Shown here piece after piece: positions 1 to 33,498 of a stretch of DNA of 33,498 nt (position 1 is its first letter; every line of letters starts with the position of its first letter). Source of the DNA: a virus; the IMG/VR virus record IMGVR_UViG_3300047380_000453, positions 1 through 33,498 of that record. One strand, given 5' to 3'. The notes below the pieces were generated by a model. That model was not told the origin of the DNA. It saw nothing but the letters and a program-made list of their open reading frames with translations, and did not search any database. A program made the position numbers and the translations under genes.

Positions 1-569
1 TGTGCAACTTCTTGTTTTTCTTGTTTCATGCGTCTTTCAACATACTGGTCACAAGTCTCGCCGTCAATCTGTTGTCGTACACTATCGCCAATACTTTCAG
101 CACCGGCTATACCAAACAGCATTGATTCAAAGTTATTAAACGTAACAACCTTAATAGATTTTTGTTTATTGTGTTCCATATTAAAACGTACAATGTTACT
201 TTCGTCATACATGTTAGAACTAAAAAATATAACTTTTTCAGGATCAACACCTGCTTGTTCGCAACTATAATATAAAACATCAAAGTATGGAACATCGTGT
301 ATTGTACTAAAGCCTTCTGTACTTGTATCAAAAAGGAAAAAACACTTTGGATCGTTTTTTAATTGTTTTAATGCTTTGGGTTTTACAAATCTAAACAAGT
401 TAAGATCAGTATGCCAATCAGGATATTGAATTAAACAATGTATTGCACTTGCGTCAATTAACTTGTGTTTTCCGGCACTAATAGCTTCTTTTAATTTCTC
501 AATAGACTGCGTAGTGTGCGGTCGAGCTACATAATCATTCTTTGCAATAGAGTCTTGAATCAACTTCAT
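1..569 (-). CDS. Hypothetical protein, C-terminus cut by window edge
   Basis: An open minus-strand frame of about 189 codons runs from ATG at 569-567 off the left edge. It starts MKLIQDSIAKNDYVARP and has no internal stop. A GGAAAG Shine-Dalgarno-like stretch sits about 9 bases before the ATG, and a late-promoter box (597-604) lies 28 bases upstream, so the start is well supported. The protein is soluble and mixed alpha/beta, with no membrane segment. A hydrophobic strand run around residues 75-120 (FFLFDTSTEGFSTIHDVPYF, then VIFFSSNMYDE) could be part of a Rossmann-like or glycosyltransferase-like fold, but no motif proves it. The last visible part is charged (ERRMKQEKQE). It is divergent from the sugar dehydrogenase at 631, and both appear to be late genes. 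Function unknown; I am confident of the gene, not of the role. Confidence 0.8.
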   Translation of the reverse strand, partial: MKLIQDSIAKNDYVARPHTTQSIEKLKEAISAGKHKLIDASAIHCLIQYPDWHTDLNLFRFVKPKALKQLKNDPKCFFLFDTSTEGFSTIHDVPYFDVLYYSCEQAGVDPEKVIFFSSNMYDESNIVRFNMEHNKQKSIKVVTFNNFESMLFGIAGAESIGDSVRQQIDGETCDQYVERRMKQEKQEVA

Positions 570-582
570 GTGTTTAACTTTC

Positions 583-590
583 CATAAATA
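583..590 (+). promoter_or_regulatory. T4-type late promoter box, rightward
   Basis: CATAAATA matches the T4 late -10 consensus TATAAATA except at the first base. The predicted start of transcription (5-6 bases downstream, about 596) leaves a 35-base leader before the GTG at 631, with a GGAG ribosome site at 621-624. It is half of a perfect inverted repeat with the box at 597-604, giving two back-to-back promoters separated by 6 bases. Confidence 0.6.
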
Positions 591-596
591 CTACTA

Positions 597-604
597 TATT
601 TATG
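597..604 (-). promoter_or_regulatory. T4-type late promoter box, leftward
   Basis: On the minus strand this reads CATAAATA, identical to the box at 583-590 in opposite orientation. Predicted transcription would begin near 591, giving a leader of about 22 bases before the ATG at 569. That spacing matches the other late boxes in the window (14-35 bases). Confidence 0.6.
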
Positions 605-630
605 TACGTATATAATGATTGGAGATCATA

Positions 631-1803
631 GTGAAGATTGGATTTATTGGTATAGGAAAACTTGGGTTACCTTGTGCAGAAGTTATTGCCGAAAAGGGGA
701 ATGATGTAACAGGGTATGATGTTGCTAATGTTAAGAGCGACAAAGTAACAGTTTGTTCTAGTATCAAAGAGGCTGTTAAGGATAGAAATATTGTATTCAT
801 TGCAGTACCTACTCCACATCATCCAGACTATGATGGCAAAGCACCTACGGCTCATTTAGAACCTAAAGACTTTGGATACGACATTGTAATTGATTGCATA
901 CGTGAAGCAAACATGCATATGAATAAAGATCAATTACTTGTATTAATTAGTACAGTATTACCAGGCACAGTACGTAGAGAATTTGCACCACTAGTAACTA
1001 ATACTAGATTTGTTTATAATCCTTATTTGATTGCTATGGGTACAGTAGCTTGGGATATGGTTAATCCTGAAATGATTATGATTGGTACAGACGATGGAAG
1101 TACTACAGGTGATGCAAAAGAATTAGTAGACTTTTACAAAACTATAATGGAAAACGATCCACGTTATGAAATTGGTACGTGGGACGAGTGCGAATGTATC
1201 AAAGTATTTTACAATACATTTATTAGTGCAAAAATTGGATTAGTTAATATGATACAAGATGTTGCAGAAAAGCAAGGACACATTAATGTTGATGTAGTAA
1301 CTAATGCACTTGCCAAAAGTGATCAGCGTATTATGGGTCCAAGTTATATGAAAGCAGGAATGGGCGACGGTGGAGCATGTCATCCAAGAGATAATATAGC
1401 TCTACGCTACATGGCTCAAAATTTGGGGTTGCAATATGACATATTTGATGCTATAATGAATGCAAGAGAAGTGCAGGCTAAAAATATGGCAAATTATTTG
1501 ATTAAGATTGCTGAGGAGCGATCTTTACCTATTTTGTTAAATGGCATTGCATATAAACCAGGAGTACCATATACTGACGGAAGTTATAGTTTGTTAGTAG
1601 GACATTATTGTAAAGAAGCAGGCTATCATTGTATTGAAGTTGATCCAATGGCTAGTCCACAACGTGGTCCTTTTACAGCCGTAGCATTATTAGCACATCC
1701 AACTCTTTACTGTTATCTTAGTGAAGGAAGTGTTGTAGTTGATCCTTGGAGAGAGTTCGAGTCTAAAAAGTTAGAAGTATTCCATTATGGAAACACACGA
1801 TGA
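631..1803 (+). CDS. UDP-glucose/GDP-mannose dehydrogenase family protein
   Basis: NAD-dependent sugar-nucleotide dehydrogenase, about 390 aa, a normal length for the family. These enzymes oxidise the C6 alcohol of a UDP- or GDP-sugar to a uronic acid in two steps. The N-terminus carries the Rossmann motif GFIGIGKLG (residues 4-12). The middle has the family segment ISTVLPGTVRREF, and GGACHPRD supplies the catalytic cysteine at residue 250. I chose GTG 631 because it places the nucleotide-binding strand at the N-terminus and has GGAG 7 bases upstream; a TTG at 619 in the same frame lacks a ribosome site. It is the first gene of the left plus operon and overlaps the next gene by 4 bases (ATGA). 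It suggests that uronic acids or related sugars are made for glycan or virion decoration. The exact substrate cannot be told. Confidence 0.88.
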   Translation: MKIGFIGIGKLGLPCAEVIAEKGNDVTGYDVANVKSDKVTVCSSIKEAVKDRNIVFIAVPTPHHPDYDGKAPTAHLEPKDFGYDIVIDCIREANMHMNKDQLLVLISTVLPGTVRREFAPLVTNTRFVYNPYLIAMGTVAWDMVNPEMIMIGTDDGSTTGDAKELVDFYKTIMENDPRYEIGTWDECECIKVFYNTFISAKIGLVNMIQDVAEKQGHINVDVVTNALAKSDQRIMGPSYMKAGMGDGGACHPRDNIALRYMAQNLGLQYDIFDAIMNAREVQAKNMANYLIKIAEERSLPILLNGIAYKPGVPYTDGSYSLLVGHYCKEAGYHCIEVDPMASPQRGPFTAVALLAHPTLYCYLSEGSVVVDPWREFESKKLEVFHYGNTR

Positions 1804-2708
1804 AGAAAATTTTAATTGTTGGTGACAGTAATGCACTAGGTGAGTGGGGAACTATTATTCCAGGACCTGCTTGTGCAAATCCTAAACACCCAGAACTATT
1901 TCAACCGTGGAATAAAGACAAATATTTAGAAGGTTCTGCACCTAAGCCTTTTCAAGTTGTATGGCCAGGATTTGGTTACAACTTAGATCAAATGGGTCAT
2001 GCTACTGCCAACTATGCGTTTGGTGGATCAGGTAACTTTGAAGCAATTTTTAAAGTTGAAGAAGCATTAGGTCTTGCACCTTGTTTTACTAGTCCAGTAT
2101 TTTATAAACCTAATTTAATCATATGGATGCTTACTGAGCCTTGTAGAGATTTAAAAAGAAGTTTATGGCCAGATGAAGCAGGACTATATGACTTGCAAAA
2201 GTATTACGATCAAAGCGAAGATAAAATTAGAAATGCTAATAGCATTAAAGAGATAAGTGATGAATTACTTACAATAGCATTAGATGGCGCACAAGCAATT
2301 TACGAGCAAACAGGTATACCTTGGTTAGTAATTGAAGGTTGGGGTAAACTACCTAAAGATATTAGTAAGTATACTTTTATAAAATATGTACATCGTGAGT
2401 GGATGGATAAAATAATAGGAAGACCAGTACCATTAATTAGTAGTTGGGGTACAGCAGAAAATGTTCGTAGACGTAGACCAGACCTAACAGAAAATGCGGC
2501 AGAGAGTTTACGTATGTTTGCTAGACAAAAACCTGAACTTAATATTCCTCATATACCAGAAGGTGAAGATACAGAGTTTAAAACTATAGTTGACGAATAC
2601 GAAAAAGTAATTAAAATTATGACAGACAGCGACAGGTTCCCAGATAACTGTCATGTAGATAGATTAATACAAGAGGAACTAGCTAACGAGATAGCACCAC
2701 ATGTATGA
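1800..2708 (+). CDS. SGNH/GDSL hydrolase-like protein
   Basis: A 302-aa protein beginning MKKILIVGDSNALGEWG. The GDSN at residues 8-11, right after a hydrophobic strand, resembles block I of SGNH hydrolases with the nucleophilic serine. Block II could be the glycine in NYAFGGSGNFE. A late FPDNCHVDR looks like block V (Asp-x-x-His, here D-N-C-H). A clear block III GxND is not obvious; NLIIWMLTEPCRD occupies its place. Family members are esterases or lipases, often removing acetyl groups from sugars. There is no signal peptide or membrane segment, so it would act in the cytoplasm. It overlaps both neighbours in an ATGA-type chain between the sugar dehydrogenase and a GT-A-like protein, which fits carbohydrate modification. 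Fold call fairly likely; activity unproven. Confidence 0.6.
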   Translation: MKKILIVGDSNALGEWGTIIPGPACANPKHPELFQPWNKDKYLEGSAPKPFQVVWPGFGYNLDQMGHATANYAFGGSGNFEAIFKVEEALGLAPCFTSPVFYKPNLIIWMLTEPCRDLKRSLWPDEAGLYDLQKYYDQSEDKIRNANSIKEISDELLTIALDGAQAIYEQTGIPWLVIEGWGKLPKDISKYTFIKYVHREWMDKIIGRPVPLISSWGTAENVRRRRPDLTENAAESLRMFARQKPELNIPHIPEGEDTEFKTIVDEYEKVIKIMTDSDRFPDNCHVDRLIQEELANEIAPHV

Positions 2709-3372
2709 TATTGTTTTTATAAGTTACGGTGAAGCAAACGCTGATAGTAATTGGGATAAACTTAAACAACAATATCCGATGGCAAAGCGTGTTAAAGATG
2801 TTAAAGGAATTCACCAAGCACACGTAGCAGGTGCTAAAAAATGTTTTACAAAAATGTTTTGGGTTGTAGATGGTGACGCCCAGATAGTAGACGATTTTAA
2901 ATTTGATCACGAAGTTAGTAGTTACGATTTAGATTGTGTTCATGTGTGGAGAGCAAGAAATCCTGTTAACGGATTAGAGTATGGATATGGTGGAGTTAAG
3001 TTATTACCACGTATGCTTACACTAAAGATGGACACTACAACAAATGATATGACTACTAGTATTAGTGATAAATTTAAAGCAATGCCAGAAGTTAGTAACA
3101 TTACTGCGTTCAACACAGATCCATTAAGTACATGGCGTGGTGCGTTTAGAGAATGTGCAAAGCTGGCAAGTAAAACAATACAAGGACAACTAGAGGAAGA
3201 AACAAATGAACGACTTAAAACTTGGACTACTCATGCTGATGGAATACATAGTAGATATGCGTTACGAGGTGCTAATGCTGGTATGCAGTTTGGCCTTTCT
3301 GACGGCGCTGATTTGGGGTTAATAAACGATTTTGAATGGTTAGAACTACAGTATGCAAACGATTCCTTTTAA
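2701..3372 (+). CDS. Glycosyltransferase-like (GT-A) hypothetical protein
   Basis: A 223-aa protein. An N-terminal strand (YDIVFISYGEANAD) is followed near residues 54-60 by FWVVDGDAQIVDDF. The D-G-D at 57-59 resembles the DxD metal/nucleotide-sugar motif of GT-A glycosyltransferases. A later segment, GLEYGYGGVKLLPR, resembles the acceptor-side loop of family-2-type enzymes. The C-terminal third is rich in charged helices and is not recognised. It overlaps the end of the SGNH gene by 8 bases, and the following radical SAM gene overlaps it by 20. With the sugar dehydrogenase two genes upstream it could transfer a uronic acid or another sugar. A nonenzymatic GT-like protein is possible. Confidence 0.5.
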   Translation: MYDIVFISYGEANADSNWDKLKQQYPMAKRVKDVKGIHQAHVAGAKKCFTKMFWVVDGDAQIVDDFKFDHEVSSYDLDCVHVWRARNPVNGLEYGYGGVKLLPRMLTLKMDTTTNDMTTSISDKFKAMPEVSNITAFNTDPLSTWRGAFRECAKLASKTIQGQLEEETNERLKTWTTHADGIHSRYALRGANAGMQFGLSDGADLGLINDFEWLELQYANDSF

Positions 3373-4312
3373 TAACATAACGTCTTTAGGACAAAAAACA
3401 ATGTTAGACAATCCGTTGTTTAATGTTAGTTGGATACTTGGACGTTTTTGTAATTATAAATGTAGCTACTGTTGGCCTTATGCAAATACAGATAAGCCTG
3501 ACCATCAAGAATTAAGTTTATATAAAAGTACTATTGATGAAATAAAAAGTCAAGCAAGAGACAATGGGTATACACAATTTCATTTTAGTTTTAGCGGAGG
3601 AGAACCAACAGCATATAAAGACTTTGGGGAGCTCATAGAGCATTACTGTAGTGATACAGCACCAGAATATCAAAGTTTACATATGACTACAAATTTATCA
3701 CCAGGAAGTAAATGGTGGAACAAATGGTTAGAAGCAACTAAAGGATTACAACGTAGAAGTATTACAGCAAGTTTCCATGCAGAGTTTGCAAATGAACAAG
3801 AGTTTGGAGACAAGTGTTTACAGCTTATGAAAGAAGGAGTACTAGTAACAATCAATCAAGTTATGGTACCCGATCTATGGAAGGAATATTATGAAAGATC
3901 ATTACGATTTATTGATAGAGGAATACATGTTACTCTTAAGCCACAAAGCGACCCAACTGCGTCATTTGTGGTCAGTGGTTACACGGAAGAACAAACAAAA
4001 ATCCTACAAACAGAATCAGAGCAACAAACCGCACAAGTTAGGCTCAAAGCAAATGATGGAATAGAATACGAACTTGACCAAGCAGAAAGATTAAATGCAT
4101 TTGGCTTTAATAAGTTTAAAGGCTGGACTTGTAACGCAGGATATCAAAGTTGCATCATACGTGGCGATGAAGTTAAAAGAGCTTACAGTTGTAGCGATGA
4201 ACCTCTAGGTACGCTTAAAGACGGTTTTACGCTGTTTAAGACACCATCTAAGTGTGTAACTGATACGTGTGTTAGTAGTGCAGATAATAAAATACCAAAG
4301 GTACAACTATGA
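3353..4312 (+). CDS. Radical SAM protein (group A)
   Basis: A 319-aa radical SAM enzyme. The [4Fe-4S]-binding CX3CX2C motif is CNYKCSYCW at residues 33-41, and the SAM-binding GGEPT is at 82-86. A C-terminal set of cysteines (GWTCNAGYQSC, YSCSDE, then SKCVTDTC) looks like an auxiliary Fe-S or twitch-type domain. Group A is this protein and the one at 8160: both share SW-x-L before the cluster, CNY[KR]CSYC, and a GWxCxAG start to the C-terminal cysteine region. ATG 3353 overlaps the upstream gene by 20 bases; a later in-frame ATG at 3401 is possible but leaves fewer residues before the cluster. It ends in an ATGA overlap with the small membrane protein. The substrate is unknown; the C-terminal cluster is typical of enzymes that modify peptides. 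Confidence 0.85.
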   Translation: MQTIPFNNITSLGQKTMLDNPLFNVSWILGRFCNYKCSYCWPYANTDKPDHQELSLYKSTIDEIKSQARDNGYTQFHFSFSGGEPTAYKDFGELIEHYCSDTAPEYQSLHMTTNLSPGSKWWNKWLEATKGLQRRSITASFHAEFANEQEFGDKCLQLMKEGVLVTINQVMVPDLWKEYYERSLRFIDRGIHVTLKPQSDPTASFVVSGYTEEQTKILQTESEQQTAQVRLKANDGIEYELDQAERLNAFGFNKFKGWTCNAGYQSCIIRGDEVKRAYSCSDEPLGTLKDGFTLFKTPSKCVTDTCVSSADNKIPKVQL

Positions 4313-4623
4313 AGAAGTTATGGGAACGCTATAAGGCGCATGATAAAAAAGTAAAAGAAGCACAAGCAAACTTTAAAGTTTCTGATATAAAGAACAAATA
4401 CGTTAGAGCATTGATGTGGATTTTTATGCTTAAATTTGTATGGGATATTACTACATTATTTGAAAAGTATTTGCCTATGCCAACAGTATATAAAATACTA
4501 GGATTAGGATGGACAAAGTTAGGCTATTATGTGTTTTGGTTATTATGGTTTATATTCTTAGTAGTAGTATTATACAATGTATTAGGTGAAGAAGCCTTTG
4601 ATAAGTTAGTTAACGAATTATGA
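4309..4623 (+). CDS. Small two-helix membrane protein
   Basis: 104 aa with a basic N-terminus (MKKLWERYKAHDKKVK) and two hydrophobic stretches. The first is around residues 42-58 (ALMWIFMLKFVWDITTLF). The second, stronger one is around 75-96 (YYVFWLLWFIFLVVVLY). A short acidic tail follows. It has no enzyme motif. It sits in ATGA overlaps between a radical SAM gene and a methyltransferase gene, so it is translationally coupled to the modification operon. It might anchor a modifying complex at the inner membrane or act on an envelope-linked intermediate; that is inference. Gene call strong, role unknown. Confidence 0.75.
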   Translation: MKKLWERYKAHDKKVKEAQANFKVSDIKNKYVRALMWIFMLKFVWDITTLFEKYLPMPTVYKILGLGWTKLGYYVFWLLWFIFLVVVLYNVLGEEAFDKLVNEL

Positions 4624-5231
4624 AAATAGATATTAAAGATATTAAGTTTTGGATGGACGCTATTCGTAACAGCGATGACAGAAGCCGTACCTTAGAAAGT
4701 TTTTGGGGCGGACAGTTAGAATCTAAAACTTGGTTAGTTGATATTCTACAAGCAAAGGCTAAAACAATTAGTAATGCTAGTGTTGTTATACATGGCGGTT
4801 GGAATGGTGTGTTAGCAAATATGTTATTCAATAGTGATATTGGTATTAAACATATTACAAGTGTAGACCTTGATCCTGTTTGTAAAGAAATTGCAAGTAC
4901 AGTAAACAAGCGTCAAGAGATGGAAGGTATGTTTGAAGCAGTTACAGCAGATATGTGTACTTACGAATATACAACTAGTCCTTATTTTGTTATTAATACA
5001 AGTTGCGAACATATTACACAAGAACAATATATGCAATGGTTAAATAATATACCAAAGGGTACAAAGATAATTTTACAATCTAATAACTACACCGAGTTAG
5101 AAGAACATGTTAACTGTAGTGAAACGCTTGGCGAGTTTGAAAAGAAATCAAAGTTAAAAATTGAAGTTGCAAAAGAATTAGAATTAACAAAATATAAACG
5201 ATTTATGATTATAGGAACAAAAGATGTATAA
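4620..5231 (+). CDS. Class I SAM-dependent methyltransferase-like protein
   Basis: 203 aa. A Rossmann-like core begins near residue 57 with VVIHGGWNGVLA, a motif I-like strand plus Gly-rich loop. It is followed by ITSVDLDPVCKEIA, whose acidic residues would bind the SAM ribose at the end of strand 2, and by AVTADMCTYEY and PYFVINTSCEHI in the motif II/III region. No N-terminal targeting sequence is present. It overlaps the upstream membrane protein gene by ATGA and the downstream radical SAM gene by 8 bases. The substrate cannot be read from the sequence. Members with this layout in phage clusters often methylate sugars or peptides. Methyltransferase fold likely; a non-methylating SAM-fold protein is not excluded. 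Confidence 0.65.
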   Translation: MKIDIKDIKFWMDAIRNSDDRSRTLESFWGGQLESKTWLVDILQAKAKTISNASVVIHGGWNGVLANMLFNSDIGIKHITSVDLDPVCKEIASTVNKRQEMEGMFEAVTADMCTYEYTTSPYFVINTSCEHITQEQYMQWLNNIPKGTKIILQSNNYTELEEHVNCSETLGEFEKKSKLKIEVAKELELTKYKRFMIIGTKDV

Positions 5232-6222
5232 CTACGAAGATATTACATCAATACATTTAGAAGTTACAACAAGGTGCCAAGCAAGATGTCCTATGTGTCC
5301 AAGAAGGATCAATGGTGGACCTGAACTTGACAGTTTAGATCTTACAGAAATTAGTTACCAACAATTTACAAAATGGTTTCCTGTAAGTTTTGTACAACAA
5401 TTAAAGTTTCTAAATATGTGTGGTAACTTAGGCGATCCTATTATGGCCAAAGACACACTAGGCATAATGCAATACCTACGTAAGCACAATCCTTTTATGA
5501 CCTTGCAAATGCACACTAACGGAAGTGCAAGAACTACTGACTGGTTTAAAAGTCTTGCAGATGTAGGAGTAAAAATTGTATTTGGTATTGACGGACTAGG
5601 AGATACTCATGCGTTATATAGAATTAGTACAAACTATGAGAAAATTTTAGAAAACGCACAAGCATTTATTGAAGCAGGTGGAGATGCAAGATGGGATATG
5701 CTTGTATTCAAACATAACGAACACCAAGTAAGTGCATGTGAACAATTAAGTAAAGACTTAGGCTTTAAAGGATTTAGTATTAAGCATACTACACGTTTTA
5801 GAGATGGTAAGTTAGATGTAATTGATGACGACTATAATATTACGCATACACTATTACCATCACAAAAGAGTTTAGAAATGATTGCTCCAGCAGAAAAAGC
5901 TAGGAACGAATCTATGCCAACTATTAATTGTAAAGCAGTTCAAGATAAACAAATGTATATTGCCGCAAACGGAAACGTTAGTCCTTGTTGTTGGTTAGAT
6001 TTAGAATGGTTACCACAACACTCTCATTCAAGAATAGATTACATGACAAAAATTAAAGAATATCCTAATTTACACAATCATTCATTTGAAGAGATTTTTG
6101 ACAACGGCTTTTTTAACAAGATTAGTAGTTGTTGGACTAGTACTGGACTTAAAGAATGTTCAAAACAATGCGGAACGTTTGATAAACTAAACGCACAGTT
6201 TGAAAGGCATGAGCATGAGTAA
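5224..6222 (+). CDS. Radical SAM/SPASM-type protein (group B)
   Basis: 332 aa. CX3CX2C is at residues 18-25 (CQARCPMC), very near the N-terminus. The region GNLGDPIMAKD takes the place of the usual GGEP. The C-terminal SPASM-like region has INCKAVQDKQM, NGNVSPCCWLD and KECSKQCGTFD, enough cysteines for at least one auxiliary cluster. SPASM enzymes act on peptides, proteins or amino-sugar substrates. It is closely similar in layout to the protein at 14196 (ARWDMLVFKHNEHQV against ARWRMLVFEHNAHQL), defining group B. ATG 5224 has AGGA about 7 bases upstream and overlaps the methyltransferase stop. It overlaps the next gene, also radical SAM, by 8 bases. Confidence 0.85.
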   Translation: MYNYEDITSIHLEVTTRCQARCPMCPRRINGGPELDSLDLTEISYQQFTKWFPVSFVQQLKFLNMCGNLGDPIMAKDTLGIMQYLRKHNPFMTLQMHTNGSARTTDWFKSLADVGVKIVFGIDGLGDTHALYRISTNYEKILENAQAFIEAGGDARWDMLVFKHNEHQVSACEQLSKDLGFKGFSIKHTTRFRDGKLDVIDDDYNITHTLLPSQKSLEMIAPAEKARNESMPTINCKAVQDKQMYIAANGNVSPCCWLDLEWLPQHSHSRIDYMTKIKEYPNLHNHSFEEIFDNGFFNKISSCWTSTGLKECSKQCGTFDKLNAQFERHEHE

Positions 6223-7516
6223 AACATTTTGTCCTTTACCTTGGATACATTTAGCAACACGACCTAACGGTGACGTTAGAGTTTGTTGTACTGCTAATGC
6301 ATCAGGTGCAGGGATAGAAGATGACAAAACAGTAGGGCTTGTTAAGAAAGACGGCATTGCTATGAATATGCGTGACCATACTATTGAAGAAGTATGGAAT
6401 AGTGAGCATATGCGTAACACAAGATTGCAAATGCTAAATGACCAAGTACCTGCAAGTTGTCGTAAATGTTTTGCAGAAGAAGAAAAAGGTATTGTAAGTA
6501 AGCGTCAATGGGAAACTAAAGTGTGGGAAAAGCGTTTAGACATTGATAGTATTGTAGAACAAACAGACGCAGACGGTAACTTACCTGTTAACATTCCTTA
6601 CTTTGATTTACGCCTTGGTAACTTGTGCCAATTAAAGTGCGTAATGTGTAGTCCACATGATTCAAGCAGTTGGATTAAAGAATGGAAACTACAAAAACCT
6701 AAATACAAAAACAAAGACTTAATTGCAGAACAAAGTTGGGATCAAGACTTTGATTATACTTGGTACAAGAAAGGATCCTTCCTTGATTCTATGAAAGACC
6801 AAGCACAACATATTAAAGAATTGTATTTTGCAGGAGGCGAACCTCTACTAATACCAGAGCATTATGCTATATTAGAGTTTATGGTTGATAACGGATTTAG
6901 TAAACATATTTGTATACGTTATAACAGTAATGGATTAGAATTACCTGATAAGTTATTTGCATTGTGGAAACATTTTGAGGAAGTAACATTTAATTTTAGT
7001 ATTGATGCGTATGGAGATAAGAATGATTATATACGCTATCCAAGTAAATGGAAAGATATAAGTACAAACTTACATAAATTAGATAAAGCAGGACCTAATA
7101 TCAAAGTTAACATGGCCTGTGCAGTACAGTTGCTAAATGTAGCATATATACATGAACTTGCAGAGTGGAAAATCCAACAGCAGTTTAATAATATTAACGT
7201 ATTGCCGTTTGGTGGTGGGCTTATAGGTACACACTTAGTATACTTTCCGTCATACTTAAATATACGTGTGCTACCACAAGCATATAAACAGTTCGCTAAA
7301 GATAATATAGAACGGTTTATTGATAGCCAAAAATTTAATAGTGCTTGGAACGAACATGCAATGGGCAAAAGAAGATTTGAAGGATTAATAGAATATATGA
7401 TGAGCGAAGATTGGTCAAATAAACTACCTCAACTACAAGATTATTTAAGAGTATTAGATGAACAACGTGGAACGGACTTTAGAAAAACGTTTCCCGAATT
7501 AGGAGAACACATATAA
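6215..7516 (+). CDS. Radical SAM protein with N-terminal twitch-like domain (group C)
   Basis: 433 aa. The N-terminus has the pattern C-P-L-P-W-x-H ... NGD ... CC (Cys6, Cys24, Cys25) and a later CRKC, which look like auxiliary-cluster ligands placed before the core. The radical SAM motif then follows as NLCQLKCVMCSP (CX3CX2C), with AGGEPLLIP downstream. This N-terminal twitch arrangement is seen in a known family of uncharacterised radical SAM proteins. The proteins at 9243 and 13133 share the plan (group C). I chose ATG 6215 because AAAGG lies 7 bases before it; ATG 6209 is a close alternative and a TTG at 6200 is unlikely. Substrate unknown; protein or peptide modification is a reasonable guess. 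It runs into the 2OG oxygenase gene by a one-base TAATG overlap. Confidence 0.85.
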   Translation: MSKTFCPLPWIHLATRPNGDVRVCCTANASGAGIEDDKTVGLVKKDGIAMNMRDHTIEEVWNSEHMRNTRLQMLNDQVPASCRKCFAEEEKGIVSKRQWETKVWEKRLDIDSIVEQTDADGNLPVNIPYFDLRLGNLCQLKCVMCSPHDSSSWIKEWKLQKPKYKNKDLIAEQSWDQDFDYTWYKKGSFLDSMKDQAQHIKELYFAGGEPLLIPEHYAILEFMVDNGFSKHICIRYNSNGLELPDKLFALWKHFEEVTFNFSIDAYGDKNDYIRYPSKWKDISTNLHKLDKAGPNIKVNMACAVQLLNVAYIHELAEWKIQQQFNNINVLPFGGGLIGTHLVYFPSYLNIRVLPQAYKQFAKDNIERFIDSQKFNSAWNEHAMGKRRFEGLIEYMMSEDWSNKLPQLQDYLRVLDEQRGTDFRKTFPELGEHI

Positions 7517-8163
7517 TGAATACCGAAAGAGCCTTACTATGGAATAGCCTATGTAATTTAGGCGACATGGTAAAACTAAAACTAAAAGTTAACGGGCATG
7601 AGCTTGTACAACAGTTAGAACAGTTTGAAGATAATTGGTGTCCTTATAACGCAAAAAAAGATACACACAACAACCGTTGGGGTTTACCTGTAACAAGTCA
7701 TACAGGTGATGTAATGGACAACTATCATTTGAATAGCTTTGGCCATATGCAACGCTACCACGATGTTGAAATGAAAGAAGAAAACTTTACAACACCAACT
7801 GAAGTATACAAGAACATTCCGCAACTTGCAAGTCTTGTAGATGTATTTGCACCTGACATTGGTCGTGTACATTTACTTAGAGTTGATGAGGGAGGATTCT
7901 TTCCACCACATAGAGATTTTCCAGGAGTAGGTCCGGAGTACTTTAGATTACTAGTTACGTTTGGTAAATGCCAACCTGAGAACTATGCACATATACTAGA
8001 TAAGAAACTAATTTATCCTGATCCAGAATATGTACATTTTATTAACTTCCAAAAAGAGCATAGTGTGTTTAGTTATACTAACGGACTACATTCATTAATC
8101 CTTACAGTTAAACTAAATCAACGTACACACGATTTAATTATTAAGAATAGCATGAGCGAATGA
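7516..8163 (+). CDS. 2-oxoglutarate/Fe(II) oxygenase-like protein
   Basis: 215 aa with a jelly-roll iron site. HRD at residues 132-134 (FFPPHRDF) supplies the HxD pair, and His182 (KEHSVFSY) is the likely distal histidine, 48 residues later. Such enzymes use 2-oxoglutarate and O2 to hydroxylate protein side chains or small molecules. This copy lacks the clear arginine seen 10 residues after the distal histidine in the four proteins at 15213-19704, so co-substrate binding may differ. ATG 7516 shares a base with the preceding stop and has AGGAGA upstream. It lies between two radical SAM genes in the left plus operon, with an ATGA overlap at its end. Confidence 0.72.
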   Translation: MNTERALLWNSLCNLGDMVKLKLKVNGHELVQQLEQFEDNWCPYNAKKDTHNNRWGLPVTSHTGDVMDNYHLNSFGHMQRYHDVEMKEENFTTPTEVYKNIPQLASLVDVFAPDIGRVHLLRVDEGGFFPPHRDFPGVGPEYFRLLVTFGKCQPENYAHILDKKLIYPDPEYVHFINFQKEHSVFSYTNGLHSLILTVKLNQRTHDLIIKNSMSE

Positions 8164-9119
8164 AACTAGACTATCAAGATAAAGCAAAAGAAGATTGGTT
8201 CTTAGTTAGTTGGACCTTAAGCAATAAGTGTAACTATCGTTGTTCTTATTGTCCAGACCATTTGCACAATGGAACAACAGGACAACCTAAATGGGAAACT
8301 GTTAAAAACTTTGTTGAGAATTTTAAAGTACCTGCTAAAGAAATTTGTTATAGACTTAGTGGCGGAGAGCCTACGTATTGGAAACACTTTATTGATCTTG
8401 CAAAACTTGTTAAAGAACAAGGACACACATTTAGTTTTGTTACAAACGGAAGTCAATCAGTTGAATACTTTAAAAAGATAGATCCATATACTGATGGTAT
8501 GCTTATAAGTTACCACCCAGAATATTCAAGTGCATCACACTTTGTAGAAATTGCAAATGCAACAACTTGTGAAATTATTGTTAATTTAATGTTGCCACCA
8601 GGCAAAGAAGCATTTGACGAACAGTATAAAATAGCACAATACCTATATGATAGAACAGATAGGATGTCAATATATCCTAAAGTTATTTTAGATAAAACAG
8701 ACGGAGAGCATATTACTAATACTGTATCTCCTTATAGTAACGAACAAAAACAAATAATTGGCCAGTGGCCATTTGCTAGAGAAGTTAACGATGATAAACT
8801 ACATCGTGGCGATCTTAAACTTGACGAACAACCTATTACAGCAAACGATTTAATTATATCAGGAATGAATAACTTTGCTGGTTGGAAGTGTTGGGCAGGC
8901 ATTGACGGAGTAAACGTAGATATGTGGGGTAACCTATATAGAGCAGATTGTCAATTTGGTGGCCCAATAGGAAATATGGAACGATATAGATTACCAACTG
9001 AGCCTATTACATGCGGAAAAACAGTATGCGGATGTTTGAGTGATATATACATACGGAAGGACCGTGGCAATGGACGAAGCAGAACTGAAAGAAGCATACC
9101 GACTGTTTTGGATGGTTAA
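8160..9119 (+). CDS. Radical SAM protein (group A)
   Basis: 319 aa, the same length as its paralogue at 3353. CX3CX2C is at residues 24-31 (CNYRCSYC), followed by RLSGGEPTYW. The C-terminal part has GWKCWAGIDG, RADCQFGG and TCGKTVCGC, probable ligands of an auxiliary cluster. The first 12 residues are polar with no signal peptide. The last 16 codons or so overlap the start of the small gene at 9070, and the tail KDRGNGRSRTERS is basic and low in hydrophobic residues. Having two group A enzymes in one operon suggests two related substrates or sequential steps. Confidence 0.85.
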   Translation: MKLDYQDKAKEDWFLVSWTLSNKCNYRCSYCPDHLHNGTTGQPKWETVKNFVENFKVPAKEICYRLSGGEPTYWKHFIDLAKLVKEQGHTFSFVTNGSQSVEYFKKIDPYTDGMLISYHPEYSSASHFVEIANATTCEIIVNLMLPPGKEAFDEQYKIAQYLYDRTDRMSIYPKVILDKTDGEHITNTVSPYSNEQKQIIGQWPFAREVNDDKLHRGDLKLDEQPITANDLIISGMNNFAGWKCWAGIDGVNVDMWGNLYRADCQFGGPIGNMERYRLPTEPITCGKTVCGCLSDIYIRKDRGNGRSRTERSIPTVLDG

Positions 9120-9276
9120 AGGACATATTGATTGTAGCGATGAAACAGCATTACAATCAGCTGACAGTTATTTTAAAAGGCTGTGGAGAGCAGGAAGTGA
9201 TGGTGCTCCTTTATATGCACGGGAAGAGGGATTCGAAGAGGCTTACTTAAATAAAAAACTAAGTTCTGGACAATAG
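9070..9276 (+). CDS. Small hypothetical protein
   Basis: 68 aa from ATG 9070, with GGAAGG at 9055-9060 as ribosome site. A GTG at 9040 in the same frame would extend it but has no better site. It is acidic and helical (MDEAELKEAYRLFWMVKG) with no recognisable domain. It overlaps the upstream radical SAM gene by 50 bases, and its last 34 bases overlap the end of the convergent minus-strand radical SAM gene at 9243. It closes the left plus operon. It could be a small partner protein. No homologue recognised. Confidence 0.5.
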   Translation: MDEAELKEAYRLFWMVKGHIDCSDETALQSADSYFKRLWRAGSDGAPLYAREEGFEEAYLNKKLSSGQ

Positions 9277-10367
9277 TCTAATACGTTTTCGTTTCTAATT
9301 TTATCTAAATCTTTTGTATACTTAACAAACGTGTCTAGCAGTTTACTATCGTCTTTGCTAGTGTACTTTATATTAGGAAATCTAAAATCAATTTTGTCTA
9401 ATACGCTGTTAGGTAAAACTTGCGGATTTAAGTAAGGCGGTGTTACTACAACATTTGTAAAATATATTTCCCAGTTGTCTTGTTTATTTTCTTCAAACCA
9501 CCAATACAGTTTATCTAAGTGTGCAATGTTATATGCCATAACAGTTGTAGTAATAATTACTCTAGTTGCAAAATTAAACTGTTTTAAATTTTCATTTAGT
9601 TCTGCAAACGTAAAGTTTTTACCACCTCTAATATATTCGTATAGTCCTTCAGTACCTTCAACACTTATATTCCATTTAGTTTGACCAAACTGTTTTGCAA
9701 GTTCATGTACTTCCTCATCTACAATAGTACCATTAGTAGTCCAGTCAAGTGTAATGTTTTTAGCGATACCAAGATCAATAAACTTTTGTAATATTATTTT
9801 GTTAGCAGGTTCCATGTAAGGTTCCCCACCTAGTATGCTTAGATATTGTAAGTTCATAAATGGAGTAGGATCTTCAAACAACCGTTCTATAATTTGTTCG
9901 CTTTTATTTGTGTAACCAAACTCTGGACTGTCAACAGGGCGTTGATAATTGCTGTCCAAATTATGTAATTTGATATCATCTTTAACCCAGGCACTAGAAG
10001 CAAGTCCACTACACATACGACATTTCAAATTACAAATATTACTCATATTAAACTCCAAAAAGTAGATATCTGTGAAGTTTTTTGAGTAGTCGTAATTGGT
10101 ATTTTCCAACATTGGATTGAGTGTATCACGGAAGAATAAACGTCTGCTATGACCTGCAGATTCTTCTTTTAACGTGCATTGTTGACAAGCTGGCGGTAAC
10201 ACTCCATTACGGAAGCTATCCTTTGTGTATGACGCTGTAACGCTGTCTAAGACGGTGTTTAAAGGTGTTTTAAGCACGTTACCATAGCGTTCTTTATACA
10301 CACAGCAGGGTACAATATCACCATTAAAGCGTACTGTAATACTATGCCAAGGAGCAAAACATTTCAT
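9243..10367 (-). CDS. Radical SAM protein with N-terminal twitch-like domain (group C)
   Basis: 374 aa. The N-terminus MKCFAPWHSITVRFNGDIVP is followed by CC, then CQQC further on, matching the group C auxiliary motif. The radical SAM core is SNICNLKCRMCSG (CX3CX2C) with LGGEPYMEP downstream. This is the last gene of the minus operon that starts at 15173. It overlaps the propeller-like gene at 10364 by 4 bases, so it is translated together with a probable substrate or scaffold. Its 3' end overlaps the convergent gene at 9070. It is shorter than the 433-aa paralogue at 6215, mostly in the C-terminal half. Confidence 0.85.
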   Translation of the reverse strand: MKCFAPWHSITVRFNGDIVPCCVYKERYGNVLKTPLNTVLDSVTASYTKDSFRNGVLPPACQQCTLKEESAGHSRRLFFRDTLNPMLENTNYDYSKNFTDIYFLEFNMSNICNLKCRMCSGLASSAWVKDDIKLHNLDSNYQRPVDSPEFGYTNKSEQIIERLFEDPTPFMNLQYLSILGGEPYMEPANKIILQKFIDLGIAKNITLDWTTNGTIVDEEVHELAKQFGQTKWNISVEGTEGLYEYIRGGKNFTFAELNENLKQFNFATRVIITTTVMAYNIAHLDKLYWWFEENKQDNWEIYFTNVVVTPPYLNPQVLPNSVLDKIDFRFPNIKYTSKDDSKLLDTFVKYTKDLDKIRNENVLDYCPELSFLFK

Positions 10368-11491
10368 ATTTTGGTTACCTCTTTTACCTTCAAATTATCA
10401 CCAAAAACAAAGATAAAATGTTCCTGTGTTTCGATGTGGTATCCTAATACATTTATGTAGTCTTTGTGTATAATAGGTCTACCAAAAATTAAACCTTTGA
10501 AAGTTTCGTCTTTAACAATATACCCTTGATCGTCAATTACTATAACAGGACAACTAGGTGTTCCGCTTGGAAAGAAGTACGCATTGCCTTTGTATTCAAT
10601 ACCACATCTAAATCTATATTTGCCACCAAAGTCTAATTTGATATCAAACTGTGTAGTTTCTTTTGTAACTGTATCAAATACTAATCCCCAGTTACTATCA
10701 TTAGCATGTTCATCACCGTAAGGTACAGCAACAATTTTATCACCTAGTAATACACCGCAGTTATATTTTTTAGCAAAGTCTACTCCGTCGATAGTATGAT
10801 ACGTAGCAGTATTTGTTTCTGTATCAAACTCTACAATAGTGTTAAGTCCTTTAGTTTCTCCAAACGGTAAACTGTATAATGTATTACCTTTAACAATAAT
10901 GTCTGTGTACTTTCTAGTAATATTAGGATCAACATCTAATTCATAACTTTGATATTGTTCACCATCAAAACTTAAAAGCGTATTGTAACCAGGTTCATCG
11001 CCTCTAGGCATACTCCAATATCGTCCGTTGCAGTACACAGTTCCCATATGTAACTTTTTACCTTTAATAGGCAACTCATGTGTTTTAATTATTCCGTCAA
11101 TGTACAATCCAAAGTTTGTATCTTCATATCCTAATGGAAAACTAAATGCAGTCTTTCCGTTTGTTGCTACACTATAAAATTGTCCTTTACCTTTGAATGG
11201 TAATGTATGATAGTAAGGTGTTGTGCCACGTAGTTCTACAACAGTATTGAATTCGTCCCAAATACCATATGGAAGAAACCAACTGCTATCTTTAATTTGT
11301 GCAACAGCATTAGTCTTGCTAGTTGCTGGTAGCAAATCTAAATTAATATAATCACCTTTGTAAAATACTTTACTGTAGTCTTTACATTTTTCTGTAGCAA
11401 ACGGAGGGCTCAGTAATTCATTGTTATGCTCAACTAGAAGCATATGCTTAATAGATTGTTCTTTGTAAAAGTCTTGAAATGCTTTATACAT
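10364..11491 (-). CDS. Beta-propeller-like repeat protein 1
   Basis: 375 aa with no catalytic motif. A unit of about 40-50 residues recurs around a core of hydrophobic strand, Pro-aromatic/Arg-Gly, acidic turn, Asn, then strand ending in FD. Visible copies: FLPYGIWDEFNTVV, FSFPLGYEDTNFG, WSMPRGDEPGYNTLL, YSLPFGETKGLNTIV, VAVPYGDEHANDS and YFFPSGTPSCP. Six or so copies suggest a six- or seven-bladed propeller, kelch- or NHL-like. Such folds bind ligands or proteins and are common in receptor-binding virion parts. It is homologous in pattern to the proteins at 11484 and 19723. It lies between the second propeller and a group C radical SAM gene, overlapping both. There is no signal peptide. Fold is inference from periodicity. 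Confidence 0.65.
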   Translation of the reverse strand: MYKAFQDFYKEQSIKHMLLVEHNNELLSPPFATEKCKDYSKVFYKGDYINLDLLPATSKTNAVAQIKDSSWFLPYGIWDEFNTVVELRGTTPYYHTLPFKGKGQFYSVATNGKTAFSFPLGYEDTNFGLYIDGIIKTHELPIKGKKLHMGTVYCNGRYWSMPRGDEPGYNTLLSFDGEQYQSYELDVDPNITRKYTDIIVKGNTLYSLPFGETKGLNTIVEFDTETNTATYHTIDGVDFAKKYNCGVLLGDKIVAVPYGDEHANDSNWGLVFDTVTKETTQFDIKLDFGGKYRFRCGIEYKGNAYFFPSGTPSCPVIVIDDQGYIVKDETFKGLIFGRPIIHKDYINVLGYHIETQEHFIFVFGDNLKVKEVTKI

Positions 11492-12728
11492 TATTTAGAT
11501 CCACAGTATGTACTACTTGTTCTTTTACTGTATCAAAAACTAATACAGTTTGAAATGATGCACTTTCTCCATATGGAAATGCAAAAATTACATCTTCATG
11601 TATTAAACAGTTGTTATACTTTTCTATTGTAGTTGAGTCTTTAAAATAATCTCCTACATCTATAGTATAGTACGAATCGTCTTTAGTGTCAACTACTAAT
11701 ATTTCTGCAAGGTCTCCTTGACTCTTCCAAGTTTCTATAGGTTCGCATACACAACCACCTCGAGGAATGTAATATAATTTTCCTTGGCTGTTTTCTACAC
11801 CAGCAAAGTATTTTTTACTTTCTTTTCCTATATGCAAATCTTGTGTGTACCATGCATCAATGTTGCTGTCAATGATAAGCATTTCACTCCAGTCTTCATC
11901 ATGTCCTGCAGGTGGAAAATAAATCTTCCCATTACGTGCAACAGTATGTGAATAATACATTCTGCTTGTTTCTTTTAATCCTGTGTTTTCACTAAACCAA
12001 CGTGTTCCGTCAAAACGTAATAAAGTATCAAACTCTGGGTTTTCGCTGTATGGCGGAGCATATAATTTACGTCCTACTTTTGCTAACGTAGTAAATTTTT
12101 TATTAGTGTATTGTATATCAGCTACGTCTAACCAATGGTTACGCATATCAATAATTTCGTATTTCATAGTGTTACAATCGTAATGAATTCTATGATGGAA
12201 CATAGGAGGATCAGGTGCTTCACCGCGAGGTACTCCGTAAATAATTCCATCTATCATTTGTGTAGTATGCCATTTTTTACAATCTTCAATTGGTACTTCT
12301 ATATGCACATGCGTTAGTGTATGGTCATTTAGATTAAGATGCATAGCCCAACTAAACGGTTCATGTTCTCCGTAAGGTAATGCTACAATTTCATTACCGT
12401 GTATATGTCCTTGTATGTATTTGCCTTTGCCTTTAGGAGATACTTCAATGTATTCTATAGCATCTGTTTCTGTATCAACAACTAGGATCTTACTTTCGTT
12501 ATATGGTAAGAAGTAAATTAAGTTACGGTAAACAATACCATTCTGCCACTTTTCTGTAGACTCGTCAACATCAAGTTTAATTTTTGTAATATCATATGTA
12601 GTTGGATCCATTTTAAGCATATAGTCAATGCTTTCGTTTAATCCAAATGGTGGAATGTAGATCATTCCATTACTACCTAGTGTAGCGTAACTAAAGGCTT
12701 GCGGGGTCAAATTTATCTCCAAATGCAC
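11484..12728 (-). CDS. Beta-propeller-like repeat protein 2
   Basis: 414 aa with eight recognisable repeat cores: IYIPPFGLNES, YFLPYNESK, VALPYGEHEP, YGVPRGEAPDPP, YAPPYSENPEFD, YFPPAGHDEDW, YYIPRGGCVCEP and FAFPYGESASF. Each is followed by strands often ending in hydrophobic-x-x-D. This points to a seven- or eight-bladed propeller. Copy 7 contains an unusual C-V-C pair, which could be a modification or metal site. ATG 12728 overlaps the kinase gene by 38 bases and has only a weak ribosome site, so translation is probably coupled. The next gene, propeller 1, overlaps it by 8 bases. Role unknown; candidate substrate or scaffold for the surrounding enzymes. Confidence 0.65.
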   Translation of the reverse strand: MHLEINLTPQAFSYATLGSNGMIYIPPFGLNESIDYMLKMDPTTYDITKIKLDVDESTEKWQNGIVYRNLIYFLPYNESKILVVDTETDAIEYIEVSPKGKGKYIQGHIHGNEIVALPYGEHEPFSWAMHLNLNDHTLTHVHIEVPIEDCKKWHTTQMIDGIIYGVPRGEAPDPPMFHHRIHYDCNTMKYEIIDMRNHWLDVADIQYTNKKFTTLAKVGRKLYAPPYSENPEFDTLLRFDGTRWFSENTGLKETSRMYYSHTVARNGKIYFPPAGHDEDWSEMLIIDSNIDAWYTQDLHIGKESKKYFAGVENSQGKLYYIPRGGCVCEPIETWKSQGDLAEILVVDTKDDSYYTIDVGDYFKDSTTIEKYNNCLIHEDVIFAFPYGESASFQTVLVFDTVKEQVVHTVDLNNV

Positions 12729-13146
12729 TTGTTAAATCAGAATGTAGTTTAGTCATGATTTGTTCTTCGTTGTATAACCCAACGTTATCCCAATCTACCA
12801 TATACATTTTATCACCGTCAATCATAATATTACTTAGTACCCAGTCGTAGTGTGCATACGGACTAGTTTCATTGATAGTAAACTTACAAAAGTCGTAAAT
12901 CTTTTTTATAAACTGTGGTGTGTGAGCAAACTCACTTGCCGGTGTACCAGGAACTTTGTGATATTCAATAAACATCTTTTCGTCATCAACGCCCCAATCA
13001 ATTACCCAGCCTTCCATAACTTCATCAAGTATAATAATATGTTCTTCAAGTCTTTCTCGATCAATCACAGTCCATTCTTTACGGAACCTGTCTTCAAGCT
13101 CAAATACTTTTCTACCCCATTCGGTATTTTCTTTAATTAATTTCAT
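12691..13146 (-). CDS. Mini APH/choline-kinase-like protein
   Basis: 151 aa with the catalytic core of an aminoglycoside phosphotransferase-type kinase. HYDWVLSN at residues 99-106 matches the HxDxxxxN loop (catalytic Asp101, metal-binding Asn106), and VDWDNVG at 117-123 gives the second metal Asp. A hinge-like strand EHIIILDEVMEGWVID precedes them. Normal members are 250-350 aa; this one has almost no N-lobe, with no glycine-rich loop and no clear ATP-binding lysine. It may phosphorylate a sugar or small molecule with a reduced fold, need a partner, or be a pseudokinase. ATG 13146 overlaps the upstream radical SAM gene by 14 bases, and its end overlaps propeller 2. The reading frame is intact, so this is not simple decay. 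Confidence 0.6.
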   Translation of the reverse strand: MKLIKENTEWGRKVFELEDRFRKEWTVIDRERLEEHIIILDEVMEGWVIDWGVDDEKMFIEYHKVPGTPASEFAHTPQFIKKIYDFCKFTINETSPYAHYDWVLSNIMIDGDKMYMVDWDNVGLYNEEQIMTKLHSDLTSAFGDKFDPASL

Positions 13147-14206
13147 AAGCCTTTGCCACCTCTGGCAAGTAATCTTTAATGTACATCTTACGCCAATTAT
13201 CTTGCTTTGTTATTTGTCTTATGAAGTGTTCAATAATTTTAGGATCACTGGGATGATCTGCCCATCCGTCAACATCTGGATGTATTCCTTTAAACTGTTC
13301 CTTTAAACTATCAGGAGCATTTTTAACATGTAACCACTCTGGAAGAATTAATAAGTTATCGTAAATTTTAAAATTATTCTTAGTAGCATATTCTTTAAGC
13401 TCGTCATAGTATAACGCATTAAGAATACTAAGTGTTGGAGTTACGTCAACTTTACAAAACTCTGCATACTTTTGTGCATTAACTTCTATTTCGTCCCATT
13501 TACTTCCGCTTCTAATGTAATTAATTTTATCACTTGCGGCATCTAAGCTAAGACTCATAACTACTAATTTAAATCTCTTTAGTAGTTTCTCAATTCTAGG
13601 GTTCCATAACGTTCCGTTAGTATTAAATCTAACTACTACACTTGGATCAAGTCTTTCTAAAAACTTATCTAAGTGTCTAACCATCATAGGTTCGCCACCT
13701 GTTAGATAAACTTCTCTAATAGGCAAGTCATCAAACTTTTTCATTGTTTCTTCTGATGCCCAATTAAAGTTTGGAACTTCAAGCACTCCGTGTAATGGAA
13801 CAATACCGGCCTTCTTCATTTCGATAGCTTCTTCGGCAATACTACTACTGCTCATTTCCCAACAGCTAACACATTTAAGATTACAACTATTACCAAATCT
13901 AATATCAAGATGACTTAGTCCAGGACCATAAAAGTTTCTAACGTATCTAGTACCGTCTGGTTTTACTCTAGTACGCATACTGTCAATACCTTGTAGTTCT
14001 TGTTGTTCACAACGTGTACAAGCATCTGGCCATTTACCTTCTTCCATCTCCTTAACAGTCTTTTTATGAAAGTCACTGTCATGCCATTCTTGTGGGGTAT
14101 GTGTTTTAATATTTTCTTTATTAGTTTGTTCAAGGCTAACACAACATAGACGATATTGTCCATCTGATCGTACACAAACTTGATTGTCTAAGTATTTACA
14201 TCTCAC
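13133..14206 (-). CDS. Radical SAM protein with N-terminal twitch-like domain (group C)
   Basis: 357 aa. The N-terminus MRCKYLDNQVCVRSDGQYRL is followed by CC, then ACTRCEQQE, giving the N-terminal auxiliary motif, though the PWxH of its paralogues is absent. The core is RFGNSCNLKCVSCWEM (CX3CX2C), followed by YLTGGEPMM and later VVRFNTNGTLWN. The start is a GTG (14206-14204) with GAGG 10 bases upstream, inside the end of the preceding radical SAM gene (11-base overlap). It is followed by the mini-kinase gene. Substrate unknown; family resemblance to the proteins at 6215 and 9243 is clear in the cysteine pattern. Confidence 0.84.
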   Translation of the reverse strand: MRCKYLDNQVCVRSDGQYRLCCVSLEQTNKENIKTHTPQEWHDSDFHKKTVKEMEEGKWPDACTRCEQQELQGIDSMRTRVKPDGTRYVRNFYGPGLSHLDIRFGNSCNLKCVSCWEMSSSSIAEEAIEMKKAGIVPLHGVLEVPNFNWASEETMKKFDDLPIREVYLTGGEPMMVRHLDKFLERLDPSVVVRFNTNGTLWNPRIEKLLKRFKLVVMSLSLDAASDKINYIRSGSKWDEIEVNAQKYAEFCKVDVTPTLSILNALYYDELKEYATKNNFKIYDNLLILPEWLHVKNAPDSLKEQFKGIHPDVDGWADHPSDPKIIEHFIRQITKQDNWRKMYIKDYLPEVAKAYEIN

Positions 14207-15173
14207 CGCAGGTTACCTCACATATTTTAAATCTGTTTTTACTTGGCATTAATAATTCTTCACCTTCAATTATATCTGTTAATGATCTATCGTTTACATT
14301 TGGCCATACAATATCATTTTGTTGTTTAGCATACGGACTATTAATGTCTTTAGGCCAACGGTCACTTAGTAAGTAACAACAAGGTAATACTTCACCTATA
14401 TGGTTAATTTGTATTTTTCTTTTGTTTTGCCATTTGCATTTTATAGTAGTTTCGCTAAAGTCTTTAATTTTTTCTAATCTTTCAACTTGGTCAAGATGTT
14501 TACTATCATATTTAACTACACGAGCTTCGTCTTTTTTATTTGCTTTAAATTTTTCAATAGCACCGTCAACTATACTATTAAGAGCAGTAAAAGTATAACC
14601 ACCATTAATGTCAAATTTTAAAAAGCCCATGTCTTTGCTTAACTGTTCTACTTCTTCTAACTGATGTGCATTATGTTCAAACACTAGCATACGCCAACGT
14701 GCTTTACCACCGGCTTGTATAAACGCTTTAGCGTTATTCATAATGCGTTCCCATATAACTCCTCGTCTGTACAAATGATTAGTATCTTCTAATCCGTCTA
14801 TACTCCAAGTAACGCCACTAGGTTGCTTAAATTTCTTTAATACGTTTGCTAGTGCAACATATTGTTCTGGCATACCTACACCACCATTAGTATGAATCAT
14901 AATTTGTATATCTTCTGAAGCGGCATATTCAAGTGCTTCAACCAAAATAGGATTCATTAATGCATCACCATAATTACCATTAAATATTATTTCATTAGTA
15001 GTAGCATTATCTATGATATTTTTCCATGTTTCCATAGTCATGTGGCTTAATGGCATTGAAGGATTTACCTTAACACCACCTAAATTTCTACTACAATTTC
15101 CGCACATAGAATTACAATGACTTGTGAAATCAACGACAATCGCATCTAGTGTATCAGCAGTTAGGTAAGGCAT
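14196..15173 (-). CDS. Radical SAM/SPASM-type protein (group B)
   Basis: 325 aa from ATG 15173. CX3CX2C is at residues 20-27 (CNSMCGNC). GNYGDALMNP replaces the GGEP, as GNLGDPIMAKD does in the paralogue at 5224. The C-terminal cysteines are IKCKWQNKRK, GEVLPCCYLL and FKICEVTCGEM, a SPASM-like auxiliary region. I prefer ATG 15173 because it gives the same distance to the first cysteine as in the paralogue. An ATG at 15203 (10 residues longer) is possible, and the frame stays open to 15278. Neither has a Shine-Dalgarno site. This is the first gene of the minus operon, divergent from the oxygenase gene at 15213. It overlaps the next radical SAM gene by 11 bases. Confidence 0.82.
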   Translation of the reverse strand: MPYLTADTLDAIVVDFTSHCNSMCGNCSRNLGGVKVNPSMPLSHMTMETWKNIIDNATTNEIIFNGNYGDALMNPILVEALEYAASEDIQIMIHTNGGVGMPEQYVALANVLKKFKQPSGVTWSIDGLEDTNHLYRRGVIWERIMNNAKAFIQAGGKARWRMLVFEHNAHQLEEVEQLSKDMGFLKFDINGGYTFTALNSIVDGAIEKFKANKKDEARVVKYDSKHLDQVERLEKIKDFSETTIKCKWQNKRKIQINHIGEVLPCCYLLSDRWPKDINSPYAKQQNDIVWPNVNDRSLTDIIEGEELLMPSKNRFKICEVTCGEM

Positions 15174-15186
15174 AAGTATATTTAAC
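15171..15186. promoter_or_regulatory. Possible pair of imperfect late promoter boxes
   Basis: Between the two divergent operons the plus strand has CATAAGTA (15171-15178), and directly next to it the minus strand has GTTAAATA (15186-15179). Each differs by one base from the NATAAATA boxes elsewhere in the window. The plus box would give a leader of about 29 bases for the gene at 15213. The minus box would start transcription at about the ATG at 15173, a nearly leaderless message, which would fit the missing ribosome site. Weak evidence. Confidence 0.3.
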
Positions 15187-15212
15187 AGATAGTTTAATGA
15201 CATAGTAGAGTT

Positions 15213-15911
15213 ATGACAGCAGATATAGAACACATAAAACGTAGAAAAGACATTGTTACTGTAAAGTATCCAGAGCAATTTGACCCTAAATGGGTTATAA
15301 TGGAAAGTGGCTGGCCTTGTTTTAGGCTAAGTGCATTAGATAACCAGCCTTGGAAAGAAATGCACAAAGAAGCTGAAGCACTTGCAGACAAGTTTCATTT
15401 ACACAGAGAAACTACATATGGCAAAGGTTGGAAAAGTCTAACACTACACGGACTAAATGAAGATACTCAAAGTTTAAACACTTACGGTGATAGACAAGAA
15501 TCAATTAAACAGCTAGATTGGACTTGGGTAGCAGACGAATGTCCTGTTACTAAAAAGTTTTTAACAGATGTGTGGCCTGCAGAGTTTTTAAATCGTGTAA
15601 GATTTATGTTACTTGAACCAGGTGGATACATTCTTCCACACCAAGATAGGTCAGATGAAGAAAAGCGTTTGAGTGTTTGTAATATTAGTCTAAACAATCC
15701 AGAAAATTGTAACTTTATTTTTAAAGACCACGGTATAGTTCCGTTTGAAGACCAAGGTAGTGCGTTCCTTATGGACATATCAAACGTACATGCAGTATAT
15801 AACGATAGTGATACGCCTCGTATACATATGATTATACATTATGAACTAGGCAGACGTATTAGAGATTTCTTTTATGTACTAAGACAAAGCTATTATACTA
15901 ATCAGGGGTAA
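15213..15911 (+). CDS. 2OG-Fe(II) oxygenase, aspartyl beta-hydroxylase-like
   Basis: 232 aa. The iron site is HQD at residues 143-145 (ILPHQDRSD) with His193 (SNVHAVYN), and Arg203 (TPRIHMIIH) is placed to bind the 2-oxoglutarate carboxylate. This HxD...H...R spacing is that of the aspartyl/asparaginyl beta-hydroxylase group, which hydroxylates side chains in proteins. The part before residue 120 is not recognised and may hold the substrate site (FRLSALDNQPWKEMHK). It opens the second plus operon, with one base between its stop and the ATG of the next gene. It is the longest of the operon's hydroxylases after the one at 18976. Confidence 0.78.
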   Translation: MTADIEHIKRRKDIVTVKYPEQFDPKWVIMESGWPCFRLSALDNQPWKEMHKEAEALADKFHLHRETTYGKGWKSLTLHGLNEDTQSLNTYGDRQESIKQLDWTWVADECPVTKKFLTDVWPAEFLNRVRFMLLEPGGYILPHQDRSDEEKRLSVCNISLNNPENCNFIFKDHGIVPFEDQGSAFLMDISNVHAVYNDSDTPRIHMIIHYELGRRIRDFFYVLRQSYYTNQG

Positions 15912-15912
15912 C

Positions 15913-17382
15913 ATGAAAGACTGGAATAGCATCACAGCTGATAGATACTACGAGAATCTCAACCTTGACAACCGTGTTGGTGTAGGTATTCTTGATATTA
16001 GTCGCGACATACCAAATGCTACAGTACAAAAACGTTCTTTTGATATGACATACTTTTATATCAATCGCATGTTAAAGATGGGCATGTGTAATTACGTAGG
16101 ATTTCATAAACGTGTTGAAACAATTCTTGAAGAAGCACTAGCAAAAGACAAAGAGTTTGCAATGGTAGCATGTCAAGGACTGTTATTGTTTAGAGGACCA
16201 AGTTTAGTGCAACAAAGTGTGGAATATGCTGAAAACAATCCGCAGTTTTTTGTAGTTGGTCACATCATGGACAAAAAGAATCAACATTATCTTACTAAAG
16301 GTGCATACCCTGGGTTACATAGACAATACTTGTTTGTAAATTTAAGCAAATGGGTTGAACTAGGAAAGCCAGCATTTGATGAGATGGGTGTTTTCTGGGA
16401 CAGAAAACCGGAGTTGCAAAATTATTGTCTAAGTGAAGATACTATTCATAGTAATTACACACCTAAGTGGATTAAAAACATGCAAGGTACAAGTAAGTAT
16501 GCTACAACTAGCGATGGTTCTAATTGGATTGATATTGCTATGCGTAAAAACATACAGATTGATAATTTAGACAACGACATGCGAGCCTGCAAAGTATTTT
16601 TATATCCTTATAGTGATTCAGATAAGTTAGGTGCAGTATGGTACAACAAACAAAGCCCTATAGTAGATGAATTAACTAATCAAAGTCAAAAAGCCTGGAT
16701 TAGAAAACAAGCATACCAAGAAGAGATAGAAAAGAATAGAGTATATGCGTTTAACACAGAAACTTTAAGTAGTGAAGGAGTAAGGACAGGCGGAAAACTA
16801 ATCGATCATTTGTTTAGTGCGGCCGCAGGATTTAAACCACTTGCAATATTAAATGCAAACGGCTTTCATGAAGGTACTACAGTACATTACTTTGATTGGT
16901 GCGAAGCAAGTTTAAATTATAAGAAACATTTATTAGAAACTTGGGACGGTTACGATTTAGACAAGTGGTTAATAGAAAATGATTTAGATTATAACTTTAG
17001 TTCTACGTACAGAGGAAACTATAAAAAGTTTTGGGAGCAAGAACTAAAAGACTTTGGAGGCTCATTAGCATTTCAAAGACTATGGAGTAGGTACAGAGAC
17101 CTTAAACATGAGTTTCATGTAGTAGATCTTATATATGATAATACTAAACTGTTTGATGTTATTAATAGTGTACATGGTACTAAGGTAATGTGGACTACTA
17201 ACATATGGTCAAGTGAAATGTTACATTGGAATGTAGAGCCAGAAGAGTTAGAACAGCAATGGTTAAAGTTTGAAGCACAAATACCAAACGACCTTGTACT
17301 ATATGGACATGATTATATTGCAGTTGATATGAATTCACGAGTGCGTGACAACGTACAGTTAACACACCCGAGGTACGCCTAA
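15913..17382 (+). CDS. Large hypothetical protein of unknown function
   Basis: 489 aa, the largest protein in the window, starting at ATG 15913 with AGGGG upstream. No motif identifies it. The N-terminal half reads like an alpha/beta domain, with VGVGILDISRDIP, EFAMVACQGLLLFRG and FFVVGHIMDK. Another alpha/beta segment begins near residue 310, with FKPLAILNANGFHEGTTVHY then DWCEASLNYK. The order of strand, Gly loop, strand and acidic residue resembles a nucleotide- or SAM-binding fold, but this is weak. There is no signal peptide or membrane helix. It overlaps the next hydroxylase gene by one base (TAATG), so it belongs to the modification operon. It could be a two-domain transferase or a scaffold. 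Function unknown. Confidence 0.7.
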   Translation: MKDWNSITADRYYENLNLDNRVGVGILDISRDIPNATVQKRSFDMTYFYINRMLKMGMCNYVGFHKRVETILEEALAKDKEFAMVACQGLLLFRGPSLVQQSVEYAENNPQFFVVGHIMDKKNQHYLTKGAYPGLHRQYLFVNLSKWVELGKPAFDEMGVFWDRKPELQNYCLSEDTIHSNYTPKWIKNMQGTSKYATTSDGSNWIDIAMRKNIQIDNLDNDMRACKVFLYPYSDSDKLGAVWYNKQSPIVDELTNQSQKAWIRKQAYQEEIEKNRVYAFNTETLSSEGVRTGGKLIDHLFSAAAGFKPLAILNANGFHEGTTVHYFDWCEASLNYKKHLLETWDGYDLDKWLIENDLDYNFSSTYRGNYKKFWEQELKDFGGSLAFQRLWSRYRDLKHEFHVVDLIYDNTKLFDVINSVHGTKVMWTTNIWSSEMLHWNVEPEELEQQWLKFEAQIPNDLVLYGHDYIAVDMNSRVRDNVQLTHPRYA

Positions 17383-18029
17383 TGGAAATGAAGCGTTATA
17401 TAGAAAAGCACGACCAAGCAGACTTAGGTTGGGCAGTTAAAAAGTTATGCAAGGTTAATCCATACTCAATGCAAAGTTGGTACGCTGACTTAGAAAGAGA
17501 TTATAGTGATTGGAAGTTTGTTATAGGAGAACAGCAACACGTATGGCAGTTTCCTATTAGTGATCCTGAAGCAAAGACAGGACATCGTCTAATGGACGAT
17601 ACTGCATACTATACACTATGTTGGAACAGTAACGAACCAGGACCTAAGCCATTTGAACAAGGTTGTGCAAAGCCAGAGTATCGAGACAACGACAATGATG
17701 AACTTAACCCAAGAGAATGCTTTAAAGGTTATGCACTAGACGTTGTAAATAATTTGCCAATGCGTAGTAAGAAGTGGTTAGTAACTATTCATACTCCAGG
17801 CACTAAACTAATTACACACCAAGACAGTCCAGATAAACTTCGTGTACACATTCCTATACACACTAATGAAGATAGTAATTGGATTATAGGTGGCGAAACA
17901 TATCACATGGAACCAGGTTGGGCATATCTTGTTAATACAACTATTCCGCATAGTGTGGAAAACAAAGGTAGTACAAATAGAATACATTTATACGGAAAGG
18001 TTTGGACAGATGATTGCCGTAAGTTATAG
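17382..18029 (+). CDS. 2OG-Fe(II) oxygenase, aspartyl beta-hydroxylase-like
   Basis: 215 aa. HQD at residues 146-148 (LITHQDSPDKLRVHIPIHTN), His190 (TTIPHSVEN) and Arg200 (TNRIHLYG) complete an HxD...H...R site. The segment LRVHIPIHTN after the HxD and the phrase WAYLVNTTIPH are shared almost word for word with the proteins at 18428 and 18976, so the three are paralogues. ATG 17382 overlaps the previous stop and has GAGG 9 bases upstream; ATG 17388 is an alternative. The next gene starts inside its last 20 bases. Probable protein or amino-acid hydroxylase; substrate unknown. Confidence 0.8.
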   Translation: MEMKRYIEKHDQADLGWAVKKLCKVNPYSMQSWYADLERDYSDWKFVIGEQQHVWQFPISDPEAKTGHRLMDDTAYYTLCWNSNEPGPKPFEQGCAKPEYRDNDNDELNPRECFKGYALDVVNNLPMRSKKWLVTIHTPGTKLITHQDSPDKLRVHIPIHTNEDSNWIIGGETYHMEPGWAYLVNTTIPHSVENKGSTNRIHLYGKVWTDDCRKL

Positions 18030-18438
18030 TAAGAAAGACTTTGTATCTAAAATGCAAAAAGAAAATATTACAGATACAACAGTTGAAGATACCAACGACT
18101 ATTATATTTGTATTGATTCAACAGGCGGTCCTAACTCAGAGCCATACTTTGAACAGTTTCACCCTAATGTATTAAATTTATGTTTTGATGACGTTTCAAA
18201 AGACAGTACAAATTGGGGCGAAGATATTAAAGACTATTACACAGCCGTTGCACCAACACTAACACAAATTCAACATATTTCAAATTTCCTTAAAGACGCC
18301 TGCGGAACAATTCATATACATTGTATGAAAGGCGAATCACGTAGTAAAGCCGTTGCAGATTATGTAAATAATACGAGAATCAAGCACGACGGAAAGTATG
18401 CGTATACAATTATAAGGGACACACTAGATGAACTTTGA
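18010..18438 (+). CDS. Dual-specificity/tyrosine phosphatase-like protein
   Basis: 142 aa. IHIHCMKGESRSKAVADY contains the HCX5R signature of cysteine-based phosphatases (His104, Cys105, Arg111), followed by a helix as in dual-specificity phosphatases. An upstream LCFDDVSKDS could hold the general-acid Asp (60 or 61). These enzymes remove phosphate from proteins, RNA ends or sugars through a phosphocysteine intermediate. The open frame extends upstream to 17890, but that part overlaps the hydroxylase gene, so ATG 18010, with GGAAAGG upstream, is the likely start. It overlaps the next hydroxylase by 11 bases. It may oppose the mini-kinase at 12691; that pairing is inference. Confidence 0.65.
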   Translation: MIAVSYSKKDFVSKMQKENITDTTVEDTNDYYICIDSTGGPNSEPYFEQFHPNVLNLCFDDVSKDSTNWGEDIKDYYTAVAPTLTQIQHISNFLKDACGTIHIHCMKGESRSKAVADYVNNTRIKHDGKYAYTIIRDTLDEL

Positions 18439-18979
18439 TGTAAAAGAAATATCAGCCAAAATAGACTATAGTGATGTTAGAAGTTATCTTATAGGCTTAG
18501 AAAAAAACTATGCACACTTAAAGTTTACTAATGTAGCTGATACTGTTGATAGTGAAAAACATAAAACTGATGGAGTATATGGTTGGGGTATACAAAGTAA
18601 TTTAGACGACTTAACAATACCATGTCCACCTTGGAACGTACATAAAGAACGTAGCGACAATTATAGAGATACTGTATTAGTACATGGCGTAATTAATAAA
18701 CTTAGAAAACAGTTTCCACAAGCAAGACAGTTTAGTATTAGTGGACATCCACCGGGAACTGAAATAGCACAACATACTGATACTGACAGATATCTCAAAA
18801 TACATATTCCTATATTATCTAACCCAGATGCAAAATTTGTATTTGGTGATAAAACATATTCGCTAACTGTAGGAAAAGCATATCTAATAAATACTACACG
18901 CCCACACGGAACTATTAATAACGGAAAAACTGATAGAGTACATTTATTTTTTAAAGTGCCTGCGGAACATTACATATGA
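18428..18979 (+). CDS. 2OG-Fe(II) oxygenase, aspartyl beta-hydroxylase-like
   Basis: 183 aa, the shortest of the paralogues. HTD at residues 116-118 (IAQHTDTDRYLKIHIPI), His160 (TTRPHGTINN) and Arg170 (TDRVHLFF) form the iron and 2-oxoglutarate site. The N-terminal region is shorter than in its neighbours, so substrate binding probably differs. ATG 18428 lies inside the phosphatase gene, and the end overlaps the next hydroxylase gene by ATGA. Being in a tandem of three related hydroxylases interrupted only by the phosphatase suggests local duplication. Confidence 0.8.
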   Translation: MNFDVKEISAKIDYSDVRSYLIGLEKNYAHLKFTNVADTVDSEKHKTDGVYGWGIQSNLDDLTIPCPPWNVHKERSDNYRDTVLVHGVINKLRKQFPQARQFSISGHPPGTEIAQHTDTDRYLKIHIPILSNPDAKFVFGDKTYSLTVGKAYLINTTRPHGTINNGKTDRVHLFFKVPAEHYI

Positions 18980-19704
18980 GATTATTAAAACCTAAAGATA
19001 TAACAGACGTTGATACATTGTTTGATAGTCTCGAATGGGATATGATTGAATTAGATTTTAGCATTGACAAAGATGACTTAGAATCTTATCATAAAGAACT
19101 ACGATCACGTTTACAACATCTTTGTTTTAATTTTAATTCTAAAGAATACCTACGTCCTGATATATACGAAAGATTTCAAAAAGAAAATGCTGTAGGAAAC
19201 TATGTAGGAAACGTAGGTGGTTGGAGTGTTAGTTGGCCTGTAGAAAGAGATATTCCGTGTCCAAGTAAAACACAAGCTAATGTTTCTAAGTACCCAGAAT
19301 TACAAGACCTTGATGAAGAAAAGTTCTATTACGATTGCGTACCAATGCAAGTTTATAAGTTTGGTATTCTAAATAAAATGATAGAAACTTTATCTTTACA
19401 AGCCCTAAGACAAATACTGATAGCACTACACCCGTCAGGGCTAAAAGTTAATACACATACTGACGGAAAAACTAGAAAACTACACGTTCCATTTCATACT
19501 AATACTGATGCAGTTTTCACTTTTGGTGAAAATAGAGAACGCAAATATCATATGGAATTGGGCAAAGGTTACATAATTAACACCCTTGTACCCCATGGTA
19601 CAGAGAACCCAGGAAACACAGATCGAGTACATTTGTTATCCAGAGTTGACGATTCATTTATGCAATCGCTTTTATCAATAAACTGCAATATAGCAGATAA
19701 ATAA
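18976..19704 (+). CDS. 2OG-Fe(II) oxygenase, aspartyl beta-hydroxylase-like
   Basis: 242 aa. HTD at residues 161-163 (VNTHTDGKTRKLHVPFHTNT), His207 (LVPHGTENPG) and Arg217 (TDRVHLLS) form the site. GWSVSWPVERDIPCPSKTQA in the N-terminal half aligns by eye with GWGIQSNLDDLTIPCPPW of the previous protein. Between the HxD and distal His it has a small insertion with FGENRERKYH. It ends just after a late-promoter box (19696-19703) that serves the downstream propeller gene, so that promoter lies within its coding region. Substrate unknown; protein hydroxylation is the family norm. Confidence 0.8.
   Translation: MRLLKPKDITDVDTLFDSLEWDMIELDFSIDKDDLESYHKELRSRLQHLCFNFNSKEYLRPDIYERFQKENAVGNYVGNVGGWSVSWPVERDIPCPSKTQANVSKYPELQDLDEEKFYYDCVPMQVYKFGILNKMIETLSLQALRQILIALHPSGLKVNTHTDGKTRKLHVPFHTNTDAVFTFGENRERKYHMELGKGYIINTLVPHGTENPGNTDRVHLLSRVDDSFMQSLLSINCNIADK
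19696..19703 (+). promoter_or_regulatory. T4-type late promoter box inside gene end
   Basis: GATAAATA lies at the very end of the hydroxylase gene. Transcription would start near 19709, leaving a leader of about 14 bases containing CAGGAG (19711-19716) before ATG 19723. The short leader and strong ribosome site point to high late expression of the propeller-like protein, as for a virion component. Confidence 0.55.
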
Positions 19705-19722
19705 CAGTAACAGGAGATAATA

Positions 19723-20970
19723 ATGAGCAACACATATTTTACACAGGTATTAGACGAGCCATACCACTTAGGAAATGGCGAGTTTTTGTCAGTGATCACT
19801 AACGGAAAAGTACGCCACGAAGGCGAAGAATCAAGAGATTTTAACAAAGATGCAGGAGCGAGAGCAGGCTTACTTAGAGTAAATGCTGATAAGACTACGT
19901 TTGTAGACTTCTTTGATAAAAGTGAAAACGGTGACAGATACCGTGGCATTGCAGTTGTAGGTAATACAGCATACGTAATGCGTACACAAAAAGATAAAGT
20001 AGATAGCACAATTAGAGTAGCGGCAATAGATTTAACAACTAATGAAGTTACTATGATCGAAGAAAAAGGTGTAACAGTACACGGCTCAGAAACTCCTAAA
20101 ACGTTCTGTGGACACTTTAACTTTGGTAGACCAATTACAGTTGGTACTAAAATTGTTTATCCACCAATTATGAGTGGAATGATTATTGTGTTTGATACAG
20201 TTGCTAATACATTTACAGTACATGAAACAGAAGAAAAGTTTGCTTCTATTCATAGTGTGTATGTAAAAGAACTAAACGAAGTTGTATTTTTTCCATATGG
20301 TAGAACAACTAACGTCCTGTTAACATTAGATATGGGAACAGATAAAATTACATCACACATGGCGCCAACTAACGGTGCGTTTTATCATGTTAACACAAAC
20401 GGAACTAAAGCAGTTGGTGCTCCATTAATTATGGACGGTACTACAGAATTTAACTTTTGGGTATATGACGGTGATACAATTCAATCAGTTGCTTATGATT
20501 CATCTAGCACAGATGACATGGGTGGACAAATGGGTTTCAAATACGGAACTATGAACGGTAACACATTATTAACACATACTTGTTGGGAAGGCTGTAAAGA
20601 GTTTGTATCATTAAACTTAGATACACTTGCTATAGACCATTTTGCAACTAACGAATCGTTAGGTAGTAAGCCTGTTATTAATGCTGGTGATGTTTACTTG
20701 TTTCCATCAATACAAAACCCAAGCATGGTAAATCCAACAACTAAAGTTTTTAAAGTTGAAGGAACTGCAATCAATGAAGTTATGGACTTAGGTACTGCAA
20801 ATATTACTTCAGGATCAATTAACGATACTGATAGTGTTACAATGTTAGCACCTTACAAGTTTGATCTTAGTGATGCAGGCTTAGGCGGTGACATGGCTAT
20901 TGTAGATCTTAATACTAAAACATCAAAACTTCTTCCAGTTAATTTAAGCCTAGAAACTTACAGTAGTTAA
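19723..20970 (+). CDS. Beta-propeller-like repeat protein 3
   Basis: 415 aa. The repeats are more divergent than in the two minus-strand relatives but still periodic: IVYPPIMSGMIIVFDTVA, VVFFPYGRTTNVLLTLDMG, VGAPLIMDGTTEFNFWVYDG, a WEGCKEFVSLNLDT unit and YLFPSIQNPSMVNP. Each core is a strand, Pro-rich turn, then a strand ending in a hydrophobic-Asp step, and Asp-Thr blade ends (FDTVAN, NLDTLA) recur. It has no signal peptide and no catalytic motif. It has its own late promoter and CAGGAG ribosome site, unlike the enzymes upstream, and is followed after 5 bases by the halogenase gene. I infer a displayed virion or substrate protein. A metabolic propeller enzyme cannot be excluded. Confidence 0.65.
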   Translation: MSNTYFTQVLDEPYHLGNGEFLSVITNGKVRHEGEESRDFNKDAGARAGLLRVNADKTTFVDFFDKSENGDRYRGIAVVGNTAYVMRTQKDKVDSTIRVAAIDLTTNEVTMIEEKGVTVHGSETPKTFCGHFNFGRPITVGTKIVYPPIMSGMIIVFDTVANTFTVHETEEKFASIHSVYVKELNEVVFFPYGRTTNVLLTLDMGTDKITSHMAPTNGAFYHVNTNGTKAVGAPLIMDGTTEFNFWVYDGDTIQSVAYDSSSTDDMGGQMGFKYGTMNGNTLLTHTCWEGCKEFVSLNLDTLAIDHFATNESLGSKPVINAGDVYLFPSIQNPSMVNPTTKVFKVEGTAINEVMDLGTANITSGSINDTDSVTMLAPYKFDLSDAGLGGDMAIVDLNTKTSKLLPVNLSLETYSS

Positions 20971-20975
20971 GTAGT

Positions 20976-22196
20976 ATGCGTATCTGCATTATAGGTGGAG
21001 GTACAACAGGCTGGTGGTGTGCAGGCTACATGGAGAAGTTTCTTCCTGATGCTGAAATTACCTTAATTGAATCTGATAATATTCCTATCATAGGAGTAGG
21101 CGAATCTACACTTCCAATGATTAAAACGTTCTTTGATAAGATAGGCGTTGACGAATCTAAATGGATGCCTGAATGTAATGCTATACACAAATACGGAAAT
21201 GTAAAAACTAATTGGGATAAAGCAGACGGAGAACCTTTTGCTTTTACTTTTTGGTATAACGATAACGATACATTTTCTAAATGGTATAAAGAATACGAAG
21301 CAGGTAATAAAACAAAACATCAAATCAACGATGACTTATATGATACTGAAGCATGGCGAGCAGTTGCATATCATTTAGATGCTGAAAAGGCAGGACAGCT
21401 AGTTAAAGATAATTGTAAAAATGTTATTCATAAAATAGCAACGCTAGACAAATTACCTGAAGGCTACGACTTATATGTAGACTGTACAGGATTTCGTAGA
21501 CAGTTTGTTAAAGATAAAACAGAAACAGTATATGATCATCATTTAGTAGATAGTGCATGGGTATGTCCGTTTGAACATGATAAAGACATTTCACACTATA
21601 CAGAATCAATTGCAAGAGAAAACGGCTGGCAGTTTGTTATTGACTTAACAAATAGAATAGGTACAGGATATGTGTTCTCAAGTCAACATACATCAGACGA
21701 AGAAGCACTAAAGAGCTTTAAAGAGTACAATGCACATAGAACTCCGTTTATGGGTAAAGAGCCTAGATTACTTAAATGGAAGCCTAACATACTAACTAAT
21801 CCGTGGACAGATAATGTTGTTGCTGTAGGTCTTTCTAATGGGTTTATTGATCCTTTAGAGTCTAATGCATTGTTTATGACGCAGTATAGTATTACTTTAT
21901 TAGTTGATTGTATTAAAAGAAATGCAAAACAAGGCGTGTATAATAGAAGTATGCGTAACTTGTGGAAAGAAAATAGCGAGTATATTCTACATCATTACAT
22001 GTTAAGTAAAAGAACAGATACTGATTTTTGGAAGTATTATAGCAAGTTTGATGTTACAAAAACTCTATGGGACAATTACACTAAACGTGGTAACAAGTAT
22101 ACTAATTTATATCCTGATGCTATATGGGCAACGCTAGGATTATATCACGATGAGTTCGAACACTACGAGCCTAAAGATTTAGCTCTTTCTTCATAA
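20976..22196 (+). CDS. Flavin-dependent tryptophan halogenase family protein
   Basis: 406 aa. The FAD-binding GGGTTGWWCAGYM is at residues 7-19, with GVGESTLP at 40-47. AIHKYGNVKTNW includes Lys72, in the position of the catalytic lysine of PrnA-type halogenases. IDPLESNALFMTQ matches the region of the active-site glutamate. The WxWxIP motif is changed: NGWQFVIDLTNRIGTGYVFS occupies its place. Canonical enzymes are about 500-540 aa, so roughly 100 residues are missing, mostly in the substrate lid and C-terminus. They chlorinate or brominate an indole or phenol, using reduced FAD, halide and O2. Homologues are known from marine phages. It may act on a protein-bound aromatic residue. Its 3' end overlaps the convergent GNAT gene by 34 bases. 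Confidence 0.85.
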   Translation: MRICIIGGGTTGWWCAGYMEKFLPDAEITLIESDNIPIIGVGESTLPMIKTFFDKIGVDESKWMPECNAIHKYGNVKTNWDKADGEPFAFTFWYNDNDTFSKWYKEYEAGNKTKHQINDDLYDTEAWRAVAYHLDAEKAGQLVKDNCKNVIHKIATLDKLPEGYDLYVDCTGFRRQFVKDKTETVYDHHLVDSAWVCPFEHDKDISHYTESIARENGWQFVIDLTNRIGTGYVFSSQHTSDEEALKSFKEYNAHRTPFMGKEPRLLKWKPNILTNPWTDNVVAVGLSNGFIDPLESNALFMTQYSITLLVDCIKRNAKQGVYNRSMRNLWKENSEYILHHYMLSKRTDTDFWKYYSKFDVTKTLWDNYTKRGNKYTNLYPDAIWATLGLYHDEFEHYEPKDLALSS

Positions 22197-22702
22197 TACT
22201 TACTAACATTAATACGCCACAAACTTTGCGGAACGTTATATAGTTCTATAGTTTGTTCTAAATGCCATACACCTCTTTTAGCAATTAACGGTGCGGCAAC
22301 ATCATTAGCACGTTTACTTTTACCGCCATCATTGTTTACGTTAGTACTAATATAAAGTTCTGCATTAGGATTTTGTGCTAACGCCCATTCCATTTGCATA
22401 GGTAACATATGACCAAAGTGTATACCTGTCTTAAAAAAGTCTCTACCACTGCCTAGTGTATATCCTGGTAACTGAGCACCACGAAACAAACAACGATAAG
22501 CATTTGTACTTACTTCCGGCAAAGAGTGTATACCTGCAATACTAACAATTTTATTATCAACTATAGCAACTGTCCAAGCACCGGTATCTAAACACCATTG
22601 CCATTTCATTTTTTCTAAAGAAGTATTATTACTAAAGTTTTGACTGTTACAAAAATCTAATACTTTATCTTTATCGTTTGCTGTAGCGAATCTAAAATCC
22701 AT
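22163..22702 (-). CDS. GNAT-type N-acyltransferase-like protein
   Basis: 179 aa. MDFRFATANDKDKVLDFCNS opens like a GNAT domain (strand, helix). It continues with WTVAIVDNKIVSIAGIHSL, the paired beta strands of motif D/A, and the segment MQMEWALAQNPNAELYISTN resembles the helix and strand of motif B. A Q/RxxGxG/A acetyl-CoA loop is not distinct; PGYTLGSGRDFFKTG may stand in. It is translated after the adenylation protein at 22692 (11-base overlap). Together they could activate and transfer an acyl group, as in aminoacyl or fatty-acyl modification of sugars or lysines. Its end overlaps the halogenase gene on the other strand. Fold call moderate. Confidence 0.6.
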   Translation of the reverse strand: MDFRFATANDKDKVLDFCNSQNFSNNTSLEKMKWQWCLDTGAWTVAIVDNKIVSIAGIHSLPEVSTNAYRCLFRGAQLPGYTLGSGRDFFKTGIHFGHMLPMQMEWALAQNPNAELYISTNVNNDGGKSKRANDVAAPLIAKRGVWHLEQTIELYNVPQSLWRINVSKYYEERAKSLGS

Positions 22703-23366
22703 TCTTCCAAGTTCGTCCTGTTGGTTCTTTTAATCTTCCGTGAAACTCTTTTGTGTCCATGTTAAAAACATCGCCTGTTGACTTACCATTAATAATACAA
22801 TGCTGTAAGTTATGTCCACCGGACGCTTGTAACGGCATAAACATAACGTGGTTTTCTTTTTGGTCAATAGTGGTTAAATCAAAACTAGGTGAGTCGTACC
22901 CAATCATTACAGGTGGAGCATATTCTGTCATGCCATACCAATTAGCAACTGTTTGTACACCACGCTCTTTAAAAGCATCAATAAATGATTGTTCAATTTT
23001 ACTGCTACCTGTAACCATATAACGTACACAACTCATGTCTAAGTCTTTAAAGCCTTTTGTCTTTTGTAACAATTCTAAATGGCGTGGAATTAACGCTATA
23101 TACGTCGGTTTAACGCTATTAAACAGCTTAGGGTAGGTAAGTGCATTAAAGTTGCTACTAACTAGCTGTGCGCCGCTTATATAAGCAGGATGAGCTGTTA
23201 TAGTGTAGTGTGCTATAGTGTTTGCAGGAAAGACATCTAGTACAATGTCGTCTTTAGTTAAACCAATTTCTTTTGCTGAACGTTCTGCACAATGGTTAAT
23301 ATGTTCCCAAGAATGTGTAACAACTTTGGGTTGGTCCGTACTACCAGATGTGAATAAAGTAAGCAT
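22692..23366 (-). CDS. Minimal AMP-binding (ANL) adenylation domain
   Basis: 224 aa. FTSGSTDQPKVVTHSW (residues 5-20) is the ATP-phosphate-binding A3 motif of the ANL superfamily, here at the very start of the protein. VANWYGMTEYAPP matches the A5 motif, and KSTGDVFNMDTKEFHGRLKE resembles the A7 region (GD...G....GR). Normal members are 500 aa or more. This one lacks the N-terminal subdomain before A3 and the whole C-terminal subdomain with the A10 lysine. The frame is intact and compact, so it looks like a selected minimal form rather than decay. It would activate a carboxylate as its AMP ester, perhaps handing it to the overlapping GNAT protein. The ribosome site before ATG 23366 is weak. 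Confidence 0.72.
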   Translation of the reverse strand: MLTLFTSGSTDQPKVVTHSWEHINHCAERSAKEIGLTKDDIVLDVFPANTIAHYTITAHPAYISGAQLVSSNFNALTYPKLFNSVKPTYIALIPRHLELLQKTKGFKDLDMSCVRYMVTGSSKIEQSFIDAFKERGVQTVANWYGMTEYAPPVMIGYDSPSFDLTTIDQKENHVMFMPLQASGGHNLQHCIINGKSTGDVFNMDTKEFHGRLKEPTGRTWKNGF

Positions 23367-23410
23367 AAACTTACTTATTGGAAATTTGTGTTGAAGTTAC
23401 TGTATGTGGT

Positions 23411-24787
23411 TTAAGCGATCATCTTGATCCAAGCCGCGCCATCGTAAAATACTGGATAAGCGTTTCCTGAACCAACACTAACTGGATCCCAAGTAATTCT
23501 ATCTGCAATAGCTAACATGCCTACAGTTGGTGTACTTGGTTCTGCCGCCAATGGTTTTAATTTTGCAAAACCGTTAACGTCTAGTGTCGCTAATGGAGCA
23601 TATGAAATAGTATTAGCAATAGCCATACTACCATCTGCTACAATGCTTGTTGCAACTAAGTCTGGAACACTTGCTGATCCATTGTTGTTGATAAACATCA
23701 TTTTACCCTTTGCAGTATCTGCCGAAACAGTTGTGCCTGGGTCAATTTGGAATGTAACAACACTTGATGGAACATTGTTGCCTGTTGATCCATCTAAACT
23801 TCTTGCTTGGATAGCACCTAAGTAATCACCTGCTGTACCTTGTGTAGGTGTTGTCATACTTCCGTGTAATCCTGTGAATGCCATTTTATAAGCACCACCA
23901 AATCCTGCTTGTGCTAAACCAATCATGTCAATCGGTGGAGCACCGTCTACTGAGTAAACGTTAATACCTGTACTAGCTACGTCACCTGCCGCACCAAAGT
24001 CAACTGTAGTTAAACCATTCTTTAGTTTAATTACGTTAGCATTAGCAAACATAGAACCGTTGTCAAATTTAACTGTTCCGTTGACGCCATCAATAATAGC
24101 ACTACTGTCATCACTGTAAACTGAACCTGTTATATCACCTGTAAATGTTCCTGTGAATGTTGGTGCTGATACTGTACTTGTAAATACACCTGTACTTGCG
24201 TTTACTGTTTTAAGTGCTGGATTATAAAATACTGTTGCATCGTTGGCTTTAACTGTACCTGTTAGCTCACCTGATACTGCAACAGCACCAGTAGCAACAT
24301 TTAATAATACTGTACTGTCATTACCTATAACATTTGCATTAATACTAAGTGCATCAATTTGATCTGTAACAGTTAGTGTATTAAGATGTGCTGAAGCAAA
24401 CTTATTGTTAGGTCCACCTAAGCTTCTTGCTCCGTCTACGTCTGGAATAATATCTGATTCAATTTTAGCTGATAAATTAACTGTATCTGTGGCCGCATCA
24501 CCAATAGTAAGGTTGCCACCAATAGTCATATTACCATCAGCAGTAATGTTTCCAGTTGCAGTAATGTTCCCTGTTACGTTTACATTACCTGTACCTGTTA
24601 AGTTATAATTGTTTAGATCTAAGTCTGCACCAAGAAACGTACCAGCTGTATCAACTGCTAACCCGCCTGCTGTGGTTCCATCCCCTACATACAGCTTTTT
24701 AGTGTCTGTAGTATAGATCAACTCCCCATCTAGTGGAGTAATTAGAGCCCTTTGGGCATTCGTTCCTCTTCGTAATCTTAAAGCCAT
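23411..24787 (-). CDS. Tail-fibre-like virion protein
   Basis: 458 aa. The N-terminus ALRLRRGTNAQRALITPLDG and then LIYTTDTKKLYVGDG form the short particle-attachment module found in many marine phage fibre and Mtd-like proteins. It is followed by low-complexity Gly/Asn/Thr/Val repeats (GNVNVTGNITATGNITADGN and similar) typical of beta-helical or triple-stranded fibre shafts. A C-terminal region ending NAYPVFYDGAAWIKMIA is common in phage structural proteins. There is no cysteine. A late promoter (24816-24823) lies about 29 bases upstream of the ATG. It lies at the border between core genes and the modification island, as fibre genes often do. Probably host-recognition or baseplate-associated; exact place unknown. 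Confidence 0.8.
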   Translation of the reverse strand: MALRLRRGTNAQRALITPLDGELIYTTDTKKLYVGDGTTAGGLAVDTAGTFLGADLDLNNYNLTGTGNVNVTGNITATGNITADGNMTIGGNLTIGDAATDTVNLSAKIESDIIPDVDGARSLGGPNNKFASAHLNTLTVTDQIDALSINANVIGNDSTVLLNVATGAVAVSGELTGTVKANDATVFYNPALKTVNASTGVFTSTVSAPTFTGTFTGDITGSVYSDDSSAIIDGVNGTVKFDNGSMFANANVIKLKNGLTTVDFGAAGDVASTGINVYSVDGAPPIDMIGLAQAGFGGAYKMAFTGLHGSMTTPTQGTAGDYLGAIQARSLDGSTGNNVPSSVVTFQIDPGTTVSADTAKGKMMFINNNGSASVPDLVATSIVADGSMAIANTISYAPLATLDVNGFAKLKPLAAEPSTPTVGMLAIADRITWDPVSVGSGNAYPVFYDGAAWIKMIA

Positions 24788-24815
24788 TTATAGCACTCCT
24801 AGTATCTTATGTATG

Positions 24816-24823
24816 TATTTATG
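24816..24823 (-). promoter_or_regulatory. T4-type late promoter box for the fibre gene
   Basis: The minus strand reads CATAAATA here, the same octamer as at 583 and 597. Predicted transcription from about 24810 leaves a leader of about 23 bases with an AGGAG-type site before the fibre ATG at 24787. Confidence 0.65.
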
Positions 24824-24836
24824 CCAATAAGATAAA

Positions 24837-25154
24837 TTACTTCCGCTTCTTCAAAAACTGTTTAGTACGTTTTTGTACGTCATTTTTAACTCTTTCTGAA
24901 TCTACACGGAAATCAACGTTTTTAATAGCAGAATTGTAGTTAGTAAACATCTCGTTAAGTGCATGTTCGACCTCTTTTAAAGGGTCTTTTTTAGACTTAT
25001 CCTTAATTTCAATCTCCCACTTCTTACCGTTGTGGAATGATACTGTTATACTCTCTACGTACTCTAGCGGAATAGCATCGATGTTTATATCCTTAAACAC
25101 CTCAGGCCATTTTGCTACTATGTCTTGTGGTAGTCGCTTCTTACGACTTGCCAC
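24837..25154 (-). CDS. Conserved phage hypothetical protein
   Basis: 105 aa, strongly basic, ending in QFLKKRK. ESITVSFHNGKKWEIEIKD is a beta hairpin with a conserved-looking NGKxWEI. It is preceded by PQDIVAKWPEVFKDI. From memory, similar short proteins with DGKxWEI occur in T4-like cyanophages near structural genes, but I cannot check. It overlaps the preceding gene by 14 bases. It may be a small virion or assembly protein. No enzymatic motif. Confidence 0.7.
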   Translation of the reverse strand: MASRKKRLPQDIVAKWPEVFKDINIDAIPLEYVESITVSFHNGKKWEIEIKDKSKKDPLKEVEHALNEMFTNYNSAIKNVDFRVDSERVKNDVQKRTKQFLKKRK

Positions 25155-25740
25155 GACCAGAAGCCTTTTTAACAGGTGCCAACTCGTCGGCTTGTTTTCT
25201 TAACTCTGTAGCTTCTTTAAATAGTCTATCAGCATCAGCTCTTAGATTCTTAGCTAAGTCGTCGTCTGATAAAGGCTCATCTGTACTTGCAACAGTTTGA
25301 GCTTGTACTTCAGGAGTACCAACTGGTCCGCCTGATCCTACTTCAGTCACTGAACTTTGTCCTACTGCTAAATCGGAAATACTAATTCCTTTTTGGTCAG
25401 CAATTACTTTATTAAGTTCTGCAAGGTTAATTGTAGTTGAATTATCAGGTGTCATAGTAACATCTGTTGTAGCAACTTTAGTTAATTTACCTCTAGCATG
25501 AAATGATGGTAACATAGTACTACCGTCTGTTAGTTGGGTTCTTTGCATTGCATCTGCTAATTCGTCAGCAGTTTGTCCTGCATTACTTTCAACTAAGTTC
25601 ATTAGTACGTCATGTTCACTATCACCTAAGTTTTCAGTTTGAACAACTAGACAACTTTCTGGATCGTCTGGTAATGTTCTAAATGCGACAGCAACTTTAC
25701 GTCCTGTAGCTTCTAATCTTCCTATGTGTTTTAAGGCCAT
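25141..25740 (-). CDS. Conserved phage protein, probably structural
   Basis: 199 aa. It starts MALKHIGRLEATGRKVAVAF with an AAGGAG ribosome site. The first 80 residues form a compact domain (ALKHIGRL, CLVVQTENLGDSEHDVLMNLVESNAGQTADELADA). The rest is low complexity, Thr/Ser/Asp-rich (SSVTEVGSGGPVGTPEV), then a helical charged tail DADRLFKEATELRKQADEL. Domain plus flexible linker plus coiled-coil-like tail suggests a virion or assembly protein. It resembles proteins next to neck/tail genes in T4-like cyanophages, from memory only. It follows the gene at 25752 by 11 bases. Confidence 0.7.
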   Translation of the reverse strand: MALKHIGRLEATGRKVAVAFRTLPDDPESCLVVQTENLGDSEHDVLMNLVESNAGQTADELADAMQRTQLTDGSTMLPSFHARGKLTKVATTDVTMTPDNSTTINLAELNKVIADQKGISISDLAVGQSSVTEVGSGGPVGTPEVQAQTVASTDEPLSDDDLAKNLRADADRLFKEATELRKQADELAPVKKASGRGKS

Positions 25741-25751
25741 TATATTTCTCC

Positions 25752-26111
25752 TTAGGCGCCTAATACAGCATTAGCATCCGCAGATGATACTGGTGTATCT
25801 TTAGGGTTTGCTGGAGCCGCCGGTGTTGCCGGAGCCTTTGCTGATTCGCCTACTTGTTGATTTTGTACCGTTGTTAAGAATACATCTAATTTATTAAATG
25901 TTTTTCCGACTGCTTCTAGTTCGTTAGCCTTAAATGCTCCACGACTTTGTGCAACTTCGATAATAGTTTTTAAAACGCCTAAGTCCTGAACAGTTAATTC
26001 TGCCGCGGCCTGCGTTCCTTCTGGTGCACCACCCTGTGGCATAGGTGCTTGGCCTGCGCCATCTTTTCCTACTGTTGGGGTTGATGCAACTTTTGTTGTA
26101 TCATTTGACAT
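25752..26111 (-). CDS. Conserved small phage protein with disordered ends
   Basis: 119 aa. The N-terminal 38 residues and the C-terminal 25 are Pro/Ala/Gly-rich and probably disordered (PMPQGGAPEGTQAAAE; APATPAAPANPKDTP). A central helical core, LTVQDLGVLKTIIEVAQSRG then FKANELEAVGKTFNKLDVFL, looks conserved. AAGGAG lies 8-9 bases before ATG 26111. It heads the three-gene cluster with 25141 and 24837. Similar proteins with a LTVQDLxxLKxIIEVAxxRGAF core occur in marine T4-like phages (memory). Virion or assembly role likely but unproven. Confidence 0.7.
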   Translation of the reverse strand: MSNDTTKVASTPTVGKDGAGQAPMPQGGAPEGTQAAAELTVQDLGVLKTIIEVAQSRGAFKANELEAVGKTFNKLDVFLTTVQNQQVGESAKAPATPAAPANPKDTPVSSADANAVLGA

Positions 26112-26139
26112 TTATATTCTCCTTGTTTTGATCATAACA

Positions 26140-26159
26140 AGCATATCTGTGTATATGCT
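26140..26159. repeat. Inverted repeat in the gap between two minus operons
   Basis: AGCATAT, a 6-base loop CTGTGT, then ATATGCT form a perfect 7-bp stem. Next to it, at 26123-26140, is an almost perfect palindrome around TGATCA. Both lie between the end of the VWA-linked gene (26181) and the start of the structural cluster (26111). A weak late-like box (AGTAAATA on the minus strand, 26171-26164) lies just upstream. The hairpin could be an RNA processing or partial termination signal; no strong T-tract follows. Confidence 0.35.
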
Positions 26160-26180
26160 ATTATATTTACTCTGGGTTAA

Positions 26181-26471
26181 TTAATTATACTTTAAATGTG
26201 GACAAGCTAACATGAAGTAACTGAGCTCTCTATGTTGTTCAAATCCAATTTTAATAGTCTGATTGTATGCACGATTTTGGTTATCAGATAGAACTAGTGT
26301 TCGACCTATATAAAATCGTCCTTTTAAGTTTGCCTTAATCCATTTACGGATGGAATCTTCCATGTTATATTTTGGGTGGATACTACAGAACTCAAAATGT
26401 TTAGGGGCAGACTTAGCTTCCCTAATATCAAAAAAGTCATAAGCATTGGGTTTAATATCTTTGTCCAGCAC
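26181..26471 (-). CDS. Conserved phage hypothetical protein
   Basis: 96 aa, starting with GTG (26471-26469) that shares its first base with the preceding TAG stop and has AAGG six bases upstream. Its sequence is compact and looks conserved: PNAYDFFDIREAKSAPKHFE, WIKANLKGRFYIGRTLVL and SYFMLACPHLKYN. Similar proteins with NLKGRFYIG and ending in LACPxLKYN occur in T4-like cyanophages (memory). It is translationally coupled to the VWA/metallopeptidase protein, so it may be its partner. No catalytic motif seen. Confidence 0.75.
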   Translation of the reverse strand: MLDKDIKPNAYDFFDIREAKSAPKHFEFCSIHPKYNMEDSIRKWIKANLKGRFYIGRTLVLSDNQNRAYNQTIKIGFEQHRELSYFMLACPHLKYN

Positions 26472-27739
26472 TATTTTCCTTCTTCGTAATGAGCAGTAAT
26501 ACCAAATGGTGCCTGCATATTTTTATCATGATAACTATGAACAATAAAAATTGTATCACAGTAGTTTTCGTCACCCCATGTATCCCAAGGGTAACCATCT
26601 GTAAACATAATGAACTTCTTAGGAACAATATCATGTTCTTTCATGTATGTCCAGTTTTTCATAAAGTCAGTACCGCCACCGCCAATAACTTTGTACTCAC
26701 GTAAGTCACTAGCCGAGTCTGCACTAAAATCTTGTTCGTTATAAACTTCTGTATCAAAGCACCATAATTTAATTTTATAGTCTTGATATTCGTCCATAAT
26801 ACCTTGTACTTCGCTTAAGAAGTCATTTGCTTGACTGTCACCAATTGAACCTGACATGTCAATAGCAATACAAAGATCAACTGTATCCATAAAGTTCATA
26901 CCTGGTAATACTGCACCAGTATGCCAACCTTTACGTGAAGGACGACTAAATGTAAAATCGTTACGTATAGTACTTTCAATTTGTTGTCTAAGTAACTCTC
27001 TCCAAGTAATCTTAGGTTCAGTAAGTTCTTTAATCATACGTTCTACTTCTGCAGGAACATTACCTGCACCTGCCGCCTGTGCCGCAGACATCATGTTCTC
27101 TTTTATTTCGTCACGTATTTTAGCAAGTTCTTCTTTACTATATGAAGGCTTGTTAGCACTAGGTGCCTTGCCTTTAGTTTGACCTGGTTGTGGGCTATTA
27201 CCTTTCTCCCAATCAACGTGTTCGTCAAGTAGTTTACCTAATTGCTCTAATTCTTCTTGATCGTACTTTTCAAAGATATCATCATATACAGCCTCTGAAG
27301 TCCAACCGTCATATTTAAAGTCTTGGAAAATTGGAATGTCTTTAGGCTTGTCACCAATACGATCACGTACTAGTGTATTGTTTACAATATAGTCTGCCGC
27401 AATATTATGTATCTGCGGATCTCTATCTTCTCTACGTGTCATGTGATCAAATACACAATGAAGTATTTCATGTGCAATTACAAATTCTATTTCTTTGTTA
27501 GTCATTTTAGCAAAGAACGGAACACTATAAAATAAGTGTCTGCCATCTGTTGCGGCAGTAGGACACCAATCACTTGCTTCTTTAATAATAAGCCTTGTAG
27601 CCATATTACCAAAAAATGGATGACGCAATAACAAACCAACTCTAGCTACAATAATTCTGTCCAAAACTTCTGCACGAAGTTCGTCAGTAATTTCTATTTG
27701 TGGAGTTTCTGTTTCTAGTTCTAATACGTCTGTTGCCAT
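26471..27739 (-). CDS. VWA domain protein with HEXXH metallopeptidase-like motif
   Basis: 422 aa. N-terminal metallopeptidase-like domain: EFVIAHEILHCVFDHM gives HEILH at residues 90-94, and NIAADYIVN follows. The middle is a charged linker around 160-240. C-terminal VWA domain: LCIAIDMSGSIGDSQ supplies the MIDAS DxSxS (Asp294, Ser296, Ser298), with a later MFTDGYPWD. This domain pair, next to a MoxR ATPase, is a known phage and bacterial arrangement. MoxR/VWA pairs act as metal-dependent chaperones that remodel or activate protein complexes. In T4-like marine phages their role is unknown. It has a sigma70 promoter (27768-27796) and AAGGAA before ATG 27739. Confidence 0.85.
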   Translation of the reverse strand: MATDVLELETETPQIEITDELRAEVLDRIIVARVGLLLRHPFFGNMATRLIIKEASDWCPTAATDGRHLFYSVPFFAKMTNKEIEFVIAHEILHCVFDHMTRREDRDPQIHNIAADYIVNNTLVRDRIGDKPKDIPIFQDFKYDGWTSEAVYDDIFEKYDQEELEQLGKLLDEHVDWEKGNSPQPGQTKGKAPSANKPSYSKEELAKIRDEIKENMMSAAQAAGAGNVPAEVERMIKELTEPKITWRELLRQQIESTIRNDFTFSRPSRKGWHTGAVLPGMNFMDTVDLCIAIDMSGSIGDSQANDFLSEVQGIMDEYQDYKIKLWCFDTEVYNEQDFSADSASDLREYKVIGGGGTDFMKNWTYMKEHDIVPKKFIMFTDGYPWDTWGDENYCDTIFIVHSYHDKNMQAPFGITAHYEEGK

Positions 27740-27767
27740 GTGCCTATTCCTTATTGTTTATACTTAC

Positions 27768-27796
27768 AGTATACAGTATTTAATTGAGTTTGTCAA
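27768..27796 (-). promoter_or_regulatory. Sigma70-type promoter for the VWA gene
   Basis: On the minus strand TTGACA (27796-27791), a 17-base spacer and TATACT (27773-27768). It drives the VWA/metallopeptidase gene 29 bases downstream. Five of six -10 bases and all six -35 bases match the host consensus, so this is an early or middle-type promoter used without the phage late factor. Confidence 0.8.
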
Positions 27797-27836
27797 CCAA
27801 ATAAAAAGGGTAGAGTACCAAAAAGTACCCTACCCT
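27797..27836 (-). terminator. Intrinsic terminator after moxR
   Basis: Twelve-base arms (AGGGTAGGGTAC and its partner, one A-C mismatch) with a short A-rich loop, followed on the minus strand by TTTTTATTT. It starts 7 bases after the moxR stop (27843) and ends just upstream of the VWA promoter, cleanly separating the two transcription units. Confidence 0.8.
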
Positions 27837-27842
27837 AATCAG

Positions 27843-28928
27843 TTAACTAGCCTGTGCGGCTGTGATGTACTTTCCGTACTTTTCATGGAACTCATCAAAA
27901 CACTCAACTTCATCTGGATCGATTGGAAGTTGGTATTGTGTAAGACCTAATTTGATACCCATAACTACTAGCTCGGTATCAAAGTTGTCCATTGAGAACC
28001 TTAAGAAGTTATTAACCATATCGTCAAACTTCTTATTGCCTTTATCGTTAGCTTCTTTTAACTCATAACATAAAGAAACAGTCAAGGAATACATGGCACT
28101 GATTTCTCGTGTTTCTAATGTTTTTACTTTGCCATCTAATACATCAGATGGGTTAGGTAAGTTAGCTGAAACTTTACGGTGGGCCATGAATTTCACAGCC
28201 AGGCCTTCGCCAACTGAACCACTAACTAAATCGGTAGTGGTGATCTCGTCATCATCATCCTCTAGTAGTTCGGATACAAATGACCAAGAACGAGGTGTAG
28301 CAAATGAACGACTTGGACTTTTTGGATCAAAGTCATACAAGTCTTTCTTGCTGAATGTCAAGTAACCAACAACATCTTGGTGTATGTCATTGTTTACTGC
28401 CCACTGAAACCAATCGTCAAAATCAACTTTTAGTTCTAAGTGAACAAATCTATTTGCCAATGGTGCTGGCATTCTATATGTAACACCTTTGTCAGCATCT
28501 CTGTTACCTGCCGCTACAATAAGAACATTGTCTGGTAGTACATAAGTACCAACCTTACGGTTAAGGATTAATTGATATGCCGCCGCTTGTACAGCCGGTG
28601 CCGCAGAGTTCATTTCGTCTAAAAACAAAACGATAAACTTATGCTTCTTAGCATCTGCTTCTGTTGGCAATTCTTGCGGTGGTGCCCAATGCATTGTATT
28701 ATCATTTGAACTATAATACGGAATGCCTTTAATGTCTGTTGGATCCCATAGTGACAAACGAATGTCAATCATATGTGCATCAATTTCTTTTGCAACTTGT
28801 CCAACGATATCCGATTTACCAATACCTGGTGCTCCCCAGATAAACAACGGACGTTTCTTTTTAAATGCTCTAACAATGCTCTTCTTTGCACTATTAGGAC
28901 TTACTGTTCTAACTGCTATATTTTCCAT
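27843..28928 (-). CDS. MoxR-type AAA+ ATPase
   Basis: 361 aa from ATG 28928. Walker A is GAPGIGKS (residues 32-39), Walker B is IVLFLDEMN (99-107, Asp104 and Glu105), and sensor-type residues are in VLIVAAGNRD. ANRFVHLEL and the later SRSFATPRSW fit the MoxR lid region. MoxR ATPases work as hexameric chaperones with VWA-domain partners; here the partner is the next gene downstream. I chose ATG 28928 because GAGGAA lies 7-8 bases before it. An in-frame ATG at 28961 adds 11 residues but has no ribosome site. It has its own consensus promoter (28986-29014) and terminator. Confidence 0.9.
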   Translation of the reverse strand: MENIAVRTVSPNSAKKSIVRAFKKKRPLFIWGAPGIGKSDIVGQVAKEIDAHMIDIRLSLWDPTDIKGIPYYSSNDNTMHWAPPQELPTEADAKKHKFIVLFLDEMNSAAPAVQAAAYQLILNRKVGTYVLPDNVLIVAAGNRDADKGVTYRMPAPLANRFVHLELKVDFDDWFQWAVNNDIHQDVVGYLTFSKKDLYDFDPKSPSRSFATPRSWSFVSELLEDDDDEITTTDLVSGSVGEGLAVKFMAHRKVSANLPNPSDVLDGKVKTLETREISAMYSLTVSLCYELKEANDKGNKKFDDMVNNFLRFSMDNFDTELVVMGIKLGLTQYQLPIDPDEVECFDEFHEKYGKYITAAQAS

Positions 28929-28985
28929 GTTGTATTCCTCTTTCATTTTGTTCAGTGCCATACTTTAATTTCTAAGTATGTATAT

Positions 28986-29014
28986 ATTATAGCACCTCGT
29001 ATTCAAAAGGTCAA
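28986..29014 (-). promoter_or_regulatory. Sigma70-type promoter for moxR
   Basis: Minus strand: TTGACC (29014-29009), exactly 17 bases, then TATAAT (28991-28986). After the -10 comes ATATACATAC, nearly repeated after the promoter at 31533. No overlap with coding sequence. Confidence 0.85.
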
Positions 29015-29055
29015 CCTAAAAATGCAATTTTTTTAAGAAAAAGAATGTAGTAATA

Positions 29056-29445
29056 TCAAGGGTTTAGCTCTTCGTCTGTCCGTTTTAGAGCTTTGGCTAG
29101 TCCATATTTACGGACATCTCCACTAAAAAGATGTAATTCCATGCTCTTTTTTTCACTTGTAACTGTTACTGCTTTGTTAGTTACGTAGTAAGGACAATCG
29201 ATAAACTTATCTAAGAACAATATAATTTGGGTTGTTATCTTAAATTCTGGTGGAAATGGAATTTCATATGTAACCAAATCCAATTTGTCCATAATAAACA
29301 TCATGCCTTCGTCAGTTAGACGTAAGCCGCCAACTGCTCTAGTGTTTTGCCACCATAACGGCATGTACTCTTTTAACGTGCTTTCACTAATACTAATGTT
29401 GGCCTGTTTTAAGAATACCTTGGTATAGGTTTCTTTCCAGTTCAT
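29056..29445 (-). CDS. Conserved phage hypothetical protein
   Basis: 129 aa, starting MNWKETYTKVFLKQANISIS. Helical N-terminus, then strands (LVTYEIPFPPEFKITTQIIL) and a charged C-terminal end (KRTDEELNP). STLKEYMPLWWQNTRAVGGL and RLTDEGMMFI read like a small winged-helix-like fold, but no function follows. It starts one base after the stop of the gene at 29447 and is the last gene of the 31.5-29.0 kb minus unit. Role unknown. Confidence 0.7.
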   Translation of the reverse strand: MNWKETYTKVFLKQANISISESTLKEYMPLWWQNTRAVGGLRLTDEGMMFIMDKLDLVTYEIPFPPEFKITTQIILFLDKFIDCPYYVTNKAVTVTSEKKSMELHLFSGDVRKYGLAKALKRTDEELNP

Positions 29446-29446
29446 T

Positions 29447-29737
29447 TTAGTCTTCTTGTACTGTTGTGCCGGAAGTTAGTTTTACGACGGTAAAATCTTC
29501 AGTAGTGAATAGTTCGTTGAGTTTACTTGCTAGGTTATGTGCATGTCCAGGATTGCTAAAAGACACTTTCTTATATTTAGGTCCAGGGTAATTAGTAAGT
29601 ACATTAGATGACTTTAAGTTAAAAGGTTTACCCTGATGGAAAACTGCCCAAATAGCATCAGCCTCTAGAATTTGTTCGCTTCTATAAGACTTTTTATTTA
29701 CATGCTCTAGCAATACTTTAGGTTTTGGTCTACTCAT
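29447..29737 (-). CDS. Conserved phage hypothetical protein
   Basis: 96 aa from ATG 29737, with GAGGAA 6 bases before it; an ATG at 29755 in frame would start upstream of this ribosome site and is less likely. Conserved-looking core: LEADAIWAVFHQGKPFNLKS then SNVLTNYPGPKYKKVSFSNP, basic and beta-rich. Near-identical cores occur in T4-like cyanophages (memory, unchecked). A late-type box (29759-29766) lies 22 bases upstream, so it can be expressed independently of the operon upstream. Role unknown. Confidence 0.75.
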   Translation of the reverse strand: MSRPKPKVLLEHVNKKSYRSEQILEADAIWAVFHQGKPFNLKSSNVLTNYPGPKYKKVSFSNPGHAHNLASKLNELFTTEDFTVVKLTSGTTVQED

Positions 29738-29758
29738 ATATCGTTCCTCTATCATAAG

Positions 29759-29766
29759 TATTTATC
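29759..29766 (-). promoter_or_regulatory. T4-type late promoter box
   Basis: Minus strand GATAAATA, the same octamer as at 19696. Predicted start near 29753 gives a 16-base leader with GAGGAA before ATG 29737. It would drive the genes at 29447 and 29056 late, after the exonuclease unit. Confidence 0.5.
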
Positions 29767-29799
29767 CAAATGATGGAGTTATATGCGTAGTTTACTTGG

Positions 29800-30045
29800 C
29801 TACTTCCACCCTTGTCCGCCACCGTCTACAGTAACATTAATTACTTCTTCAGCGTTCTTTTCCTGGTGTACTAGAGCTTCTAATTCGCCGTGTAAGCGAC
29901 TCATTACACTTCCGATAGTCAATGCCAAGTTCTTAGCATCTCTAATGTTAAGTGTAATGTCTTTTAATTGTTGGTTGTCAGCAGTCTTAACTTTGTCAAT
30001 AAACTGTTGTAAAGGAATAGTGTTTAATGGATTAACGGTTGGCAC
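29800..30045 (-). CDS. Small conserved phage hypothetical protein
   Basis: 81 aa with GTG start (30045-30043) and CAGGAG 9 bases upstream. All helical: QQFIDKVKTADNQQLKDITL, then IRDAKNLALTIGSVMSRLHG, ending in a Gly-rich VDGGGQGWK. Coiled-coil-like heptads suggest an oligomeric or partner protein. Its start overlaps the end of the gene at 30032 by 14 bases. No function recognised. Confidence 0.68.
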   Translation of the reverse strand: MPTVNPLNTIPLQQFIDKVKTADNQQLKDITLNIRDAKNLALTIGSVMSRLHGELEALVHQEKNAEEVINVTVDGGGQGWK

Positions 30046-30514
30046 GTGATAACTCCTGACGCATTTCGATCTCAGTCTGGAACGGACCTCTATATTCGTA
30101 TGATTCTAATGTTACAAGTTTAGGACAAAAACTCTTTACCCAACCCTTGTCAAAGTGAATACAAAAATAACCTGCACAATATAAGCTCTTAGACTTTTTA
30201 CTTTTAGTAAACAATCCAAACTTTCTTTTTACATCAAACATACTATTGTAAGGAACAGTACTAGTTGGTAAGTTATAGATCTCTTTTGAAACACTAGGTT
30301 TTGCTTCACTAACACCTGACTTATTCCAAAGTAATGTACCTAAGTTCTTTTCAACAATACCTTTAGTATCATATATGTAAGTTCCTGTATCGCAACTGTA
30401 CATATATTTGTTATCAGCATCACGTGATAGTGTGCCTTTCTTTTCGTTCGAATCAGTATCTTCAATGATCCAAAATTTATTCTTTAGTATTTCATTTGCC
30501 TTTAGTTTTGTCAT
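30032..30514 (-). CDS. Conserved phage hypothetical protein
   Basis: 160 aa. Beta-rich N-terminus: ILKNKFWIIEDTDSNEKKGT, then NKYMYSCDTGTYIYDTKGIV. The C-terminal half is basic and includes SLYCAGYFCIHFDKGWVKSF, then CPKLVTLESYEYRGPFQTEI. The pair of cysteines in each half is not in a zinc-ribbon arrangement. Proteins ending in KLVTLExYExxGPF occur in T4-like cyanophages (memory). It overlaps the exonuclease gene by 4 bases, so it may work in DNA metabolism, but that is inference. Confidence 0.72.
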   Translation of the reverse strand: MTKLKANEILKNKFWIIEDTDSNEKKGTLSRDADNKYMYSCDTGTYIYDTKGIVEKNLGTLLWNKSGVSEAKPSVSKEIYNLPTSTVPYNSMFDVKRKFGLFTKSKKSKSLYCAGYFCIHFDKGWVKSFCPKLVTLESYEYRGPFQTEIEMRQELSRANR

Positions 30515-31500
30515 TTTACAGGGTACCTCGCTTGTAGTGGTTTTGCATATGCTTGTGCATTATCGGAAATTCTTTGCATATCGTATATAGCACAGAACTT
30601 CATAAGACGCAAGCCAACCTGTGAAATATTCTTAGGTTGTGCATTTTCGTTAATAGTGTTAAAAATCTTTTCTTTAATATTCTCAGGTTGTGCAGTTAAG
30701 TCACATAGTGTAACATTACGTTGATAGTCATCTAGTACACGATGCTCGTTACCTTCATGATCAGTCCAACGTTGTAGCATCAAGTTATTCCAGTTATAGC
30801 CTTTAGTACCTTTATCTTCGTATGCTTCTAGTAAGCCTACTTTGTTCTTAGTACCTTTTTTACGTACACCTGGGTATGCACTAAACACGTTATCACTTGT
30901 GTCGCCTCGCATACACTTTTCAAATAGCATATAGTCAGGTTGTGGAGCAGGCTTTTCTAAGCCAGTCTTTTTATCAATAACAGGTTGCTTTTTCTTATCA
31001 TCAAAGTAACCTTCATGTGTAATAATTGTATTGCTAACACCATTGTATTGTGATACATTAGGTGCAATTAATTGTGCAAAGTCACCATCAGTACTAATAA
31101 TAACATGCTCATCATCTGGGTGTGCTTGTGTCCAACCTGCAATCAAGTCATCTGCTTCTAGTTCAGGATGTTGCATTACAGTACAATTAGTCTTTGTAGT
31201 TACAAAGTCTTTAAATGCATCAAACGTTTCCCAAAAGATCTTTTCTTCTTCTGCTTGACTAGGGCTAAGTGCATCACGACTTTCTTGTCTATTACGTTTG
31301 TAAGGCTCGTAATAATCTTTACGCCAACTACGACCTTCTAAACAAAATACAATATGATCAGCTTCAAAGTCTTCCCATGCTTTCTTAATACTATTAAGTG
31401 TAATATGGAAAGCCATACCTACCTTAGTATCTAAGTCGCCACGTACTACATGCCGAGCTCGAAAGAAAGTGTTTGCTGTATCTACTAGTACATATTTCAT
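30511..31500 (-). CDS. rnh: 5'-3' exonuclease / RNase H (FEN-type), T4 Rnh-like
   Basis: 329 aa from ATG 31500. FEN/PIN-fold metal ligands are visible: Asp7 in YVLVDTANTFFRA, ELEADDLIAGW, ISTDGDFAQLI and RGDTSDNVFSAYPG, a helix-hairpin-helix-like start. WRKDYYEPYKRNR is the usual helical arch segment that binds the 5' end. T4 Rnh is 305 aa. It removes RNA primers and 5' flaps on the lagging strand in phage replication. An upstream TTG at 31512 is unlikely. It has its own consensus promoter (31533-31561) and overlaps the next gene by 4 bases. The gene symbol is by analogy with T4. Confidence 0.87.
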   Translation of the reverse strand: MKYVLVDTANTFFRARHVVRGDLDTKVGMAFHITLNSIKKAWEDFEADHIVFCLEGRSWRKDYYEPYKRNRQESRDALSPSQAEEEKIFWETFDAFKDFVTTKTNCTVMQHPELEADDLIAGWTQAHPDDEHVIISTDGDFAQLIAPNVSQYNGVSNTIITHEGYFDDKKKQPVIDKKTGLEKPAPQPDYMLFEKCMRGDTSDNVFSAYPGVRKKGTKNKVGLLEAYEDKGTKGYNWNNLMLQRWTDHEGNEHRVLDDYQRNVTLCDLTAQPENIKEKIFNTINENAQPKNISQVGLRLMKFCAIYDMQRISDNAQAYAKPLQARYPVK

Positions 31501-31532
31501 ATTACCGTCCAAATCTATTATATTGTATGTAT

Positions 31533-31561
31533 ATTATACAACGAACTGCCACACAAGTCAA
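31533..31561 (-). promoter_or_regulatory. Sigma70-type promoter for the exonuclease unit
   Basis: Minus strand: TTGACT (31561-31556), 17-base spacer, TATAAT (31538-31533). It shares the preceding AGG bases and the following ATACATAC with the moxR promoter, so both could be bound by the same host-type holoenzyme. Confidence 0.83.
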
Positions 31562-31568
31562 CCTAAAT

Positions 31569-32063
31569 CTAAATAATTTGAGCAACCAGTTTTGTGTTGT
31601 CATCTGCTTGACCCCAACTGTCTACAGTAGCACCAGGTCCAATATCAGTTAAATCACGTTTAACAAACAGTTCAAGTTGTGAGTTTTGGTGCATTGCAGT
31701 TGCACCTACTTCTTTTTCACTTAGGATACATACTCCATAGTGAAAGCCTGTATATACAATTTTAGTAATATTATTTTTATTACAGTATTTGATTAAGGCT
31801 TGTCTTTGATTCATTTGTTTCCATTTAGAGAAGTTAGCTATTGGATCCTTCTCTTTGTTACAAACTATAAATTTATGTTTACAATCTTTAAGATAGTAAT
31901 CAATCTTTTGGCTTGTTCGTATCATCTCATGTGGTAGCCATGGCCACATAGTATCTTCTTCCCAACCCATATTACGGTGTGGGTGCATAACTAACCAAAC
32001 TGCTTGGTCTTGCAATGTAGCTAATTGTCCTTGAGCTTTTTTAACTTGCTTCACTTTTACCAT
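31569..32063 (-). CDS. Isochorismatase-like or unknown conserved phage protein
   Basis: 164 aa from ATG 32063; an ATG at 32111 in frame would overlap the upstream gene more and is the alternative. An alpha/beta pattern is visible: AVWLVMHPHRNMGWEEDTMW, HKFIVCNKEKDP and ITKIVYTGFHYGVCILSEKE. The last, a strand followed by Cys on a helix, and the later ELFVKRDLTD resemble the active-site region of isochorismatase-type cysteine hydrolases. The N-terminal catalytic Asp of that family is not clear. It overlaps the upstream gene. The stop at 31569 lies next to the -35 of the exonuclease promoter. Function uncertain. Confidence 0.6.
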   Translation of the reverse strand: MVKVKQVKKAQGQLATLQDQAVWLVMHPHRNMGWEEDTMWPWLPHEMIRTSQKIDYYLKDCKHKFIVCNKEKDPIANFSKWKQMNQRQALIKYCNKNNITKIVYTGFHYGVCILSEKEVGATAMHQNSQLELFVKRDLTDIGPGATVDSWGQADDNTKLVAQII

Positions 32064-32409
32064 CTTCTCTAGAAACAATTTTGATATGTCCAGCATCTCT
32101 TTGCGGATCATGTCCTTGTTCTGTTAAGATAGTTCGAGCAACATCTTTAAACCAACTGTCTACAATAGCTTCATTAGTTTCGCCTGTGTAACCAGCATCA
32201 AGTAGTTGTTCAATAAACTCGTTATTCCAATCGAGCTCAAAGAACCCGTTCTTAATATCTTTTGGATTAACTTGTGTATCTAATACTGCTACCCAAGGCT
32301 TCTTAGCTTTGGTCGCCGCTTCTTTTTCTTGTTCTAATAGTGTTCTTGAATTAGGCTCGCCTGTAACAGGTTCCTTTTTCTTAAACACATTTTTTAGTTT
32401 ATCTAGCAT
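32041..32409 (-). CDS. Conserved phage hypothetical protein
   Basis: 122 aa, with AAGGAAAC before ATG 32409. The basic N-terminal helix MLDKLKNVFKKKEP is followed by an Ala/Lys linker (EKEAATKAKKPWV). The core domain contains VNPKDIKNGFFELDWNNEFI, then LLDAGYTGETNEAIVDSWFK. The pattern NGFFELDWNxxF with GYxGxxxxAIVDxWF is, from memory, conserved among T4-like cyanophages. No catalytic motif. It overlaps the gene downstream by 23 bases. Role unknown. Confidence 0.75.
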   Translation of the reverse strand: MLDKLKNVFKKKEPVTGEPNSRTLLEQEKEAATKAKKPWVAVLDTQVNPKDIKNGFFELDWNNEFIEQLLDAGYTGETNEAIVDSWFKDVARTILTEQGHDPQRDAGHIKIVSREDGKSEAS

Positions 32410-32418
32410 TATGTTTCC

Positions 32419-32529
32419 TTATAGTAGACCCTTTTCTCTTAATTGTTCATCAAGAGGTTTAGTGTCCTTTGTTGTATTTTCTTCTTGTCCTATTCTAGCC
32501 TTAATCAATTTATCAAGTTCCCCAGGCAT
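32419..32529 (-). CDS. Possible 36-aa protein after queE
   Basis: An ATG at 32529 overlapping the end of queE opens a 36-codon frame (MPGELDKLIKARIGQEENTT and a charged tail ending in GLL) that fills the whole gap to the next gene. It is highly charged and helical, as expected of a real small protein and not of random sequence. The ribosome site (GGAA) is very close to the ATG. In the same frame the upstream part is only a shadow of queE. Moderate to low confidence. Confidence 0.4.
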   Translation of the reverse strand: MPGELDKLIKARIGQEENTTKDTKPLDEQLREKGLL

Positions 32530-33412
32530 TTCCGAATAAGCTGATGTGGAGTCTTGGAGTGAATCTCCATCCTTTTGCCATACAGGCTTCCGCCACGTCT
32601 TTAACATTGAGGGAATATTCTTCACTGCGTCCACCCAACGGCATAAGATATACTGGACATTGTACCCCGGCACCTTGGTAAGCCTCCACAGCTCTTTCAA
32701 CTTCATCAAAGTCGTTTTGAGTAGCGACAACAAACTTGAGATACATGTCACTATCAATAACAGTATTATACTGCTCAGCCACATCAGGCTTAATAGCAGT
32801 ATCCCAAGGTTCTCCACTAACACTAAGTTTTGGGGAACAAGACCAAGTGACTTGGATTCGATCTTGATCGTTGAGATAGTTGAAGAAATCGTCGTGTAAA
32901 ATTTGTGTAGTGTTTGTTTCAAATGTAACATTTTTTAAGTCCTGCATACGTGGATGCTCGAATAGTTCGATATATAACCGTTGCCACGCTAGTAACGGTT
33001 CCCCTCCAGTTAATATTAAATGAACGTCTTGACCATTATCTTGTACCCACTTACCATTAGGTGTGAGTGAAAGTAAATGTTCAACAACGTCATCAACTTC
33101 AGCTAGTTTGTTGAAGTGTTTAAATTCAGGATAGATACTTGCATAAGTATCACAACCTGTATGTATAATAGGTAAGTCATTAAACTCTTTTGTAGTTTCG
33201 TGGACACCTTGATTAATAAGTTCCAGTACTTCTGCGTTATGTTTCTTACCTGCTTTATGTTGTTCCCAACGATCACGTTTCTCGTCAGTACCAAAGTTCA
33301 TGCAACGAAAGTTACAACCAAAGGTACGTAAAAATACACTAGGTACTCCTACAAACTTACCTTCACCTTGTACACTATAAAATGCTTCTGAGTATCTAAG
33401 TTTAGCTGGCAT
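32513..33412 (-). CDS. queE: QueE-like 7-carboxy-7-deazaguanine synthase (radical SAM)
   Basis: 299 aa. YSVQGEGKFVGVPSVFLRTF, then GCNFRC, matches the QueE N-terminus. The family's CxxxCxxCDTxYA cluster motif is split here: Cys33 and Cys37 lie in CNFRC, while the third cysteine comes at residue 87 in GCDTYAS, about 49 residues later. So a 45-residue insertion separates ligands two and three. ILTGGEPLL is the SAM site, and CPVYLMPLGG is in the usual C-terminal place. QueE converts carboxytetrahydropterin into 7-carboxy-7-deazaguanine, the precursor of queuosine and of 7-deazaguanine DNA modifications that protect phage genomes. No other Que/Dpd gene is in view. ATG 33412 shares a base with the upstream stop. 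Confidence 0.83.
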   Translation of the reverse strand: MPAKLRYSEAFYSVQGEGKFVGVPSVFLRTFGCNFRCMNFGTDEKRDRWEQHKAGKKHNAEVLELINQGVHETTKEFNDLPIIHTGCDTYASIYPEFKHFNKLAEVDDVVEHLLSLTPNGKWVQDNGQDVHLILTGGEPLLAWQRLYIELFEHPRMQDLKNVTFETNTTQILHDDFFNYLNDQDRIQVTWSCSPKLSVSGEPWDTAIKPDVAEQYNTVIDSDMYLKFVVATQNDFDEVERAVEAYQGAGVQCPVYLMPLGGRSEEYSLNVKDVAEACMAKGWRFTPRLHISLFGNAWGT

Positions 33413-33498
33413 TATAGTTCCTCTGCAATCCCTAATAGTTCAGCAACAAGTAAACCACCTGCTAACCAAACAATACTTCCTGTAAATAATGCTACTAC
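33412..33498 (-). CDS. Membrane protein C-terminus, cut by window edge
   Basis: A 28-residue open frame enters from the right edge and stops with TAA sharing a base with the queE ATG. It is hydrophobic (SIVWLAGGLLVAELLG) with an acidic end (AEEL), consistent with one membrane helix at a C-terminus. Holin and small phage membrane proteins look like this, but too little is visible to name it. Confidence 0.5.
   Translation of the reverse strand, partial: VVALFTGSIVWLAGGLLVAELLGIAEEL

Follow-up and report, generated by a model that had tools for sequence, protein, structure and literature searches.

A trimmed branch of phage flavin-dependent halogenases, linked to 2OG/Fe(II) oxygenases, in marine T4-like viruses

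Flavin-dependent halogenases annotated as 'PrnA' (phrog_2928; cyanophage T4-GC 212) are known from T4-like marine phages, where they belong to a variable genome region with nearby 2OG oxygenases and include short members, with genes of 1104, 1116 and 1167 bp listed for T4-like cyanophages (PMC3037559, Table 3). VirX1 of cyanophage Syn10 (PDB 6qgm) has a large open site that takes many small aromatics (PMC8407142), while a natural substrate was found for none of the phage halogenases in the literature searched. Halogenases that act on peptides, such as MibH, SrpI and MppI, carry out one step in a sequence of tailoring reactions (PMC12615548), and MibH requires prior hydroxylation of a proline. 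The WxWxIP motif is thought to hold the substrate off the flavin and thereby to prevent hydroxylation, and the roles of its residues remain unclear (PMC10696468). Since some active halogenases lack it, e.g. Bmp5 (PMC8407142), the motif alone neither defines nor excludes membership of the family. Among the residues lining the substrate site of CHEESY1 are the second Trp and the Ile of the motif (PMC12645471).

Here we describe a halogenase gene in a viral stretch of 33,498 nucleotides (IMG/VR record IMGVR_UViG_3300047380_000453), the whole of which is referred to as the window; its features and neighbours are listed in Table 1. The product matches PF04820 over residues 2-364 in a profile search (E=2.4e-73), passing the gathering score of 21 with 248 bits, and phrog_2928 'tryptophan halogenase' with E=1.2e-88, while PDB sequence searches returned RebH, PrnA, PyrH, Thal, VirX1 and others. 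An AlphaFold model built with 47 viral sequences as input reached a pLDDT of 93.5 and a pTM of 0.91, compared to a pLDDT of 65 with 13 sequences. Foldseek comparisons of this model demonstrated that the halogenase fold is present, with TMq values of 0.85-0.86 for Xcc4156 (PDB 6y1w), 0.82-0.83 for BrvH (6frl), 0.82-0.85 for RebH/PrnA and 0.76-0.82 for VirX1, and E values of about 1e-31 to 1e-34 for Xcc4156, VirX1, BrvH and RebH. Xcc4156 and BrvH, although among the best matches, are cellular enzymes of 491-505 aa in their structures, and BFVD contains a 393-aa halogenase of an uncultured phage (TMq 0.82, 26% identity). In summary, the ORF is a real, conserved halogenase of marine T4-like viruses that represents a trimmed branch of a known family, and it probably encodes a working enzyme. 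It shares the PF04820 fold and the Lys/Glu pair with the phage 'PrnA' halogenases, but the best match among phage isolates is only about 33% identical, and the long phage homologues sampled have about 455-545 aa and mostly keep GWxWxIP. A repeat search around the gene returned nothing relevant to it.

Table 1. Features of the halogenase gene and its neighbours in the window.
Feature	Position	Strand	Remarks
PF05118 2OG oxygenase	15213..15911	+	First in run
489-aa protein without known family	15913..17382	+	Homologues near halogenase in several other phages
PF05118 2OG oxygenase	17382..18029	+	
PF05118 2OG oxygenase	18428..18979	+	4-nt overlap with next gene
PF05118 Asp/Asn-hydroxylase-type 2OG oxygenase	18976..19704	+	Same run of genes
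Beta-propeller-like protein	19723..20970	+	5-nt gap before halogenase; weak match to designed propeller Scone, E=3e-4
Flavin-dependent halogenase ORF, 406 aa	20976..22196	+	Trimmed phage subfamily; ATG at 20976, stop 22194-22196
GxGxxG FAD-binding motif, GGGTTG, residues 7-12	20994..21011	+	Glycines invariant in close alignment
Catalytic Lys72 (= RebH K79)	21189..21191	+	HMMER alignments; invariant in 47 viral relatives
Trimmed segment from Lys72 to motif	21192..21623	+	144 aa vs mostly 167-209 in long phage and cellular relatives
GWQFVIDL instead of GWxWxIPL, residues 217-224	21624..21647	+	GWQF in 33/33 distinct clade sequences
FIDPLESNA with catalytic Glu295 (= RebH E357)	21843..21869	+	'FxxPxxSxG' tunnel motif, G to A
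Trimmed C-terminus	22032..22193	+	54 aa after Trp352 vs 77-137 in long relatives; Trp-clamping loop absent
179-aa protein without assigned family	22163..22702	-	Convergent; overlaps halogenase 3' end by 34 nt
Short 224-aa AMP-binding (adenylate-forming) domain protein	22692..23366	-	E=2.7e-20
Mtd_N (major tropism determinant N-terminal) domain protein	23411..24787	-	Probable fibre protein

The initial annotation had described a shortened enzyme that keeps the FAD motif and the catalytic lysine, and both are indeed in place, with Lys72 aligning with the catalytic Lys of RebH. Glu295, the Glu of the PLES sequence, is like Lys72 invariant in 47 viral relatives, and the pair corresponds to Lys79 and Glu357/346 of RebH/PrnA; the RebH numbers presume an offset of 20 residues in the PDB chain, with which both residues fall on their published positions, K79 and E357. 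In the FxxPxxSxG region Ala replaces Gly, and several relatives in the viral clade of 33 sequences described below also carry Ala for Ser. The described exchange in the WxWxIP region was likewise recovered: WQFVID stands in its place, with W218 and I/V222 kept. Since G217, W218, Q219 and F220 do not vary across a close alignment of 13 members and GWQF recurs in all 33 clade sequences, this is not a chance change, and the expected Pro is replaced by D, G or A in the clade members and retained in none. The exchange of the second Trp for Phe was also found in a few other phage halogenases (the second copy in locus L084, two in L101, and S-RIM4 in L122), and Tyr occupies this position in L120 and Leu in one copy of L105. 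In a small sample of bacterial homologues drawn by short patterns, the second Trp is kept in 35 of 35, five of which have Gly for Pro. Given that the corresponding Trp of CHEESY1 forms part of the substrate-site lining, Phe220 most likely alters the substrate side rather than the flavin chemistry.

The shortening by about 100 residues that had been noted initially also held up, as solved relatives have 497-550 aa, and the missing residues are split between the C-terminus and the stretch that separates Lys72 from the motif. A comparison with a RebH-like Streptomyces enzyme places among the lost C-terminal residues 'SYYDNFDVEFRNFW', which we take to be the RebH loop binding the amino-acid part of free Trp, and a free-Trp clamp of the RebH/PrnA type is thus absent. 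RebH and PrnA themselves, which are tryptophan 7-halogenases with the same FAD domain, are about 100 aa longer and keep both WxWxIP and this C-terminal loop, which binds the amino-acid part of Trp. Because the missing part includes the clamp loop, the substrate cap is likely to have been cut back, and the substrate side is probably altered and roomier. An opened active site, as proposed initially, is therefore a reasonable reading as far as the Trp-to-Phe exchange and the deleted clamp loop are concerned, but an origin of shortening and motif change in one event is not supported, given the long sister halogenases (below). Short halogenases had been recorded from phages before, so that shortness alone is nothing new. 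Further short ones are the 399-aa enzyme of Campylobacter phage IBB_35, the 387-aa one of S-RIM4 and a 402-aa copy in L101; these gave long-branch warnings, which leaves their placement on the tree unsure.

Two IMG/VR scans retrieved close relatives with 49-97% identity in phage contigs. Among 83 distinct viral homologues, 33, including that of the window, form one group on one side of a branch with an SH-aLRT support of 100, all with GWQF and none with the Pro. Members of this clade have 389-418 aa (with L070 7517-8728 counted as 403 aa from its upstream GTG start), while most other homologues have 440-545 aa, save three short ones. Nei-Gojobori dN/dS values against the window were 0.08-0.20, with synonymous sites near saturation in the more distant pairs, and demonstrate purifying selection on the gene; together with the clade-wide conservation they rule out decay or a truncation artefact. 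A cellular origin of the clade was also rejected, as the 27 bacterial loci found in a single pattern-based scan did not exceed 34% identity, and each of the 35 proteins extracted from them keeps the second Trp. The sister lineage consists of L082 (525 aa) and L083 (504 aa from an upstream start), which are full-length in both segments and carry GWRFQIGL and GWRFKVCL, without the Pro. Since this lineage is long and yet has GWRF, the losses of Trp and Pro would have preceded the shortening, provided that the tree, which comes from a quick search and gives support of 98-99 here, is correct. The related contigs are T4-like where testable, with a gp23 capsid protein in six of 18 and the remainder mostly fragments. 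Two clade halogenases stand in near-tandem in L070 (6001-7179 and 7517-8728), and the record of L022 (G007) holds three PF04820 genes.

In the window the halogenase closes a dense array of plus-strand genes (15213-22196) that also holds four PF05118 oxygenases, the 489-aa protein, a 182-aa HCxxxxxR protein and a propeller-like protein. The 489-aa protein is common to several halogenase-bearing phages (19-79% identity) and returned neither a credible PDB match nor any match in Pfam or NCBIfam, and phage isolate records contained no homologue. The 182-aa protein (17890-18438; phrog_5614) carries a motif, HCMKGESRS, that by eye resembles the active site of dual-specificity phosphatases. The three propeller-like proteins of the window (10364-12728 and 19723-20970) gave no Pfam match above cut-off, and the third had no homologue in phage isolate records. 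The AMP-binding protein is shorter than usual adenylating enzymes and has relatives at the same place in L002 and L009; a further relative, AMP-binding-like and identified by visual inspection, adjoins the long sister halogenase of L083. Moreover, one island at 3353-15278, near a UDP-glucose-dehydrogenase-like gene, contains seven radical SAM genes, the majority of them with SPASM domains, and six of 18 related contigs hold 7-18 radical SAM matches each.

Across the clade, the gene directly upstream of the halogenase encodes a 2OG/Fe(II) oxygenase in 15 of 32 loci, in all of which it abuts or, often, overlaps the halogenase start; an oxygenase is the second gene upstream in the window, L002 and L003. 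This slot is filled by two oxygenase families (profiles A5 and A3), which together match 38 of the 521 ORFs in the clade loci overall, and with near-copies grouped by eye on the tree, the direct link is found in about seven of about 12 sublineages. In the types represented by L005, L011, L021 and L042 the direct neighbour is instead an SbmA/BacA transporter, an RpiB-type isomerase or a small protein. An SbmA/BacA-like peptide transporter gene (PF05992) lies one to three genes upstream of the halogenase in L011 (6151-7119; E=1e-138), L005 (4607-5578) and L021 (1890-2864), the latter two copies being judged by similarity. In cyanophage S-SSM7 (L110) a long halogenase stands amid carbamoyltransferase, nucleotidyltransferase and phosphoheptose isomerase genes, which may point to a substrate attached to a glycan in that phage.

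These observations suggest, at about even probability in our estimate, a two-component FAD halogenase with a trimmed cap that serves as the tailoring partner of a 2OG/Fe(II) hydroxylase on a bulkier or differently shaped aromatic. No flavin reductase (PF01613) was found in the window or in 16 related contigs, of which the largest (184-236 kb) may be near complete and the others are fragments; reduced FAD would thus most naturally be supplied by a host reductase. With O2 and halide it would yield HOX, which would move to the Lys72/Glu295 site and halogenate an electron-rich aromatic ring. With the cap cut back and Phe for the second motif Trp, free Trp would no longer be clamped, and a bulkier or differently shaped aromatic would probably be accepted. 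Nor was a carrier protein (PF00550) found in the window or these contigs, which points away from a carrier-tethered substrate, and an NRPS-type substrate of this kind was rejected. The oxygenase gene would be co-transcribed with the halogenase gene, and activity, substrate class and the order of the two steps are likewise inferred. Against this reading stand the types without an oxygenase as direct neighbour, the mostly fragmentary related contigs and the change in WxWxIP, the motif thought to stop hydroxylation (PMC10696468).

That same change would fit an enzyme that now acts as a flavin hydroxylase while losing the motif, as both the second Trp and the Pro are lost across the clade; however, the residues for halogenation, Lys72 and Glu295, are invariant, W218 and I/V222 are retained, and active halogenases such as Bmp5 do without the motif (PMC8407142), which makes this reading most improbable. 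Halogenation of a free small aromatic of the indole, phenol or azaindole type, with the trimmed cap merely broadening the range, is possible but rather doubtful. It would agree with the wide range of VirX1 and with the rank of VirX1 among the closest folds, yet the conserved oxygenase linkage and the position at the end of a dedicated gene run suggest a specific partner substrate. Moreover VirX1, which has the Lys and the Glu, has 530 aa with a long C-terminus and keeps GWVWNIPLW, and is thus no model for the GWQF motif.

Protein-bound Tyr or Trp of the phage, in a propeller or in the Mtd_N fibre protein, appears unlikely as the substrate, even though both genes lie near the halogenase in the window, the sister halogenase in L083 adjoins an AMP-binding-like gene and a similar fibre-type gene, and halogenases acting on peptides exist (PMC12615548). 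The initial annotation had named the propellers as an example, but the window, L002 and L003 are the only loci with a propeller gene immediately before the halogenase; in L009 it stands two genes upstream, and in the other 28 loci it does not adjoin the halogenase; since this linkage is confined to one sublineage, the propeller was dismissed as a general substrate. Likewise, no precursor peptide or leader was recognised in a survey that was not systematic, and no halogenated virion protein was found in the literature searched. A joint action of halogenase and 2OG hydroxylase on aromatic residues of a fibre or propeller protein, with altered adsorption as the outcome, is accordingly very unlikely in our view.

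Halogenases occur widely among marine T4-like phages, and the subfamily described here is a variant of them that is linked to 2OG oxygenases. This linkage provides a handle on what these phages modify, and a subfamily of about 400 aa with a natural W-to-F swap in WxWxIP offers a direct test of the role of the motif, a question raised previously (PMC10696468).
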